Below, piece by piece: positions 1-64,000 of a DNA stretch of 64,000 nucleotides (position 1 is its first letter; each line of letters begins with the position of its first letter). The notes under the pieces were generated by a model, which saw nothing but the letters and a program-made list of their open reading frames with translations, did no database searches and was not told the DNA's origin. This DNA is from Phyllobacterium chamaecytisi (GTDB lineage: Bacteria; Pseudomonadota; Alphaproteobacteria; Rhizobiales; Rhizobiaceae), in the NCBI RefSeq assembly GCF_020164455.1, contig NZ_JAIQWW010000008.1, positions 1 through 64,000 on the forward strand, given 5' to 3'. The position numbers were made by a program, and so were the translations under genes.

Positions 1-564
1 GGCTTCCGACGAACCGCCAAAATAGAGCGGTGGGTGAGGCGTCTGATGCGGAGGAAAGAGCAGCCGCCCATCCTCGATTTTGAAATGCTTTCCCGTAAAT
101 TCCACTGTTTCGCCGCGGAGCACAGCTTTGTAGATATCCAGGAACTCGCGCGTTACTTCATAGCGTTCGTCATGCGAGAGGAAGATGCCGTCGCCCTTGT
201 TCTCCACCGGGTCGCCGCCGGTGACAACATTGATCAGTAATCGCCCCGCGGAAATGCGATCGAGCGTTGCTGTCATGCGCGCTGCCAGTGTCGGCGATTG
301 CAGGCCGGGACGCACGGCAACCAGGAAGCGCAACCGCTCGGTCAGTGGTACCAGGGCCGAGGCGACAACCCAGCTGTCCTCGCAGCTGCGGCCGGTCGGC
401 AACAGCACACCATAGTAGCCGAGTGTATCGGCGGCCTGCGCTACCTGTTTGAGATAGGGAAGGTCAACGGCTCTGCCTCCCTCCGAGGTGCCGAGATATC
501 GGCTGTCGCCGTGGGTGGGCAGAAACCAGAGAACCTTGATTTTATCTGAAACAGCGATGGTCAT
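1..564 (-). CDS. ssuD: Alkanesulfonate monooxygenase SsuD, N-terminal part (runs off the window)
   Basis: The minus strand is open from an ATG at 564 to the window edge, giving 188 residues without a stop. The protein starts [20 protein letters not shown] and continues with [13 protein letters not shown] and [18 protein letters not shown], which are characteristic of the FMNH2-dependent two-component alkanesulfonate monooxygenase of the bacterial luciferase-like (LLM) family. The family releases sulfite from alkanesulfonates in the cytoplasm during sulfur starvation. An AAAGGA ribosome binding site lies at a suitable distance upstream of the ATG. About half of the roughly 390-residue protein is visible, so completeness cannot be judged. 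A related LLM monooxygenase with another substrate is possible. Confidence 0.85.
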
Positions 565-1397
565 CGTCAATCCTTTGGAGCTTCAGGAAGCAATCTTGTA
601 CGAGGTGGGTGGAGTTGAGCGAGCCGAACGTGACCGAAATCATCCTTGTGAATTAATCGCCCGTCCGATCGCGACCCGAAACGAAAGGATAAGTTGGCAG
701 CGAGCGGCGAAGAAGAAAAGATTTGCTAATCTCTTGGCTTGGGCCGAATTCCAATTTTCAAAATGGCGACAATACTTGAGTCCCGAAAATCCTTACAATT
801 GATCCGGATCGTGAGGGTGCAGAATTCGATTCCCACCGGCTGAACCGGCCCAGGTACATAGAAACTGGTTTGAAGGTCAGTTTTATCGTCGCTGCGCGCT
901 GAGACAAACCAGGCTGCCAAACCAATTCAAAACTCAGCGCGCAACCCACTCTTCTTAAAGCCGCGACGCCAGACCATCAAACCCGCGACGTGATGCGGTG
1001 CTGCGCTGCCGAAAATGGCTCCGCACCGCAGTCCGCCGCTACCGACCCAAACACCGCTGAAGAACTCAGAATAGAATAAAACCTTGGGGGCATGGTCGAT
1101 CCCGGGAGCTCAATTGAATCATCTGTTGCTAATCGGCAACATGCGCGCCCGTTAATCAATGAGTTCTTCACCACCCAAGTCGACGCGCGTTCTAGCCCAA
1201 GCAGGCTCGATCGCTGCCCGCTATCGGATCGTCATGTTGACCCTGCGACGTCGTGCGAAAGAGGAACGGACAGACGTGGCGGGTTGAACAACTTCGGCTG
1301 AGTGCCGATTAGCGCGCACCTGGACGAGCACCCCGAGTCACTAAGGCGACAGACGGGATAACGTCTGCAAAGTGCGAATGCAAAGGAGGGCCGCCGA
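565..1397. other. Gene-free stretch between ssuD and the XRE gene
   Basis: No reading frame here has a convincing start, codon bias or recognisable protein. Short frames exist on both strands but none has a good ribosome binding site or a family motif. The part next to 564 should hold the ssuD promoter. A strong AAAGGAGG at 1381-1388 belongs to the next gene. I see no RNA gene or repeat. Confidence 0.5.
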
Positions 1398-1646
1398 GTG
1401 ACTTGCAGACCAAATTCCGAAGACCTCAATAGGGAAATCGGCCAACGACTTCGGGAGCTCCGGTTACTCGCTGGCATGACCCAGCAAGGACTCGGAACCG
1501 CAATTGGCGTTTCATACGTGCAGATTCAAAAGTATGAAAATGGCGAGAACCGTATAGCGGTCTCGACATTGATCTTTATTTGCCAAGCGCTGAATTCGGA
1601 TCCTATGGATTTTATTGGCCGCTACTTCGAGATGGATAGATGCTGA
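1398..1646 (+). CDS. Small XRE-family helix-turn-helix regulator
   Basis: This is an 82-residue protein with a GTG start at 1398, chosen because AAAGGAGG lies 9 bases upstream. Residues about 12-70 form a Cro/CI-type HTH domain (IGQRLRELRLLAGMTQQGLG, then IGVSYVQIQKYENGENRIAV). There is no room for a sensor domain, so it is a minimal DNA-binding protein. It lies directly upstream of, and in the same direction as, the beta-glucan operon that starts at 1783, so it may control that operon or only be a neighbour. The family assignment is clear; the target is inference. Confidence 0.8.
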   Translation: MTCRPNSEDLNREIGQRLRELRLLAGMTQQGLGTAIGVSYVQIQKYENGENRIAVSTLIFICQALNSDPMDFIGRYFEMDRC

Positions 1647-1782
1647 GGGGCGGGGATAACTACTCATCCCCAGTTCGCGGGTTACCACTTCAGTGTGACT
1701 CAACTCTACGCAAGAGTGTGAGCGAGAGCGACAATTTTTTAGTCGCAACAGCTTTGGCAACTGGGATCACTGGGAATCGAAT

Positions 1783-3015
1783 ATGATCTGGAATCACCGT
1801 CTTCTGCGCGTCGCCGTTGGGCTATTGCTCCTCGGACTGGTGCTTGTTGTTCTGTTGCCTGGCCTCACCGGTTATACAAGCCTCGATGGAACCGTGAATG
1901 CCCGTTTTGCCATCATTAACGCGCCCATTGACGGCACGATCGCCCAGGCAACGCCGAAGGTCGGTACGCCGCTTGTCGAAGGAAGGCCACTTCTACAAAT
2001 TCATAACGAGCGCGTAAACCGAGCGGTCCTGGCCGCTCTGAGCGCCGAGCGCAAGACCGCGCTCGACCGGGTCACAGCGCTTCGTCGCGAACGTAGTGAG
2101 TTGGCACAGCTTCGCGACGATTTGTCCACCCGCCTGGATATTTATAAAGAAGCGACAATAGCGAGTATCCAGCAGGATATTTCGATCCTGCGCAAGCGCG
2201 TCGAAACCTCAGAGGCCCAGAATGTCGCAGCGCAAGCTGATCTCAAACGTCGTCGCCAACTAGGATCGCAGGGGATCGTTTCTAAAAATATCGTTGAACT
2301 TGCCCGGGCGGCAGAAATCACGGCAACCGGACAAGTGACGATTAGCAACATGAGCGTCGAGCAGCTCGAACAGAAGCTGGAGGCCTTACGGAAAGGCGTT
2401 TTCGTCGCGGGCGATGGCCAGAACGACGTACCGTATTCACGCCAGAAGCAAGATGAAGTCATCGTGCGCATCGGCGATATCGATACGCGCATTGCGGAAA
2501 ACGAAACCCGGGCTGCGCAGATTGAGAAACAGATGGTCGAGGAAGAAAAACGTGTTGAGAGCCTCGAAACCGCAATCGTCCCTGTTCCCTTTGACGGCGT
2601 TGTCTGGCGCAGCAGTGTAATCAACGGCTCCAACGTCATCCTCAACAATGAACTCATGCGAATCCTCGATTGCCGTGAGCTGTTTGTCGACATCCTCGTT
2701 CCTGAAATCGACTACGATGAGATTTTTCCCGGACGGGAGGCGCAAATACGGCGTCTTGGACGTGGCGATGTCTTGAAGGGCACGGTCCTGTCGGTACGCG
2801 GTAGCGCAGCCGTCGTCGAGGAAAATGCTCTGGCGGCGAATTTGCCGGCAACCAAAGAGCGCAATGCTCGCATCAGGGTTGGCCTGGCTCCATCGGCTCT
2901 CAACACCGACTCGGCTAATTTCTGCCAGGTTGGGCGCTCCGTCCAAGTGCGTTTTGCCAAACGCAGTGTCAAATGGACACGCTGGTTGGAAGGCCTATGG
3001 TTCAGCATCTCGTAG
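1783..3015 (+). CDS. bgsB: HlyD-like membrane fusion protein of mixed-linkage beta-glucan export (BgsB-like)
   Basis: 410 residues: one N-terminal membrane segment (about 8-30), a first half of a biotinyl-lipoyl-like domain (IINAPIDGTIAQ), a long charged coiled-coil region (about 80-290), and a beta-rich C-terminus beginning IVPVPFDGVVWRS. This is the architecture of HlyD/Alg44-type periplasmic adaptors. The gene overlaps the following cellulose-synthase-like glycosyltransferase by about 40 bases, an arrangement known for bgsBA of Sinorhizobium meliloti, where BgsB is needed for a linear (1-3)(1-4)-beta-glucan whose synthesis c-di-GMP activates. The symbol rests on this pairing and domain layout; identity of the polymer is inference. 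Confidence 0.75.
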   Translation: MIWNHRLLRVAVGLLLLGLVLVVLLPGLTGYTSLDGTVNARFAIINAPIDGTIAQATPKVGTPLVEGRPLLQIHNERVNRAVLAALSAERKTALDRVTALRRERSELAQLRDDLSTRLDIYKEATIASIQQDISILRKRVETSEAQNVAAQADLKRRRQLGSQGIVSKNIVELARAAEITATGQVTISNMSVEQLEQKLEALRKGVFVAGDGQNDVPYSRQKQDEVIVRIGDIDTRIAENETRAAQIEKQMVEEEKRVESLETAIVPVPFDGVVWRSSVINGSNVILNNELMRILDCRELFVDILVPEIDYDEIFPGREAQIRRLGRGDVLKGTVLSVRGSAAVVEENALAANLPATKERNARIRVGLAPSALNTDSANFCQVGRSVQVRFAKRSVKWTRWLEGLWFSIS

Positions 3016-4997
3016 TCCTTGCACCAACCATTCTCGTGGTTGCTTTTTTCCTGCTCGGCCCTTTCAACTGGTCGCGCCACCATACGTGGACCCGGACAGT
3101 CACATGTATTTTCGTATTCGCCGTGGCGGCCCGCTACTTGTGGTGGCGCTTTACGGAGACCGTTCTGCCCTACCCGAACGATGGCGGCAATTTTTACTGG
3201 GTCTGGTTTGTCTTTGTCGTTGAAGTTCTGGCTTTTTCCGAAGTTATCCTGTTCCTCATATTGATGAGCCGGTACGTGGATAGAAGCGCCGAAGCTGACG
3301 CGCTTGCACCAGCGTTCTTTGGCGGACATCAACGGGATTTGCCGACAGTCGATGTTTTCATTCCAACGTATAATGAACCGTTGGACGTCCTGGAACGGAC
3401 GATCATTGGCGCGCTTGCCCTCGACTACCCCAAAGACAAACTGAGGGTCTACGTCCTCGACGACATGCGCCGCGACTGGCTGAAAGTCTATTGTGAGGAA
3501 AAGGGGGCTATTCACATCACACGGCCTGACAACTCCCATGCCAAAGCCGGCAACATGAACAATGGCCTGAAGGTCAGCTCAGGTGATTTTGTTGCAATAT
3601 TCGATGCGGATTTCGTCCCCTACCGTCACTTTTTGCAGCGCACATTGCCTCTATTTATCGATCCGGGCATTGGCATCGTGCAAACCCCACAGCACTTCTT
3701 CAATGTCGATCCGGTACAATCTAATCTTGGCCTTGAGAACATCTGGCCGGACGAGCAACGCCTCTTTTTCGATGAGATGGCGCCAAGCCGCGATGCCTGG
3801 GATGTCAGCTTCTGTTGCGGATCGTGCTCAATTGCACGACGTGAGGCGCTGGACACCATTGGTGGCTTCCCAACTGAATCGATTACGGAGGATTTGCTGA
3901 GCACACTCTCCATGCTCAACAAGGGCTACAAGACGCGTTATCTTAACGAACGCCTGTCGATGGGACTCGCCGCAGAGAATTTGACAGGCTATTTCATTCA
4001 GCGCGAGCGTTGGTGCCAGGGAGGTATCCAGACTCTCTATCTTCACAATGGTCCCTTGCGTGGTCCGGGATTGTCGCTGTTTCAGCGGATCATGTTTCTG
4101 CCAATGTCCTGGATTGTTCAGTATCCCGTGCGCTTGACCATATTGATTGTGCCGGTGGTCTATCTCTGGATCGGCGCCCTTCCCTTGTATTTCACCAGCG
4201 TTTCGGAATATCTGTCGCATCAGCTACCAGTTCTCGCCGCCTATTTTCTGCTGATGATATGGATTACGCCGACGCGCTATTTGCCTGTCGTATCAAGCGC
4301 TATCGGCACATTTGCAACCTTTCGCATGCTGCCGACTGTCGTTTCCAGCCTCATTCGGCCTTTCGGCAAACCCTTCAAGGTTACCCCCAAGGGCACCGGC
4401 AATGAGGAAAACCGTTTTGACAAATACACCTTCGCCTGGATTGCTGCCCTGCTCGCCATTACCGCTATCGGTCTTTTGCTGAACATCATGCCTGAATGGA
4501 TTGACAGGGGTAGCCAGTTTTCCCTCGTTGCAGGCTGCTGGTCAGTCATAAACATTGTTGTACTCGTCATTGCTTCCCTGATCTGTTTCGAAAAGCCGCG
4601 CCGGCTGTTCCACGCGTTCAAGGTGGAAGAGACTGTGCGCCTCGATGGCGTTTCCGGCAATCTGGTCAGTCTCGCGCTCGATAAAGCCGTCGTTGCGGTC
4701 CCCGGTGGGACACTCTTCGCATCAAAGGCGATCACGCTTGCGCTCAACGGGTTTGAGGCTTTCCAGGTGGAACTCAGGCAAATTACACGGCGGAGAAGAG
4801 CCATAAGCCGTCCTGGCGACAAGCTGAAAGACTATCTGCATCTTCATTTTGAGCCAATCGGGTCGACACGCGATCAACTCATTCTCAAGCTCTATACGGG
4901 TAACTATTCTCAGGACGTGCCCGAAATCGACAAAACGGCCGTATCTCTCGGCTTGCTGCTCCGAGCTTTCGGACGAACACGATCCTTTAAAACATAA
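2973..4997 (+). CDS. bgsA: Family 2 glycosyltransferase, mixed-linkage beta-glucan synthase (BgsA-like)
   Basis: A 674-residue inner-membrane processive synthase. N-terminal membrane helices are followed by a GT-A catalytic domain with IPTYNEP, LDD (near residue 160), DADF (near 209), TED (near 304) and QRERW (near 342), the D,D,D,QxxRW set of cellulose-synthase-like enzymes. Several further helices follow, then a cytoplasmic tail of about 130 residues. In S. meliloti BgsA the tail is the region linked to c-di-GMP response and has no PilZ domain; none is visible here. The start at 2973 overlaps bgsB. An in-frame ATG at 2997 would give 666 residues and cannot be excluded. It is co-transcribed with bgsB. 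Confidence 0.8.
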   Translation: MDTLVGRPMVQHLVVLAPTILVVAFFLLGPFNWSRHHTWTRTVTCIFVFAVAARYLWWRFTETVLPYPNDGGNFYWVWFVFVVEVLAFSEVILFLILMSRYVDRSAEADALAPAFFGGHQRDLPTVDVFIPTYNEPLDVLERTIIGALALDYPKDKLRVYVLDDMRRDWLKVYCEEKGAIHITRPDNSHAKAGNMNNGLKVSSGDFVAIFDADFVPYRHFLQRTLPLFIDPGIGIVQTPQHFFNVDPVQSNLGLENIWPDEQRLFFDEMAPSRDAWDVSFCCGSCSIARREALDTIGGFPTESITEDLLSTLSMLNKGYKTRYLNERLSMGLAAENLTGYFIQRERWCQGGIQTLYLHNGPLRGPGLSLFQRIMFLPMSWIVQYPVRLTILIVPVVYLWIGALPLYFTSVSEYLSHQLPVLAAYFLLMIWITPTRYLPVVSSAIGTFATFRMLPTVVSSLIRPFGKPFKVTPKGTGNEENRFDKYTFAWIAALLAITAIGLLLNIMPEWIDRGSQFSLVAGCWSVINIVVLVIASLICFEKPRRLFHAFKVEETVRLDGVSGNLVSLALDKAVVAVPGGTLFASKAITLALNGFEAFQVELRQITRRRRAISRPGDKLKDYLHLHFEPIGSTRDQLILKLYTGNYSQDVPEIDKTAVSLGLLLRAFGRTRSFKT

Positions 4998-4999
4998 TA

Positions 5000-5145
5000 T
5001 ACCAGCCGATAAGGGCATTGGTCGAAGACAGGAAAACCGCACGGAAAAATTTTAACTCTAAATGGCCCAGTTTTACGGGATCAGATCAAAAACCGCCGCG
5101 CCTCTGGTCGCTCCTCGATGAAAGTTCAGTGGCAGGTCAGTTCCG
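5000..5145. other. Foreign sequence replacing the 3' part of the phosphodiesterase gene
   Basis: Similarity between the truncated phosphodiesterase gene and its full-length paralogue stops at base 5146. Read on the minus strand, what follows begins, after a few bases, with TGACCTGCCACTG at 5139 and turns AT-rich (AGTTAAAATTTTT near 5050). It does not resemble the paralogue. A TGACCTGCC terminus is reminiscent of IS3-family ends in rhizobia, so an insertion followed by deletion is plausible, but no transposase sequence or second end is present. The element assignment is weak; the break in homology is directly visible. Confidence 0.35.
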
Positions 5146-5527
5146 AGCGTGTCGTGCCAGGTGTGTTGGTGGCCAACACGGCCATGCTGAGCCCAGTCGC
5201 AGCGAGGATCTGGCTAAGCGTCGGCACAGACATCAGTCTTGCACCGCTTTCCAGGTCGAGCTTGCGCAGGAGCACGGCGTCTGACGTATCGATGTAGCGC
5301 GGCGGTTTAACAGACCGGTCGATGTACTGGTTTCCCACCATGCCATGGGGCCCTGTCGTGGCACCGGTAACAAGACTAGGGAAGGCCGAGCGGGTTTCGC
5401 TGGGGTAGATCGTCCGATGCTCCGACAGCGTAGCGCCCAGGGACTGTAAGCGGCAGAGGTTCGGCGTCAAGTCGGAAGAGACGAGGTCGGGGCGCAGGCC
5501 GTCGAAGCTGATGATGAGAAATCGCAT
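5126..5527 (-). pseudogene. Truncated NPP/alkaline-phosphatase-fold phosphodiesterase (cassette 1 copy)
   Basis: The 133-residue frame starts MRFLIISFDGLRPDL and holds the first metal Asp (residue 9) and the nucleophile segment YPSETRSAFPSLVTG (Thr45). Residues 1-127 differ at only 15 positions from the 490-residue phosphodiesterase at 44305-45777, about 88 percent identity. After TTR the sequence becomes SELTCH and stops. All later metal ligands (EPD..SH, SDHGH, GVHGG) are missing, so the product cannot be active. It is the last gene of ABC cassette 1, the position held by the intact phosphodiesterases in cassettes 2 and 3. The homology also covers about 110 bases upstream of the start. Confidence 0.9.
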
Positions 5528-5638
5528 GTTGTGTTAACTCTTGTTGCCGAGGTGGTTGCGTAGGAATGCGTCAGTCGCAAATCAACAGTTCGTGCGACAA
5601 TGTCCAACCAGCGTCCACTGATTGCGCCGACAGTAAAC
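5146..5638 (-). repeat. Duplicated segment shared with 44191-44686
   Basis: This stretch, read on the minus strand, matches 44191-44686 on the plus strand with scattered mismatches. It covers about 110 bases upstream of the phosphodiesterase start (both begin GTTTACTGTCGGC) and the first 127 codons. The upstream part diverges more than the coding part. This shows that a 5' leader was copied together with the gene and marks a recombination boundary in one of the two cassettes. Confidence 0.75.
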
Positions 5639-5685
5639 TGGTCTTCGAGCTTGAATGCGCCGAGGCCGCGAATATACCAGAGCAC

Positions 5686-6821
5686 TCATACCGCCGCCGA
5701 GAGCTCGTCTGCCGCGGCCGAGGCGGAAAACCGCGTCGGTCTGTAGGCCTCGAAATCCGCCGACGTTTTGCCATGCAGGATTTCTTGTACTGCGGCGCGG
5801 CCGTCCAGCGGGCTCAGCGAAATTCCGGAATGCATGACCGCAAGATGGTAGCCAGCAACACCCGGCAGGGAGCCAAAAACGGGCTTTCCGTCGGCAGGAT
5901 AAGGTCTGACGGTGATCCTCACCGACGCGATCCTGACATCCCGCACGGTCGGAAGAACGGTTTCCACCAATCTTGCGATTTCCTCAGCGCCTTCCTTCCC
6001 CGCATCCGGCGCGTGGATATCATTGAGCATCTGATCAGCGGACTTTGCATGTAGAAGCAGACGGCCCGCGCCCTCCGGCTTGATATAGATCTTCGGCGCC
6101 TTGATGACCCTGCTGATATTGCTGCGGGTCACGTCTGTGGTCACAGTCATTCCCGGTCGCCAATCCAGCGGGACGGAATATCCGAGGCGAATTCCAATGG
6201 CGTTACATGCGCGGCCGGCGCAATTGATGACATAGTCGGCTTCCAGTTCGAGGCCGTCACCAAGCCTTACACCTGCGACCCGACCCGACCGTTCCAGGAG
6301 ATCTGCGACTCGGGCTTCGACAAGGGTCGCCCGCGGCGCTCGGCTTCGCGCATAAGCACGTGGCGGTACACGGCGGTATCGACAGCGCCGTCCGTCGGAT
6401 AATAAACGACTTCGCAGCCTTCCAGACTGGATCGGGAAACGTCCGGCTCCAGGGCAAGCACCTCGTCGGCACTCAACACCTCGATCGGGTGGCCGTATGA
6501 ACGCAGCCGATCGAGGCGTGCGGCATGGTCCTTTGCCTTTTCGGTATTAGCCGGCCACCATTCGAGAGCTCCGGTGAGCCTTAACCAGTTCGCATGGCCG
6601 ATCTCGTCGCCGAGTGCACGATGAGCCGCGTTTCCACGCATCACGAAACGGTAATAATCCACGGGACTTTTGTCGTGGCAATTCAGCCAGGCAAAACTGG
6701 CTAGGGTCGCTCCACCCCGCAACTCCTCGGGATCAACGACCGTAGCGCTCGCACCCTCTTTGGCCAAATGATAGGCAACGGAGCAGCCGATTGCCGCCGC
6801 TCCGATAACAATTATTCTCAT
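5686..6821 (-). pseudogene. DadA-like FAD-dependent amino-acid/amine oxidoreductase, frameshifted
   Basis: Two frames together make one protein. The N-terminal part (6821 to 6267, 184 residues) starts MRIIVIGAAAIGCSVAYHLA, an FAD-binding Rossmann motif with Ala in place of the central Gly. The C-terminal part, readable through to 5686, contains YVINCAGRACNAIGIRLG and GVAGYHLAVMHSGISLSP, the second FAD contact of the glycine/D-amino-acid oxidase family. A one-base deletion near 6330, within CGCCGCGGGCGACCC, breaks the frame; restoring it reads RRGATLVEARVADLLERSG. It follows the ABC permeases of cassette 1 and may have oxidised the imported amino compound. A sequencing error cannot be excluded. 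Confidence 0.8.
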
Positions 6822-6891
6822 TTGTGAAACCCTGCGATCTGTTTGATCCTCTTGCCGCTGATACGGCTGCAGCCTCCGCTGCGTTCCCGCA

Positions 6892-7758
6892 TCACTGCAG
6901 TCCCTTGTCCAGCCGGTCGCGCAGCCAGTCGCCCAACAAACTGATCGCGAGCGTCGTCGTGACGATCAGCACAGCAGGCGCAAACATGATCCAGGGCGCA
7001 CGGGTCATATACTCCCGGCCATAGCCCACCATATTGCCGAGGCTCGTCAGCGGGGGCTGAACGCCAAGGCCCAGAAAGGACAAACTGCTTTCCATGAGGA
7101 TGATCTCCGGGAAGGTCAGCGTCATGGAAACAATGAGCGTCGATGAGATATTCGGCAGGATATGCCGCAGATATACCCGCGTCGGACTCGCGCCCAATTG
7201 ACGGACAGCGCCGGCGTAGCCTTGCGCACTGGCTGAGATCGCAAGCCCGCGAGAGATCCGGGCATACCGCTCCCAGCCGTAGAATCCCATCAGTCCAATG
7301 AACAACGGTAAAGCGTTGCCGAAAAACGCAAGCACCGAGAGCGAAAGGATGAGGAAAGGCATGGCCGCCTGGAAGTCGGCGAGCATGAGGATGAACTGCT
7401 CGATGCGACCGCGAAAGTGAGCCGCAGCAAAGCCCATGGTCGTGCCGAAGCAAGCCGAGATCAGCGTTGCCCCCAAAGCGACCAGAACCGAGATACGAAC
7501 GGAGACGATCAGTCGCGACAGGATATCGCGTCCCAGTTCGTCCGTTCCAAGCAGATGCTGCGGGTGGAATGGCGAGGCCAGCCGGTTGGGTAGATCAAGA
7601 GCGGTGTACTGATACGGGGCGATCTGGTCGGCGAGCAGCGCTACACCGACGACAAAAACAATCCAGAGCACGCTGGCGATAACCAAGAATGGGATCCGGC
7701 GGTTGGTGTTCTTCCGCGTGCCAGCTGCCGTTTCGCTCACTTTTTCCATCATGATCAT
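6892..7758 (-). CDS. Opp/Dpp-type ABC permease, DppC-like (cassette 1)
   Basis: 288 residues with an N-terminal membrane segment followed by a five-helix BPD_transp_1 core. The motif LLGTDELGRDILSRLI in the N-terminal third is typical of DppC/OppC, and LESSLSFLGLGVQPPLTSLG is the EAA-like coupling region. It starts 2 bases after the stop of the DppB-like gene and pairs with it to form the inner-membrane channel. Several ATG codons cluster at the start (MIMMEK), so the exact first residue is uncertain. The equivalents in the other cassettes lie at 43244-44155 and 61073-61957. Confidence 0.9.
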   Translation of the reverse strand: MIMMEKVSETAAGTRKNTNRRIPFLVIASVLWIVFVVGVALLADQIAPYQYTALDLPNRLASPFHPQHLLGTDELGRDILSRLIVSVRISVLVALGATLISACFGTTMGFAAAHFRGRIEQFILMLADFQAAMPFLILSLSVLAFFGNALPLFIGLMGFYGWERYARISRGLAISASAQGYAGAVRQLGASPTRVYLRHILPNISSTLIVSMTLTFPEIILMESSLSFLGLGVQPPLTSLGNMVGYGREYMTRAPWIMFAPAVLIVTTTLAISLLGDWLRDRLDKGLQ

Positions 7759-7760
7759 TC

Positions 7761-8696
7761 TCAGTGTCCTCCGGTGGAGTTGGCTTCGGCCAGGCGCGGG
7801 TCGAGGAAGCCGTAGAGAAAGTCCACGATGAGATTAGAAAGCACCATTGCGACGGCGACCAGCAGGAGAATGCATTGCACGACCGCCAGGTCGCGCGCAG
7901 TCACCGATACCACTAGCAGATTGCCAAGGCCCGGCCATGAGAACACGCTCTCGACCACGACTGCACCCGCGATCAGATTGCCAACCATGAAGCCGACAAT
8001 GGTAACGGTAGGAATTGCGGCGTTCGGCAGGGCGTGACCACGCACCACCGCAGCCCAGGGAATTCCCTTGGCGCTGGCAGTGCGGATATAGGGCTGCCCC
8101 AGCACCTCCAGCATCGCGCTTCGCACGAAGCGGGCGAGTACGGCAGCGCCGCCAACGCCGAGAGTGATGATCGGGAGGATGAGATGCTGCAGGCTGCCCG
8201 TCCCGCCGGTCGGCAACCACGCAAACCAGATTGCAAGAACTTGAACCAGGACGAGGCCGAGAACAAAGCTTGGTACGGTATAGCCTGCGACCGCCGTGAC
8301 CATAACGGCGCGGTCGATGGCGCTGTCCCGGTGCAAAGCGGCATAGATACCGGCTGGAATGCCGATGGCCAGCTTCATCAGAAGCGCAGGCAGGGTCAGC
8401 ATGAGCGTTGCCGGGATGCGTCCCAGGACAAGGTCTAGCGCGGGCCCGCCGCCACGCATCGAGCGCCCGAGTTCGCCATGAAGGATCGCTGCGAAGTAAT
8501 GTAGATATTGCGCCCAGAGAGGCTGATCGAGACCCCATTCCCGGCGAAAGGCGGCCATGGCCTCGGGCGAGGCGTCGTCCCCCATGATGCTGCGCGCTGG
8601 ATCTCCGGAAAGCCTGAGCACGAGGAAGGCAAATGTGACCACCAGCGCGATTGTCAGAACGGCACGGAGGATACGGATAGCAGCGAACCGAAGCAT
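7761..8696 (-). CDS. Opp/Dpp-type ABC permease, DppB-like (cassette 1)
   Basis: 311 residues. The protein starts MLRFAAIRILRAVLTIALVV, a membrane segment followed by FLVLRLSGDP, the standard opening of DppB/OppB permeases. The coupling motif is seen in ARFVRSAMLEVLGQPYIRTASAKG, and VFSWPGLGNLL lies near the C-terminus. The start overlaps the stop of the upstream ATPase gene by one base, which implies translational coupling. It forms a heterodimeric channel with the following DppC-like protein. The substrate cannot be told from the permease alone. Confidence 0.92.
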   Translation of the reverse strand: MLRFAAIRILRAVLTIALVVTFAFLVLRLSGDPARSIMGDDASPEAMAAFRREWGLDQPLWAQYLHYFAAILHGELGRSMRGGGPALDLVLGRIPATLMLTLPALLMKLAIGIPAGIYAALHRDSAIDRAVMVTAVAGYTVPSFVLGLVLVQVLAIWFAWLPTGGTGSLQHLILPIITLGVGGAAVLARFVRSAMLEVLGQPYIRTASAKGIPWAAVVRGHALPNAAIPTVTIVGFMVGNLIAGAVVVESVFSWPGLGNLLVVSVTARDLAVVQCILLLVAVAMVLSNLIVDFLYGFLDPRLAEANSTGGH

Positions 8697-9688
8697 CAGA
8701 TTCCAACCTCCTTGGTCGGTTGGGCGGCATCGACGGCATGGCAGGCGACGGAGCGTCCGTCCGGCAGAGTTGAGAATGTGGGGGAGACGCTAACGCACTC
8801 CGGCCGCACGACGGGACAGCGAGGGTGGAACGCGCAGCCCGTCGGACGATCTGCGGGGTTGGGTGGTTCGCCTTTGAGGATGATGCGCTCGCGTGTGCGC
8901 CGGCCTGCAACAGGGACTGCCGAGACCAGTGCCTTCGTGTAGGGGTGGGTGGGGTTCGAAAGCAGAAGATTTGTCTCGCCATATTCGACGATGCGACCGA
9001 GATACATCACAGCAATACGCTGACTGACCTGGCGAACCACTTTCAAATCGTGACTGATAAAGAGAAGACTGAGACGCAGGTCCTTTTGGAGGTCCATGAG
9101 GAGGTTCACGACCTGGGCCTGGATCGATACGTCGAGAGCCGATACCGGCTCGTCGCAGACCAGCAACGCCGGTTGCATGATCAGCGCCCGGGCAAGAACA
9201 GCACGCTGACGCTGCCCACCTGACAGCTGATGCGGCAGGCTTGAGGCATAATTCGCATTCAGGCCGACCGCGTCAAGCATAGCCAGTGCTTTGTTGTTCC
9301 GCTCGGATGCGGAACCGATGTCATGAATATCGAGTGGCTCGCGGACCTGATCGAGGATGGACAGCCGGCGGTCCAGCACGGCGAGCGGATCCTGGTAGAT
9401 CATCTGCATGTGCGTGCGCATTCGGCGCCACGCCGATGTGTGGGCGGGCGGCAGTTCCGCCCCGCGGAACAGCACATGTCCGCTGTTCGGCAGTTCAAGG
9501 CCGAGCGCTATCCGTCCCGTGGTTGATTTGCCCGAACCGGATTCGCCGACGAGCGCCAGCGTCTGGCCCGGTTGCAGCGACAGTGATACTTCGTCGACCG
9601 CGTGGACAGGAACCTTTCTTCCAAAGAGACCCTGCCGCGTCGAATAGGTTCGGGAAATACCGTGCAGTTCAAGAATATTTTCAGTCAT
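8696..9688 (-). CDS. Opp/Dpp-type ABC ATPase, DppF-like (cassette 1)
   Basis: 330 residues with Walker A GESGSGKST, Q-loop MIYQDP, signature LSGGQRQRAVLARAL, Walker B LLVCDEPVSALD and a switch His in FISHDLKVV. The C-terminal oligopeptide-transporter extension (NPADRPTGCAFHPRCPVV) carries the Cys pattern common to DppD/DppF-type ATPases. The ATG overlaps the end of the first ATPase gene by four bases. It powers uptake as a heterodimer with the product of 9685-10758. The equivalents in cassettes 2 and 3 are at 41416-42297 and 59150-60133. Confidence 0.93.
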   Translation of the reverse strand: MTENILELHGISRTYSTRQGLFGRKVPVHAVDEVSLSLQPGQTLALVGESGSGKSTTGRIALGLELPNSGHVLFRGAELPPAHTSAWRRMRTHMQMIYQDPLAVLDRRLSILDQVREPLDIHDIGSASERNNKALAMLDAVGLNANYASSLPHQLSGGQRQRAVLARALIMQPALLVCDEPVSALDVSIQAQVVNLLMDLQKDLRLSLLFISHDLKVVRQVSQRIAVMYLGRIVEYGETNLLLSNPTHPYTKALVSAVPVAGRRTRERIILKGEPPNPADRPTGCAFHPRCPVVRPECVSVSPTFSTLPDGRSVACHAVDAAQPTKEVGI

Positions 9689-10758
9689 GCGAGCACGCTT
9701 TTGTGGACTTTCAGGGATTGCCGAGCCTCCGTGACCGCTCCGGCAATGCAGGCGGAGAAATGGCCGGCTTCGGTTTGCGTGAGTGGCGGGATGGTTTCTT
9801 TACAAACCGTCATACGTTGCGCACAACGGGGCGCAAACGGGCATCCCGGGGGCATGTTTGCCGGCTCCGGCACCTGTCCTTCGATGGGAATGAGCCGATG
9901 CAACGCGCCGTCGAAAGGCGGTAGTGCTGCAAGCAGACCTTGCGTATAGGGATGCTGCGGGTTTGCAAAGATCGAGTCTGACGGCGCCGCCTCGACGACG
10001 CGGCCGCCATACATGACCATGATGCGTTCGCAGGTCTCGGAAACGACGCCGAGATCGTGGCTAATGAGAACGAGGGCCATGCCCGTCTCCCGCCGGATAG
10101 TGGTCAGGAGGTCGAGTATCTGAGCCTGGATCGTAGCGTCGAGCGCGGTTGTCGGCTCGTCGGCAACCAGGACGTCCGGTTTTCCGGCGAGCGCCATGGC
10201 GATCATGACTCTCTGATTTTGCCCGCCAGACAGTTCATGGGGATAGGCGTCGAACCGACGTGCTGCATCCGGCAGGCCCACGAGGTCAAAAAGACGTTTC
10301 GTTTCTGCTCGAATATTCGCGCCGGACACCCCCTGATGTCGTGCGAGAACTTCGCCAACCTGTTTCCCAATCCGGATGACAGGATTGAGCGCGCTGGACG
10401 GATCCTGGAAGATCATTGCCACGCGCCCGCCTCTGATCCGGTCGAGCCGCGACGCGGCTACGCCAAGCATTTCTTGCCCGTCTAGCTGGACGCTGCCCGA
10501 CACGTTAGCTGTGCGGGGCAGCAGCCCGAGCGTGGCAAGCCAGGTAACGGACTTGCCGCTACCGGACTCGCCCACAATACCGAGCGACTCGCCCCGTGAC
10601 AGCGTGAGGTCGATCCCCCTAAGAACTCGAACACCGCTGAAATCGACGGTCAGGCCCTCGATCGTAAGCAACGCTCCCGACGATGAAGTCGCCGGGAAAG
10701 CGGATGCTGGTGCGGTACCGACGAGATCTGCCATCGCCGTCCCTCCTCGGGTGGTCAT
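9685..10758 (-). CDS. Opp/Dpp-type ABC ATPase, DppD-like (cassette 1)
   Basis: 357 residues; Walker A GESGSGKSV, Q-loop MIFQDPSSALNP, signature [17 protein letters not shown], Walker [13 protein letters not shown] and LISHDLGVV. The C-terminal zone PPGCPFAPRCAQRMTVC is the Cys-containing motif of oligopeptide ATPases. The start at 10758 overlaps the TGA of the solute-binding-protein gene by one base; an ATG 24 bases downstream (MADLVGTAP) is also possible because the first 25 residues are low in conservation. It is the second gene of cassette 1. Confidence 0.92.
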   Translation of the reverse strand: MTTRGGTAMADLVGTAPASAFPATSSSGALLTIEGLTVDFSGVRVLRGIDLTLSRGESLGIVGESGSGKSVTWLATLGLLPRTANVSGSVQLDGQEMLGVAASRLDRIRGGRVAMIFQDPSSALNPVIRIGKQVGEVLARHQGVSGANIRAETKRLFDLVGLPDAARRFDAYPHELSGGQNQRVMIAMALAGKPDVLVADEPTTALDATIQAQILDLLTTIRRETGMALVLISHDLGVVSETCERIMVMYGGRVVEAAPSDSIFANPQHPYTQGLLAALPPFDGALHRLIPIEGQVPEPANMPPGCPFAPRCAQRMTVCKETIPPLTQTEAGHFSACIAGAVTEARQSLKVHKSVLA

Positions 10759-12329
10759 CAGTTCTGTGTATAGGCCGCGTTGAAAGGACCGAAGTTCAGA
10801 TCAAGTGTCTGCCCCGGGACCCAGGCGATATCCTTGCGCTTGCCATAGAACTGACCGGAGCCGTGCAGGATCACGCAAGGCGGATCTTCCCGGTCGACGA
10901 TCTCGAGCATCCGGCGGATGATGGACCGGCGCGCCTGTGGATCAGCTGTTTCCTTGAGCTTTTTGCCAAGTCCAAAATATTCTTCGTTGCCCCAGATACC
11001 CTCTTTGACGTTCGCCCCGGATGATCCGAAGACGCGCCAAGCGTGGCCGAGCGGGTCCGGGAAGGTAGCGGTGTTTGAATCGTCGTAAATTGCGTTGATC
11101 GGCTTCTTTTCGATCTGGGCCCAATTCTCCATCATCTGGATTTCGACATTGATGCCGACCGCTCGCCACATTTCGACCATTATCTGCGCGCCGGCAACCT
11201 GGTTGGGATAATAGTTGTTGAGCAATCGGTAGGTGACGGTTTCGCCCTTGTAGCCGCTTTCGGCGAGGAGCTTGCGCGCCAACTCGGGGTCGTATGCGAG
11301 ACCAGGGAAGTCCTCGATATAGGCATCGCCGAAGCTGGGGAGTTGGTAACCGTTGGGAATGAGCAGCCTGTCCTGCCAGAGTGCCTGGACGATAGCCTTG
11401 CGATCGAGGGCGAGGCTGAGGGCGCGGCGGACGCCTACCTTGCCGAGGATCGGACCGGTCGTATCGATACTTAGTGCGCGGATATTCTGAACGGGGCCGC
11501 CGGAAACTTCGAGTTTGGGGTGCTTCTCGATTTCCGAGAACATGTCGGGAGAGAGATCCGTGATGAAGTCCACTTCGCGTGCGATGAGCGCGTTCACCCG
11601 TGAAGCCAGTTCCGGGATGATCCTGAAATGAATCCCTTCCAAGGGCGGCAGCCCACCCCAGTAGCCATCGTGCGCAGCCAGAACGACTTCGACATCAAGA
11701 GATTGGCTGACGATCCGATACGGGCCCGTTCCGATCGGCGCAGCCGTCCAGGCGTCCCAGGAACCTGCCGCTACGAAAGCACGTTTGCTGACGATCTCGG
11801 CGCCCCACGACGCCAGCCGCTTCTCAAGCAATGCATCGTCGCCCTTGGCATGAACGATGACGGTGTGGCTGTCGACGATGTCGACCTTGTCGATCGTGTC
11901 CAGAGTCTCCATGGCGGTGGCCTTCCCTGCCATGTCGGGGCCAAGCAGGTGCTCGGGGCTAAAGCTGAAAGCGACATCCTCGGCGGTAAACGGACCGCCG
12001 TCGTGGAACGTTACACCCTTGCGCAGGAAAAGACGAACTGACTTGCCGTTCACCCGTTCCCAATGTTCTGCCAGGGCTGGGCGCAACGCCATGTCGGGTG
12101 TTTGGTCGAAAGCGATCAGAGTGTCGAACATTTGCGGTGCGATGCGTCTTGTCGCGGTATGAGCATATAGAACGGGCTCGACGGCGGGCGGGAAACCGGA
12201 CATGCCCACCTTGAGCGTACGCCGATTGTTTCCCTGCGCAGCGGCGAAACGCAATCCGGTCACGGATATCAAACCCCCTGCCGCAGCGGCGGCCAGTATA
12301 TTGCGCCTTGTAAATGTTAGATCACGCAT
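10758..12329 (-). CDS. Periplasmic solute-binding protein, SBP family 5 (cassette 1)
   Basis: About 523 residues from the ATG at 12329 (MRDLTFTRRNILAAAAAG), a twin-arginine-type signal followed by a hydrophobic stretch and an AAAQ cleavage region. The mature part has FHDGGPFTAEDVAFSF, IGTGPYRIVS and VRRALSLALDRKAIVQALW, typical of family 5 peptide, nickel or opine binding proteins. An in-frame ATG at 12344 is an alternative; 12329 places the twin Arg as in the cassette 3 paralogue. The protein is clearly related to the cassette 3 receptor (55703) and more distantly to that of cassette 2 (38782). The ligand is unknown; a phospho- or phosphono-compound is inferred from the linked phosphodiesterase. 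Confidence 0.9.
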   Translation of the reverse strand: MRDLTFTRRNILAAAAAGGLISVTGLRFAAAQGNNRRTLKVGMSGFPPAVEPVLYAHTATRRIAPQMFDTLIAFDQTPDMALRPALAEHWERVNGKSVRLFLRKGVTFHDGGPFTAEDVAFSFSPEHLLGPDMAGKATAMETLDTIDKVDIVDSHTVIVHAKGDDALLEKRLASWGAEIVSKRAFVAAGSWDAWTAAPIGTGPYRIVSQSLDVEVVLAAHDGYWGGLPPLEGIHFRIIPELASRVNALIAREVDFITDLSPDMFSEIEKHPKLEVSGGPVQNIRALSIDTTGPILGKVGVRRALSLALDRKAIVQALWQDRLLIPNGYQLPSFGDAYIEDFPGLAYDPELARKLLAESGYKGETVTYRLLNNYYPNQVAGAQIMVEMWRAVGINVEIQMMENWAQIEKKPINAIYDDSNTATFPDPLGHAWRVFGSSGANVKEGIWGNEEYFGLGKKLKETADPQARRSIIRRMLEIVDREDPPCVILHGSGQFYGKRKDIAWVPGQTLDLNFGPFNAAYTQN

Positions 12330-12441
12330 ATTGTCTATTCCCATCTGAGTTTTTGCCGCACAAAGCTTGGCATGTTGAGGACGCTCTGGGCACTTCAATG
12401 AGGTGCGCCGGTGTTCGGTCGGGACCATCCGCCGCTTTTGT

Positions 12442-12775
12442 TACGGAGCGATGACAATCATCGAATAATGCGATAGCAAAGGTGCGTATCTGGATGGTTC
12501 GAATCATGTTGAGGAGAAACAGGCTTGGCCTACGAAAAGGATCTTTCACTCAATGCGGTGCGGGCGTTTGTACAGGTCGCACGAGACAACAGCGTCACGC
12601 GGGCATCGAAGACCCTCGGCATTACCCAGAGCTCGGTCAGCCGCCATCTTGCAGTGCTGGAGGAGTATTTCGGGGCGAAGCTGATCGAGCGGCGCGGCCG
12701 TCAGAGCCGGTTGACGGACTTCGGACGCCTGTTCGCCGATGCCGTCGCCGAGCCGCTCGATACGATCCTCTTCAC
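12442..12775 (+). pseudogene. 5' fragment of a LysR regulator gene (copy of 31668-32000)
   Basis: The promoter region and the first 84 or so codons (TTG start at 12525, MAYEKDLSLNAVRAF) match the LysR gene at 31750 closely, including a shared upstream block that begins at 12450 and 31676. The HTH (TRASKTLGITQSSVSRHLAV) is complete but the effector-binding domain is gone, because the sequence jumps at about 12776 into a phosphonopyruvate hydrolase fragment. The fragment is divergent from ABC cassette 1, just as the LysR gene at 37604 is divergent from cassette 2. A truncated DNA-binding product could still be made, fused to downstream sequence. Confidence 0.88.
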
Positions 12776-12776
12776 A

Positions 12777-13386
12777 AGCCTGATCACGATGACCCAGCAT
12801 CTCGACATGCTAAGGGCGATCGCCGGTCAGTCCTCTCTGCCGATCGTCGCCGATATCGATACGGGTTATGGCAACGCCTTGAATGTGATTCATGCCATCC
12901 GCGAATACGAAAGGGCAGGGACAGCTGCCGTCGTGATCGAGGACAAGACCTTTCCGAAGGTCACCAGCCTTGCCGCCGATGGTCGTCAGGAATTACTTCG
13001 CATCGAGGAGTTCCAGGGCAAAATCGAAGCCGCGACTTCCACCCGCAGCGATCCTGACTTTCTGGTCATCGCGCGCACGGAAGCCCTGATCGCAGGGCTG
13101 GGACAACAAGAAGCTCTGAAGCGTGGCATGGCCTATGCCGAGGCCGGTGCGGACATGATCCTGATTCACTCCAAGCAAAAGGATCCGACCGAAATCGAGA
13201 GCTTCTCGCGCGCTTGGAACGGGCCCGTTCCGCTGGTCATCGTTCCCAACGCTTATCCGGAACTCGACGCCACGCGCATCCGCGCGCTCGGCAACATCAA
13301 GATGGCCATCTACGGCAATTACGGTATCCGCGCCGCGACCACAGCGATGCAGGATGCGTTCCGGCGGATCATCGCCGATGGCGGCG
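12777..13386 (+). pseudogene. Internal fragment of a phosphonopyruvate hydrolase gene (copy of 34163-34772)
   Basis: These 610 bases correspond base for base in length to 34163-34772, the middle and C-terminal part of the intact hydrolase. They encode LPIVADIDTGYGNALNVIHA, EDKTFPKVTSL and [17 protein letters not shown]. The first 55 residues and the last 33 or so are missing. The frame happens to stay open from the upstream LysR fragment and onward into the antisense of the mutase gene, giving a 443-codon chimera (12525-13856) that I regard as fortuitous. About 2.2 kb lying between the two sources in the intact module is absent here. Confidence 0.88.
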
Positions 13387-13814
13387 CCTTCGAACAGGAT
13401 CTTCATGTCCTCGACGCTGTCGATCGCAACACCCGCCTTGCCGACGTCGCCGACGACGCGCGGATGATCGCTGTCGTAGCCGCGATGGGTGGCGAGGTCG
13501 AAGGCGACGGAAACGCCCTGCTGGCCCGCGGCAAGCGCCTTGCGGTAGAAGGCGTTGGAAGCCTCCGCGGTCGAGAAGCCGGCATATTGGCGGATCGTCC
13601 AGGGGCGACCGGCATACATGGTGGCGCGCGGCCCACGCACGAAGGGCTCGAAACCGGGCAGGGAGCCCAGATGCCCTGCACTGGCAAGATCATCGGCCGT
13701 GTAGAGCGGCTTCACCGCAATGCCCTCCGGCGTATTCCAGGTGAGCTTTTCCGGGGAGTCCTTGAGTTCCCTTTTGGCGAGAACCTGCCAGTCCTTGATG
13801 GTCTTGTCGGGCAT
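13386..13814 (-). pseudogene. Methylmalonyl-CoA mutase large subunit, first ~143 codons only
   Basis: The frame starts [20 protein letters not shown] at 13814, overlapping the pccA stop by one base, and reads [36 protein letters not shown] and SVEDMKILF. These are hallmarks of the N-terminal substrate-binding barrel of adenosylcobalamin-dependent methylmalonyl-CoA mutase, which turns methylmalonyl-CoA into succinyl-CoA. A full protein has about 700 residues and a C-terminal cobalamin domain. Here homology ends at about 13386, where the strand becomes antisense to the hydrolase fragment. The product would be inactive, so the operon lost its last step unless another copy exists elsewhere. Confidence 0.9.
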
Positions 13815-15817
13815 TACTCGAACTCCATGATCACTTCGTCGACGGCAAGCGAGTGACCTATCTGTGCCTTGACAGACTTGACGATGGATCTCTTCTCGGC
13901 CTTGAGGAGGTTTTCCATTTTCATTGCCTCGACTGTCGCAAGCGGTTGTCCCGCTTCGACCTGTTCGCCCTCAATGACCAGGATCTGGGTGATTACACCC
14001 GGCATGGGGCACAGAAGCTGCTTTGAGGTGTCACGCACCTTTTTCGCAGGCATGAAATGAGAAAGTTCGAAGATGCGCGGCGCCATTACCTTCAGGATCT
14101 GGTCGATGCCCTTCCAACGCAAGCGCCAGCCGGACTCAGCCTTGGCGATCTTGATCCCCAAGGTATGGCCGTTGACTGTGAAACGGCCATGCGGTGCCCC
14201 TGGTGTCCAATCTGATGCGACAATATGTGAAACACTTTCCTCAAAGCGAATGCCGATGCTGTCCGCCTCACACATCGCGGTGATTGGCCAATCGTGTTTG
14301 CCCGCCACAACCACGTAGTCGGTGCCAAGCTTACGTGTGTGATTGGCGAGCGTACCGGATATTTTGGTCTTGCGGCTATCGTCGGCGAGTTGCGCAAACG
14401 TGGCCACAGACGCAAGCAGCCGTGACTGATCGTTATCGGGTTCGACCCCATGAAAACCAAGGGGCCATTCCTCGGCTATGAAAGCGGTCGTGATGTTGCC
14501 TGTCAGAAATCGTGGGTGCGCCATGACCGCCGACAGGAACGGCAAATTGTGTCCGATACCGTCGACCTCGAAGTCGTCGAGAGCGTCTTCCATCGCCGCG
14601 ATCGCTTCACCGCGCGTCGGCGCCCACGTGCAGAGCTTGGCAATCATCGGGTCGTAATACATCGAGATCTCGCCGCCTTCCTCGACGCCGGTGTCGTTGC
14701 GGGTGATGGTGCCGTCAGGCTGGTGGCCCTCCTGCGGTGGACTGTAGCGCGTGAGCCGGCCGATGGATGGCAGGAAGCTGCGATAGGGATCTTCGGCGTA
14801 AAGCCGGCTTTCGATCGCCCAGCCATCGAGTTTAACATCGTCCTGGCTCAGCGCGAGTCTCTCACCGTTCGCGACACGGATCATCTGCTCGACCAGATCG
14901 ATGCCGGTGATGAGTTCAGTGACCGGATGCTCGACCTGCAGGCGCGTATTCATCTCAAGGAAATAAAAATTGCGGTTGCCATCGACAATGAACTCGACCG
15001 TGCCGGCGGAATAGTAGCCAACGGCCTTGGCAAGATGCACCGCCTGTTCGCCCATGGCGCGCCGCGTCGCCTCGTCCAGAAAGGAGGAGGGGGCCTCTTC
15101 CACGACCTTCTGGTTCCGGCGCTGTATCGAGCATTCGCGCTCGCCGAGATAGACAACGTTGCCGAACTTGTCGCCAAGGACCTGGATTTCGATATGACGC
15201 GGCTGGTCGACAAATTTCTCAATGAAGATGCGGTCGTCGCCAAAGGAATTCATCGCCTCGTTCCTCGAAGACTGGAAACCCTCGCGCGCTTCCGCCTCGC
15301 TCCAGGCAATCCGCATGCCCTTGCCCCCACCGCCGGCGGACGCCTTGATCATTACGGGGTAACCGATATCGCCCGAAATTCTTACTGCCTGGTCAGCGTC
15401 AGCGATCAGGCCCATATAGCCGGGCACAGTAGAGACACCGGCTTCGGCGGCGATCTTCTTCGAGGTGATCTTGTCGCCCATTGCCTCGATCGCGCCGACG
15501 GGTGGGCCGATGAAGGTGACGCCCTCCCTCTCCAACCGCTCGGCAAAGCCGCGGTTCTCCGAGAGAAAACCATAGCCGGGATGGACGGCATCCGCGCCCG
15601 TTTGCCGAAGCGCATCCAGGATCCTGTCGATCACCAGATAAGACTGTGCCGATGGCGCCGGGCCGATGTGCACTGCCTCATCGGCCATTCTGACATGCAT
15701 GGCGTCACGGTCGGCTTCGGAATAAACGGCAACAGTGGCGATGCCCATTTTCCGGGCGGTGTGGATAACGCGGCAGGCGATCTCGCCTCGGTTAGCAATA
15801 AGGATTTTGGTGATCAT
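13814..15817 (-). CDS. pccA: Propionyl-CoA carboxylase alpha subunit (biotin carboxylase and biotin carrier)
   Basis: 667 residues: biotin carboxylase N-terminal domain ([20 protein letters not shown]), ATP-grasp ([15 protein letters not shown]), and a C-terminal carrier domain with the biotinylation motif EAMKMENLL, in which Lys is about residue 633. It carboxylates biotin with ATP and bicarbonate and, with PccB, converts propionyl-CoA to methylmalonyl-CoA. It starts 6 bases after a small ORF that itself overlaps pccB, and its stop overlaps the mutase start, so pccB-orf-pccA-mcm is one operon. A 3-methylcrotonyl-CoA carboxylase is less likely given the mutase and the PccR regulator. Confidence 0.93.
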
Positions 15818-15823
15818 ATTTGC

Positions 15824-16048
15824 CTAATCTTCAATGATGTATGTCTTTGAAGCCTCAAGATGCTTCCATTCTAGACGAGCGCGGTCGAGGCTGAGGGGTA
15901 CATCGATCACACAAAGACACCAGTCGAAGTCGTCCTTCCGCTCTCGCCAAACCAGGTTTGCTGGGGAAGAAATAAGCGAGCTGAGGACCCCAGGCGTCTC
16001 ATAAGTACGGCCCCGATAGATCCCTGTGCTGCACATTGGAACCGTCAC
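15824..16048 (-). CDS. Small hypothetical protein between pccB and pccA
   Basis: A 74-residue frame begins with GTG overlapping the pccB TGA (GTGA) and ends 6 bases before pccA. The product starts [14 protein letters not shown] and contains [19 protein letters not shown]; an ATG at residue 5 is an alternative start. I recognise no family. There is no signal peptide or membrane segment. The coupling at both ends argues that it is translated. Its function is unknown; a role in assembly or regulation of the carboxylase is only a guess from position. Confidence 0.55.
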
Positions 16049-17577
16049 AGCGGCATTGTGTCATGCTTTCGCCAATGGCTTTCCTGCTTTTTGGAGCGGA
16101 GCATGGCGAAGGCGCGGGCGATGCGTTTGCGCGAGGAATGCGGCATGATCACCTCGTCGATGAATCCGCGCTCGGCCGCGACGAAGGGGTTGGCGAAGCG
16201 TGCTTCATACGCCCGCGTGCGTTCAGCAATTTTTTCAGGGTGCTTGAGCTCGGAACGATAGAGGATTTCGGTGGCGCCCCTGGCGCCCATCACGGCGATT
16301 TCGGCAGTCGGCCAGGCATAGTTGACATCGGCGCCGATATGCTTGGAGGCCATGACGTCATAGGCACCCCCATAAGCCTTTCTCGTAATCAGCGTCACCA
16401 TCGGCACGGTTGCCTGTGAATAGGCGAAAAGCAGCTTGGCCCCATGCTTGATGATGCCGTTATATTCCTGCGCCGTGCCGGGAAGAAAGCCGGGAACGTC
16501 GACGAGCGTCAGGATAGGAATATTGAAGGCATCGCAAAAGCGGACAAATTTGGCGGCTTTTCGTGATGAATCGATGTCGAGGCAACCGGCAAGCACGATC
16601 GGCTGATTGGCAACAACGCCCACCGTCTGGCCCTCGATGCGGATAAAGCCGGTCAGTATATTGCGCGCGAAGGCTTCCGAGATCTCGTAGAAATCGCCCT
16701 CGTCGGCAATGGCGAGGATGAGTTCACGCATGTCATAGGGCTTGTTGGCGCTATCGGGAATTAGCGTATCGAGCCGCTGTTCCAGCCGTGCGGGGTCGTC
16801 AAAAAAGGGCCGGACGGGCGGCTGCTCGCGATTATTGAGCGGCAGGAAGTCAAACAGGTCGCGGATTTTCAAAAGCGCCTCGATATCATTGTCGAAGGCA
16901 CCGTCGGCGACAGAGGATTTGGTCGTGTGCGTCCGGGCGCCGCCGAGATCCTCAGCTGAGACGATCTCGTTGGTGACGGTCTTCACAACATCCGGGCCAG
17001 TGACGAACATGTAGGAGCTATCGCGGACCATGAAGATGAAGTCGGTCATGGCGGGCGAATAGACAGCGCCACCCGCGCAGGGCCCCATGATGACCGAGAT
17101 CTGAGGAATCACGCCGGAGACCTCGGCATTGCGGCGGAACACCTCTGCGTAACCAGCGAGCGAGGCGACACCTTCCTGGATGCGTGCCCCGCCGGAATCG
17201 TTCAGACCGATTACTGGCGCTCCATTGCGGGTGGCCATATCCATGATCTTGCAGATCTTCTGGGCATGCGTTTCCGACAGGGAGCCGCCGAGCACCGTGA
17301 AATCCTGGCTGAAGACGTAAGTCAGACGCCCGTTGATCGTGCCCCAGCCGGTCACCACGCCATCGCCCGGCACCCTGTTCTCGGCCATGCCGAAATCGGT
17401 GGCGCGATGGGTGACATACATGTCGTACTCTTCGAATGAGCCCTCGTCGAGTAGCACGTCGAGCCGCTCACGTGCCGTGAGCTTGCCTTTCGCATGTTGG
17501 TTAGCAATGCGAGCTTCACCGCCGCCCAGGTGGGCTGCATTTCGGCGCAATTCAAGTTGATCGAGTACTTCCCGCAT
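16045..17577 (-). CDS. pccB: Propionyl-CoA carboxylase beta subunit (carboxyltransferase)
   Basis: 510 residues from the ATG at 17577, which has AGAAAGG upstream; this matches the usual 510-residue PccB. It shows the two crotonase-fold halves of acyl-CoA carboxyltransferases: [17 protein letters not shown] and [14 protein letters not shown] in the first, [14 protein letters not shown] and [11 protein letters not shown] in the second. It transfers the carboxyl from biotin-PccA to propionyl-CoA. It is the first gene of the operon and is divergent from pccR; PccR-type TTGCAAA sites lie between them. This step uses the propionyl-CoA that the nearby microcompartment is predicted to make. Confidence 0.94.
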
Positions 17578-17623
17578 TGTTTTCGGACCTTTCTTGTTTG
17601 TCTCCCATACCATTCGAGATGCG

Positions 17624-17687
17624 TTGCAAAACATCGATAGATGTGTGCATGTGAAAGTTTCCAAATTGAAGTTTGAGTTTTGCAAAA
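17624..17687. promoter_or_regulatory. Candidate PccR operators in the pccB/pccR intergenic region
   Basis: TTTTGCAAAA, a perfect 10-base palindrome, occupies 17678-17687, just before the pccR start at 17696. A second site, TTGCAAAA, is at 17624-17631, closer to pccB. PccR of Rhodobacter sphaeroides and related short-chain acyl-CoA regulators bind TTTGCAAA-type inverted repeats, so these are probable binding sites for the adjacent regulator. The sites are seen; their use is inferred from the family. Confidence 0.6.
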
Positions 17688-17695
17688 TTGCACAT

Positions 17696-19120
17696 ATGGC
17701 GGTAGGAAAGCTTTATATCGGCAAAAAGGTGCGCGATTTGCGCCTGACAACTCATGCCACTCAGGCCCAGTTCGCCGAGCGCCTTGGCATCTCGATCAGC
17801 TATCTCAACCAGATCGAAAACAATCAGCGACCCGTATCTGCCGCGGTGCTGCTTTCACTCGCCGGCAAGTTCAAGATTGATCTTTCCGATCTGTCGGGAG
17901 GCGAGGGCGACCGGTTGCTGTCGGCACTGTCGGAAGCGCTAAGCGACCCCCTGTTTGCGGCCTATACGGTCAACTTACAGGAGTTGAAGCTCGTCGTGCA
18001 TAATGCCCCTGGGATAGCCCATGCACTAATAGCCGCTCATCAGGGCTTTCGCCACAATTCAGAGCAACTGGCGAGCATCGACGACACGTTGGGGCGAGCC
18101 TCATCCATCGCAGAAAATACTCCTTATGAGGAGGTGCGTGACTTCTTTCATTTCGTCGACAATTACGTCCACGAAATTGATATGGTGGCAGAAGAGCTGG
18201 CGCAGGAAATCGGTATCGGCGAACAAGATGCCTACACATCCTTGTCCAAGTATCTTGAAAACACCTTTGGCGTGCGCATAAGCCGGTCCAACGAGGATGA
18301 CGATCTTATGCGGAGCTTCGATAAGGATACGCGTATACTGACGCTCAATCCTTATCTCCCTCCGGCGACGCGCGATTTCCAGATCGCACTGCAAATCGCA
18401 CAACTTTCAGCCGGGCAGCTTGTTGACCGAGTGGCGGGCAACGCCGCATTTCGAACCAAAGAGGCTTATGAGATCTGTCGCATCGGGCTACACAACTATT
18501 TCGCCGGTGCACTCCTTCTGCCCTATCGACAATTCATGGAGACGGCGCGGCAGCTTCGCCACGATCTCGACCTGCTGGCAGTGCGTTTCGGAGCAAGTCT
18601 GGAGCAGGTCTGCCACAGACTGTCGACCTTACAGCGGCCGGGGCAAAAGGGCATCCCCATCTTTTTTGCACGCATCGACCGGGCCGGCAATATCACCAAG
18701 CGGCATAGCGCCGCCAAGCTGCAGTTCGCGCGTTTTGGTGCTGCCTGCCCGCTCTGGAATGCCCACCAAGCATTCGAGGCTCCCGGGCGCATCATCCGTC
18801 AACTCGCACAGACGCCTGATGGTGTGCGTTATCTCTGTCTTGCAACGCAGATAACGAAGGGCGGGCGTGGTTTCCACTCTTCCCGACAGCACTACGCGCT
18901 GGCGCTTGGGTGCCAGATATCATATGCGGATCAATTCGTTTATGCGGACGACCTAGACCTTGGCAACCGCACAGCGTTTGATCCTATCGGCATTTCCTGC
19001 CGGATTTGCGAGCGAACACATTGCGCAAGCCGTGCCGTTCCCCCAATCAAGAGTCAACTGGTTGTTGATCATAACAGCCGCAGTCCCCTGCCGTATAAGA
19101 TTCGTTCGATCACTGAGTAG
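17696..19120 (+). CDS. pccR: PccR-type regulator of propionyl-CoA metabolism (XRE HTH, short-chain acyl-CoA regulator family)
   Basis: 474 residues from the ATG at 17696 ([20 protein letters not shown]); a longer frame exists upstream but the HTH begins at once after this Met. Residues about 8-62 are an XRE-type HTH ([20 protein letters not shown]), the middle is the IrrE/DUF2083-type region, and the end carries [16 protein letters not shown], the Cys-rich acyl-CoA sensor domain. R. sphaeroides PccR controls propionyl-CoA carboxylase and mutase genes. The gene is divergent from pccB with matching operators between. Its last about 40 residues look normal. Confidence 0.88.
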
Positions 19121-19627
19121 TTGATCGCTTGCCCGACCTCATTGATTTGCTTGGCAGTAAACCGTTGATGCCTCGAAAGCTCATGCGGCCGAAGAGTCCA
19201 GCTTGCATGTTTCCATCATGCTTCTCCTACCACAGACAATCTTTCTCAGATGTGCGAGCGGAAGTCGTGTCACTCTCGTCCGGAGCGACGTCAGGGCCGA
19301 CAGCCGTCTCAAAAAGGCGCCGGAGTATTCCAACCGCTTCGGAGGTGTCGCCCACTGCACCGAGCAGCGCGTTAGGATCTCCACCTTCCTCCGCAGGACA
19401 TCGGCGGCAGTTAATGACAGCCGCTGACACCTCAGGCGTGAATCGGGTGAAGCTCCCGTAGCCTCCCAAGGCAACGTGGCAGTCTTCGAAGAACTCGGCG
19501 GCAGTCACTTTCTTCGGATGGGCATGCAAGAAACTTTAAATCTTCGGTCTCGCTGATAAAGCGCGATGGGGGTCGATTTTTTGAACCTAATTCTGTCACG
19601 TGATCCGTTATTGTCACGCCGTTGACA
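19121..19627. other. Gene-poor stretch between pccR and the IS66 element
   Basis: I see no gene I can support. A 100-codon minus-strand frame with a TTG start (19529 to 19227, containing FFEDCHVALGGYGSF) has plausible composition, but it has no clear ribosome binding site, matches no family I recognise and is preceded by an in-frame stop. No repeat or RNA gene is evident. Confidence 0.35.
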
Positions 19628-19660
19628 AAACTTGCGTAACCGCGCATTTCCCTGCACCTT
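19628..19660. repeat. IS66 left target duplication and inverted repeat
   Basis: AAACTTGC at 19628-19635 is the left target-site copy. The left terminal repeat follows at 19636-19660, beginning GTAACCGCGCATTTCCCTGC. It pairs with the right repeat with three mismatches. Confidence 0.93.
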
Positions 19661-19686
19661 TTGCCGTTGAGTGCTCTGATGCATGA

Positions 19687-19712
19687 GGTGTCCACCAAAA
19701 TAGGTGGACACC
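19687..19712. repeat. Perfect 10-bp hairpin just upstream of tnpA
   Basis: GGTGTCCACC (19687-19696), loop AAAATA, GGTGGACACC (19703-19712). The hairpin ends 5 bases before the tnpA ATG at 19718, and the AGGTGG that could act as ribosome binding site is inside its right arm. In mRNA this would sequester initiation and limit transposase expression, as seen in other insertion sequences; that role is inference. Confidence 0.65.
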
Positions 19713-19717
19713 AAATC

Positions 19718-20167
19718 ATGGAAGAAGATGATCAAAAGCTGCGTGTGAGGCTTGTGGGCCGTGACGGACGACGTCGATATGACCTCTGCTCAAGAGACCG
19801 CCTTGTGGCAGCGTGCCTTGAACCGGGCGTCTCGGTATCGCGCCTCGCGCTTGAACACGGGGTCAACGCCAACCTCCTTCGGAAATGGATAAAGAAGGCG
19901 AAGGAGGTCCGTCCTCTGCCGCCATCGTCGATGTCGGCGTTTATTCCAGTTCAGGTAAGCCCGGATCGTAGCCTGCCAATACAGAACAGCGCGTTGGATA
20001 GGCCTGACGAGCTGCTTACAAAATCCGAGAGGCTGGGCCCTTCGGTCTCCCCAGCCAAGGTGAGCGCGTCACTGCCGAACGGTGTGCATCTGACCCTGGA
20101 ATGCGGTGATTTGGACGCGTTGGCAGCCATAATTGGAGCGTTGGGTGATGTTCAGACTGGGCGCTGA
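19718..20167 (+). CDS. tnpA: IS66 TnpA (OrfA) accessory protein
   Basis: 149 residues from the ATG at 19718. Residues about 10-65 form a helix-turn-helix of the transposase-8 type (SRDRLVAACLEPGVSVSRLA, then HGVNANLLRKWIKK). The C-terminal part (LTLECGDLDALAAIIGALG) is typical of IS66 OrfA. The gene overlaps tnpB by 20 bases. IS66 elements need TnpA and TnpB as well as TnpC for efficient transposition. Confidence 0.9.
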   Translation: MEEDDQKLRVRLVGRDGRRRYDLCSRDRLVAACLEPGVSVSRLALEHGVNANLLRKWIKKAKEVRPLPPSSMSAFIPVQVSPDRSLPIQNSALDRPDELLTKSERLGPSVSPAKVSASLPNGVHLTLECGDLDALAAIIGALGDVQTGR

Positions 20168-20501
20168 TATCAAGGTCTACCTGCATCGTGAACCGATCGA
20201 CTTTCGGGCCGGCATCAACAGCCTTGCAGTTCTGGTCCAAGAGACGATGGCGTTGGACCCGTTTGCTCCTGCGGTTTTTGCCTTCTGCAATCGCCGTCGT
20301 GACCGGATGAAGCTCCTGTTCTTCGACCGCTCGGGCTTTGTGCTGGTCCTGAAGCGGTTGACCGAGGACAAGTTCCGGTGGCCCCGCCGTCAGGAGGCGG
20401 TGGTCACGCTAACGACCGAGCAATTACACTGGCTACTCGACGGCATCGATATCGATGCGATGGTCCGCCACCCGGTGCGGCAGTATCAGGTTGCTGGGTA
20501 G
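20148..20501 (+). CDS. tnpB: IS66 TnpB (Orf2) accessory protein
   Basis: 117 residues from the ATG at 20148, MFRLGADIKVYLHREPIDFR, the standard opening of the IS66 Orf2-like family. FCNRRRDRMKLLFFDRSGF and RLTEDKFRWPR follow in the conserved order. It is full length. Its biochemical role in transposition is not well defined for the family. Confidence 0.93.
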   Translation: MFRLGADIKVYLHREPIDFRAGINSLAVLVQETMALDPFAPAVFAFCNRRRDRMKLLFFDRSGFVLVLKRLTEDKFRWPRRQEAVVTLTTEQLHWLLDGIDIDAMVRHPVRQYQVAG

Positions 20502-20554
20502 CGGCGGCGAATTCTGCGGTTGACGCGGCGGGACGGTTCAGATTCAAAACTACG

Positions 20555-22147
20555 ATGAATCGAACCGGCGAACCGAGCGTTGCAGAGCTGATGGCGCAGT
20601 TGGCGGCCAATGCTGCCGAAATCGCAGTGCTGAAAGCCGAGAAGGACGCGCTTTCGCAGCGCGTCATCAAACTCGAGGAAGAGCTGGCGCTTGCGCGACT
20701 GCATCGATTTGCACCTCGTAGCGAAAAACACGTTGATCGCATGTTCAATGAAGCCGAACAGGCTGCGGATGAGGATGAAGCCGACAGCCAAGAGAACGAT
20801 GTCGTCGACCTTCCGGACACAGGTTTGCCATCCGTCGAAAGTACGACGGGAAAGAAGCGCGGCCGCAGACCGCTGCCGGAAAACCTGCCGCGCGAGCGCG
20901 TCGAGTATGACCTTCCCGACGATCAGAAGGCTTGTCCTTGCTGTTATGGCCAGATGCATCGCATGGGCGAGGCCATTACGGAGCAACTTCATATCGAGGT
21001 GAAGGCGAAGGTCTTACAGAATGTGCGCTTCAAATATGCTTGCCGTCATTGCGACCGCACCGGGATCAACACGCCTGTTGTGACCGCGCCGATGCCGACG
21101 CAGCCCTTGCCGGGCAGCATCGCTACGGCCTCGACGCTGGCCTTTGCTCTTGTTCACAAATATGTCGATGGCACGCCGCTCTACCGCTTAGCGCAAACAT
21201 TCGAACGTGCCGGTGTTCCTGTCAGCAGAGGCGCTCTGGGTCACTGGGTGATCGGGTCGAGCGAGAAGCATCTGCATCGCATCTATGACGCGCTGAAACT
21301 GCGGCTTCGATCGCAATCCCTCATCCACGGCGACGAGACGACGGTCCAGGTGCTGAAGGAAAAGGACAGAGAGGCCACCGACACATCGTATATGTGGGCC
21401 TATCGGAGTGGCGAGGACAGTGACGAGCCGATCGTGCTTCTCGATTATCAGCCGGGCCGCGGTCAAATATACCCGCAGGCCTTTCTCGGTGATTACCGCG
21501 GCATACTGATGAGCGATGGCTACACCGCCTGGCGCACGCTGGTGGGGGCAACCCATCTTGGATGCATGGCCCATTCCAGACGGCGCTTTGTTGATGCCCT
21601 CAAGGCGAGAAAGAAAGGTGGCGGACCGCCGGAGCAGGCTCTCCGGTTCTTCGAACAGCTCTACCGGGTTGAAAGGCAGGCGCGGGACAAAAAGCCGGAA
21701 GACGGAGAGATGCAGACTGACAGCATTCGCCGGTTCCGCCAGCAACACAGTGTCCCCATCCTCAATGCTCTCAAGGAATGGCTCGACGAAATCGCCCCAA
21801 AGGTCTTGCCCGACAGCAAGCTCGGTGACGCCGTATCCTACACTCTGAACCAGTGGGATTATCTGACGCGCTACACGGAAGATGGCAGGATGCCGATCGA
21901 CAACAACCTTCTGGAGCGCGACATCAGAATCTTTGCAACTGGCCGGAAATCTTGGTTGTTCAGCGATACCGTCGACGGAGCCAAGGCCAGCGCCGTTGTC
22001 TACAGCCTGATGCTGACCTGCCGCGCCTGTGGCGTCGAGCCGTTAGCATGGTTGCGCCACGCCCTGACGGTATTACCTCAACGCGCTGTCGACGCTGATA
22101 TTGAAGACCTGATGCCCTTCAACTTCACCAAAACCGCCACTGCCTGA
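20555..22147 (+). CDS. tnpC: IS66 TnpC DDE transposase
   Basis: 530 residues from the ATG at 20555 (MNRTGEPSVAELMAQLAANA). There is an N-terminal leucine-zipper-like helix, a CxxC-type zinc motif region (ACPCCYGQMHRMGEAITEQL), a catalytic core with HGDETTVQVL and LMSDGYTAWRTL, and a C-terminal segment with PIDNNLLERDIRIFATGRKS. The length and motifs are complete for an active IS66 transposase. It ends 50 bases before the right inverted repeat. Confidence 0.95.
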   Translation: MNRTGEPSVAELMAQLAANAAEIAVLKAEKDALSQRVIKLEEELALARLHRFAPRSEKHVDRMFNEAEQAADEDEADSQENDVVDLPDTGLPSVESTTGKKRGRRPLPENLPRERVEYDLPDDQKACPCCYGQMHRMGEAITEQLHIEVKAKVLQNVRFKYACRHCDRTGINTPVVTAPMPTQPLPGSIATASTLAFALVHKYVDGTPLYRLAQTFERAGVPVSRGALGHWVIGSSEKHLHRIYDALKLRLRSQSLIHGDETTVQVLKEKDREATDTSYMWAYRSGEDSDEPIVLLDYQPGRGQIYPQAFLGDYRGILMSDGYTAWRTLVGATHLGCMAHSRRRFVDALKARKKGGGPPEQALRFFEQLYRVERQARDKKPEDGEMQTDSIRRFRQQHSVPILNALKEWLDEIAPKVLPDSKLGDAVSYTLNQWDYLTRYTEDGRMPIDNNLLERDIRIFATGRKSWLFSDTVDGAKASAVVYSLMLTCRACGVEPLAWLRHALTVLPQRAVDADIEDLMPFNFTKTATA

Positions 22148-22196
22148 TCAGGCCAGATGCCGTATACGAAAGCGATCCGTCGAAATCGCGGGCGTC

Positions 22197-22229
22197 AACG
22201 TGCAGGGAAATGAGCGTTTACAAACTTGC
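22197..22229. repeat. IS66 right inverted repeat and target duplication
   Basis: The right terminal repeat occupies 22197-22221 and ends in GTTTAC, the complement of the left end apart from three mismatches. AAACTTGC at 22222-22229 repeats the left target site exactly. Confidence 0.93.
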
Positions 22230-22439
22230 CGCGGGCGAGGCAAGAAAAAGTGCTGCCGGCGCGAGTTCTTTCGGTCGACCCCACCGCTGCAACGGAATAC
22301 GGATGTTGACAAAAACCTGGATCTTTGGATCGTCTGCAAGTGCCTGGTTAGGTTCGGTTGGGAACCAACCGGGCGCAATCGAATTGGCCCGCAAGCATCA
22401 ACCCGAAGGATCAGTGGTAGCCCGCTGCTAACCTCAGCG

Positions 22440-24071
22440 TCAGCCATTGTTTTCAACCAGGCGAGAGTCCCTGAGCGCGCCGGTTTGCTTGAGGATGGGA
22501 TACGCGATCGCCGCAATATGAGCGTTGATGCGCTTGAGGTCTCGCAGGATATCTAGGTGAAGCGATGACGTCTGCATGCTCGCGATCTTGCCGTAGCGCA
22601 AGCGGGTCATGTGGTTGGCGGCAGAGCTCTCCTCGAGATGACGGATTTCGAGTTTTGCCTCGACCAGTTTGCGCGCAAGCTGCTCGTCGCCAGAGACGAG
22701 GACGCTCTGCGCAATCCTCAGGTTCTCAATCGTCACTCCATAAAACTGCTCGATCTCGGCCAAGCCCTCGTCCGAAAACGTTAGATGATGCTTGATCTTT
22801 TTCTCGACCAGTTCACGCAAACTCTTGTCGATGATGTCACCGATGTGCTCGAGATTGGTGGCATAGGAGACGATCTCAGCCGAGCGCCTCTCATCCTTGT
22901 CGACAAGGGCGGTGCGGCTTAGCTTCGCAAGATAGAGTTTCACTGCACTGTTGAGCCTGTCTACTTCGTCGTCCATGGCGGCAATGGAGGCGCACCGCTT
23001 TGTATCGTTCATTTGCAAGGCCTGCAGGTTGCTTTCGAGCATAGAAGCTACACAATCACCCATGCGCAGCGTCTCCCGCGCCGCAGCCGCGAGCGCCATG
23101 GTCGGCTTGTCCAGGATGCCGGCGTCGAGATGACGAGGGCCGTCATCGGGTATTGAGCCTTCCGGCAAGATACGACGCATGAGGGATGAAAAGGGGCCGA
23201 GCAGCGGCAGCATGATCGCAGAGAGCAACAGATTGAAGGCGATGTGGGCGTCCACGACAAGCTGAGCGGGCGTACTATCAATGGCCATGAGGCCGGAAGC
23301 CGCCTGTTCGGCAAAGAGCAGCACAATGCCACTCCCCATAGCACGGACAAAGAAATTGCCGACGGTAACGCGCCGCGCGAATGGTCCGTGCCCAAGGGTG
23401 GCAATTACCGGCGGCACAGCGCCGCCGAGATTGGCGCCGAGCACAAGAGCGACGCTAAGAGCGGGTCCAACGGTCCCATTGGCAGCCAGAGACATGGTAA
23501 GAAGGACCACCATGAGACTGGATGATGAAGCAATCGCCAGTACGGTTGCAACGATAACTGCAACCACCGGCACGGCGTCGAGGGATGCCATCAAGGCGAG
23601 CAGGACCTGTGAATGCCGCATGGGCTCCGTTGCCTGGCCAAGCAGGTGTAACGACAACAGCATCAGGCCGAGGCCGATGGCAGCGCGTGCGATTGCCTTG
23701 CGCGGCTCGGCTTCGCTGATCGTGAACAAGATGACGCCCGCCGTGATCAGTAGCGGTGCCAGCCAGTGAATGTCGAAGGCGAGGATACGGGAGACCAAGC
23801 TGGTGCCGACATTAGCGCCGAGCATGATTGCCTGAGCCATCGCCGAATTCATGAGGCCACTGCCGGCGAACGCAGCCGTCATCAAAGCTGTGGCCGTGCT
23901 GCTCTGTAAGGCCATGGTGGCGACAAATCCGACGCAAAAGGCCAGTATTCGATTGCGAGTGCCTGCCGCGATCCAGCGGCGAAGCTGTGCTCCAAACGCC
24001 CGGGCCACGCCGGTCTTCACCATGCGAAGCCCCCAAAGAAGAAGCGCTACCGAACCGACAAAGTCCAACAT
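22440..24071 (-). CDS. Na/Pi cotransporter family protein with PhoU-like domain
   Basis: About 543 residues from the ATG at 24071 (a TTG at 24086 is an alternative). The first 320 residues hold two repeated membrane halves with the family signatures LQSSTATALMTAAF and LGANVGTSLVSR, then ASSSSLMVVLL and LGANLGGAVPPV. Residues about 335-520 form a PhoU-like helical domain (DEVDRLNSAVKLYLAKLSR, TNLEHIGDIIDK). E. coli YjbB of this family exports phosphate. The gene follows the amino-alcohol kinase by 33 bases, so it is probably the last gene of the microcompartment operon, where the phospho-lyase would release phosphate. Confidence 0.88.
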   Translation of the reverse strand: MLDFVGSVALLLWGLRMVKTGVARAFGAQLRRWIAAGTRNRILAFCVGFVATMALQSSTATALMTAAFAGSGLMNSAMAQAIMLGANVGTSLVSRILAFDIHWLAPLLITAGVILFTISEAEPRKAIARAAIGLGLMLLSLHLLGQATEPMRHSQVLLALMASLDAVPVVAVIVATVLAIASSSSLMVVLLTMSLAANGTVGPALSVALVLGANLGGAVPPVIATLGHGPFARRVTVGNFFVRAMGSGIVLLFAEQAASGLMAIDSTPAQLVVDAHIAFNLLLSAIMLPLLGPFSSLMRRILPEGSIPDDGPRHLDAGILDKPTMALAAAARETLRMGDCVASMLESNLQALQMNDTKRCASIAAMDDEVDRLNSAVKLYLAKLSRTALVDKDERRSAEIVSYATNLEHIGDIIDKSLRELVEKKIKHHLTFSDEGLAEIEQFYGVTIENLRIAQSVLVSGDEQLARKLVEAKLEIRHLEESSAANHMTRLRYGKIASMQTSSLHLDILRDLKRINAHIAAIAYPILKQTGALRDSRLVENNG

Positions 24072-24104
24072 TTTTGAGTATCCCAACGCGTTCGATAGGC
24101 TCGC

Positions 24105-25118
24105 TCAATCGCTCATGAACCGATCGCGAAGATACAGTTCAGACAGGGCGACAGTTTGCTCGGTGAATGTGACGCCAATTTCCTTCGCGAGCGGTATTTC
24201 ACGGTGAGAGGCGAGCCACGCCATCAGCAATATGCGCCGCGCGAGAACCAGCGTGGATATAGCCGCGCGATCCTGAGACGTGATGTGACCAGCTTTGGAG
24301 TATCCCTCAATCCAGGCGTCTCTCAGTTCAGGGATGCTCGGAAGATGTTCGATAAAAGAGACGGCGGCAGCAAAATCATACATATACCAAGTGAAGCCAC
24401 TATCATCGAAATCAATGACCTTGAGTCGATCGCCATCGACCAACAGATTTGCGAGCCGCAAATCGGCATGTACGAGTCCGAAACGGTCGGCGCCTTGGCC
24501 ATAGTCTAGCAGAGCGCGGTGAACCTTATCGACAGCCAAACCGACAGTAGCTTTGCCGTCATTATGAAGACCAATGCCGTTTTGCCATGCACCCCAGAGA
24601 TTTCGCTGACCGTGCATAGCGTCAGCATCCCAGGTATGACGCACGAACCCCTTGGGAGGAATCCAGTTCATTGAATGCCGGTGCAGCCGGGCAGTGACCT
24701 CGCCTAATACTTCAAACCAGTGTGCGAGGTTCTCCTCCGGCGACGGTGATTTGCCGGGCAAATAGGAGAACATGACAGCGTGACGGGCGGGAATGCCGCG
24801 TCCGGCTAGGAGCGTTTGAATTGTGGTGCCACGCTCATCGGGGACGGTTGACGGCACTTCAACAATTCCGGACCTACGGATGTCGTCCATCCATGAGAGT
24901 TCAGAGGATATCTCGTCGAACGTATGATAACCCTGACGATGCACACGCAGGATTGCGCGGCCGTCTCCGCTGCCTATCTGAAAGGTCGCGTTCTCCGATA
25001 TATTCAAGAGAACCACTTCCGTGTCGGAAGAAAATCCGTAACCAGGAATGAGGTTACGCACTTTCTCAATCATATCCTCCAGAACTTGCTCTGTATATTC
25101 TAGTCCAGCTTCAGACAT
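24105..25118 (-). CDS. APH-family kinase, probable amino-alcohol (1-amino-2-propanol) kinase
   Basis: 337 residues from the ATG at 25118, which has AAAGGGA upstream. The choline/aminoglycoside phosphotransferase fold is shown by the catalytic loop VHADLRLANLLV and the metal motif VIDFDDSG. The N-terminus (EQVLEDMIEKVRNLIPGY) is an amphipathic helix that could serve as an encapsulation tag. In the RMM microcompartments of mycobacteria an APH-family enzyme phosphorylates (S)-1-amino-2-propanol before a PLP phospho-lyase acts. Here the gene sits after the shell genes, in line with that role. Another substrate such as ethanolamine or choline is possible. Confidence 0.78.
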   Translation of the reverse strand: MSEAGLEYTEQVLEDMIEKVRNLIPGYGFSSDTEVVLLNISENATFQIGSGDGRAILRVHRQGYHTFDEISSELSWMDDIRRSGIVEVPSTVPDERGTTIQTLLAGRGIPARHAVMFSYLPGKSPSPEENLAHWFEVLGEVTARLHRHSMNWIPPKGFVRHTWDADAMHGQRNLWGAWQNGIGLHNDGKATVGLAVDKVHRALLDYGQGADRFGLVHADLRLANLLVDGDRLKVIDFDDSGFTWYMYDFAAAVSFIEHLPSIPELRDAWIEGYSKAGHITSQDRAAISTLVLARRILLMAWLASHREIPLAKEIGVTFTEQTVALSELYLRDRFMSD

Positions 25119-25203
25119 GATATTCCCTTTCGCTGAGCACGAACTGAGAGCTTCCCGCATGCTTTCAGAAGACTACTGAGCTACGTCAGTTACTATTGTG
25201 CCG

Positions 25204-25911
25204 TTAACTGTGGTCGCGACCTTTAACATGAGATAATACTGTTTCGATATGCAGTAGAGCTCGGTCCACATCATCGGGTTTACCCGACATATAAACTCGG
25301 CCCGCCGCTCCGATCATCTGAACGTCCACGAGGGTCAGTCCGGGGCTGACCTTTTCTGCCTCGTTCGCCGCCAGCGTCGCGAAGAGCGCCGGAACCATTT
25401 CGAAGACGAGCAACGTTTCACCCGGCAGAGCCATTGAAGCCTGTCGATTTCGATTGATAATAATCGCGTGCTGGTCCGCTATATTTTCGATTTTGTCCGT
25501 ATAGAGAACACGCGGCCGCAGTTGTTGCTCGGCCAAGAGTCCCAGGCCGCTGAGAATTGCCTGTCCCGCCCGCTCCAACCTTGCACCGTCATCGCCGTGG
25601 ATCTCGAGAACTCCGAATTGGCGTTCGACGAAAAGAATCCCGGGCTCGAGCTCTGGATCCTGCTTAAGCGCGAGATCGATCACGCGCTCAATCATAAGGC
25701 CAGGAGCGACTTCTAGGATCAGGGAGTGCTGTCCGGCAAGGGCTGGATAGCCGCGAGCACGTGTTGGAGTACCCAAATACGCGGCGAACTGCGGCTGTAG
25801 ATTCTCCAGCATGAGATAGACGCGCAGGTCGCCACCTCGCACGGGAGCCGGCGGCTTCGAAGCGTCGTTTCTAGGTCGGGTAGCCTCAGTGGTCGTGCGT
25901 GGCGTTTTCAC
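25204..25911 (-). CDS. BMC-T tandem-domain shell protein (longer copy)
   Basis: 235 residues with two BMC domains. After a polar N-terminal extension of about 30 residues, domain 1 covers about 30-130 (LRVYLMLENLQPQFAAYLGT, FVERQFGVLEIHGDD) and domain 2 the rest (INRNRQASMALPGETLLVFE, VQMIGAAGRVYMSGKPDDVD). It forms trimeric, pseudohexameric shell tiles that often have gated central pores. It is a clear paralogue of 26949-27551, differing mainly by the N-terminal extension. It sits between BMC-H and the kinase. Confidence 0.88.
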   Translation of the reverse strand: MKTPRTTTEATRPRNDASKPPAPVRGGDLRVYLMLENLQPQFAAYLGTPTRARGYPALAGQHSLILEVAPGLMIERVIDLALKQDPELEPGILFVERQFGVLEIHGDDGARLERAGQAILSGLGLLAEQQLRPRVLYTDKIENIADQHAIIINRNRQASMALPGETLLVFEMVPALFATLAANEAEKVSPGLTLVDVQMIGAAGRVYMSGKPDDVDRALLHIETVLSHVKGRDHS

Positions 25912-25925
25912 GGCTTTACCCCAGT

Positions 25926-26204
25926 CTATTTCGTGGGCGTGGCGAAGAACTTCGTCACGTCCGCATGCGGGCGTGGAATTACGTGAACGGAAACCACCGT
26001 CCCGACCTGACCTGCAACCTCGGCCCCGGCTTCTGTCGCGGCCTTCACGGCGCCCACGTCACCATTGATGATAACGGCGACAAGCCCGTCGCCGACTTCC
26101 TCGCGGCCCACGATGGAAACGTTAGCGGCCTTCACCATCGCGTCCGCGGCGGCGAGGGCTGCGACGTATCCCTTTGTTTCGATCATTCCAATTGCGTTCG
26201 ACAT
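25926..26204 (-). CDS. BMC-H hexameric shell protein, PduA-like
   Basis: 92 residues with a single BMC domain: [20 protein letters not shown], then MVKAANV with the edge Lys (residue 25) that ties hexamers into sheets, and the C-terminal [16 protein letters not shown]. It is very close to PduA in length and motif order. The pore loop reads REEVGDG. By alignment with PduA, Glu36 replaces Lys37 and Asp39 replaces Ser40, so the pore is acidic instead of basic or neutral. This would favour cationic substrates such as amino-alcohols; that is inference. It is the main shell building block of the compartment. Confidence 0.95.
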
Positions 26205-26281
26205 GCTGTTCTCCAGTCCTTTGCTTGGTTTGAATTGTTGTGAAGGCGTCCGCCGGTTGACATGGCAACCGACACGTCACG

Positions 26282-26536
26282 TTAGATCTCGGATGCAGTT
26301 TCTTCGTCTATGGAGCCGATGATGAGTGCATCGATCGGTGGGTTTGCTCCTTTGAACCACCCAGCGGCGACCGAACCGGTGGCGATGATAACGCGTTCCC
26401 CCGCCCCGCAGCCAAGCGGGTCGAATGCGAGCAGACGAGCCCCGGCGTCGACTTCAACCTCCAGTATCGAGCCTGCGGGGATTTCATCGAGGCGCTTTGT
26501 GGACCAGACGCTTCCGACAACCGTTGCCTTCAACAT
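26282..26536 (-). CDS. BMC-P pentameric vertex protein (EutN/CcmL family)
   Basis: 84 residues, MLKATVVGSVWSTKRLDEIP, followed by DPLGCGAGERVIIATGSVA and PIDALIIGSIDE. This is the standard EutN/CcmL fold, which caps the vertices of a polyhedral shell. Its presence shows that a closed compartment can be built. The start overlaps the upstream 139-residue ORF by 7 bases, which supports co-translation. Confidence 0.93.
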   Translation of the reverse strand: MLKATVVGSVWSTKRLDEIPAGSILEVEVDAGARLLAFDPLGCGAGERVIIATGSVAAGWFKGANPPIDALIIGSIDEETASEI

Positions 26537-26949
26537 GTTTGACTCCGGATCAGGGATATGCCGCGTTCGCGGGCACGGTCACGAGCAATCGGCGTGACGA
26601 CGGCGTCGGGGCCAAGCACCAGCTGTTTCCCGTGAGCGGCGCCATTGATGATCTTCTCACCGACAATTCCGGAGAGCGGTGACGTTTCGTTCGTGGCGGC
26701 CGGCTCGGATCGGGCAGCCGGGCCGTCGCTGCGATCGAGATCCAGTTTGAACGCAATTTTTCCGGAGCTTAGTTGCGCAGCTGTAATGGGATTCTCCATC
26801 AAGGTAACGACTCGGCTGACCAAGCGCTGTAGATCGGCGTCGGTCGCGATCGATACCACTTCCGGACTCGTGGAACCCCGGTCAGCGAGTGCCTCGCGGA
26901 CAGCTTCGCTGACAAGTTGCCGAAGGAGATTGGGATCGATCGCGCCCAT
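26530..26949 (-). CDS. Microcompartment-associated protein of unknown function
   Basis: 139 residues, lying between BMC-T and BMC-P and overlapping both neighbours. The N-terminus, DPNLLRQLVSEAVREALADR, is an amphipathic helix of the kind used as encapsulation peptide. A variable linker follows, then a C-terminal motif GKQLVLGPDAVVTPIARDRA ending in ERGISLIRS, a pattern I associate with small accessory proteins of microcompartment loci. No catalytic residues can be named. It may be a scaffold or cargo protein. The reading frame is well supported by the overlaps; the function is not. Confidence 0.75.
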   Translation of the reverse strand: MGAIDPNLLRQLVSEAVREALADRGSTSPEVVSIATDADLQRLVSRVVTLMENPITAAQLSSGKIAFKLDLDRSDGPAARSEPAATNETSPLSGIVGEKIINGAAHGKQLVLGPDAVVTPIARDRARERGISLIRSQTC

Positions 26950-27551
26950 TACGCGATCTCCAGGGCCGCTTGCGCGGCCGATGCCGCCGCCTGCACACTT
27001 GCCTCGGTGCCAGACAGATACACCCGTCCGGTGGCCCCGATCATGCGGAAATCGATAACCTTGATGTCGGCTGCTTTCTCGGCCTCGTTGGTGGCCAGAA
27101 TTGCGTAGGCCGCCGGTTCCATCTCCAGGACGAACAGCGTCTCGCCGGCAAGGGCCATGGAACCGCCCTTGTTTCGGTTGATCAGGAATGCGTGCAGCGG
27201 ATCGAGGCGCGTTACGATGCGCGACGCCAGAACCTTTGGTTTCATGGCTTGATCGCTCGACACCTGAATATCTCTGAGCACTGCCGCGCCGGCCGCTCGC
27301 ACTGCGGCGGTCGATCGCGAGTGGATCTCCAAATAGCCGAACTGGCGCTCCACGACGAGAATGCCGGCCTGTACCTCGGCTTCCTTCAGCGCCACATCGG
27401 TCAAAGCCTCGATGTCGAGACCGGGAGCTACCTCAATGATTTGAGCAGCCATATTGGTTCGCGGCAGGGAGCCGCGAACCCACGAGCCCATGAAACACAT
27501 GGTCTGCGGCTGCAACTGATCGATGAATATAAAGGAGCGCAGTTTTACCAT
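26949..27551 (-). CDS. BMC-T tandem-domain shell protein (shorter copy)
   Basis: 200 residues, two BMC domains: VKLRSFIFIDQLQPQTMCFM and VVERQFGYLEIHS in domain 1, INRNKGGSMALAGETLFVLE and FRMIGATGRVYLSGTEASVQ in domain 2. It is paralogous to 25204-25911 but lacks the N-terminal extension. It starts 3 bases after the aldehyde dehydrogenase gene and its stop overlaps the next start. Two different BMC-T proteins may give stacked or mixed gated pores for larger cofactors. Confidence 0.9.
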   Translation of the reverse strand: MVKLRSFIFIDQLQPQTMCFMGSWVRGSLPRTNMAAQIIEVAPGLDIEALTDVALKEAEVQAGILVVERQFGYLEIHSRSTAAVRAAGAAVLRDIQVSSDQAMKPKVLASRIVTRLDPLHAFLINRNKGGSMALAGETLFVLEMEPAAYAILATNEAEKAADIKVIDFRMIGATGRVYLSGTEASVQAAASAAQAALEIA

Positions 27552-27554
27552 GGT

Positions 27555-29087
27555 TTATGTCCGACCTAGTGCTGATTTGAGCTCGTCGCGGACGAGAGAG
27601 CGGATCTGTTCACGCAGGAGCGCCAGTTCGTCGAGTGCAGGCACGGATCTTGCGAGCTGCGACGGGACTGAGACTATTGAATTTGGCGTCTGCCACGGCG
27701 TCAGACCCTCAAAATTGCCGAAGGGCACACGCTCATCGGTCGGGTACGCAATGCTGCTCCAGTTCATGAGCGAAGCCGGCGTGAGATTTTCGCCAAGCGC
27801 GCTGCCGCCCATGAAACCTGTCCCGATCGTCATCGTCGGGCCCAGATTGGTACCGAAACCGGCGGCGCCCTGAGAGCAAGGCGCATTCACAACCGTGCGA
27901 AGGGCGGACACCGCTGCGGCATAGGTCATAATCGTCGTTTCATTCTGAGAGTGGATCGCCGCCGAATGGCCACCTCCAGATTTGCGGGTCATCGAGCGAG
28001 CGGCACGAATTGCTTCATCCACTCCACCCACAGGCGCGAACCCGAGAACCGGACAGAGTTTCTCGCGTGTGAAATGCTCCTCGGGCAGAAGTCGATCGAT
28101 AGGCACTAGCAGGATCTTGGCATCGCCAGCGATCGTAAAGCCGCAGGCTCTGGCGATGACCGCGGCATCCTTGCCGATGGCGCCGACATTGAAACCCTTG
28201 TCGCTCCAAAGGAAGGCACGCAGGCTCTCGCGCTCGCCGGGAGAGCAAACATGCGCTCCAGCCGCCCGCAGTGTGTTGAGAAGCTGATCGGCGATGGCGT
28301 TCTCAGCGAGCACCACCGATTCGTTGGTGCACAGGATAGAATTGTCGAACGACTTGCTTTCAACAATCCGCGCTGCCGCAGCCGTAAGATCCGCGCTAGA
28401 GTCCACGTAAACCGGTCCGTTCCCCGGTCCTACACCCAGCGCTGGGGTGCCGGAGCGATATGCGGCACGAACGACCGCGGGGCCACCCGTCGCGACGACG
28501 AGATCGACGCGTTCATCGCCCATCAGACCTTCGAGAGCTGGAATTGAGGGCTCCCGCACAACCTGGATTACTCCATCGGGGGCACCCGCCTTCACCGCTT
28601 CGGCCGCAAGCAGGTCGGCTGCATCGGCACAGCACGCTTTTGCAGCAGGGTGCGGGCAAATGATGATCGCGTTGCGGGTGAGAAGGGCAAGGATCGTCTT
28701 GAAAAACACGGTTGCGACCGGATTTGTCGATGGTGTCAGCGCGAGAATGACGCCAGCAGGTCGGCCGATACGAACCAATTTGCGATCACGGTCGATCGTT
28801 GGGCCAGTCCAATCCGTGTTCTTGTGCGTCTCGAATATTCCAAGGGAGCACAACTCGTTCTTCAGGCGCTTGTGTCCGACAACTCCGAAGCCGGTTTCCC
28901 TTACCGCCCATTCAGCGTAGCGCGCTGCCTGGCTGTGCGCAGCTTGCGCCACGGCTCTGGCGATCTTCAATGTCGCCGCTCGGTCGTATCGGGCGAATGT
29001 CGTCGCGGCCCATCTGGCGCGATCGAGCATCGCGCCGTGAGTGTCGCTATGTGATGTAAAATTCAGCTTTGCTGTCTCGGTAGCCAT
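27555..29087 (-). CDS. CoA-acylating aldehyde dehydrogenase, PduP/EutE type
   Basis: 510 residues. NAD-binding aldehyde dehydrogenase fold with LALTPSTNPVATVFFKTI, FDNSILCTNESVV (catalytic Cys near residue 252) and NAPCSQGAAGFGTNLGPTM. It would oxidise an aldehyde to acyl-CoA; the neighbouring pcc operon points to propanal and propionyl-CoA. The C-terminus (DELALLREQIRSLVRDELKS) is an amphipathic helix after a linker, resembling an encapsulation peptide that targets the enzyme to the lumen. It is the second gene of the operon, 8 bases after the phospho-lyase gene. Confidence 0.93.
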   Translation of the reverse strand: MATETAKLNFTSHSDTHGAMLDRARWAATTFARYDRAATLKIARAVAQAAHSQAARYAEWAVRETGFGVVGHKRLKNELCSLGIFETHKNTDWTGPTIDRDRKLVRIGRPAGVILALTPSTNPVATVFFKTILALLTRNAIIICPHPAAKACCADAADLLAAEAVKAGAPDGVIQVVREPSIPALEGLMGDERVDLVVATGGPAVVRAAYRSGTPALGVGPGNGPVYVDSSADLTAAAARIVESKSFDNSILCTNESVVLAENAIADQLLNTLRAAGAHVCSPGERESLRAFLWSDKGFNVGAIGKDAAVIARACGFTIAGDAKILLVPIDRLLPEEHFTREKLCPVLGFAPVGGVDEAIRAARSMTRKSGGGHSAAIHSQNETTIMTYAAAVSALRTVVNAPCSQGAAGFGTNLGPTMTIGTGFMGGSALGENLTPASLMNWSSIAYPTDERVPFGNFEGLTPWQTPNSIVSVPSQLARSVPALDELALLREQIRSLVRDELKSALGRT

Positions 29088-29094
29088 TGATCAC

Positions 29095-30384
29095 CTAAGC
29101 GGCGGAACGCACGGAGGGGGCCTGCGCGATGAGCTCGCGCATGCGTGGAAGGGCGACGCGAAACCGATCCACGACCTCTTCTGCCAGGGCGTATGACATC
29201 AGCACGCCGGGCTTGAATTGCAGAACGCGCTTGTCGAGAGACGAGAAGATCGCCCAAACACCATTTTCGTAGAGCGCGCGTGAGGCGTGAACCGCGCCTT
29301 CAGGATGAGCGAACTCCACTCCCATGACCACTCCCTTTTGACGCAGACCCACGATAACGTCGCCATCACTTTGGACCATGTCTCGGAAAGCATCCCCGAA
29401 ATACCGGGTGAGATATTGGACATTCGCGCGGACTTCGGGCCGCTTCAGAATTTCGAGTACCTTCAAAGCGACGAAACAGCCGGGCTCAGCACCCCCCGAT
29501 GTTGAAATATGTGCTGCGCCGTCCTCTTCCATCCAAGCACCAGTTCGCTTGGTGAGCATGGTGATGGCGAATGGATAGATGCCACCACTGATCCCCTTTG
29601 CGTTGACAAAGATGTCAGGCTGCACGCCGTAGGACTGCCAACCCCACATCTCCCCGGTGCGCAGCAGGCCGGTCTGGACTTCGTCCGCGATGTAGAGTGC
29701 CCCATATTGTTCGCACAGCGCCTTAACCGACTGATTGTACCCGTCATGCGGCATGGGAAAGCCGTAGGTGGCGGGAATCGTCTCCAAAATCACAGCTGCG
29801 ATATCTCGCGACGACAGGGCGCGTTCCATCGCTGCAAGATCGTTGAATGGCACTTGGATGAACTCGTCGGGCCGATCCGACAGGAATATCTTTGAAAAGC
29901 GCGCATCCCCAGTCGCCATCGAGAGACCGGAATGACCGTGATAACCTTTGATGATCGATATTATCTTGCGTCGTTGGGTAGCATAACGGGCCGATTTGAT
30001 TGCCACATCTATCGCTTCCGCACCGCCTGGCGTAAAGAAGGCATAGTCAAAACCCGGACAGACCTTCACAAGCGCCTCCGCCAACGCCGTACGAGCGACA
30101 GACGGGAACCAATGATTGCCGATGTCAAAATGGTCGAGCGCGATCTTCAGCGTATCAATCAGTTCAGTGTTGCGATGGCCAAAATTGAAGGTACCGCCAT
30201 TGATGTGAAGATCGATCAAGCGCTTCCCGTCCATATCATGGATGACGTAGCCTTCCCGTTTGTCGATGACGAGATCGATGCCTGAATCCCTCCAGAACTT
30301 GGTCTTTCCGGGATTCCAGTAGGCGATCGACTTCTCGATCACCTCCTCCTTCGAAGAAAACTTAAACATGCCGTAGTCGAACAT
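29095..30384 (-). CDS. Class III PLP enzyme, probable amino-alcohol-phosphate phospho-lyase
   Basis: 429 residues, fold type I aminotransferase class III: FFTPGGAEAIDVAIKSARYA, ADEVQTGLLRTGEMWG, and the PLP Lys in FVNAKGISGG (near residue 263). In a microcompartment next to an APH kinase and a PduP-type dehydrogenase, the fitting role is that of the RMM phospho-lyase, which turns 1-amino-2-propanol phosphate into propanal, ammonia and phosphate; animal ethanolamine-phosphate phospho-lyase is of the same class. An ordinary aminotransferase is the alternative. It is the first gene of the operon, divergent from a DeoR regulator. Confidence 0.82.
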   Translation of the reverse strand: MFDYGMFKFSSKEEVIEKSIAYWNPGKTKFWRDSGIDLVIDKREGYVIHDMDGKRLIDLHINGGTFNFGHRNTELIDTLKIALDHFDIGNHWFPSVARTALAEALVKVCPGFDYAFFTPGGAEAIDVAIKSARYATQRRKIISIIKGYHGHSGLSMATGDARFSKIFLSDRPDEFIQVPFNDLAAMERALSSRDIAAVILETIPATYGFPMPHDGYNQSVKALCEQYGALYIADEVQTGLLRTGEMWGWQSYGVQPDIFVNAKGISGGIYPFAITMLTKRTGAWMEEDGAAHISTSGGAEPGCFVALKVLEILKRPEVRANVQYLTRYFGDAFRDMVQSDGDVIVGLRQKGVVMGVEFAHPEGAVHASRALYENGVWAIFSSLDKRVLQFKPGVLMSYALAEEVVDRFRVALPRMRELIAQAPSVRSAA

Positions 30385-30440
30385 TGGCTTCCAATTCGTG
30401 GGAGGGATTAAGCCGAAGTGGCCACTAACGATTTAAAACA

Positions 30441-30467
30441 ACATTTCCAACATTTCCAACATTTCAG
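30441..30467. repeat. Three tandem 9-bp units upstream of the microcompartment operon
   Basis: ACATTTCCA at 30441-30449 and 30450-30458, then ACATTTCAG at 30459-30467, lie about 60 bases before the phospho-lyase start on the operator side. Tandem helical-turn-sized repeats near a promoter may be regulator contacts. In the same intergenic region CATTGTG (30578-30584) and CACAATG (30614-30620) form a spaced inverted repeat, the right arm covering the DeoR start. None is proven functional. Confidence 0.4.
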
Positions 30468-30617
30468 TCAGCATGTCAATCCCCATTTGAGACAATTCAT
30501 CGCTCACTTGAGGGAAGCCGGCCTCAGGTCTGCGGGTGGCCGTTGCGCGTAATCGCTCCGAGGACCTGCGGAATGGCCATTGTGTGATTTCGTGGTATGA
30601 ATTAAGAAAATGCCACA

Positions 30618-31385
30618 ATGTCCACAAACTACCGACAAGATGAGATTCGGCGGCAGCTCGCGGCAAATGGCCGTGTGCGGGTTGAAGCGATTGCACGTGC
30701 GTTGGATGTAAGCACGGAGACCGTTAGGAGGGATCTGACGGAACTTGAGGGGCGGGGGCTCCTGCGTCGAATCCACGGAGGCGCAATCCCTTTTCATGTC
30801 CATCAGGAACCGCCCCTCGCCGAGCGTGCGCGTGTCCAGGTCCGCGCAAAGACCCGCCTCGGTTTGGTCGCGGCCGACCTGGTTAAAGATGGAATGTCGA
30901 TTTTTATTGACTCAGGTTCGACGCAGTCGGCTTGCGCTCGTCACTTGATTGGTCGAACCAACCTCACAGTCACCACGAACTCGCTGGATATTGCGATGAA
31001 CTTGTCTCGTTCGCCCGAAATACATATCCGCCTTGCCCCGGGGATTCTTCGAAAGAGCGACAACTCCACGGGCGGTCAGGATACTGTGAACTACATCGAC
31101 CGCTTTGCCTTTGATCTTGCGCTTGTCGGCATCGGAGCATGCGACGCGGAACTCGGATGGATGGATTTTGATGAGGACGAAGCCAATCTGCGGCGATTGG
31201 TTCTAAGGCGAGCCGGCAAGTTGGTGATTTTGGCAGATAGCAGCAAATTCGGTAAGCGAGCTGCAGTGCAAACCTACCCAATCAGTCAGGACCTAACGAT
31301 TGCGACAGACCGGTTTCCAGTATCGCCGTTTGCTGAGCTTCTAAGCCGTACCGGCATCGAACTGGCTATTCCGGATACGGCTTGA
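30618..31385 (+). CDS. DeoR-family regulator, divergent from the microcompartment operon
   Basis: 255 residues. The N-terminal HTH (RVRVEAIARALDVSTETVRR, then IHGGAIP) is the DeoR signature, and the C-terminal DeoRC sensor domain contains IFIDSGSTQSA and FDLALVGIGACDAELGW. DeoR proteins usually bind a phosphorylated metabolite. A natural candidate here is the amino-alcohol phosphate or another pathway phosphoester, but that is inference. It is head-to-head with the phospho-lyase gene over a 233-base intergenic region and is the most likely regulator of the compartment. Confidence 0.9.
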   Translation: MSTNYRQDEIRRQLAANGRVRVEAIARALDVSTETVRRDLTELEGRGLLRRIHGGAIPFHVHQEPPLAERARVQVRAKTRLGLVAADLVKDGMSIFIDSGSTQSACARHLIGRTNLTVTTNSLDIAMNLSRSPEIHIRLAPGILRKSDNSTGGQDTVNYIDRFAFDLALVGIGACDAELGWMDFDEDEANLRRLVLRRAGKLVILADSSKFGKRAAVQTYPISQDLTIATDRFPVSPFAELLSRTGIELAIPDTA

Positions 31386-31749
31386 TAATATGAACTCCAA
31401 TGTTGGCCGGCTCCAGAGCAATGCCCCGTGAGGATAGAACCCGGACTGCACCAAACCTGTTGGCTAAGAAAGTCAATTAACCCGGTAACCAGCGCATTAT
31501 CAGGGATGTAAATCTGTCCGATGTGTCGGGCAGCGGGAGAACTCGCTGCAATCGCATCTCTGCCTTAGTCTCCGCCGACTAACAGATAGTCCGGGTCGAA
31601 TACCGGCACACCTCATCGGGATTGCCCGAGGCGATTCTCAACTCCGAAGCAAAGCCGCTGGCGCTGGTACGGACAGATGACAATCATCGAATAATGCGAT
31701 AACGTGGATGCGAATCTTAGTGGTTCGCTAGTCGTACCAGGAGACAGGG
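31386..31749. other. Intergenic region with the promoter of the LysR gene
   Basis: No gene is recognised here. The last 80 bases hold a block at 31676-31701 that is repeated almost exactly upstream of the truncated LysR copy (12450-12475), including ATCATCGAATAATGCGAT. Conservation in both copies and the dyad-like ends (ATC and GAT) make it a candidate LysR-type box for autoregulation. AGGAGA at 31738-31743 is the ribosome binding site for the TTG start at 31750. Confidence 0.5.
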
Positions 31750-32661
31750 TTGGCAGAGGAAAAGGGTCTTTCATTCAATGCGGTGCGGGCCTTCGTGCAG
31801 ATCGCACGAGACAACAGCGTCACGCGGGCTTCGAAGACACTCGGCATTACCCAGAGTTCCGTCAGCCGCCACCTTGCGGTGCTGGAGGAGTATTTCGGGG
31901 CGAAGCTGATCGAGCGGCGCGGCCGCCAGAGCCAACTGACCGACTTCGGACGACTGTTCGCCGATGCCGTGGCCGAGCCGCTCGATACGATCCTCTTCAC
32001 CGCAAAGCGGATGCGTCGCAGCGACAGGAAGGACGCCAATCGCCTCGTGGTGCGCACGTCTTTGGCTACTTTCGCCTATACGGTGCTCATCCCCAATTTA
32101 CGCGAATTTTCGAAAGAAATGAGCGGCGTCACGGTCGACGTGATCAGCACTCTATCGGCACCCTCTTCGACCGACAGCTTCGACGTGCTGTTGACCCGAG
32201 ACCTGTTGTTGTCCGAGCCCGCCGACCGCTGGGACGTCTATGACGAGCAACTCGTCTGTGTTGGCGCGCCAGACTGTGTCCGCAGACGGGGGCTGACGGC
32301 TTTGCGGACCACGCCTGTCATCGCCGTAACCTCGCGGCCCGATATTCTGCCGACCTGGCTGCGCGGAATGGAGCTGAAAACATCGGACATCCTATCAGGT
32401 GCGCGCTACGATCATCACTATCTCGCCCTGCCGGCGGTAACGACCGGACAGAGCCTGCTGGTGACGCCGCATATTGTGGTGGCGGAGCTGATCCGGCAGG
32501 GCCTGCTGGAAGTGCTTGCCGGGTCACGCGCGCCAAGCGGCATGCAGTACCGTGCCTATGCGATCGATCGCAGCGACAACCCGGATGTCGCCCGCGCCTT
32601 CTGCCGATGGTTGACGCGGCTTTGCCGCAAAATGACGGAGGAAGGCGTCCCAGCGAAATAG
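31750..32661 (+). CDS. LysR-type regulator of the phosphonoalanine module
   Basis: 303 residues from a TTG start (AGGAGA 7 bases upstream). HTH: AVRAFVQIARDNSVTRASKT, then LGITQSSVSRHLAVLEE. The effector domain has FAYTVLIPNL and PVIAVTSRPDILPTW. It precedes a class I aminotransferase and a phosphonopyruvate hydrolase, the order regulator-aminotransferase-hydrolase reminiscent of the phosphonoalanine genes of Variovorax sp. Pal2, where a LysR protein acts as activator. It is a paralogue of the LysR at 37604-38509 and the parent of the fragment at 12442-12775. Probable effector: phosphonoalanine or phosphonopyruvate. Confidence 0.9.
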   Translation: MAEEKGLSFNAVRAFVQIARDNSVTRASKTLGITQSSVSRHLAVLEEYFGAKLIERRGRQSQLTDFGRLFADAVAEPLDTILFTAKRMRRSDRKDANRLVVRTSLATFAYTVLIPNLREFSKEMSGVTVDVISTLSAPSSTDSFDVLLTRDLLLSEPADRWDVYDEQLVCVGAPDCVRRRGLTALRTTPVIAVTSRPDILPTWLRGMELKTSDILSGARYDHHYLALPAVTTGQSLLVTPHIVVAELIRQGLLEVLAGSRAPSGMQYRAYAIDRSDNPDVARAFCRWLTRLCRKMTEEGVPAK

Positions 32662-32784
32662 GTCGCGCTTCTGATTGCATCGGGAAATGCGATCGCTAGG
32701 CTCGTTTTGTGCGATGCCGCAATTGGCGAGTTGCGATTACCTTGGCTAGTCTTGGTTCAAACCCGTGTTTCGAGGAGAGTTGCA

Positions 32785-34023
32785 TTGTCACTCATCGCCA
32801 AAAGACTACAAGCCGTCCGTCCCTCCCAAACCAAGGCCATGACAGCCGCCGCCGCTGCCCTGAAGGAAAAGGGCATCGATGTCATTACGCTCAGCCAGGG
32901 CGAACCGGATTTTGACACCCCGGAAGCGGTTCGCAATGCAGGTATCGCCGCCATTCGCAACGGCAGGACACGCTACACGCCGGTCGCCGGCGTCAAGCCG
33001 TTGCGCGAGGCGATCCGTCAGAAGCTGCTCGACGACAACGGCCTCGACTACGACATCGACGCGATCACCGTCGGCTGCGGCGCCAAGCAGGTGGTCTTCA
33101 ATGCGCTCTTCGCCAGTCTCGATCCGGGCGACGAGGTCATCATCCCGACACCCTGCTGGGTGTCCTATCCCGACATGGTGCGGCTTGCCGGCGGCGAGCC
33201 GGTTCTCGTTGCCTGCCACGAACGTTTCGGCTTCAAACTGAAGGCGGAAGATCTGGAGGCGGCGATCACGCCGCGCACCAAGTGGCTGATGCTGAATTCA
33301 CCGAACAATCCGACCGGTGCGGTCTATTCCAAGGCCGAGCTTGCTGCGCTCGCCGGTGTTCTTCGTCGCTACAGTCAGGTGCACGTGCTTGCTGACGATA
33401 TCTATGAGAAACTCGTTTACGGCGTGCCATTCGCCACGATGGCCGAGGCCGCGCCGGACCTCATCGATCGGACGCTGACCGTCAACGGTGTTTCCAAATC
33501 CAGCGCCATGACCGGATGGCGCCTCGGCTATGGCGCCGGGCCGAAGGATCTGATCAAGGCGATGAACACGATCCAGGGGCAGACCTCGTCCCACACCAGC
33601 TCGATCTCGCAATATGCGGCGATCGAAGCGATTGCAGGCGATCAGGACTATCTCGGCGACTTTTTGTCAGAATTTCGCAAGCGGCGCGATCTCGTGGTCG
33701 AGAAGATCAACGAGGCTCAAGGACTCAAATGCCGCACCCCCGACGGCGCCTTCTATGTCTTCGTCAATTGCGCCGGCGTGATCGGCAAGATCACCGCTAA
33801 GGGCAAGGTGATCGACACCGACATGGATTTTGCCATGTATCTGCTGGAGCATTTCGGCGTCGCCGTTGTGCCGGGCAGCGGCTTCATGGCGTCGCCCTAT
33901 ATCCGCATTTCCTACGCCGCGTCGGTCGAAGAGCTGCAGCACGCCTGCGGCCGCATCCTTGCCGCCTGCGAAGCCCTATCCGAAAGTGAGAAGATTTATG
34001 AGCAAAGCAAAGCAACTGCGTGA
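32785..34023 (+). CDS. Class I aminotransferase, probable phosphonoalanine transaminase
   Basis: 412 residues from a TTG at 32785 (MSLIAKRLQAVRPSQTKAMT) with GAGGAGAG well placed at 772-779 of the preceding 32 kb; the usual AspC-type N-terminus starts here. PLP features: LNSPNNPTGAVYSK, ADDIYEKLVYG, VNGVSKSSAMTGWRLGYGAG with the Schiff-base Lys, and PYIRISYAAS with the carboxylate Arg. The gene overlaps the hydrolase by 26 bases. The expected reaction is 2-amino-3-phosphonopropionate to phosphonopyruvate with a keto acid as acceptor. An aspartate aminotransferase would look alike; the assignment to phosphonoalanine rests on context. Confidence 0.85.
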   Translation: MSLIAKRLQAVRPSQTKAMTAAAAALKEKGIDVITLSQGEPDFDTPEAVRNAGIAAIRNGRTRYTPVAGVKPLREAIRQKLLDDNGLDYDIDAITVGCGAKQVVFNALFASLDPGDEVIIPTPCWVSYPDMVRLAGGEPVLVACHERFGFKLKAEDLEAAITPRTKWLMLNSPNNPTGAVYSKAELAALAGVLRRYSQVHVLADDIYEKLVYGVPFATMAEAAPDLIDRTLTVNGVSKSSAMTGWRLGYGAGPKDLIKAMNTIQGQTSSHTSSISQYAAIEAIAGDQDYLGDFLSEFRKRRDLVVEKINEAQGLKCRTPDGAFYVFVNCAGVIGKITAKGKVIDTDMDFAMYLLEHFGVAVVPGSGFMASPYIRISYAASVEELQHACGRILAACEALSESEKIYEQSKATA

Positions 34024-34870
34024 TCGCATGGCCGAACGCGGCCTCGTCCACATCATGGCCGCCCATAGCCCGCTTTCGGCAATTCTCGCCGAAGAAGCCG
34101 GTTTTGACGGCATCTGGGCCTCCGGCTTCGAGCTTTCGGCGCTTTACGGTCTTGCCGATATGAGCCTGATCACGATGACCCAGCATCTCGATATGCTGCG
34201 GGCGATCGCCGCTCAGTCCTCGCTGCCGATCGTTGCCGATATCGACACGGGCTACGGCAACGCCTTGAACGTCATCCATGCCATCCGCGAATACGAAAAG
34301 GCGGGCACGGCCGCCGTGGTAATCGAGGACAAGACTTTTCCCAAAGTCACCAGCCTTGCCGCCGACGGCCGTCAGGAATTACTGCGGATCGAGGAATTCC
34401 AGGGCAAGGTTGAAGCTGCGGTCGCCACCCGCAGCGATCCGGATTTCCTCGTCATTGCCCGCACCGAGGCCCTGATTGCAGGCCTCGGCGAAGACGAGGC
34501 GCTGAAGCGCGGCATGGCCTATGCCGAGGCCGGTGCGGACATGATCCTGATTCACTCCAAGCAAAAGGATCCGACCGAAATCGAGAGCTTCTCGCGCGCT
34601 TGGAACGGGCCCGTTCCGCTGGTCATCGTTCCCAACGCTTATCCGGAACTCGACGCCACGCGCATCCGCGCGCTCGGCAACATCAAAATGACGATCTACG
34701 GAAATTATGGTATCCGCGCCGCGACCACAGCGATGCAGGATGCTTTCCGGCGGATCATCGCCGATGGCGGCGTACAGAACGTCCACAAAGACATCTTGCC
34801 CGTGGAAGAGATCTTCCGGCTTCAGAAGATGGACCAAGTCAAGACTGACGAAAAAAGGTTCCTGAGATAG
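33998..34870 (+). CDS. palA: Phosphonopyruvate hydrolase (isocitrate lyase/PEP mutase superfamily)
   Basis: 290 residues from the ATG at 33998. Metal site ADIDTGYGN (Asp81, Asp83) and gating loop EDKTFPKVTSL (110-120) followed by [14 protein letters not shown]. The loop carries Thr118 where PEP mutases have Asn, and the flanking sequence resembles phosphonopyruvate hydrolase of Variovorax sp. Pal2 far more than PEP mutase. The enzyme hydrolyses phosphonopyruvate to pyruvate and phosphate in the cytoplasm. It is coupled to the upstream aminotransferase by overlap. A partial copy lies at 12777-13386. The catabolic direction is supported by the absence of phosphonate biosynthesis genes such as a decarboxylase. 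Confidence 0.88.
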   Translation: MSKAKQLRDRMAERGLVHIMAAHSPLSAILAEEAGFDGIWASGFELSALYGLADMSLITMTQHLDMLRAIAAQSSLPIVADIDTGYGNALNVIHAIREYEKAGTAAVVIEDKTFPKVTSLAADGRQELLRIEEFQGKVEAAVATRSDPDFLVIARTEALIAGLGEDEALKRGMAYAEAGADMILIHSKQKDPTEIESFSRAWNGPVPLVIVPNAYPELDATRIRALGNIKMTIYGNYGIRAATTAMQDAFRRIIADGGVQNVHKDILPVEEIFRLQKMDQVKTDEKRFLR

Positions 34871-35161
34871 GTGGGCACCTTGCGGCCAACGCCCGCCGCC
34901 AATTCGGATCGGCCGGAATTTGGGATCGCCGTCGTCGAAGACGGAGATGCCGTCACTTTGCTTTTCAACCTTGACCAAATTTCATCATTTCGCACCAAAT
35001 TCGGAGACAGAGTCTTCGTTGAGGTCGCAACACGATATGTAGAAGCCAGAGCCGAGGCGCTGTCTGCCCATGAGGAGCTCTGGCTTTGGAAGGACGCCGT
35101 TATAGCGCATGTTATGGTACCGGCCGGTGGCGGTAACGGCGATGACGATGGAAAGGCTTGA
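34871..35161 (+). CDS. Hypothetical protein following the phosphonopyruvate hydrolase
   Basis: 96 residues, GTG start directly after the hydrolase stop. FGIAVVEDGDAVTLLFNLDQ and FGDRVFVEVATRYVEARAEA give a plausible mixed alpha/beta fold, and the tail is Gly/Asp rich. I recognise no family. Position at the end of the phosphonoalanine operon is the only clue. No good ribosome binding site is seen, so expression would rely on re-initiation. It could be a chance frame. Confidence 0.45.
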   Translation: MGTLRPTPAANSDRPEFGIAVVEDGDAVTLLFNLDQISSFRTKFGDRVFVEVATRYVEARAEALSAHEELWLWKDAVIAHVMVPAGGGNGDDDGKA

Positions 35162-35349
35162 TCCCCCCAAAATCGGAACTTCTGGCGGACCACAAAGCAC
35201 GCTGTATTACAAGTCGGCCACTTTATAGGCGGATTTGCTGAGACATTATAGCTGCTCTGCTACCGGCATGACTGCCAGACGGCGGTCGCCATGCTCCAAG
35301 ACTGACGGTTCCGATGCATGGCGCGCATTGAGGTTGTCGATTACCTAGT

Positions 35350-35910
35350 TCACGTTCTTCGCGAGATGACGTCAACTGACAGCTCACCTGCAACCTCCAG
35401 GGCTCCCGAATTATCGATCTCGAATAAACTTAGGCTATCAAAGCGGATCTGCTCGCTTCTTTTGAGACGTAGCTTGATTTCCACCTCGTCTTCTCGCCCT
35501 CAAGCGGCGAGCCGTAACGCCAGTATATCGTCAGTCACTGTATATTTATTGCGATTAGATTGGGATATCGCTCCTTGACCGACACGAGCATGGTTCTTGA
35601 GCCATTCGCTACTACTGTCTCACAGCTTCAAGAAAGTCATCGACGCTTCTTGGGATGCCGTACCGGTGGCCGTGCGCATTCCAGTGCAAGGCGAACAATC
35701 CCTTGCTGACGCGCTTCTCGAACGCGCTGTCGTCTACGGGCCCGTGAATTTCACCCGTTGTTACAGGCTGGTTGATGAACCTTTTTATGAAATGGATCTT
35801 CGGATCCCCGCTCAGACTAGTCCGGTCAAAATCAATCAAGGTGTAGCTGGTCAGGGCTCGCATGCGGCAACGACGCAGGCTTCAGACGCCAAATTTTGGA
35901 CCGAATTGCT
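35350..35910 (-). pseudogene. Decayed second copy of phnN (ribose 1,5-bisphosphokinase)
   Basis: Conceptual translation across several frames recovers a PhnN protein: TLIDFDRTSLSGDPKIHFIK, RFINQPVTTGE, LHWNAHGHRYGIPRS, then after a shift TVVANGSRTMLVSVKERYPN, and in a third frame DILALRLAA, a stop, GREDEVEIKLRLKRSEQI and IDNSGALEVAGE. The ATP-binding P-loop is degraded beyond recognition. There are at least two frameshifts and two internal stops. It parallels the intact phnN at 47111-47671. The remnant hints that a second C-P lyase-related cluster once lay beside the phosphonoalanine genes. Confidence 0.85.
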
Positions 35911-36054
35911 ATTTCAGATCGACATTGCTCCACTGTAGCTTTTAGCCGACGCTTGGGAGGCGAATGAAGATTTGTATGAGGAATGCAGCGGATCTCTGAG
36001 GAGCTCTTCCACCTCCAGTTCGGCTTGACAGAAACAACATTGGTGATGAAAGCG

Positions 36055-36918
36055 TCACGCGAATGGGCCGCACGGGTCGCATGCCAAGTCAATGTATCGT
36101 TTCTGCAGCGCCGTAGTAACTTCTCCTCTTTTTCCGTCGCCGACAACAGTCCCATCAATCCTTGTTACCGGGACAACAAAAAAAGTTGCGCCGACCAAGA
36201 ACACTTCCGAAGCGGCCAGCAGTTCACCAACAGTAAACGTCCGCTCAATCACCGGTAAGTTGCCACAGTCACAGAGATCGAGAATGGCTCGACGTGTAAT
36301 GCTCGGAAGAACCTCATTGCTCAGCGGCCGCGTAATGAGGGCCCCGTCTCCATTCACTATGAAAACGGTTGTGGACGCACCTTCCGTAACGAGGCCATCG
36401 TCATGAAGGATAGCCTCATCACAACCTGCACGGGATGCTGCCAGCTTTGGCAAGACCTGCGCCACGAGGGAGGTGGATTTAATGTCCCGGCGTTTCCATC
36501 TTAAGTCAGCGACCGTCATTGCTGATATTCCCCGCTCAAGGCGAATGCCGGAACACAATACCTTTCGTTGAGAGAACGCTACCGTCGTTTGAACTATACC
36601 TTGTGGAAATACGAAGTCCCTTTCGGCAGTTCCACGCGAAATCTGAATATATACAATGCCCTCCTGAAGCTGATTCTCCTGAATCACACTATCTATCAAC
36701 TCGTGCAAGTCTCCGGAACTGTATATCAGGTCCAGTTCAATTTCCTGTGCAGAGCGTAATAATCGTTGTATGTGGCGTTCTCTATCAACTGGACGACCGT
36801 TGACGACGGCGCATACCTCATATATTCCGTCGCCAAATAGAAATCCACGATCCATTACGGAGACCGTGGCATTCACCTCATCGTAAAAGGTGCCATTGAC
36901 AAATATCTTTCGGGACAT
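36055..36918 (-). CDS. Class IV aminotransferase, D-amino-acid transaminase-like
   Basis: 287 residues: MSRKIFVNGTFYDEVNATVS, SVMDRGFLFGDGIYE, catalytic Lys in RRDIKSTSLVAQVLPK, and DDGLVTEGASTTVFIVNGDG. This is the fold type IV layout shared by D-alanine and branched-chain aminotransferases; length and the DIKSTSL motif favour D-amino-acid aminotransferase. A decayed ridA lies just upstream in the same direction, a common partner that removes imine by-products of PLP enzymes. The substrate is unknown; an amino-phosphonate is possible but unsupported. It converges on the decayed phnN. Confidence 0.85.
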   Translation of the reverse strand: MSRKIFVNGTFYDEVNATVSVMDRGFLFGDGIYEVCAVVNGRPVDRERHIQRLLRSAQEIELDLIYSSGDLHELIDSVIQENQLQEGIVYIQISRGTAERDFVFPQGIVQTTVAFSQRKVLCSGIRLERGISAMTVADLRWKRRDIKSTSLVAQVLPKLAASRAGCDEAILHDDGLVTEGASTTVFIVNGDGALITRPLSNEVLPSITRRAILDLCDCGNLPVIERTFTVGELLAASEVFLVGATFFVVPVTRIDGTVVGDGKRGEVTTALQKRYIDLACDPCGPFA

Positions 36919-36937
36919 TGTTATTTCCTCAATATAA

Positions 36938-37314
36938 CTAGCTATCTTGTCTTCGCCACAGCCATTCTCGTGTTAATGCCGCCACAGCAATTTCAATACC
37001 GGACGCCAGCCTGCTCTCGATAAAAGCACGCTTAGGCTAAGCGGTGGGATCGTCCTCAATCCACTCCGCGTCGAATAATTGCTTTGGCTCAATGTTGGAA
37101 AGATAACCGTTACAGAATTAATTCTGTCACGAGTTGAGTTGGCGTCTTTTAGCCGCGATGACAGATTTTGGAGGCAGGTTTCAATCTGCTTGGCCATGCT
37201 CCCTTCTCTACTAGTGGGTGTTGCCACCACCGTCGCAAAACCACCTCCACTCAGGCCAACGCAGCGGCCCAGGGAACTTCCTGGCACCTGATGTATTCCG
37301 TTTGAGTTGTTCAT
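36938..37314 (-). pseudogene. Decayed RidA-family (imine deaminase) gene
   Basis: The N-terminal part reads PGSSLGRCVGLSGGGFATVV and MAKQIETCLQNLSSRLKDAN, then DRINSVTVIF, matching the RidA/YjgF layout. After about residue 72 the family sequence continues in another frame: FDAEWIEDDPTA, a stop, PKRAFIESRLASGIEIAVAA and LTREW, ending at a TAG at 36938. So there is one frameshift and one nonsense codon. RidA deaminates reactive enamine or imine intermediates in the cytoplasm. The gene lies immediately upstream of the D-amino-acid aminotransferase. Confidence 0.75.
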
Positions 37315-37603
37315 TTTTCTCTCAACTCCAATTTGGTATCGATAGAGATCGTTCTTGAATGACGCCAGAAAGTCGCCGAAGAGATGGGATGCCTGAGAGT
37401 TCTTGCAAGCTCATTCGCCCGCTGAAATTACAGGGGGCGGAGTTTAAAAAAACTGTGAACAGATATGGATCCATTTCGACTCTGGCATTTCTTGCTGGAC
37501 ATATTTCCGCGGAATGCGAAATCGTCAATAAACTCGTACTGCTAGTATGAGCCAATGCCGCATCATCATGATTTTTTTTGATGTAATATGGCAGATGCAG
37601 CAA

Positions 37604-38509
37604 TTACGTGTTTGCTGCCATGGTTGCCGTCCGACAAGTTCGGATCATCCACCGGCAGAAAGAGCGTGCCAATTCAAAGTTGGCGCCTCTATCAAGGCTG
37701 TATGCATGGTATTGCATCCCGCTTTTCGCTCGCGAATTCGGCACGACATCCAGAATCTCTTGTGTGACGAGATCCGCAACAAGGATTTCCGGTACGATAA
37801 GCAGTCCTTGCCCAGTAACTGCGGCCGGGATCGCCAGGAAGTGATGATCGTAGCGAGGTCCTTTGGCAAACTTATTGAGCGGCAACCCAAGTGCGTTCGA
37901 CCATCTCGGCAATATGTCAGGTCGTGAGGTAACCGAGATAACCGGCGCGTGCGTGAGAAGGTCAATAAGTGACTTATTCTGGACGAGTGCTCTGGAGCCA
38001 ACGCAAATGATATTCTCCTCCACCAAAAGCCATTGCTCAGTCGCGCCTCGTAGGTCCAGGTCCCTAGTGATTAAAACGTCGAAAACATCGTTTGCCTTCG
38101 GTGGAGCAAGTGAAGTTACAATATCAACCGAGGCATCGTGTCGTTTGCAAAAATCCTGGAGGTTAGGGATCAACGTGCTGTAGGCGAACGTGGGAAGGGA
38201 CGTTCTAACGACAAGCCCATTCAACGCATCGCCCTTCTGACGCATTCGTCGACTTGTAAAATCAATCGTATCCAATGCATCGGCAGTCGCTTGACCAAAG
38301 AGCCTTCCGAGTTCTGTCAGCTCAATTTCTCGTCCACGACGTGTGAACAGCCGCCCGCCCAAATAGTCTTCAAGCACGGCAAGGTGGCGGCTCGCTCCGC
38401 TCTGGGTTATCCCCAGCGCCGCCGCACCTTTAGTGACGGTACCCTCCCGTGAAATCGTAAGAAAGACACGAATCGAATTGAGTGGGGGAAATTTATCGTC
38501 AGGTGGCAT
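37604..38509 (-). CDS. LysR-type regulator divergent from ABC cassette 2
   Basis: 301 residues. HTH with SREGTVTKGAAALGITQSGA and SRHLAVLEDYLGGRLF; effector domain with FAYSTLIPNLQDF, VISVTSRPDILPRW and GPRYDHHFLAIPA, which line up throughout with the LysR at 31750. The two are paralogues. The gene is head-to-head with the solute-binding protein of cassette 2 over 272 bases and so probably controls it. The shared ancestry with the phosphonoalanine regulator suggests a related effector. The start at 38509 lacks a strong ribosome binding site, so it is not certain. Confidence 0.9.
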   Translation of the reverse strand: MPPDDKFPPLNSIRVFLTISREGTVTKGAAALGITQSGASRHLAVLEDYLGGRLFTRRGREIELTELGRLFGQATADALDTIDFTSRRMRQKGDALNGLVVRTSLPTFAYSTLIPNLQDFCKRHDASVDIVTSLAPPKANDVFDVLITRDLDLRGATEQWLLVEENIICVGSRALVQNKSLIDLLTHAPVISVTSRPDILPRWSNALGLPLNKFAKGPRYDHHFLAIPAAVTGQGLLIVPEILVADLVTQEILDVVPNSRAKSGMQYHAYSLDRGANFELARSFCRWMIRTCRTATMAANT

Positions 38510-38781
38510 CTGAAAAACTCATGGGGAACTCATAGTTTATAATACCAACATGCTGGTACGTTTGAACGTTACCGCAGAACCATGTATCAAACCATAAATA
38601 AATGTGATTGTGAAATGCGGATGCGCTGTCCAGATTGGCCGCAATTACCGCGTTGATCGGTCAAAGGGAACGTAAGGCACGAGCAGGTTTCAGGGTTCGT
38701 TGTTTCATCAGAAAGCCGAACACACTGAGCTGTTCACATTTTGGGCAATCTAGTCGGATTGAGCAAGGAGGAGCGTAACAG

Positions 38782-40356
38782 ATGCTGCACACACTATCTA
38801 GGCGAACGATTTTGAAGGCAACGGGTGCGACTTTGATGACGGCAGTAATGCCAAGGGGCGCATTCCCGAATGACACGTCGCGCGTAACTCTTAAAATTGC
38901 CGTCCAGGACTTCCGTCCAATCCTCGAGCCTATGCATTCCCAGTCGGCAGCGAACGTCGCCTACCGCATAGAGGAAAGCATCTATGACTCGCTTCTAACC
39001 CTCGACTATTTTGGAGACTTTGGCGTGAAGCCCGCTCTGGCAGAGAGCATTCAGCGAACGGACGACACTACCTATATCGCTAAGCTCCGGTCAGGGGTCA
39101 AATTTCACGATGGAAGCGTAATGACGGCGGATGATGTGGCGTTTTCATACGGCCGTGATAGGCTCCTTGGCGACGCGGCGCCTGGTCTCCAGATGAAAAA
39201 TCGGTTCCTCCCATTGCTTCAGTCGGCTGCTGCAATCGACGATCTCACAGTAAAGATCACTACAAGTGCTCCAGACCCTGTTTTTGAGAAGCGGCTGGCA
39301 TCATGGGGCGGCCAAATCATCTCGAAAAAAGCTTACGAAGCGGCCGGCTCCTTCGACAAGTGGGCGCTAAAGCCCATCGGCACCGGGCCATTTCGTGTCG
39401 CTGAAGTAAGGGAGCGAAACTACATCAGCCTTGAAGCACACGATGAATATTGGGGCGGTAAGCCGACGGTCGCAGGGGTCAAATTCATTTTGGTGCCCGA
39501 ACTGTCCGCTCGCATCGCAGGCCTTCTCGCCAGCGATTTCGACATCATTACCGATCTTACTCCCGATCAGATAGAAACCGTATCAGCGAGCAAGGGGTTC
39601 AAAGTCCTTGGTGGTGATGCGGCGGTGCTGCGCAATGTGAACTTTGACATCGAGCATAATCCGATCCTCAAGGACGTAAATCTGAGGCGCGCAATGTCAT
39701 TGGCGATAGATCGGGACGCACTTGTAAATGGCCTCTGGGGCGGTAAAGCAAGCATTCCCAACGGAGAGCAATTCAGGTATTTTGGCGATCTTTACGACCA
39801 AGGGCGTGCGAAGCCCCTGTATGATCCCGAACAAGCTCGTCGATTACTCGCTGCCTCAACCTACAAAGGAGAGCGCATCCCATATAGAATGCTGAGTGGT
39901 TATTATACCAATGAGCTGTCGACGGCTCAAGTGCTCGTTGAAATGTGGAACCAGGTTGGGATAAACGTCGATATCGAAATAAAAGAGAACTGGGACCAAG
40001 TATATCAGCAGCCAAATACCGGTATGAACAATGATTCGTGTCCGATGGTTTTCCCAGATCCACTTTCAACAATTTGGCGCTGCTATGGAGACGCGAGCAG
40101 TTACCAAGCAGAAGAGAAAGCGTGGTCAAATAAGGAGTTCAATGAGCTGGGGAAGGTATTAGAATCGAGTTTGGACAACAATGAACGCAAGCGCGCGCTT
40201 GCGCGGATGTTTGATATTTTTGATCAAGACGACCCGCCGGCAATTTTGCTCCATACGATGGCCGCTTTATATGGAGCAAGGGAGGATATCGAATGGAAGC
40301 CATATCCGGTGGCGAATATGAGCTTCCGGCCCGGCCAAGTCTCTGTGCGTCGTTAG
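38782..40356 (+). CDS. Periplasmic solute-binding protein, SBP family 5 (cassette 2)
   Basis: 524 residues from the ATG at 38782 with AAGGAGGA upstream. The Tat-type signal is SRRTILKATGATLMTAVMP. Mature motifs: FHDGSVMTADDVAFSYGRDR, IGTGPFRVAEV and LRRAMSLAIDRDALVNGLWG. It aligns along its whole length with the receptors of cassettes 1 and 3 but is the most divergent of the three. The cassette has a visibly lower GC content and more A/T-ending codons than its surroundings, which suggests separate acquisition. Ligand unknown. Confidence 0.92.
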   Translation: MLHTLSRRTILKATGATLMTAVMPRGAFPNDTSRVTLKIAVQDFRPILEPMHSQSAANVAYRIEESIYDSLLTLDYFGDFGVKPALAESIQRTDDTTYIAKLRSGVKFHDGSVMTADDVAFSYGRDRLLGDAAPGLQMKNRFLPLLQSAAAIDDLTVKITTSAPDPVFEKRLASWGGQIISKKAYEAAGSFDKWALKPIGTGPFRVAEVRERNYISLEAHDEYWGGKPTVAGVKFILVPELSARIAGLLASDFDIITDLTPDQIETVSASKGFKVLGGDAAVLRNVNFDIEHNPILKDVNLRRAMSLAIDRDALVNGLWGGKASIPNGEQFRYFGDLYDQGRAKPLYDPEQARRLLAASTYKGERIPYRMLSGYYTNELSTAQVLVEMWNQVGINVDIEIKENWDQVYQQPNTGMNNDSCPMVFPDPLSTIWRCYGDASSYQAEEKAWSNKEFNELGKVLESSLDNNERKRALARMFDIFDQDDPPAILLHTMAALYGAREDIEWKPYPVANMSFRPGQVSVRR

Positions 40357-40365
40357 TCAAACGTC

Positions 40366-41409
40366 ATGTCAGCAAGTACTGGAATATGCGAATCTGGCGT
40401 CAAGTTGGATTCGACCGAGAGCCAGAGTAGCAAAGACAGTCCTGCACACTGCGCGCAAAAGGCGGTGACTGCGGGAAGCCTGTCGGTCAGAAATTTGACT
40501 GTGCTACTGGGCAAGAACGGGCGTAGCGTGCCGATCGTGCAATCGCTTTCGTTTGATATCAAACGAGCCGAGATGGTCGCATTAGTCGGCGAAAGCGGCA
40601 GCGGCAAGAGTGTTACTTGTCGGGCGATAATGGGGCTCCTTCCTGGTTACATGCAACGGACGGGCGAGTTATTCCTCGGCGGGGCTGAAATCCCGCAAGG
40701 ACGCGTCTCCGCTCAAACGGCGATGGTTTTCCAGGATCCAGTCGGAACGCTGAACCCAGTGCGCACCATCGGATTTCACCTCAAAGAAGTGCTTAGTTTG
40801 AGAAGGTCGATCCGAGGCGCGCTTGCTTACGCTCGCGCCGTTGAGTTGCTCCGCCAGGTAGGACTCCGCGAACCAGAAAGGGCGATGACTTTATACCCTC
40901 ATCAGTTATCTGGAGGTATGAATCAAAGAGTTGGCATCGCATTAGCTCTTGCTGGCAATCCGAGTCTGCTCTTGGCTGACGAACCCACTTCGTCTCTTGA
41001 CACGACGACGCAGGCGCAAATTATGGATTTGCTCGCCAAAGTCAGAGAGGAAGCGGGCTTGGCCATCCTATTCGTAACACATGACCTCGGGCTGGTTAGC
41101 CAGAGAGCAGACAGAGTGATCGTGATGTATGGTGGCCAAATGGTGGAGTCCGGTACGCCGCGCGATCTCTTCGAGAACCCAAGACATCCGTATACGGCCG
41201 CCCTCATCGCATCGTTACCTCGAGTTGGCGGAGAGCATGGTCAATTGCGGAGCATTCCCGGCAAGGTACCGCCCCCTGGTGAAGGGCCAGCATTTTGCCG
41301 CTTTGCGGACAGATGTAGTCGGGCCGATGAGACATGCCATGCTATCGCACCCCCTTGGATCACAATCGATCCCAATCATTTGGCCCGATGCCATCACGCA
41401 GCGAGGTAA
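40366..41409 (+). CDS. Opp/Dpp-type ABC ATPase, DppD-like (cassette 2)
   Basis: 347 residues; Walker A GESGSGKSVTC, Q-loop MVFQDPVGTLNP, signature LSGGMNQRVGIALALAG, Walker B LLLADEPTSSLD, switch VTHDLGLV. The C-terminal extension has FCRFADRCSRADETC, the Cys motif of oligopeptide ATPases. The first 40 or so residues (with DSTESQSSKDSPAHCAQKAV) are unconserved, so translation may begin later. It starts 9 bases after the receptor gene and works with the next ATPase. Confidence 0.92.
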   Translation: MSASTGICESGVKLDSTESQSSKDSPAHCAQKAVTAGSLSVRNLTVLLGKNGRSVPIVQSLSFDIKRAEMVALVGESGSGKSVTCRAIMGLLPGYMQRTGELFLGGAEIPQGRVSAQTAMVFQDPVGTLNPVRTIGFHLKEVLSLRRSIRGALAYARAVELLRQVGLREPERAMTLYPHQLSGGMNQRVGIALALAGNPSLLLADEPTSSLDTTTQAQIMDLLAKVREEAGLAILFVTHDLGLVSQRADRVIVMYGGQMVESGTPRDLFENPRHPYTAALIASLPRVGGEHGQLRSIPGKVPPPGEGPAFCRFADRCSRADETCHAIAPPWITIDPNHLARCHHAAR

Positions 41410-41415
41410 CAGTCA

Positions 41416-42297
41416 ATGGAAAACATCAATGGCGCAAATCCCGAGCGCAATTGCACAGGCGAACCGCTGCTTGAACTGAGAGACGTATGCTTTTCCTATC
41501 AATCGCAAGGCAGTCGATCGATTTCAGAAGATGGTGCCGCAGCAGGCACCATCACTGGGATCAATCTGAGCCTTCGATCGGGAGAGACACTCGCGCTTAT
41601 AGGAGAGAGTGGCAGTGGCAAGTCGACCATAGGACGTCTAATATTGGGCCTGCTGAAGCCGGAACGCGGGTCCATTCTTATTAAAGGCGAGGACGTGACG
41701 CGCATTAAGAGGAGGAGGCGAGCGGATCTGCTTCAATCCATACAAGTGATATTCCAGAATCCATTGGACGCGCTGAACCCCCGCATGCGTATTCTCGACC
41801 AGATTGCCGAACCAGCCGTATCACTTCTCGGGGTCGGCTGGACTGCTGCGCGAGAAATCGCGGCGGAAGCAATGAACGCTGTCGGATTGCCCGCTGGTGT
41901 CGGTCAACGTTATGCTATTGAAGTAAGTGGCGGGCAAGCGCAACGAGTAGTTATAGCTAGAGCGATATCCCTCAAGCCGGCATTGATCGTATGTGATGAG
42001 CCAGTGTCCGCCCTGGACGTTTCGGTACAGGCCCAGATTCTAAATCTGCTGCGAGATCTCAACAGACAGATGGGCGTCGCGCTGCTTTTCATCACCCATG
42101 ACCTTCGGATTGTTCCGTATGTCTGCAAGAGAAGTGCTATTATGGAGCGAGGCGGGATTGTAGAAACTGGCCTTACAAATGATTTGTTCTCGAGGCCAAA
42201 ATCAACCTATGCGGCAGCTTTGCTGAACGCCGTTCCGGGTTTTTTGTCATCGGAACGAAATATCGATCGTGCCAGGAATGGTTATGATGAGATCTAA
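41416..42297 (+). CDS. Opp/Dpp-type ABC ATPase, DppF-like (cassette 2)
   Basis: 293 residues; Walker A GESGSGKST, Q-loop VIFQNPLDALNPR, signature VSGGQAQRVVIARAI, Walker B LIVCDEPVSALD and FITHDLRIV. It is shorter than its counterparts because it ends soon after PKSTYAAALLNAVPG, without the Cys-containing tail found in cassettes 1 and 3. It overlaps the permease gene. It should still be an active nucleotide-binding subunit, since the tail is not needed for ATP hydrolysis. Confidence 0.9.
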   Translation: MENINGANPERNCTGEPLLELRDVCFSYQSQGSRSISEDGAAAGTITGINLSLRSGETLALIGESGSGKSTIGRLILGLLKPERGSILIKGEDVTRIKRRRRADLLQSIQVIFQNPLDALNPRMRILDQIAEPAVSLLGVGWTAAREIAAEAMNAVGLPAGVGQRYAIEVSGGQAQRVVIARAISLKPALIVCDEPVSALDVSVQAQILNLLRDLNRQMGVALLFITHDLRIVPYVCKRSAIMERGGIVETGLTNDLFSRPKSTYAAALLNAVPGFLSSERNIDRARNGYDEI

Positions 42298-43222
42298 ACT
42301 TTTCAGCTATATCCTCAGGAAGGTTTTTCGCGCGGTTTTTACGCTACTCCTTCTCTCTACCCTCGTTTTCTTTGCGCTCCGGCTTTCTGGCAATCCGGCG
42401 AGAATACTTCTTTCGCCCGATGCGCCGCCCGAAATGGTTGCGGCATACGCAGAGCGTTATGGTCTCAACGCGCCATTGGCAGAGCAGTACGTATTGTATC
42501 TTCGAAACTTGCTTTCAGCTGATTTTGGAAGCTCGTATATAAACTCTAAGCCTGTCGCCGCAATCATCATTGATCGCTTGCCTGCGACCCTCGAACTCGG
42601 CCTGTCGGGCATCGTTCTCGCAATTTTCATCGGTATCCCACTTGGCCTAATGGCAGCCCTCGATCGCAGTGGACCGATCGACAAGTATGCAATGACTCTC
42701 GCAACGCTGGTTTACAGTGTCCCGAGCTTCTTTTTTGGGGTGCTTCTAATGTTGTTATTTTCGGTTGCGCTCAGATGGTTGCCCAGTTCTGGCTCCGATA
42801 CATGGCGTAACTTGATTCTGCCAGCGATGACGCTTGGTATTGGCAATGCTGCATTGCTTGCCAGATTCACACGTTCTGCTGTGGCCGAAATAATGCAACA
42901 ACCTTATATACTCGCCGCCCGCGCTAGGGGTACGCCCCGCTCCCGCATCATTGTTCATTATTTATTGCCCAATGCAGGTATAGCGCTTCTAACGGTTATA
43001 GGGCTAATGATCGGAACGACAATAGTGGGAGCTATCGTTACCGAGACCGTATTTGCATGGCCTGGGCTCGGTAGTCTTTTCGTGTCGTCCGTCTCCAGCC
43101 GGGATATCCCTGTCGTTCAGGCCATTGTTATTTTATCGGCGGCAACAATGGTGACAACAAACCTTACGGTTGACTTTCTATATCGGGTCGCCGACCCGCG
43201 CATAAGAACAGCTCAACGATAA
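42284..43222 (+). CDS. Opp/Dpp-type ABC permease, DppB-like (cassette 2)
   Basis: About 312 residues. Four possible starts lie close together (GTG 42269, ATG 42278, 42284, 42287); 42284 has AGGAA six bases upstream and gives the usual length. N-terminal helix, FFALRLSGNPARILL, coupling loop ARFTRSAVAEIMQQPYILAA and VFAWPGLGSLFVSS. It overlaps the end of the ATPase gene. It forms the channel with the following DppC-like protein. Confidence 0.9.
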   Translation: MMRSKLFSYILRKVFRAVFTLLLLSTLVFFALRLSGNPARILLSPDAPPEMVAAYAERYGLNAPLAEQYVLYLRNLLSADFGSSYINSKPVAAIIIDRLPATLELGLSGIVLAIFIGIPLGLMAALDRSGPIDKYAMTLATLVYSVPSFFFGVLLMLLFSVALRWLPSSGSDTWRNLILPAMTLGIGNAALLARFTRSAVAEIMQQPYILAARARGTPRSRIIVHYLLPNAGIALLTVIGLMIGTTIVGAIVTETVFAWPGLGSLFVSSVSSRDIPVVQAIVILSAATMVTTNLTVDFLYRVADPRIRTAQR

Positions 43223-43243
43223 CTCCTGGGGTATGGCAAAACG

Positions 43244-44155
43244 ATGACAAGGCAAACTCGCATGGCCCGAATTGATAACCCCATACTGTCGCTCAGAGTA
43301 CGCGCATTTGGACGTTCCGTGGCACGATGGGACACTGCAATCACGCTATCAACTCTGTGGTTAGCAGTGTGTGTGTTTATTCTGCTATTCGGAGTCGAGT
43401 TCGCGCCCTATAGACCGACCTCGATCGACTTGACGCACCGGCTTGCGCCCCCAGCATTCGCTGGCGGAACTTGGTCGCATTTCCTTGGTACTGATGATCT
43501 TGGTCGTGATGTATTGAGTCGTTTGATATATGCGACCCGTATAAGCCTGCTAGTGGCAGTTATAGGGGTGCCGTTGGGAGCCGTCATTGGAGCTCTGATA
43601 GGTTTCTTAGCGGCATATATGCGAGGGTTGGTTGATGAGACCGTTACAATGCTCGTCGACGCACAAGCAGCGCTACCATATATGATCGTCGCTCTCTCGG
43701 TTATCGCGTTTCTTGGAAATAATGTCGTTCTTCTGATGATTATAATTGGGTCCTATGGCTGGGAACGCTACGCCCGGCTGTCCCGGAGTCTTTCAATGTC
43801 GTTGTTAGAGCGCGGCTTTGTTGTTGCAGCTCAGACATATGGTGTGTCGGGGGTACCGCTCTTTGTGCGGCATATTTTGCCTAATGCACTTGGAATTTTT
43901 TTTGTGAATATGACGATAACTTTTGCCGAAATTATGCTTCTGGAGAGCTCCCTCAGCTTTCTCGGCCTTGGCTTTCAACCTCCTGTGGCGAGTTTAGGCA
44001 ATATGATCGGGTTGGGCCGAGAGTACATGCTCAGCGCGTGGTGGGTGGCTGTGTTTCCGGGAACGGTTATCTGCCTAACGGCACTTTCAGCGTCACTCAT
44101 AGGAGATGGACTGAGAGATCGCTTCGATCCGTCGGCAAGGGAAGCCGCCAGATAG
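43244..44155 (+). CDS. Opp/Dpp-type ABC permease, DppC-like (cassette 2)
   Basis: 303 residues. LGTDDLGRDVLSRLIYATRI near the N-terminus and LESSLSFLGLGFQPPVASLG near the C-terminus are the DppC hallmarks. Five or six membrane helices follow a cytoplasmic N-terminal arm. It begins 21 bases after the DppB gene. The gap to the phosphodiesterase gene, about 150 bases, is longer than elsewhere in the cassette, and the copied segment that begins at 44191 lies in it. Confidence 0.92.
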   Translation: MTRQTRMARIDNPILSLRVRAFGRSVARWDTAITLSTLWLAVCVFILLFGVEFAPYRPTSIDLTHRLAPPAFAGGTWSHFLGTDDLGRDVLSRLIYATRISLLVAVIGVPLGAVIGALIGFLAAYMRGLVDETVTMLVDAQAALPYMIVALSVIAFLGNNVVLLMIIIGSYGWERYARLSRSLSMSLLERGFVVAAQTYGVSGVPLFVRHILPNALGIFFVNMTITFAEIMLLESSLSFLGLGFQPPVASLGNMIGLGREYMLSAWWVAVFPGTVICLTALSASLIGDGLRDRFDPSAREAAR

Positions 44156-44190
44156 AGGCTAGTGGGCTGGTGCATTCATGTTGGAGATCT

Positions 44191-44686
44191 GTTTACTGTC
44201 GGCCACCAATCAGCTGACGCTTGATGGACATTGTCGCGTGAACTGTTGATTTGCGACTGACCCATTTCCTACGCCCCCAATCTCAGCAACAAAAGTTAGA
44301 TATCATGCGATTTCTCATCATCAGCTTCGACGGCCTCCGCCCAGACCTCGTCTCTCCCGATCTCACGCCGAACCTCTACCGCTTGCAGTCCTTGGGCGTC
44401 ACGCTGTCGGAGCATCGGACAATCTATCCCAGCGAAACCCGTTCGGCCTTCCCAAGCCTTGTCACTGGCGCCACCACCAGGCGCCATGGCATGGTGGGAA
44501 ACCAGTATGTTGACCGCTCCGTTACGCCGTCGCGCTGCATCGATACATCTGATGCCGTGCTTTTGCGCAAACTCGACCTCGAGAGCGGTGGACGACTGAT
44601 GTCAGCGCCAACACTTGGCGAGATCCTCGCTGCAGAAGGACGCAGCATGGCCGTATTGGCCACGAACACACCCGGCACGACACGCT
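44191..44686 (+). repeat. Duplicated segment shared with 5146-5638 (inverted)
   Basis: The plus-strand copy of the segment described at 5146-5638. It includes the leader from GTTTACTGTCGGC to the ATG at 44305 and the first 127 codons. Similarity to the cassette 1 copy is much higher than between the rest of the two cassettes, and it begins outside the coding region, so the phosphodiesterase gene of this cassette probably came from a cassette-1-like source by recombination. Confidence 0.7.
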
Positions 44687-45777
44687 TCTTCCATCACAAG
44701 GCAGAGAATTTCGGCCATGTTCGTCTCTCGGGACATTTTCGCGAGGCCTGCACCCCCAATGACGTGTTGGCGGACGCTGAAGCGCTCGTGGGCCAACTGC
44801 CGCCGGAACCGCCCAATGGCGAGCCTGACAACGCCGGGCAGGAGTGGATTACCTCGGTCTTTCTCGACCTGATTTGGCCAAAATACCGGCCGGACGTCAC
44901 GGTTCTTTCCTATGGCGAACCCGACACCACCTCTCATTTTCATGGAACTGGAGCCGCCGCGACGCGCGGTATCATCGCCCGTTGTGACAGCGAGTTTGGA
45001 CGCGTACTTGACTGGTGGGAAGCGGAAGGGCGCGCAGAAGACGTGCAAATCATTGCGATCTCTGACCATGGTCACATCACGGGCCATTCACGTGGTTCGG
45101 TGATCGACAGTCTGCGCGAAGCCGGTTTCCGGCCTGGCATCGTACCTGCTTCGGATGTCGATGTGGTGGTCGTACCGGGACAGGTCGGCGCGCTCTATCT
45201 CGCCGATCCAAGCGACAGACAGATCGCCCGATTCGTGGCGAGGATCATGAGCGAGCCCTGGTGCGGGCCGGTCTTCACGCGCGCAAAGAACGAGAAGGAG
45301 GGCATCGCCCCGGGAAGCCTGGGCAGTCATCTGGTCTTTGCTGATCATGCGCGTGCACCAGACATCTCCTTCTCATTTCGAGCCGATGATGGTGTCGACC
45401 CGTTTGGGCTCATCGGCAGAACGTTCTATGATAACGACCGCCGCATCGGACTCGGCGTCCATGGCGGATTGCATCCCAAGGAGCTCACCGCCCTTGGCAT
45501 TATCGCCGGCTCGGCAGTCGCCGCGCCGGGTTCTGTCTCCACGGTCCCCTCGGGAATCTGCGATTTTGCTCCGACCATTCTTCACCTTCTCGGGATCGCC
45601 GAGCCAAACACAATGACGGGCCGCGTCTTACATGAGGTGCTTGAAAATGCATCGCAGGCGATTCCTTACGTCCGGACCGAAGCCTCCGAGGCTACGCTCG
45701 GCGGATTCCGGCAGGTTCTTCGGCGTGTTCAGGTCGGAAACGCTACCTATATCGAGAGCGGCACGGCGGAGAGTTAG
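44305..45777 (+). CDS. NPP-type phosphodiesterase, alkaline phosphatase superfamily (cassette 2)
   Basis: 490 residues from the ATG at 44305. Metal and nucleophile sites in order: SFDGLRPDL (Asp9), YPSETRSAFPSLVTG (Thr45 as nucleophile), YGEPDTTSHFHGTG, ISDHGHITG and GVHGGLHPKE. This is the two-metal set of nucleotide pyrophosphatase/phosphodiesterases and of phosphonoacetate hydrolase. No signal peptide is seen, so it should act in the cytoplasm on imported material. It is the last gene of cassette 2. Likely reactions: hydrolysis of a phospho- or phosphonodiester, or of a phosphono-carboxylate; sequence alone does not decide. Confidence 0.88.
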   Translation: MRFLIISFDGLRPDLVSPDLTPNLYRLQSLGVTLSEHRTIYPSETRSAFPSLVTGATTRRHGMVGNQYVDRSVTPSRCIDTSDAVLLRKLDLESGGRLMSAPTLGEILAAEGRSMAVLATNTPGTTRFFHHKAENFGHVRLSGHFREACTPNDVLADAEALVGQLPPEPPNGEPDNAGQEWITSVFLDLIWPKYRPDVTVLSYGEPDTTSHFHGTGAAATRGIIARCDSEFGRVLDWWEAEGRAEDVQIIAISDHGHITGHSRGSVIDSLREAGFRPGIVPASDVDVVVVPGQVGALYLADPSDRQIARFVARIMSEPWCGPVFTRAKNEKEGIAPGSLGSHLVFADHARAPDISFSFRADDGVDPFGLIGRTFYDNDRRIGLGVHGGLHPKELTALGIIAGSAVAAPGSVSTVPSGICDFAPTILHLLGIAEPNTMTGRVLHEVLENASQAIPYVRTEASEATLGGFRQVLRRVQVGNATYIESGTAES

Positions 45778-46147
45778 TCGACGTCGCTCGTGTTCAATCG
45801 AACTTAGGCGACAGTGGGGCTGTTTTCAGCCGTCTTTTTTCCTCCGCCATAGGCTGCACATGACTGGTGTGGCGGTACGACACTCGGACAGGCGAAGAGC
45901 ATAATGGAATAAATTTGCGCGACCATTTGCGAGCCCTGCCTCTATCAAAACGATATTTTCATTAGTGGAGTTATGCCATGTCGCAACTAGATGCCAGCCA
46001 ATCCGGGACACCGCCGAATGCCGTTCCTTGACGTTTTTCGAGACTTCGTAGGCAGTAGACATGCCTCGATGGCCCGTTTTTCCAATCACAAGATGGCGGA
46101 CTATATTACTTGTGGCAATTTGTCGGGATTATCAGACGAGAATATGG

Positions 46148-46216
46148 GTGCACCATGGCCGCCCTGATCGTGTTATCATTGATGGCAGCCAGACAAACCG
46201 CGAAGCGATCATCTTC
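46148..46216 (+). pseudogene. IS6-family transposase fragment
   Basis: The frame reads HHGRPDRVIIDGSQTNREAI, which matches the DDE-domain region RVVIDGSQTN of IS6/IS26-family transposases. The sequence leaves the family pattern at both sides and no terminal repeats are seen. Confidence 0.7.
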
Positions 46217-46556
46217 TCGACGAGCTCACCTATCCGGACGCCCGCGCTTCCCGACAAAATGTTGAGGATCTTCTGATGTCGCGTAGAGCTGAATGTTATT
46301 TGGTGTCTCGAGTCGTCGGTTTGATCTGTCATCGGATATTGCGCAAATTCTAACCTGTTTTGTCAGCCTCGGTTTCTATCGCAAAGAGCTGACCGGTACC
46401 ACCTCAAACGACTTCGTTTCAGCAATCACCACAGTACCGATGTACCGCAAGAAACCGCACAGCCGCATAGCTGAAGTGATTTCGAGTTCTCATCTGACAG
46501 ACATCCCCGATGTTTGCCGCCGACACGCTGATTAGTCGTATCGACACGCAGTCGCT

Positions 46557-46731
46557 GCTGGGGCCGGTTACTTTCTCAGGGTATTCCACCACGCCGACAT
46601 CGGTACGCAGCAAGGTGGCGTTATCGGCCCACTGCTCGCCAATATCGCCTTGCACGGCATAGAAGCCACGGTTGGTGTGAAATACATCAGTCGCGGCGAC
46701 AATGTCGGCAAGCGGTGGGCAACCATGACGC
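46557..46731 (+). pseudogene. Group II intron reverse transcriptase/maturase fragment
   Basis: The frame reads AGYFLRVFHHADIGTQQGGV and IGPLLANIALHGIEATVGVK, then YISRGDNVGK. This is the RT segment around GTPQGGVISPLLANIALHG of bacterial group II intron-encoded proteins. The YADD motif and the rest are missing. Confidence 0.82.
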
Positions 46732-46737
46732 ACAATC

Positions 46738-46850
46738 GTCGACGTCACCAAGGACACGACCAGGCTTTACGCCAGCGACCATGACGTTTTCCTGTTTCTG
46801 TTGGATGACACCCACCCGATCGAAACGGGGCGACTGCCGAATGGAGAGCC
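46738..46850 (+). pseudogene. Unidentified gene fragment (DVFLFLLDDTHPIETG)
   Basis: The frame gives VDVTKDTTRLYASDHDVFLF then LLDDTHPIETGRLPNGEP before running into ISL3-like sequence. The composition is protein-like and it faintly recalls plasmid DUF932 proteins, but I cannot assign it with confidence. Confidence 0.3.
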
Positions 46851-46976
46851 GGGCCCTTCCAGAATTATCTCTTTCGTCGCTGGAACGAAGGATGTCACAA
46901 CGGTCGACAGCTTATGTCGGAGGTTATAACTCAGGGGTTCAAAGGGAGCCGTGCGACCGTTACCGATGGACCGTAG
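46851..46976 (+). pseudogene. ISL3-family transposase fragment
   Basis: The frame reads NYLFRRWNEGCHNGRQLMSE and VITQGFKGSRATV before a stop at 46974. RWNEGCHNGRQL and GFKGSRATV are typical of the DNA-binding middle part of ISL3-family transposases. The catalytic parts are missing. Confidence 0.7.
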
Positions 46977-47110
46977 CCCTGAAGAAGCGGCTCTCACGAG
47001 ATGCTCCTAGGAACGACCTCTGCAAAATCGCCTATCTGCGGCGGTAGGCAATTTATTGCACGCCCAACAACAATGTAGGCTTGGCGCCGTGCGGTCAGAA
47101 GCCACGGACC

Positions 47111-47671
47111 CTATGCTCGATCGAAATCGCAGATGGCTTGCACCAAATGTTCGCCGCCAATTTGAGGCGCCCTGGAATTGTCGATCTGCAAAGCCCTTTC
47201 GCCATTGACCGAAACTTGACTGTTTCTCAGAAGGCGCAGTATAATCGCATCTTTCGTCTCGCGGCCCCGTGCCGCAAGCCTTTGAGCGCGAATTGCGGGT
47301 GGAACTGTGATGCTTAGGACGAGTAGGTCTGGATAGCGTTGACGGGCCACTTCCAGCATGGCGCGCGAGACGTTGGCGACAACGACATCGCCGCGTTCCA
47401 GCCATATGTCAATTTCTGATGATATGCCGTAGCGGTGACCATGGGCTTGCCAGTGGAGAGCAAACCCTCCCCGGACGACACGCCTTTCGAATTCGTCGTC
47501 TTGAACGGCCTCGTGGAATTCGCCTGTTGTCACCGGGCGGTTGATGATACGGCGAACAAAGTGAACGCCGGGATCATCTCTGAGGCGCATTCGAGCGTAA
47601 TCAATCAGAGTGTCTTTGCCCGCGCCGCTCGCACCGACAACCAATACCAGCTTTCCAGCGATCGGGCTCAT
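47111..47671 (-). CDS. phnN: Ribose 1,5-bisphosphate phosphokinase PhnN
   Basis: 186 residues of the guanylate-kinase-like fold: P-loop VVGASGAGKDTLIDYAR, RRIINRPVTTGEFHEAVQ, ALHWQAHGHRYGI and VVVANVSRAML. It phosphorylates ribose 1,5-bisphosphate to PRPP, the salvage step after C-P bond cleavage. It overlaps the DUF1045 gene by 4 bases and is the last gene of the phn operon. A decayed second copy is at 35350-35910. Confidence 0.93.
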   Translation of the reverse strand: MSPIAGKLVLVVGASGAGKDTLIDYARMRLRDDPGVHFVRRIINRPVTTGEFHEAVQDDEFERRVVRGGFALHWQAHGHRYGISSEIDIWLERGDVVVANVSRAMLEVARQRYPDLLVLSITVPPAIRAQRLAARGRETKDAIILRLLRNSQVSVNGERALQIDNSRAPQIGGEHLVQAICDFDRA

Positions 47672-48393
47672 AAGGCTTTCCCATGAACCCGCTGGACGGA
47701 CAATTGTGGTCCTCTGAGTGGGAAGGTCAATCGCACATAAAACACGGATGTCGGGTTGTCCTGGACGAAAAGTGACAGGGTGTTCAACCTGTAGTCCTCA
47801 TCGAGATGGGTTTTAAAGATCGCGGTAAGACGCTCTCGTGTTTTGGGCTGAAGCGCCGCAGACAGGCGATCGCTCAGGGTCAGATGAAACCTGAAGCGAT
47901 CAAGGACGTATGGGTAACCCCAACACACGAGGTTGTTGATCTCGATCTCGTCCAGGGACCGATCCATGCGCCGCTGAAGTTCAGCCTCGTTCATCGGAGC
48001 CCTGAAGCGATCGAACTCCTGGACAACGCGCGAGGCGAAGCCACGCAGGGCCGGCGACGGAAAAGCTGGAACAAGAGCAAAGAAGCCATCGATCAGACCG
48101 ATCCGCAGCGGGCCGATCGGGCATGAGGGGCAGACGGCTGCGAAAGTTCGCAGAGCGTCTTCCAATGCCACGAGCGAGCAATCGCTTGCCAACCGGAAGG
48201 GGGCCTTCAACGTCGCATGGAAGCCGTAGCGGTAGGGCTCGGACACTGGTTCTGTATATGCCTTAAGCGCGCTCGGGTTGGTGCTCTTATCAAATGCGTC
48301 GCGCCCGAGCCATTCAAAGGCAGCCTTCGTCAGCGGGTGGTTCCGGCCTGGCGTATAGTAGATCGCATAGCGAGGGGAGGGAGCGCCAGGCAC
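47668..48393 (-). CDS. DUF1045 phosphonate-metabolism protein, 2H phosphoesterase fold
   Basis: 241 residues, starting RYAIYYTPGRNHPLTKAAFE, a protein family found in phn operons. Two HxT motifs, GFHATLKAPF and RFHLTLSDRL, mark the 2H phosphoesterase active site. The operon has no phnP, whose product opens the 5-phosphoribosyl 1,2-cyclic phosphate made by C-P lyase, so DUF1045 may do that step before PhnN. That substitution is inference from fold and context. It overlaps phnM by one base and phnN by four. Confidence 0.85.
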   Translation of the reverse strand: MPGAPSPRYAIYYTPGRNHPLTKAAFEWLGRDAFDKSTNPSALKAYTEPVSEPYRYGFHATLKAPFRLASDCSLVALEDALRTFAAVCPSCPIGPLRIGLIDGFFALVPAFPSPALRGFASRVVQEFDRFRAPMNEAELQRRMDRSLDEIEINNLVCWGYPYVLDRFRFHLTLSDRLSAALQPKTRERLTAIFKTHLDEDYRLNTLSLFVQDNPTSVFYVRLTFPLRGPQLSVQRVHGKAL

Positions 48394-49547
48394 TATAGCC
48401 CCCTGACGCTGCCGTCGGACCAGATCTTGCGGCCGCCGCGGATTGTTGCGCGTAGGCGCGGCATGCTGCCCCGCTCGGCAACGACCAGATCGGCACGTAA
48501 ACCTTCGGCGATGCGGCCGCGGTCGGCAAAACCAAGCGCCTTAGCTGGATTGGCCGTTGCCAAGGCCACGGAGGCGGGAAGCCCGCCGCTGCCGATGTCG
48601 CTGAGCGCCAACAGGGCCGGAAGAATAGCGGAGGGATGGTAATCGCTGGCGAGGATATCGAGGACGCCGTGTTCATAGGCTTCGCGGGCCGACAGGTTGC
48701 CTGAGTAGGAGACGCCGCGCAGCGCGTTAGGCGCCCCCATGGCCGTCGCCAATCCCTGCCTCCTCGCTTCGGCGGCGACCTCGAACGTAATCGGGAATTC
48801 GCTGATCGCCGCGCCAAGACCATGCATCAGTGCCACCTTTTCGAGCGTGTCATCATCGTGGGATGCCAGCGGTACCGCGCGCGTTCTTGCCAGGTTTGCG
48901 AGATCCGTCACCACATGCATACTGTCGCCGCCGGCGGCGTTGTCAGACATACGCTTCCTGACGAGCTCTGCCGCCGCGCTTTCAATGATCCCATGCTGTT
49001 TCGCCACGTGGGCAACATGTTTTTCGATGTCGCGATACTGACCTTGGCCAGGTGTGTGGTCCATCAAAGAAATCAGTCCGACCGCACCGGCGTTCAGCAG
49101 CCGTTCCACTGTGGGCAATGCAGATGGAAACGTGACTTCAATTCGCGCATGGACATGGTGATCGACGAGAAGCTCATCTCGCATGCCAGTAAGCGCACCA
49201 ATCATCGCGCACGTGTGTTCGATAGAGCGAATATTTCCATAGATCTCCGGCTGAAACGACAGCGCCGCGAAGGCAGTCGTCACACCGCAGGAGGCGAGTT
49301 TTCGGTCGAGATCGTAGATCCCGAGCGCGAGCGGCATGCGCACGTTGACGCGTGGCTCGACTTCCTTCTCTATCATATCGCCGTGCATATCGACGAAGCC
49401 GGGCAGTAGAAGTCTACCATTGCCTTCGACGGCCGCGTCGGCAACCGGCCTTTCCTTGATTTCGGCGATGACCCCGCCTTCGATCCTCAATGCGCCTTGC
49501 TCGATAACGCGATCTTCAAGGACGATCTCAAAATTATTCAACCACAT
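48393..49547 (-). CDS. phnM: PhnM-type amidohydrolase (ribose 1-phosphonate 5-triphosphate diphosphatase)
   Basis: 384 residues from the ATG at 49547 (MWLNNFEIVLEDRVIEQGAL). Metal ligands and conserved segments: LPGFVDMHGDMIEKEVEPR, VDHHVHARIE, SLMDHTPGQGQ, LASHDDDT and ASDYHPSAIL. PhnM removes pyrophosphate from the ribosyl triphosphate phosphonate before C-P lyase acts. HGDMIEKEVEPR differs from the HTDNL pattern of E. coli PhnM and marks a distinct PhnM subgroup. It lies 95 bases after phnL. Confidence 0.9.
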   Translation of the reverse strand: MWLNNFEIVLEDRVIEQGALRIEGGVIAEIKERPVADAAVEGNGRLLLPGFVDMHGDMIEKEVEPRVNVRMPLALGIYDLDRKLASCGVTTAFAALSFQPEIYGNIRSIEHTCAMIGALTGMRDELLVDHHVHARIEVTFPSALPTVERLLNAGAVGLISLMDHTPGQGQYRDIEKHVAHVAKQHGIIESAAAELVRKRMSDNAAGGDSMHVVTDLANLARTRAVPLASHDDDTLEKVALMHGLGAAISEFPITFEVAAEARRQGLATAMGAPNALRGVSYSGNLSAREAYEHGVLDILASDYHPSAILPALLALSDIGSGGLPASVALATANPAKALGFADRGRIAEGLRADLVVAERGSMPRLRATIRGGRKIWSDGSVRGL

Positions 49548-49642
49548 GATCTTGTTCCGTTGCTGGATGCACGAAGCTGTCACCGACCTTGTCCCGACCG
49601 TCGGCAACCAGCTTCCTTGTTCAGGCGAGAGGTTCGCGCGCT

Positions 49643-50377
49643 TCAGCGCTCGCCGTCCTCGACCCTGATGGCCTTCAGGTGGATTTCGCGGTCGATGAGG
49701 TCGGCCACGTCTTCCGGGTGGTGGAACACGCCAATCATTGCGACGCCGGCTGCCTTGAGTTCGGTTAGCCGGTCGACCAGTGCTCTGCGAGCGTCGCGGT
49801 CAAGCGACGCGGTCGGCTCGTCGAGCAGCAACAGGCGCTGCGGCAGGATGAGCGCGCGGGCGAGGTTGACCTTCTGCTGCTCACCCCCGGAGAAGGTTGA
49901 CGGATAAGCGGCCCAAAGCTGCTTCTTCACACCGAAGGCATCCAGCCAGCGGCGTGCCTCGACAAGGGCTTGCGCATGCGGGGTACCTGCCTGCCTGAGC
50001 GGTTCGGCGACGACCTCTTCGGCCGCGACACGTGGCCGGGCATTGAGGAATTGGGTGACGAAGCCGATTTCCCGGCGACGCAACATGGCAATATCGACAT
50101 CGGCCGCCGAGGCAAGATCGATGATGCCTTCGCGGGTGTGATAAAACACGTGACCGGCGCGCGGCAGGTAAGAGCGATAGAGCGTACGCAGCAGCGTCGA
50201 CTTGCCGGCGCCATTTTCGCCTTTCAGCAGGATGAATTCACCTTCGCCAAGTTCGAACTGGATGTTTTCGAATGCGAAGAGCGTACGCTTGAGGTGATGC
50301 ATCTCGAATTGCTTCGAGAGGCCGTCGACACGGAGCACAAGCGCCGATGTCTTGGGAGTAGAAACCTGGATGTTCAT
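49643..50377 (-). CDS. phnL: C-P lyase complex ABC protein PhnL
   Basis: 244 residues from the ATG at 50377 (MNIQVSTPKTSALVLRVDGL). Walker A KGENGAGKSTLLRTLYRSY, Q-loop FVTQFLN, signature FSGGEQQKVNLARAL, Walker B LLLLDEPTASLD and FHHPEDV. PhnL is an ABC-type ATPase that associates with the C-P lyase core and PhnK and is not a transporter part. It follows phnK by 14 bases. Confidence 0.93.
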   Translation of the reverse strand: MNIQVSTPKTSALVLRVDGLSKQFEMHHLKRTLFAFENIQFELGEGEFILLKGENGAGKSTLLRTLYRSYLPRAGHVFYHTREGIIDLASAADVDIAMLRRREIGFVTQFLNARPRVAAEEVVAEPLRQAGTPHAQALVEARRWLDAFGVKKQLWAAYPSTFSGGEQQKVNLARALILPQRLLLLDEPTASLDRDARRALVDRLTELKAAGVAMIGVFHHPEDVADLIDREIHLKAIRVEDGER

Positions 50378-50391
50378 ATCGATGTCTTCCC

Positions 50392-51219
50392 TCAAAGCTC
50401 GGCGTGAACGAGCTGCTGGGTGTAGGCGTGTTGCGGATCCTGGAAGATCTGGTCGGCCAGACCTTGTTCGACCACCAAGCCGCGGCGCATTACCATGACC
50501 CGGTCGGCCATGGTGCGGATGACGCCGAGATCGTGCGACACCAGCACCATCGTGATTGCCCGGTCGCGCTGCAGCCGCTTCAGCGTATCGAGCACAAGCG
50601 CCTGAACGCTGACGTCGAGGCCGGTGGTCGGTTCGTCGAGCAGTAGCACAGCGGGCTCCAGTGCAATGGCCTTGGCGAGTTGGACGCGCTGCTGCATGCC
50701 ACCGGACAGTTCGCACGGCGTGGCATCCATCCGTTCGGTCGGAAACTCCGACGCTGCGAGGGACTGGCGTGCCCGTTCGCGCAGCTCGGCGAAGTTACGA
50801 TTTCCGGCAATCAGCAGGCGTTCGGCGACATTGCCGCTGCTCGTGTGGTTCATCAACAGACCGAGATGCGGGTTCTGGTAGACGATTCCGATATGATGGG
50901 CGCGCAGCATGCGCCGCTCGAAGCGGTCGAGGTCAAAGAGGTTGCGATCTTGGTGACCTGGCAGCACAAGGTTATAGGACCCCGTATCCGGCGTGTCTTC
51001 CAGGTTCATCATCCTGAGCAAGGTCGACTTGCCGGAACCGGACTCGCCGACGATCCCAAGCACCTCGCCGGGATAGACCGTGACATCGACGCCACCGAGC
51101 GCCTTGACGTCGCCGAAGCTCTTCGAAATTCCGCGCATGGTCATGATCGGCTCGGCCAGCATGAGCCGCGGCGGCTGGCGTTTAGGAACCGCCGGAGTAT
51201 CCACATTAAGCGCGGTCAT
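50392..51219 (-). CDS. phnK: C-P lyase complex ABC protein PhnK
   Basis: 275 residues. Walker A GESGSGKSTLLRMMNLEDTP, IGIVYQNPHLGLLMNHTSSG, signature LSGGMQQRVQLAKAIALEP and Walker B LLLDEPTTGLD. MNHTSSGNVAERLL and the following region are PhnK-specific. In E. coli PhnK docks on PhnJ. The start overlaps the PhnJ end by 14 bases. The N-terminus has an extra 25 residues before the ABC fold. It is well conserved in contrast to PhnJ. Confidence 0.93.
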   Translation of the reverse strand: MTALNVDTPAVPKRQPPRLMLAEPIMTMRGISKSFGDVKALGGVDVTVYPGEVLGIVGESGSGKSTLLRMMNLEDTPDTGSYNLVLPGHQDRNLFDLDRFERRMLRAHHIGIVYQNPHLGLLMNHTSSGNVAERLLIAGNRNFAELRERARQSLAASEFPTERMDATPCELSGGMQQRVQLAKAIALEPAVLLLDEPTTGLDVSVQALVLDTLKRLQRDRAITMVLVSHDLGVIRTMADRVMVMRRGLVVEQGLADQIFQDPQHAYTQQLVHAEL

Positions 51220-52129
51220 CAGTCATCCTTCCGTTCTTGTACCAGGTGTCGCCGATCTCGACCGGCTCGCCTTCCGCCTTGCGGATGTGCTTGATGCCGA
51301 AATGGCTGTCGGAGAGTTCATAGGCCGAGGAGCCGTCTTCCTGCGGCAGCTCATTCACGAAGTAGCCAGTGACATTGCTGCGGTAGCAGGTCTTGTCGTG
51401 GTGATCCTCGACGCGATAGGGCACATCATCGAAAACAAGCGGTTCGACTTTTGTGTAGGGGGGGACGGCGTAGAGCCGTTTCTCGCGTCCGGCGGACAGG
51501 ATGGTGAGGTGGTCCGCCTGATTGAGCTTCGGCACATCCCAGCGCGGGATGGGCGAGGGCGTGATCACATAGCGGCCGTTGACGAGACTGGGATACTCTG
51601 CGCCCTGCATAATGCGCCCGGACTTGACGAGCTGTTCGTAGAGGACGAGCCAGAGCTGGCCGTAGTCGGCGTCGCCATGCATGTCGCGTGCAATCGATAT
51701 GTCCGGCTGCACGGGGCGTAGCGGCTCCGGATTTGGCACCTGCAGCACGAGCACCTGATCCTCCCGGAGCTTTTCCTCCGGAATGCGATGGCGCGACTGG
51801 ACGATCGTGGCTTTGCCCGTGTCCTCGGTTTCGACTACGCCCCCGACGCGACCGAAGAACTTGCGAATGCTGCTGGCATTGACGGAATCGTCCGCACCCT
51901 GGTCGATCACCTTGACGACCGAAGCCGGTTTCAAAAGCGTCAGTGTCACCTGCAGACCGCCGGTCCCCCAACCGCGCGCCATCGGCACCTCGCGGCTCGC
52001 ATAGGGTACCTGACAACCTGGAATGGCGATGGCTTTCAAAATGCGCCGGCGCAGTTCGCGCTTGGCGGATTCATCGAGGAAGCCATAGTTGAAAGCAGCC
52101 CACGGCTTGGTCAGTTCTTGGAGCTTCAC
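51206..52129 (-). CDS. phnJ: PhnJ homologue lacking most of the Fe-S cluster cysteines
   Basis: 307 residues, homologous to C-P lyase PhnJ over the whole length: FNYGFLDESAKRELRRRILK, AIAIPGCQVPY, ARGWGTGGLQVTL, VIDQGADDSVNASSIRKFF, IPEPLR-like NPEPLRP and AVPPYTKVEPLVFDD. In E. coli four Cys (241, 244, 266, 272) hold the 4Fe-4S cluster and act in catalysis. The equivalent region here reads KTCYRSNVTGYF and AYELSDSHFG: only the first Cys (248) remains; Ser251, Leu272 and Gly278 replace the others. The radical Gly is kept (Gly38), with a new Cys39 beside it. The frame is intact and overlaps phnI by 4 bases. Normal radical-SAM chemistry seems impossible. Confidence 0.9.
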   Translation of the reverse strand: MKLQELTKPWAAFNYGFLDESAKRELRRRILKAIAIPGCQVPYASREVPMARGWGTGGLQVTLTLLKPASVVKVIDQGADDSVNASSIRKFFGRVGGVVETEDTGKATIVQSRHRIPEEKLREDQVLVLQVPNPEPLRPVQPDISIARDMHGDADYGQLWLVLYEQLVKSGRIMQGAEYPSLVNGRYVITPSPIPRWDVPKLNQADHLTILSAGREKRLYAVPPYTKVEPLVFDDVPYRVEDHHDKTCYRSNVTGYFVNELPQEDGSSAYELSDSHFGIKHIRKAEGEPVEIGDTWYKNGRMTDDRA

Positions 52130-53217
52130 AGCGCCACCTCCTGTTCTTTGGTTGGCAGTTTCTTTGCGCCGGTCGCAGCGGTTGCAGCGTTACCGTTCGC
52201 CTTGGCGTCACGGATTGCGTCGAGAGCCGATTGGAACGTGACGTAATGCGGTAGCTTGAAATGAATGCAGAAGCCTGAGCTTTCGACCGGCTCGGTGTGG
52301 TAGAGCACGAATTCCTCGGTGGAGGCGGGATGAGCATCAGGCCGGGTAGAGGCGAGATCGAGGGCCGCCGCGGCAATGACCTTGACCTCGTTCCAGCCGA
52401 AGGTGGCCGAGAAGCCAAGCTCCAGGCTCTTCGACTTGGAGATGATCTCGGCCTGGCTAACACGCACGCGGCCAGCGCTGAAGACTGTGCCGCGCGGGTG
52501 GCGCAGCCGTACCGGAGCTTCGCCAAGACGCAACTCATTGACCGTTGGGTGGACATCGCCATAACCGCGCATGGTTGAATAACCAAGCGCCAGCGTGCCG
52601 CCGGTATCGGCTCTCGCCAAGCTTTGCAGCTTATGGGCTCGGGGTGCTGGGAATAGCAAAGGTTCACGCGTCAGATCAGGGATTTTTTCTGGCGAGACTG
52701 TTTCGACCGGGTGATCAGCGATCAGCCCTTGCGCCTTTTGCCAGTCCGTCAAGGAGGGTTGCGTTGCGGGTGCAGGTTCAGCGGCCGGGATGACCGGCTC
52801 GGGCGTGTAATCTTCTCCCATCAACACGTGGACCTGCAGCAAGCGGTGCGAATAGTCCAGGGTCGGCCCAAGGATCTGGCCACCCGGAATGTCCTTGAAG
52901 GCCGCTGAGACGCGACGAACCGTGAAGAGGTCCGGCTGCGTGACGGGCTCGGCGATGGCGATGCGCGGCTGTGTCGTGCGGTAGGCACGCAAGAGCAGGA
53001 CTGCTTCATAAAGGTCGCCGCCCGCCTGGGCGAGCGCAAGTGCCGCCAAATCCGGTTCGTAGAGCGAGGCTTCGCCCATGAGGCGGTCGACAAGATAGGG
53101 AAAATTGTCACGAACAGTCTCGACTCTGTCCCTGGTAATGGTTCCGAGATCGCTGCGGAACAGCCGCTCCGCCTGTTCGATAGCGTGTTCTCCGCCACGG
53201 GTTGCCACATAGGCCAT
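52126..53217 (-). CDS. phnI: C-P lyase complex subunit PhnI
   Basis: 363 residues: MAYVATRGGEHAIEQAERLF, VLLLRAYRTTQPRIAIAEPV, AFKDIPGGQILGPTLDYSHR, STMRGYGDVHPTVNELRLG and SSGFCIHFKLPHYVTFQSA. PhnI with PhnG and PhnH transfers the phosphonate to the ribose of a nucleoside triphosphate. His319 and His324 in IHFKLPHY correspond to the metal-binding pair (328 and 333 in E. coli) at the PhnI/PhnJ interface and are kept. The GYG-to-FGW segment near residue 280 is more divergent than usual. It overlaps phnH by one base. Confidence 0.92.
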   Translation of the reverse strand: MAYVATRGGEHAIEQAERLFRSDLGTITRDRVETVRDNFPYLVDRLMGEASLYEPDLAALALAQAGGDLYEAVLLLRAYRTTQPRIAIAEPVTQPDLFTVRRVSAAFKDIPGGQILGPTLDYSHRLLQVHVLMGEDYTPEPVIPAAEPAPATQPSLTDWQKAQGLIADHPVETVSPEKIPDLTREPLLFPAPRAHKLQSLARADTGGTLALGYSTMRGYGDVHPTVNELRLGEAPVRLRHPRGTVFSAGRVRVSQAEIISKSKSLELGFSATFGWNEVKVIAAAALDLASTRPDAHPASTEEFVLYHTEPVESSGFCIHFKLPHYVTFQSALDAIRDAKANGNAATAATGAKKLPTKEQEVAL

Positions 53218-53762
53218 CAGAGCACCTCGATTTTGGTGGAACGGGGAAGGCCGATGACATCGTCGCCATCGACAAGATAGACGTCAAAGCCAAGCGGGTA
53301 GCGGATCGCCCTCTCGCGCATCTGCCAGAACGAGGGATCGATGCCGTCAACGGCGATCGTCAGGCTGTCTTTGATGCCGGGGCCGGTCAGGCGCAGTCCC
53401 TGCCCGAAGCCGAAGCGGGCCGGTGCGAATAATGTGGCTGCTTCGTCCGGATAGGCGAGCGTGCCGGTGCGCAAGACTGCGTGCCTGGAGACCTTTTCTT
53501 CCGTGTCTATCACGGTGAACACATATTCGGCTTCACTGAGCGAAACGGCACGCGCGCCACTCCGCTTCAAGGCGTGTTCAAATTCGACATCGTCTTCGAC
53601 ATGGAATGAGCATTCACGATCGATCAGGCTTTCGGCCATTGCTGCCAGTCCGCCGGCGGGCAGCGTGCGGACGATACCGGGGCGGCTGAGCGCCCACATC
53701 ATCTCCTCGAAGGTGGCATTGGTCCGACTGTCATCCGCTGTCGGAAGAAGAGAAAGTGTCAT
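53217..53762 (-). CDS. phnH: C-P lyase complex subunit PhnH
   Basis: 181 residues: TNATFEEMMWALSRPGIVRT at the N-terminus, FGFGQGLRLTGPGIKDSLTI and YPLGFDVYLVDGDDVIGLPR near the end, all in the order of PhnH. PhnH is a PLP-transferase-like fold protein without cofactor that forms part of the PhnGHIJ core. The start overlaps the phnG stop by one base. Confidence 0.92.
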   Translation of the reverse strand: MTLSLLPTADDSRTNATFEEMMWALSRPGIVRTLPAGGLAAMAESLIDRECSFHVEDDVEFEHALKRSGARAVSLSEAEYVFTVIDTEEKVSRHAVLRTGTLAYPDEAATLFAPARFGFGQGLRLTGPGIKDSLTIAVDGIDPSFWQMRERAIRYPLGFDVYLVDGDDVIGLPRSTKIEVL

Positions 53763-54220
53763 TAGAATGTCTCCATCTGCACGCGGGTCGCCTCGACCTT
53801 CCTCAGCCGTTCCCGGTCGCAGTCCGCGTGGTGGCGCTGCTCCGTCTGAAGAAACTCGAGGATCGGCTTCGCTGGATGGCCTGCGGCGATCGCGGCATCG
53901 ATCACCGCCATCGCCATGGCATGTTCGAGATCGTGGCCGACAACCGCACCGTAACCTTCCACCCCGCGGCCTGGCACTTGTATGTGCGCTTCGGCAACGA
54001 GGACTTCGCCGAGATGAAACGCAGTGCCTTGGACCGTGTCCTGATAGGGCAGCATGGCAAGCCCCGTCCGGTTGTTGATGACGGCGACGTCGCCGATGTC
54101 GTCGAGGATCTGCTCGGCGACGGCCTTGATTTGAGCCGGGCGGCTGGCGGCGAGAATCTCGAGCGCCTGGCCGTGATGATAGTTTCCGATGACCGGATTA
54201 CCGGCCGAGAGGTCAGTCAT
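53762..54220 (-). CDS. phnG: C-P lyase complex subunit PhnG
   Basis: 152 residues from the ATG at 54220 (MTDLSAGNPVIGNYHHGQAL), chosen because AAGAAGGA lies about 8 bases upstream; a longer Arg-rich frame upstream is rejected. GEVLVAEAHIQV, YGAVVGHDLEHAMAMAVIDA and EATRVQMETF are the PhnG landmarks. It is the first gene of a tight nine-gene operon phnGHIJKLM-DUF1045-phnN. Upstream lie a Pho-box-like site and two palindromic operators shared with divergent phnF. Confidence 0.92.
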   Translation of the reverse strand: MTDLSAGNPVIGNYHHGQALEILAASRPAQIKAVAEQILDDIGDVAVINNRTGLAMLPYQDTVQGTAFHLGEVLVAEAHIQVPGRGVEGYGAVVGHDLEHAMAMAVIDAAIAAGHPAKPILEFLQTEQRHHADCDRERLRKVEATRVQMETF

Positions 54221-54421
54221 TGCTGGGTCCTTCTTCAAGGTATGTCGTCGGCGCCGTCGTTGACGTCGGTTGGAATGGCATCCCCCGCGAAGGAGGGAGT
54301 AGAGCAGTGAACGTCTCCCCAATCAGCACGCCGCCGGCTAAACAAGAACCTGATCGGGCGTCGTGTTGATCATATTCGTCACGGAGAAGCCAACCGCGAT
54401 GCATTCGGATAGGCTGGAAAG

Positions 54422-54433
54422 ACATTCGAATGT
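54422..54433. promoter_or_regulatory. Candidate PhnF operator 1 (ACATTCGAATGT)
   Basis: A perfect 12-base palindrome inside a 16-base block GACATTCGAATGTTTG (54421-54436) that recurs exactly at 54572-54587. Both copies lie between phnG and phnF. GntR/HutC-type regulators such as PhnF bind short palindromes, so these are probable PhnF sites. Confidence 0.65.
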
Positions 54434-54453
54434 TTGTCGTTTACCTCGCTTAC

Positions 54454-54471
54454 ATGACAGCTTTGTGTCAA
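54454..54471 (-). promoter_or_regulatory. Pho-box-like PhoB site upstream of phnG
   Basis: On the minus strand the 18 bases read TTGACACAAAGCTGTCAT. The PhoB consensus is two CTGTCAT halves separated by four A/T-rich bases; the second half is perfect and the first matches at four of seven. It is about 230 bases before the phnG start, in the right orientation. Induction of phn operons by phosphate starvation is well established. Confidence 0.6.
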
Positions 54472-54572
54472 GCCGAAAAAATTCGCACTCTCCCTATTTT
54501 TCGGTTAAAGACCGTAGGCGCAGCGGTAATGTCGGGCTCCTGTACTTGAAAGAACGTCCGAAAATCGCTATG

Positions 54573-54584
54573 ACATTCGAATGT
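54573..54584. promoter_or_regulatory. Candidate PhnF operator 2 (ACATTCGAATGT)
   Basis: The second exact copy of the palindrome, 151 bases from the first. It lies just upstream of, or across, the phnF translation start, depending on which ATG is used, and would allow autorepression. The overlap with the ATG at 54581 is one reason to prefer the phnF start at 54602. Confidence 0.65.
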
Positions 54585-54601
54585 TTGAGGTAATCAGGCG
54601 G

Positions 54602-55366
54602 ATGGATATGGAAAAAAAACTGCGGCATGGACAATGGCAAGAAGTTGAAAGTTCGCTCGCCGAGGACATCTTGACAGGCCGCATGCCGCCAAAAGCGCAA
54701 GTTCCCACAGAGACCGATCTGATGCAGCGTTTCGAGGTTGGGCGTCATACCGTGCGACGCGCGGTCGCAAGCCTTGAGCGCCGGGGTCTGGTCCAGGTGG
54801 AGCGCGGCAGAGGCACATTCGTGCGGGACGCGCGCCTCGACTATCGGCTTTCCGATCGCACCCGTTTTTCTCAGAATCTTCTGGATCAGGGCAGAGAGCC
54901 GGTTGGCCAGGCGATTCACGAGGAGATTGTTGCCGTATCGGCCGCAATCGCGGAAGCTTTGAGGCTACCGGTTGGCGAACCCGTCTACCATATCGTCCGA
55001 CTGGGATTTGCCGATGAAGAGCCCATCAACTATTCGCATGCCTTTTATCCCGTGCAGCGCTTTCCTGGCTTCGACGAGGCCCGGCGGAGCGGACGAAGCG
55101 TCACCCATATTCTCGCCGAATATGGGGTGCCGGACTATCTTCGGCTGCGCACCGACCTCATCATCCGCCTGCCAACGAGGGAAGAAGCCCGGCAGCTGTC
55201 ACAGTCCATAACCCAGCCAGTCGTCGTGACCAAGAAGACCGACGTTGATCTGAAAGGCGTTCCCGTCGCTTATTCGGAGTCGGTATGGCCAGGCGAACGC
55301 GTACAGTTCTCCATCGACAATACCAGCAAGCTTCTCGACATATTGGCGCGCAACAGCAACGACTGA
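54602..55366 (+). CDS. phnF: GntR-family regulator PhnF (UTRA effector domain)
   Basis: 254 residues from the ATG at 54602; ATG codons at 54581 and 54608 are alternatives. Winged HTH of GntR type (VPTETDLMQRFEVGRHTVRR, LERRGLVQVERGRGTFV) followed by a UTRA domain (LGFADEEPINYSHAFYPVQR, PVAYSESVWPGERVQFSID). PhnF proteins repress phosphonate uptake and C-P lyase genes. It is divergent from phnG, with two identical palindromes flanking the shared promoter region. The ligand is unknown. Confidence 0.9.
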   Translation: MDMEKKLRHGQWQEVESSLAEDILTGRMPPKAQVPTETDLMQRFEVGRHTVRRAVASLERRGLVQVERGRGTFVRDARLDYRLSDRTRFSQNLLDQGREPVGQAIHEEIVAVSAAIAEALRLPVGEPVYHIVRLGFADEEPINYSHAFYPVQRFPGFDEARRSGRSVTHILAEYGVPDYLRLRTDLIIRLPTREEARQLSQSITQPVVVTKKTDVDLKGVPVAYSESVWPGERVQFSIDNTSKLLDILARNSND

Positions 55367-55643
55367 GGCGATGGCCGGACGGCCCAATGACGGCCGACAT
55401 ATTGGCGGGGCGCCCGTGCTCGGTGGCGTCGTCGGCGTGAGTGTCATTGCCGCCGAGGCATCATCATGATGCCAAACAACTGTCGAAAACGCCAATCTCC
55501 GCGTGCCTCTCGACTGCCAAATTTTTCCAGGCTTGTCTGAGGCTTAGCTTTGTCGCGCAAACTGTCAACGGTCTGAAGATCGTTCTCGCCATTCCCACAT
55601 AGTCAGCCATAAGTGGGCATCAATTCACACAAACACACAAAAC

Positions 55644-55661
55644 CTGTCATCCGGTTGTCAT
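55644..55661 (+). promoter_or_regulatory. Pho-box-like PhoB site upstream of cassette 3
   Basis: CTGTCATCCGGTTGTCAT: both heptamer halves match CTGTCAT (7 of 7 and 6 of 7) with the correct four-base spacer. It ends 41 bases before the start of the solute-binding-protein gene. In the 336-base phnF to cassette 3 region I see no other feature. It predicts induction of cassette 3 by phosphate starvation, together with phn. Confidence 0.72.
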
Positions 55662-55702
55662 GGAGCGCTGCCAAAAGGTCACCAACTCTACTGGAGGTGA
55701 CG

Positions 55703-57280
55703 ATGACCAAGTTTGAACTGACAAGACGTAACGTTCTGGCCGGCGCACTCGCTGCAACTGTCTCGGCGAGCACAGGATTTAAAGTCACGCAAGCCCATGC
55801 GGCCGGAACCGCCCGAAAGGCTTTGCGTGTCGGAATGTCCGGATATCCGCGCACGCTTGATCCCGTGATTGCCACTGACACCGCAATCCGGCGTGTCGTG
55901 CCGCAGCTCTTCGATACGCTGATCACGCGTGAGCAGAATGCCAGCATGGCACTGAAGCCAGGCCTTGCGGAGCGTTGGGAGCGCATCGATGCGCAGTCCC
56001 TGCGATTCTTCCTACGTCAGGGTGTCGTCTTTCACGACGGTGGCCCGTTGACGGCGGACGATGTTGCCTTCAGCCTTGGGCAGGATCACTTGCTCGGCCC
56101 TGGCCGCAAGGGCGCGACGGAAGCACTCGCCATGCTGGATGGCATTGATCGCATCGATATCGTCGATGCGCACACGGTGATCGTGCGTACGAAGGGTCCG
56201 GATGCCCTTCTCGAGCAGCGTCTGGCGGCCTGGGGATCGGAAATTGTCTCCAAGCGCGCCTTTGATGCGGCGGGTTCCTGGGAGAAGTGGACGGCGGCGC
56301 CTGTCGGTACCGGCCCCTATCGCTTCGTCAGCCAAAAGCTCGATGTCAACGTGGTCCTGGCGCCCCACGATGCTTACTGGGGTGGCCGCCCCAGCTTCGA
56401 AAGCATCGAATACCGCATCATCCCCGAGCTTGCGGCCCGCGTGAACGGCCTTTTGGCCGGTGAGCTCGACCTCGTCACCGATATTCCGCCGGACCAGTTC
56501 GCCGATGTCCGCAAGCGGGCTGAGCTTGAGATCACGGGCGGCCCGGTTCAGAACATTCGCACGCTTGTGCTCGACAAGACCGATCCGATCCTGAAGGATC
56601 CTCGCATCCGCAGGGCAATGAGCCTCGCGATTGACCGAAAGCTGCTGGTCGAAACCCTGTGGGATAATGCGCTCCCAATTCCGAACGGCTATCAGCTGCC
56701 GACTTACGGTGCGGGCTACATTGAGGATTTTCCAGCCTTTGCCTACGATCCGGAAAAGGCTCAGGCGCTGCTCAACGAAGCAGGCTATAAGGGTGAAGAG
56801 ATCACCTACCGCCTCCTCAACAACTATTATCCGAATCAGGTCTCGGGCGCCCAGGCAATGATCGCGATGTGGCGCGAGGTTGGCCTGAACGTAAAGATCC
56901 AGATGATGGAGAATTCGGGGCAGCTTAAGCAGAAGCCGGTTCACGCAATCTTCGACAGTTCCAACACTGCCTTGTTTCTCGATCATCTCGGTCACCCGTG
57001 GTGGGAGTATGGGCCGTACGGCGCCTGGACGCAGGCCGGTGTATGGGAAAACCAGGAGTATTTTGCGCTCGGCGCGAAGCTTAGGGAAACCGTTGAGCCG
57101 GAACAGCGCCGACCGATCATTCGCCGGATGCTCGAGATCATCCATGACGTGGATCCGCCGAGCATCGTCCTGCACGTTTCAGGGCAATTCTATGCGAAGC
57201 GGAAGGATCTGCCCTGGCTGCCGGGGCAGACTCTCGAGCTCAATTTCGGGCCTTCGAACCCCGGTCTGACGAGGACGTAA
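55703..57280 (+). CDS. Periplasmic solute-binding protein, SBP family 5 (cassette 3)
   Basis: 525 residues from the ATG at 55703 with GGAGG upstream. The Tat-type signal is LTRRNVLAGALAATVSAS. FHDGGPLTADDVAFSLGQDH, VGTGPYRFVSQKLDV and IRRAMSLAIDRKLLVETLW give the family. It is close to the cassette 1 receptor over its whole length (for example both have ALLEKRL/ALLEQRL and EIVSKRAF). Family 5 receptors bind peptides, nickel chelates, opines and sugar-phosphodiesters such as agrocinopine, the latter being a good model for a phosphodiesterase-linked system. Confidence 0.92.
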   Translation: MTKFELTRRNVLAGALAATVSASTGFKVTQAHAAGTARKALRVGMSGYPRTLDPVIATDTAIRRVVPQLFDTLITREQNASMALKPGLAERWERIDAQSLRFFLRQGVVFHDGGPLTADDVAFSLGQDHLLGPGRKGATEALAMLDGIDRIDIVDAHTVIVRTKGPDALLEQRLAAWGSEIVSKRAFDAAGSWEKWTAAPVGTGPYRFVSQKLDVNVVLAPHDAYWGGRPSFESIEYRIIPELAARVNGLLAGELDLVTDIPPDQFADVRKRAELEITGGPVQNIRTLVLDKTDPILKDPRIRRAMSLAIDRKLLVETLWDNALPIPNGYQLPTYGAGYIEDFPAFAYDPEKAQALLNEAGYKGEEITYRLLNNYYPNQVSGAQAMIAMWREVGLNVKIQMMENSGQLKQKPVHAIFDSSNTALFLDHLGHPWWEYGPYGAWTQAGVWENQEYFALGAKLRETVEPEQRRPIIRRMLEIIHDVDPPSIVLHVSGQFYAKRKDLPWLPGQTLELNFGPSNPGLTRT

Positions 57281-57285
57281 GGCGG

Positions 57286-58143
57286 ATGACGGACGATCGC
57301 ATAACATCGCTCACCGAGCGGGGCGCTTCCAAACTGGGAGCGGCCCGTCACCAGAGCATCCTGGCGATGATCTCCCGCGGTGAAATCCTCGCGGTCGGTG
57401 AGCTTGCGAGCCGCTTTGGCGTCTCGCAGGAGACCATTCGCCGCGATATCCGGGCTTTGGAAGACGCCGGAATGCTCAAGCGCATCCATGGCGGGGCGGC
57501 TCCGGCGGGAGCCGTCGACCTGACGGCGCGGCGGCCGGTCATGGAGAGGCTGTCCGTGGACCGCGAGGCAAAGGCCCTCGCGGCCGTAGCGGCGCTACCG
57601 TTGTTCGAAGAGGGTATGAATGTCTTCCTCGGCGGCAGTTCCACCATGGCGTTGCTCGCTGACGAATTGGCCCGCAACGGACCTGCAATGTCGGTAACCA
57701 CGAACATGATCGATATCGCAACCGTTCTTTCCGCCACCGAGCGCTTTGCCGTTACCCTTCTCGGCGGCGTCATGAATGCCATGACGCGGACATTGACCGG
57801 ACCCGACATGTTACGCGGTCTGGAAACGCGCGTCTTCGACCTCTCCGTCTGCGGTGCGAGCGCAATCAACCCCAAGCATGGTTTCCTTGGACCATCCGAA
57901 GGCCATACCGCCATCGGCGCGGCTCTTGCCTACCGTTCCAGGCGGCTCGCCTTTGTGGCTGATGCGGGCAAGTTCGCGCGCCTCGATGCACATGTCATGC
58001 AGCCGCTGAACAAGGTCGATGTCCTGGCGACCGACCAACCACCTCCTGAAGAGGCGGCGGCCGCGCTGCGCAATGCTGGAATTGCAGTGTTGCTGCCGCA
58101 GGAACTGGATGAAGCCTTAAACGACCGGAAGGAGCAGCGATGA
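57286..58143 (+). CDS. DeoR-family regulator inside ABC cassette 3
   Basis: 285 residues. HTH: EILAVGELASRFGVSQETIR and MLKRIHGGAAP; DeoRC domain: VFLGGSSTMALLADELA and FDLSVCGASAINPKHGFLGP. It lies between the receptor and ATPase genes and overlaps the ATPase start by 4 bases, so it is co-transcribed with the transporter it probably controls. DeoR proteins sense phosphorylated metabolites, consistent with a phosphodiesterase product as inducer. AccR of the agrocinopine system belongs to a similar family. Confidence 0.9.
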   Translation: MTDDRITSLTERGASKLGAARHQSILAMISRGEILAVGELASRFGVSQETIRRDIRALEDAGMLKRIHGGAAPAGAVDLTARRPVMERLSVDREAKALAAVAALPLFEEGMNVFLGGSSTMALLADELARNGPAMSVTTNMIDIATVLSATERFAVTLLGGVMNAMTRTLTGPDMLRGLETRVFDLSVCGASAINPKHGFLGPSEGHTAIGAALAYRSRRLAFVADAGKFARLDAHVMQPLNKVDVLATDQPPPEEAAAALRNAGIAVLLPQELDEALNDRKEQR

Positions 58144-59153
58144 CTTTCCACGCCTTTAACCCCTCCAACCCGCCGATCGTCGAGATTTCTGATCTGCGTG
58201 TTGCTTTCGATGCGACGCCGGTTCTGCGCGGGATCGATCTGACCATTGCCCGTGGCGAGGCAGTCGGCATGGTCGGCGAAAGTGGCTGTGGGAAATCCGT
58301 GACCTGGCTGGCCGCGCTCGGTCTTCTGCCGAAGCGCGCCAGTATCAGCGGCAGCGTTCGACTTGACGGTGAAGAACTGCTTCATGCCCCGAGGCGGCAC
58401 CTGGAACAGGTGCGCGGCGGTCGCATCGCCATGGTCTTCCAGGATCCCGTGAGCGCGCTGAACCCGGTCCATAAGGTCGGCGATCAGGTGATCGAAGCGC
58501 TCAGGCTTCATCGCGGCCTCAAGGGTGCGGCGGCCAGGTTTGAGGCCCTGCACCTGTTCGATCAGGTCGGCATTCCCGACTCCGCCCGCCGCCTTGGAGC
58601 CTATCCGCATGAACTTTCCGGCGGCCAGAACCAGCGTGTCATGATCGCCATGGCGCTTGCCGGGCAGCCGGATGTGTTGATCGCCGACGAGCCGACGACC
58701 GCTCTCGACGTGACCATCCAAGCGCAGATCCTCGACTTGTTGCAGCAGGTGCGGCGCGATACCGGCATGGCGCTGGTCCTGATCTCGCATGATCTCGGCG
58801 TCATCGGCGAGGTGTGTGACCGCGCGCTTGTCCTCTATGCCGGCCAGGTTGTCGAGGAAGCGCCGGTCGACCTTTTATTCTCACGTCCTTCGCATCCCTA
58901 CACAAGCGGACTTCTCGCCGCCCTTCCACGCATCGATGGCCCGCGCAAGACTCTTGCGACCATCCCCGGGATCGTCCCGCATCCGAGTGAGTTGGCGTTC
59001 GGCTGCGCATTTGCACCGCGTTGTCATCAACGCGCGCTGATCTGTTCAACAACTGAGGTCAGACTTCCCGTCGGCGGGCAACAACTGCGGCATCGGTCCG
59101 CATGCCTGCTCCACGGCTCGACGCCGGCGCGACCCGAGGTCGCTCTGGCATGA
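58140..59153 (+). CDS. Opp/Dpp-type ABC ATPase, DppD-like (cassette 3)
   Basis: 337 residues; Walker [13 protein letters not shown]-loop [12 protein letters not shown], signature [18 protein letters not shown], Walker [13 protein letters not shown] and [10 protein letters not shown]. The C-terminal Cys motif is [16 protein letters not shown]. The start overlaps the DeoR stop (ATGA) and the stop overlaps the next start. It is closest to the cassette 1 DppD-like protein, including the shared [17 protein letters not shown] segment. Confidence 0.93.
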
Positions 59154-60133
59154 GCGCCGCCGCGATTATCAAGGCGGACGGGCTGGCGCGCCGCTACACG
59201 AAGCAACGCGGCCTGTTTCGGAAACCGCAACTGGTTACGGCCGTCAAGAACGTTTCGTTAAGTCTTGCGCGCGGCGAAACCTTGGGACTTGTCGGCGAAT
59301 CCGGTTGCGGGAAATCCACGACCGGACGTCTTCTGGTTGGCCTGGAGCAGGCCGATGCCGGTTCGATCGCGTTTGACGGTGAACGGCTCCCGCAAGCCTC
59401 CGATCAGGCCTGGAGACGGCTGAGGATGCGAATCCAGATGGTCTTCCAGGATCCGCTCGCAGCACTCGACCGGCGTTGGACCATCGGCGCCCAGGTTGGA
59501 GAGCCGCTTGACATCCACGCCATCGGGAAAAAGGGCGATCGTCCCGATCGTATCAAGGCACTCTTGGCGGATGTGAGACTGCGTGCCGATCATGCCGCAC
59601 GTTATCCGCACGAGCTCTCTGGCGGTCAGCGCCAGCGCGCGGTGCTGGCGCGCGCGCTGGCAAGCGATCCCGATCTTCTGGTCTGCGACGAGCCGGTTTC
59701 GGCTTTGGACGTCTCGATCCAGGCGCAGGTGGTCAACCTCCTGACTGAGCTGCAGGAAAAACGAGGCCTGGCGATGGTCTTCATCAGCCATGATCTGCGT
59801 GTCGTTCGTCAGGTCAGTCACCGCATCGCGGTCATGTATCTCGGCGAGATCGTCGAAGAGGGCTTGCCCGACGATGTTCTCCACGAACCGTTGCATCCCT
59901 ATACCCGCGCGCTGGTCTCCGCAGTTCCGCAAGCGGTCAGGCGCTCCGAACGCATAATCTTGCAGGGTGACCCGCCGGACCCGGCGGCAAGACCGAGCGG
60001 CTGCCCCTTCCATCCGCGCTGCCCTGTGGCGCGTCCGCTCTGTGCCGAGCAGGCACCGGAATTGCGCGATGTCGGTGGTTCAAGAAATGTCTCCTGTCAC
60101 TTTGCCGAAGATGACGCCCGGAAAGTAAGATAA
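59150..60133 (+). CDS. Opp/Dpp-type ABC ATPase, DppF-like (cassette 3)
   Basis: 327 residues from the ATG at 59150, which overlaps the previous stop as ATGA; an ATG 48 bases earlier is rejected for lack of conservation. Walker [14 protein letters not shown]-loop MVFQDPLAALDRR, signature LSGGQRQRAVLARALASDP, Walker B LLVCDEPVSALD and FISHDLRVV; C-terminal PSGCPFHPRCPVARPLC. It is closest to the cassette 1 DppF-like protein. Confidence 0.93.
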   Translation: MSAAAIIKADGLARRYTKQRGLFRKPQLVTAVKNVSLSLARGETLGLVGESGCGKSTTGRLLVGLEQADAGSIAFDGERLPQASDQAWRRLRMRIQMVFQDPLAALDRRWTIGAQVGEPLDIHAIGKKGDRPDRIKALLADVRLRADHAARYPHELSGGQRQRAVLARALASDPDLLVCDEPVSALDVSIQAQVVNLLTELQEKRGLAMVFISHDLRVVRQVSHRIAVMYLGEIVEEGLPDDVLHEPLHPYTRALVSAVPQAVRRSERIILQGDPPDPAARPSGCPFHPRCPVARPLCAEQAPELRDVGGSRNVSCHFAEDDARKVR

Positions 60134-61071
60134 TGCTCCACTTCATCCTCATACGCCTTGCGCGCGCGTTGTTGACGATCCTGATCATGGTCACCTTCGC
60201 ATTTGTTGTCCTGCGCGTGTCGGGCGACCCGGTGCTTGCCTTATTGTCACCGGAAACGCCTGCCTCGGTAGTCGAAGCCTTCCGACAGAGCTGGGGACTC
60301 GATCAGCCCCTATGGGTGCAGTACCTGCGCTATCTGCTCGCAATCGTGCATGGTGATCTCGGTCAATCGATGCGCGACGGGCGTGCTGCCGTCGTCGTCG
60401 TGGCTGAGCGTATCCCGATCACGCTTCTTCTCACGGTGCCCGCCCTCATCCTCAACATCGCAATCGGTATTCCTGCGGGTATTCTCGCTGCACTGAAGCG
60501 CGACAGCTTTGTCGATCGAGCTGTCATGACCAGCGCAATCGCCGGCTTTACAGTGCCGTCCTTCGTGCTCGGCCTGCTCTTGGTTCTGGTGTTTGCCGTC
60601 GAGCTTCCCTGGCTGCCCTCAGGAGGTGCCGGTAGCATCCAGCAAATGATCCTGCCGGTGGTGACACTCGGCGTCGGCGGTGCCGCCGTTCTCGCGCGCT
60701 TTACCCGCAGCGCCATGCTGGAGGTGCTGGGCGAAGCCTATATCCGCACCGGTAGCGCCAAGGGTGTTGCGTGGCGGCGTGTCATCAGTGGACACGCCTT
60801 GCCGAATGCGGCCATTCCGATCCTCACCATCATCGGTTTCATGATCGGCAATCTCATCGCCGGCACTGTGCTGGTCGAAAGCGTGTTTTCCTGGCCCGGG
60901 CTCGGAAGCTTGCTTGTGGTCTCGGTCATGAGCCGCGATCTTGCCGTCGTGCAGTGCATTTTGTTGTTCGTCGCAGCAGCAATGATCATTGCCAATGTTC
61001 TCGTCGATCTCCTCTACGGAGTGCTCGACCCACGTCTGCGTGGCACTGGCCGTGCGTCCGGAGGTGCTTGA
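60133..61071 (+). CDS. Opp/Dpp-type ABC permease, DppB-like (cassette 3)
   Basis: 312 residues, starting MLHFILIRLARALLTILIMV and FVVLRVSGDPVLALL. Coupling loop ARFTRSAMLEVLGEAYIRTG and the C-terminal VFSWPGLGSLLVVSVMSRD. The start overlaps the ATPase stop by one base. It matches the cassette 1 DppB-like protein almost motif for motif, so these two cassettes are the more recent pair. Confidence 0.93.
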   Translation: MLHFILIRLARALLTILIMVTFAFVVLRVSGDPVLALLSPETPASVVEAFRQSWGLDQPLWVQYLRYLLAIVHGDLGQSMRDGRAAVVVVAERIPITLLLTVPALILNIAIGIPAGILAALKRDSFVDRAVMTSAIAGFTVPSFVLGLLLVLVFAVELPWLPSGGAGSIQQMILPVVTLGVGGAAVLARFTRSAMLEVLGEAYIRTGSAKGVAWRRVISGHALPNAAIPILTIIGFMIGNLIAGTVLVESVFSWPGLGSLLVVSVMSRDLAVVQCILLFVAAAMIIANVLVDLLYGVLDPRLRGTGRASGGA

Positions 61072-61072
61072 A

Positions 61073-61957
61073 ATGTCTGATCTCTCCATTGGCACGGGAA
61101 CGACGCCAAAGGCGCGCAGCAAGCGACGCTTGAACTGGGCGATGCCCGTGGCCGTCAGGCTGGCACTATCCTGGATTTGCCTGATGCTGCTCGTCGGTAT
61201 CTTCGCAAACTATCTCACGGCCCACGATTTTGCGGCACTCGATCTTCGCCATCGGTTGGAGCCGCCCATCGGCTTTGGTGGTAGTCCCGCCCATCTGCTG
61301 GGTTCTGATGAACTCGGCCGCGATGTCCTGGCACGTCTCGTCATCTCGATCCGGATGAGTCTTCTGATCGCTTTCGGCGCAACGCTTATCGGGGCTGTAC
61401 TCGGAACCACGCTTGGTTTTCTTGCGGCGCATTTTCGCGGGTGGGTGGAGCAAGCTGTTCTGGCCTGCGTTGATTTCCAGGCGAGCATGCCCTTCCTCAT
61501 CCTCGCGCTGGCAGTGCTTGCGTTTTTTGGCAATTCGCTGCCGCTCTTCGTCGCCCTCCTTGGCCTGCACGGATGGGAGCGTTATGCCCGTATTACCCGT
61601 GCGTTGACGATCAGTGCCGGTGCGCAGGGTTATGTCACTGCGGTGCGTCAACTCGGCGCCAGTCCATGGCGCCTCTATTTGCGCCATGTGTTGCCGAATA
61701 TCGCCTCAACGCTCATCGTGACAATGACGATGGCCTTCCCCGACATCATCTTGCTGGAAAGCGGTCTGAGTTTCCTCGGCCTTGGCGTGCAGCCGCCTCT
61801 TACCTCGCTCGGCAATATGGTCGGCTACGGCCGCGACTATCTGACCCGTGCGCCCTGGATCCTGGTCGCGCCGGCGGTAGTCATCTCCATGACGACACTT
61901 TCTATTTCGCTGGTCGGCGACTGGTTGCGCGACCGGCTCGACAAGACAATCTCGTGA
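61073..61957 (+). CDS. Opp/Dpp-type ABC permease, DppC-like (cassette 3)
   Basis: 294 residues from the ATG at 61073 (MSDLSIGTGTTPKARSKRRL), one base after the previous stop codon. LLGSDELGRDVLARLVISIR and LESGLSFLGLGVQPPLTSLG are the DppC landmarks, and GNMVGYGRDYLTRAPWI is shared with cassette 1. It forms the channel with the DppB-like protein. The phosphodiesterase gene follows after 9 bases. Confidence 0.93.
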   Translation: MSDLSIGTGTTPKARSKRRLNWAMPVAVRLALSWICLMLLVGIFANYLTAHDFAALDLRHRLEPPIGFGGSPAHLLGSDELGRDVLARLVISIRMSLLIAFGATLIGAVLGTTLGFLAAHFRGWVEQAVLACVDFQASMPFLILALAVLAFFGNSLPLFVALLGLHGWERYARITRALTISAGAQGYVTAVRQLGASPWRLYLRHVLPNIASTLIVTMTMAFPDIILLESGLSFLGLGVQPPLTSLGNMVGYGRDYLTRAPWILVAPAVVISMTTLSISLVGDWLRDRLDKTIS

Positions 61958-61966
61958 GAAAAATCT

Positions 61967-63469
61967 ATGACCCATTCGACCGATTCCCGACGCGTTATGC
62001 TCGTTAGCTTCGATGGCCTTCGCGCCGATCTTATCCGTCCGGACACAACACCGAATCTCGTCAAGCTGCAGCGCCAGGGCGTGACGCTCGCGCGGCACCG
62101 AACCGTCTATCCGAGCGAAACCAGGGCGGCGATGCCGAGTCTTGTGACCGGGACTTGGCCAGGGCTTCACGGCATGGTCGGCAATGCCTATCTCGACCGC
62201 TCAACCCTGCCATCGCTTTACGCTGATACGTCAGATGACAGGCTGATCGAACAACTGGATCAGGCGAGCGGGGGAACGTTGTTCGGTGCGACATCGCTCG
62301 GAGAAGTCCTTGCGGCCAATGGCCGGACGCTTGCGGTCCTGGCCTCCAACTCCGCCGGCACGACGCGGCTGTTCAATCACAAGGCGCGTGCACTCGGCCA
62401 TCTGACCGTTTCAGGGCACTATCCTTCCGTGTGGTCTCCGGAGACGCTTCAGGAGGATTTCGAACGCCGCTTTGGGCGGATGCCACCCGTGCCACCGCAA
62501 GGCACGCCCGACTTGCAGGCTCAGACCTTCTTGACATCGGCTTTGCTTGAAGCCGTCTGGAAGGAGACCGCGCCCGACGTTGCGATCCTCTCGTTTGGCG
62601 AACCGGACATTTCCTCTCATTATTGCGGCACAGCGGAGGAAAGAACACTGCAGGCGCTCGCCTGGACAGACCGGGAGTTTGGACGAGTGCTGGATTGGTT
62701 CGAGAGCGAGGGAAGGGCACAAGGAGTGCACCTCGTCGCCGTCTCGGATCACGGTCACGTCAGTGTCCATCAGCGTGCGGACGTGCACGAGGTGCTGAAA
62801 AGCGCCGGTTTTCGCAGTGCATGGGCGCCTGCGCGTGATGTGGATGCGTTGGTTGTCCCCGGTCAGGTGGGAGCGATCTATCTCGCCAATCCGTCGGAGG
62901 AGAACATCCGTCGGGTTGTGGCGGCGATGACCGAATCTCCCTGGTGTGGTTCAATCTTCACGACCGGCCGTAGTGAAGTAGAGGGTATTGCACCGGGTAG
63001 CTTTGCGCGCAGCCTTGTCAACATGGAACACGCGCGCGTGGCTGATATCCTGTTTTCCTATAGGGCCGATGACGAGATTGATCCTTTTGGTCTTATCGGT
63101 CGCACCTGGAGTAGTGATGGGCCGATTGGGCTTGGCGTTCATGGCGGGCTCCATCCAAAGGAAATGCAAGCCGTCTGCATTCTGGCGGGCGAGGCTTTCA
63201 AATCCGACGCGGTTTCCGATACGCCGTCCGGTATTTGTGATGTTGCACCAACAATTCTCGAGTTGATCGGCCTTGTTCGACCCGAAGAGATGCAGGGGCG
63301 TGTGCTGGACGAGGCATTCTCGTCGTCACAAACCGCTGAGCTAATCGCGTTCAAGGAGACCATCCGAGAAGCAGGAACTCGCGGATACAGGCAGTTTTTG
63401 CGCCATCTGCATGTCCGCGGCACGACATACGTCGATTCAGGATGGGTTGAAGCTAAAGGTATGATTTGA
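61967..63469 (+). CDS. NPP-type phosphodiesterase, alkaline phosphatase superfamily (cassette 3)
   Basis: 500 residues. SFDGLRADL (Asp16), YPSETRAAMPSLVTG (Thr52 as nucleophile), FGEPDISSHYCGTAEE, VSDHGHVSV and GVHGGLHPKEMQ give a complete two-metal site. It aligns along its whole length with the cassette 2 enzyme. It has no signal peptide, so the substrate is cleaved after import. It is the last gene of a Pho-box-preceded operon. A diester of glycerol, sugar or nucleoside type, or a phosphonate ester, is possible. Phosphonoacetate hydrolase belongs to the same superfamily, so C-P hydrolysis cannot be excluded. Confidence 0.9.
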   Translation: MTHSTDSRRVMLVSFDGLRADLIRPDTTPNLVKLQRQGVTLARHRTVYPSETRAAMPSLVTGTWPGLHGMVGNAYLDRSTLPSLYADTSDDRLIEQLDQASGGTLFGATSLGEVLAANGRTLAVLASNSAGTTRLFNHKARALGHLTVSGHYPSVWSPETLQEDFERRFGRMPPVPPQGTPDLQAQTFLTSALLEAVWKETAPDVAILSFGEPDISSHYCGTAEERTLQALAWTDREFGRVLDWFESEGRAQGVHLVAVSDHGHVSVHQRADVHEVLKSAGFRSAWAPARDVDALVVPGQVGAIYLANPSEENIRRVVAAMTESPWCGSIFTTGRSEVEGIAPGSFARSLVNMEHARVADILFSYRADDEIDPFGLIGRTWSSDGPIGLGVHGGLHPKEMQAVCILAGEAFKSDAVSDTPSGICDVAPTILELIGLVRPEEMQGRVLDEAFSSSQTAELIAFKETIREAGTRGYRQFLRHLHVRGTTYVDSGWVEAKGMI

Positions 63470-63524
63470 CGCGCTTCTGACGGTTGATGGCCAGTCCGGC
63501 TGCGGGTTTCGGTAATTCCCGTGT

Positions 63525-63989
63525 GTGGACACCTCCGGGAATGCAAGTAAATTCTTTCGCTTTGGCAATGAGCATGCGACGGTGCGGCCTACGTTGACGC
63601 CTTTGGCGCGAGAGGCAGATTGTGCGATCGCGACCCTTGCCACAGAGATTGAGGACCCTCTGGAACTTCTCGCACCCCAAGTCGTGAAGATAGCTCTGGC
63701 GATCCATCCGGGTGAGACAATCGGGCGAGCCCTGTGCTTTAGCCGTGCTGCAATTCCTGCGGGCACCGGCAAACACTATCACCATGTTGGCATGTATACC
63801 TATCGGCGGGAGGCTCTTGCCCGGTATGTCCACCTACCACGCGGCATACTGGAACAGCGGGAGAGCCTGGAGCAGCTCCGCGCCATCGAAGCTGGCATGC
63901 GGATCGATGCAGCGGTTATTCAGACCGAACCGTTGGGCGTCGATACGTTGGCTGACTTGGATCGGGCACGAACCCTTCTTGCTCGATAG
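63525..63989 (+). pseudogene. kdsB: 5'-truncated CMP-KDO synthetase gene (kdsB)
   Basis: 154 codons. From about 63582 the product reads LTPLAREADCAIATLATEIE, FSRAAIPAGTGKHYHHVGMY, TYRREALARYVHLP, LEQRESLEQLRAIEAGMRID and EPLGVDTLADLDRARTLL, the C-terminal 60 percent of 3-deoxy-manno-octulosonate cytidylyltransferase. The N-terminal nucleotide-binding part (PARxxSxRxPGKPL) is missing, and the 55 bases before the frame show no trace of it. The normal protein has about 250 residues, so this is a fragment left by recombination after cassette 3. Confidence 0.88.
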
Positions 63990-64000
63990 TCGTGATCGAT

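Follow-up and report, generated by a model that had tools for sequence, protein, structure and literature searches.

A clade of PhnJ proteins lacking the conserved Fe-S cysteines, with a member in a probably horizontally acquired phn operon of Phyllobacterium chamaecytisi, and a possible Fe-S-independent C-P lyase

C-P lyases liberate phosphorus from phosphonates. The closest described system is the C-P lyase of Escherichia coli, which consists of PhnGHIJKL together with PhnM (PDB 4xb6, 7z15-7z19). In passages of a cryo-EM study (PMC9947105), the PhnJ residues Arg107, His108 and Gln124 and the loop GWGT47-50 are described as holding the ribose, the 5'-phosphate and the cyclic phosphate beside the PhnI metal. 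Sections of the same paper and of PMC7916636 leave the distance of about 30 Å between the cluster site and Gly32 unreconciled. The cysteines are treated as fixed features of PhnJ in portions of PMC11978286 and PMC7916636, and the part of a survey dealing with sequence selection (PMC9381506) indicates that PhnJ sequences were retained or removed on the basis of essential residues. The cysteine- and clade-related text of PMC6852614 and PMC10734540 does not mention Cys loss in PhnJ, and no description of a cysteine-less PhnJ, including that of the Thermus phn genes, was found in titles, abstracts and passages of the open-licence literature.

The DNA analyzed here (the window) is a stretch of 64,000 nucleotides from P. 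chamaecytisi (contig NZ_JAIQWW010000008.1). It contains a phn unit with the order phnF (divergent) / phnG-H-I-J-K-L-M-DUF1045-phnN, i.e. the subunit set and GHIJKLM order of E. coli, but phnCDE, phnO and phnP were not seen in this unit (Table 1). An earlier note on this DNA had described all other subunits as intact, and profile searches agree: PhnF, G, H, K, L, M, N and the DUF1045 protein were matched by NCBIfam models, and PhnI and PhnJ by Pfam, with the scores of PhnG, PhnK, PhnL and the DUF1045 protein lying under the curated NCBIfam cut-offs. Both flanks of the unit carry SBP_bac_5-type ABC cassettes, each with a terminal PF01663 phosphodiesterase gene, and the gene set of the cassette next to phnF likewise adjoins the phn unit of Mesorhizobium sp. 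AR07. The two cassettes are paralogous (37-53% protein identity to each other), and the DNA at 5331-12093 matches parts of the second of them at 67-72%. At 32707-34870 an aminotransferase ORF is followed by a PEP-mutase-superfamily ORF near phosphonopyruvate hydrolase (369.6 bits against TIGR02321, cut-off 374.4). These ORFs may represent a candidate phosphonoalanine pathway, and for this reason the window resembles a phosphonate island.

Table 1. Coordinates of the phn unit, its key PhnJ residues and the flanking cassettes in the window
Feature	Position	Strand	Basis and remarks
phnJ, cysteine-poor variant, 307 aa	51206..52129	-	PF06007 profile match; alignment with E. coli PhnJ; pattern CSLG
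Former Fe-S/thiyl site	51296..51388	-	Cys248 51386-51388, Ser251 51377-51379, Leu272 51314-51316, Gly278 51296-51298
Gly38 (= E. coli Gly32) and adjoining Cys39	52013..52018	-	Alignment with E. coli PhnJ
phnI	52126..53217	-	PF05861, 370.5 bits; metal His319, His324; clade-specific Cys317 at 52267-52269
phnH	53217..53762	-	TIGR03292, 110.9 bits, above cut-off
phnG	53762..54322	-	TIGR03293, 86.8 bits, cut-off 89; ORF, true start maybe further in
phnK	50392..51219	-	Best NCBIfam match TIGR02323, 215.4 bits, below cut-off 302.85
phnL	49643..50377	-	TIGR02324, 243.7 bits, cut-off 256.3; start inferred, open frame to 50716
phnM	48393..49607	-	TIGR02318, 434.5 bits, above cut-off
DUF1045 protein (TIGR03223)	47668..48393	-	245.6 bits, cut-off 248.95; PF06299
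phnN	47111..47671	-	TIGR02322, 212.3 bits, above cut-off
phnF regulator, divergent	54581..55366	+	TIGR02325, 213.6 bits, above cut-off
SBP_bac_5 / DeoR regulator / two ATPases / two permeases / PF01663 phosphodiesterase	55613..63469	+	Accompanies the phn unit
Paralogous SBP_bac_5 transporter and PF01663 cassette, opposite flank	38782..45777	+	Absent from the AR07 stretch

The window PhnJ matches PF06007 with 391.8 bits (gathering score 25; profile span 2-271 of 275) and aligns with E. coli PhnJ (4xb6) with 280.3 bits; the absence of a PhnJ match in NCBIfam is uninformative, since two canonical PhnJ proteins also remained unmatched. The columns of E. coli Cys241, Cys244, Cys266 and Cys272 are occupied by Cys248, Ser251, Leu272 and Gly278. 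The alignment thus bears out the earlier reading that one of the four radical-SAM cysteines is left, in a reading frame that is open throughout, and that the glycyl-radical glycine is kept as Gly38, with Cys39 adjoining it. By its sequence the protein is a PhnJ; by the residues tested it is not a radical-SAM PhnJ. The PhnJ of Mesorhizobium sp. AR07 is 96.7% identical and has the same Cys pattern, and Cys244, Cys266 and Cys272 are absent from all 120 nearest proteins (the best 120 of thousands of matches). A sequencing error is ruled out by these independent sequences.

To place this protein, 383 PhnJ sequences were aligned (385 rows minus two duplicates of the window protein). The alignment is enriched for relatives of the window, as 240 of its rows came from two variant-seeded searches, each giving the best 120 of thousands of matches, and its counts are not natural frequencies; from the accompanying genome scan, which hit at least 588 loci, the best 80 were carried forward. 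Cys244, Cys266 and Cys272 are absent in 284 of the 383 proteins (hereafter variants) and all four Cys are present in 99 (canonical), with no intermediates. Clustering at <86% identity left a non-redundant set of 94 variants and 67 canonical sequences. The higher within-group identity of the variants is uninformative, the variant sample having been drawn near the query. A less biased draw comprised 301 genomes of the phylum, which we take to be Chloroflexota, of the genome carrying locus L056 (G082; record title Anaerolineae). PhnJ was found in 27 of them: nine had the variant (some of these nearly identical to each other), 18 the four-Cys form and none both.

In a PhnJ tree built without the columns after residue 240, the Cys trait changes once (SH-aLRT 93, below the tool's mark of 95); the tree is unrooted, so one loss is indistinguishable from one gain. 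The PhnI tree gives the same split, again with one change and with a support of 100, while the PhnK tree, which has long branches and one clearly mis-picked row, requires two. Since PhnI splits like PhnJ, the complex was apparently inherited together, the two changes of PhnK notwithstanding. According to record titles, the variant members belong to Alphaproteobacteria and Anaerolineae, apart from one bin titled Bacteroidetes and another titled bacterium. Two Thermus plasmids also encode variant PhnJ, including pVV8 of Thermus thermophilus HB8 (NC_017767.1; PhnJ pattern CTVM), where phnC/D/E-type genes precede GHIJKLM; the search for other PhnJ in HB8 covered the plasmid record pVV8.

Crude Nei-Gojobori estimates gave low dN/dS values for the window PhnJ (0.10 versus AR07; 0.05-0.13 versus four Rhizobiales relatives) and PhnI (0.16 and 0.055-0.093, respectively). 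Versus AR07, the values were 0.08 for PhnK, 0.19 for PhnH, 0.20 for PhnM and 0.36 for PhnG. Simple inactivation had been expected to leave four-Cys nearest homologues and relaxed selection, and neither was found; nor is the suggestion of an early inactive state supported, the loss being fixed, at low PhnJ dN/dS, across lineages titled Alphaproteobacteria, Anaerolineae and Thermus. With the Cys loss clade-wide and dN/dS low, a pseudogene reading was rejected, and the earlier observation of a selective loss of radical-SAM ligands in an otherwise intact complex extends to a whole clade under purifying selection. The window PhnJ is a member of this clade and no decaying copy.

No PhnJ match of variant grade was obtained in 19 genomes of the same genus (best 286.5 bits, 47% identity), and the PhnJ that could be read from 15 of them has four Cys in every case. 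Window positions 47093-63469 are 94-95% identical to a stretch of the Mesorhizobium plasmid pMspAR07c that is flanked by two IS6 transposase genes. Between the first cassette and phnN, at 46154-46213, 20 residues of an IS6-type transposase persist as a remnant with 90% identity. On the strength of the missing same-genus variant, the plasmid match and the IS6 traces, horizontal transfer is the very probable origin of the window copy, which would have arrived as one unit including a PhnM, DUF1045 protein and PhnN of its own.

Features shared with the E. coli enzyme are the PhnJ family PF06007, the phosphoribose-binding residues, the GWGT loop, the PhnI metal histidines and Gly32. Gly32, the loop Gly47-Trp48-Gly49-Thr50 and each of Arg107, His108 and Gln124 are retained in 284/284 variants. 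Unlike E. coli PhnJ, the variants are devoid of Cys244 and Cys266 (0/284, versus 99/99 canonical proteins) and of the thiyl residue Cys272, none of the 284 having Cys at this position (Gly in the window), and sometimes of Cys241 as well. The window counterpart of the latter, Cys248, is replaced by Asp in 34 and by Ser in three of the 284 variants and was rejected as a sole essential Cys. The alignment also revealed a clade with the same Cys losses but without a conserved Cys39, and a special role of this residue is not supported: the position is Cys in just 75 of the 284 variants (20 of the 94 non-redundant ones) and Tyr in 204, so that a substitute thiyl at Cys39 was discarded. No cysteine at all is present in 17 of the 94 non-redundant variants; PhnJ itself is therefore unable to hold an all-Cys Fe4S4 cluster or a thiyl there. 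As Gly32 is invariant even in these proteins, its conservation alone is no proof of a glycyl radical. The variants have residues of their own at or behind the old site, i.e. Pro262 (284/284), Lys280 (283/284, in a column that is a gap in all canonical rows and whose register depends on the alignment) and Thr295 (277/284), and a C-terminal tail.

In PhnI, the metal pair His319/His324 named in the earlier note aligns with E. coli His328/His333 and is kept in 41/41 variant-clade proteins, as is His223 (window included). Two residues before the ligand His319, all 41 have Cys317, which occurs in one of 97 canonical PhnI (L093), and Glu309 replaces the Asp of all 97 canonical proteins. These differences from E. 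coli, which hold outside Thermus, suggest a re-tuned PhnI metal site. In the two Thermus PhnI, by contrast, position 317 is Ala and Asp309 is retained along with His319 and His324; the PhnI change is therefore separate from the Cys loss in PhnJ, and Cys317 was dismissed as a universal partner of that loss, being a feature of the remaining clade. A scan of PhnG, PhnH and PhnK revealed a few clade-specific changes in PhnG and PhnK and none in PhnH at the thresholds used. PhnGHIJKLM are co-encoded in the window, AR07 and both Thermus plasmids, and some subunits were missed by BLAST in other relatives.

The window genome has a second phn operon (G000:C67, L001/L203), in which PhnF, H, I, J, K and M, DUF1045 and PhnN homologues are clustered; PhnG was not found there by BLAST and PhnL was recognized via a generic ATPase match alone. 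Its PhnJ has all four Cys and is 49% identical to the window variant. Among 30 other variant carriers, a further PhnJ was found in 21. Thirty such sites were listed and 28 were retrieved (two short fragments of G061 being set aside); 27 of these have all four Cys and the remaining one, a contig-end piece (L206), has an unreadable pattern. In one genome (L064; G088, contig C24) a variant and a four-Cys operon lie approximately 9 kb apart on the same contig. One genome (G060) has five PhnJ copies, one variant and four with all Cys, and another (G008) has six PhnJ matches, the one read having four Cys.

No other PhnJ was found in nine of the 30 carriers (G070, i.e. Haematobacter massiliensis, G074, G075 and G082-G087) or in any of the nine variant carriers of the 301-genome draw, which adds eight variant-only genomes; G039 is a further one. 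Since many of these are metagenome bins, the absence of a second PhnJ is provisional. PhnN scored over the cut-off in three of 17 variant-only genomes (G070, G074 and G075) and is missing at this level from 14; weaker matches also occur in 11 of 14 control genomes. PhnN adjoins the variant operon in the window, AR07, L044, L049 and L204; by genome, its distance from the variant phnJ is about 3 kb or less in G070 and G075, and in G039 a PhnN homologue lies next to it. Its position suggests that the usual ribose-phosphate product may be formed in some carriers. PhnP exceeded the cut-off in none of the 17, with sub-threshold matches in 16 (full-length in eight, 101-120 bits). Because 14 of 17 are without PhnN and all 17 without PhnP over the cut-offs, the neighbours do not fix the product there. 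L039, L055 and L204 have another PhnM homologue close to the variant operon, encoded on the other strand.

Neighbour genes of the variant loci were taken from longest-ORF calls, which include spurious antisense ORFs, and were grouped into clusters named from one or two scanned members each. On this basis PhnE clusters occur in 20 of 30 loci, PhnD in 15, TIGR03308 in 10, and PhnX and HpnW in three. Both Thermus operons are preceded by PhnC/D/E-type genes, and L033/L034 have a sugar-type SBP or permease upstream. Taken together, the neighbours point to phosphonates as the likely substrates, though the transporters differ. In both Thermus plasmids (L143, L144), carbohydrate-type ABC transporter genes and a TIGR00282 metallophosphoesterase gene follow the variant operon; pVV8 differs from the window both in its PhnI (Ala317, Asp309) and in having a YmdB-like phosphodiesterase nearby.

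We tentatively favour, as a reading that falls somewhat short of probable, that the window operon encodes a C-P lyase variant which works independently of Fe-S, at the metal site of PhnI/PhnJ. In such an enzyme PhnG, PhnH, PhnI and PhnL would couple the phosphonate to the ribose moiety of ATP or GTP, and PhnM would remove pyrophosphate to give 5-phosphoribosyl 1-phosphonate. Cleavage of this intermediate, giving the usual cyclic ribose phosphate, would take place in a PhnI/PhnJ pocket, with the metal held by the PhnI histidines and the sugar phosphate by Arg107, His108 and Gln124 of PhnJ. It would need neither a cluster nor a thiyl radical in PhnJ. This would suit phosphonates with a C-P bond that can be broken in the absence of such a radical, or else a redox metal at that site, perhaps one using O2. 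The product would be fed to PRPP by the DUF1045 protein and PhnN. Counted against this scheme are Ala317 in both Thermus PhnI, by which Cys317 is not needed in every case where PhnJ lacks the cysteines, and the variant-only genomes with neither PhnN nor PhnP above the cut-offs. Moreover, as 21 of the 30 carriers have another PhnJ (four-Cys where read), the variant need not cleave there. The broader proposal is more doubtful: Alphaproteobacteria, Anaerolineae and Thermus might share a second type of C-P lyase that breaks C-P bonds, or some of them, at the PhnI/PhnJ metal without Fe-S or thiyl in PhnJ, with the PhnI Cys re-tuning the metal outside Thermus, possibly for O2-dependent chemistry.

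The best surviving alternative, which we consider unlikely, is that the complex is a transferase only. It would make 5-phosphoribosyl 1-phosphonates, with PhnJ serving as a scaffold to bind PhnK/PhnL and to close off the PhnI site, and C-P cleavage would fall to another, canonical PhnJ of the same cell or would not take place. The disappearance of every radical-chemistry residue save Gly32 is in keeping with this, as is the additional PhnJ of those 21 carriers and of the window genome. The variant-only genomes, provisional as bins make them, and the PhnN genes neighbouring the variant operons of G070, G075 and G039, where canonical PhnJ was not found, speak against a transferase without cleavage, though not decisively.

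Rather improbable is the view that the chemistry is unchanged, the canonical Cys4 site being accessory, or the radical or cluster coming from another protein, while the Gly32 radical is still made. The relevant parts of PMC9947105 and PMC7916636 acknowledge that the distance from the E. coli cluster site to Gly32 is puzzling, Gly32 is kept in every variant, and where no cluster exists its radical could be made by something else. But all 99 canonical proteins keep the four Cys, which therefore matter there, and the conservation of the Gly32 segment, which both groups share, may have a structural reason. Slightly less probable still is a reuse of the Phn machinery for a non-phosphonate substrate, i.e. 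a P-O, P-N or reduced-P compound for which radical cleavage is unnecessary. The phosphonate-type clusters at other variant loci and the PhnC/D/E-type genes of Thermus run counter to this, even if the operon of the window and AR07 is accompanied by an SBP_bac_5 transporter and a PF01663 phosphodiesterase in place of PhnCDE, and L033/L034 by sugar-type components. An inactivated, drifting copy, which the loss of residues held essential and the canonical copy in the same genome might suggest, is highly improbable given the clade-wide loss at low dN/dS, the intact operons and the conservation of new clade-specific residues.

Public records label the variant proteins C-P-lyase PhnJ, so counts of phnJ taken as methylphosphonate-methane potential may include complexes with other chemistry, and surveys that filter on essential residues, as described in part of PMC9381506, may drop variant PhnJ. 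A naturally cysteine-free PhnJ that is under selection, and is also present on a plasmid of a laboratory thermophile, makes the need for the cluster directly testable. A whole branch of C-P lyase operons may break phosphonates by a different chemistry.
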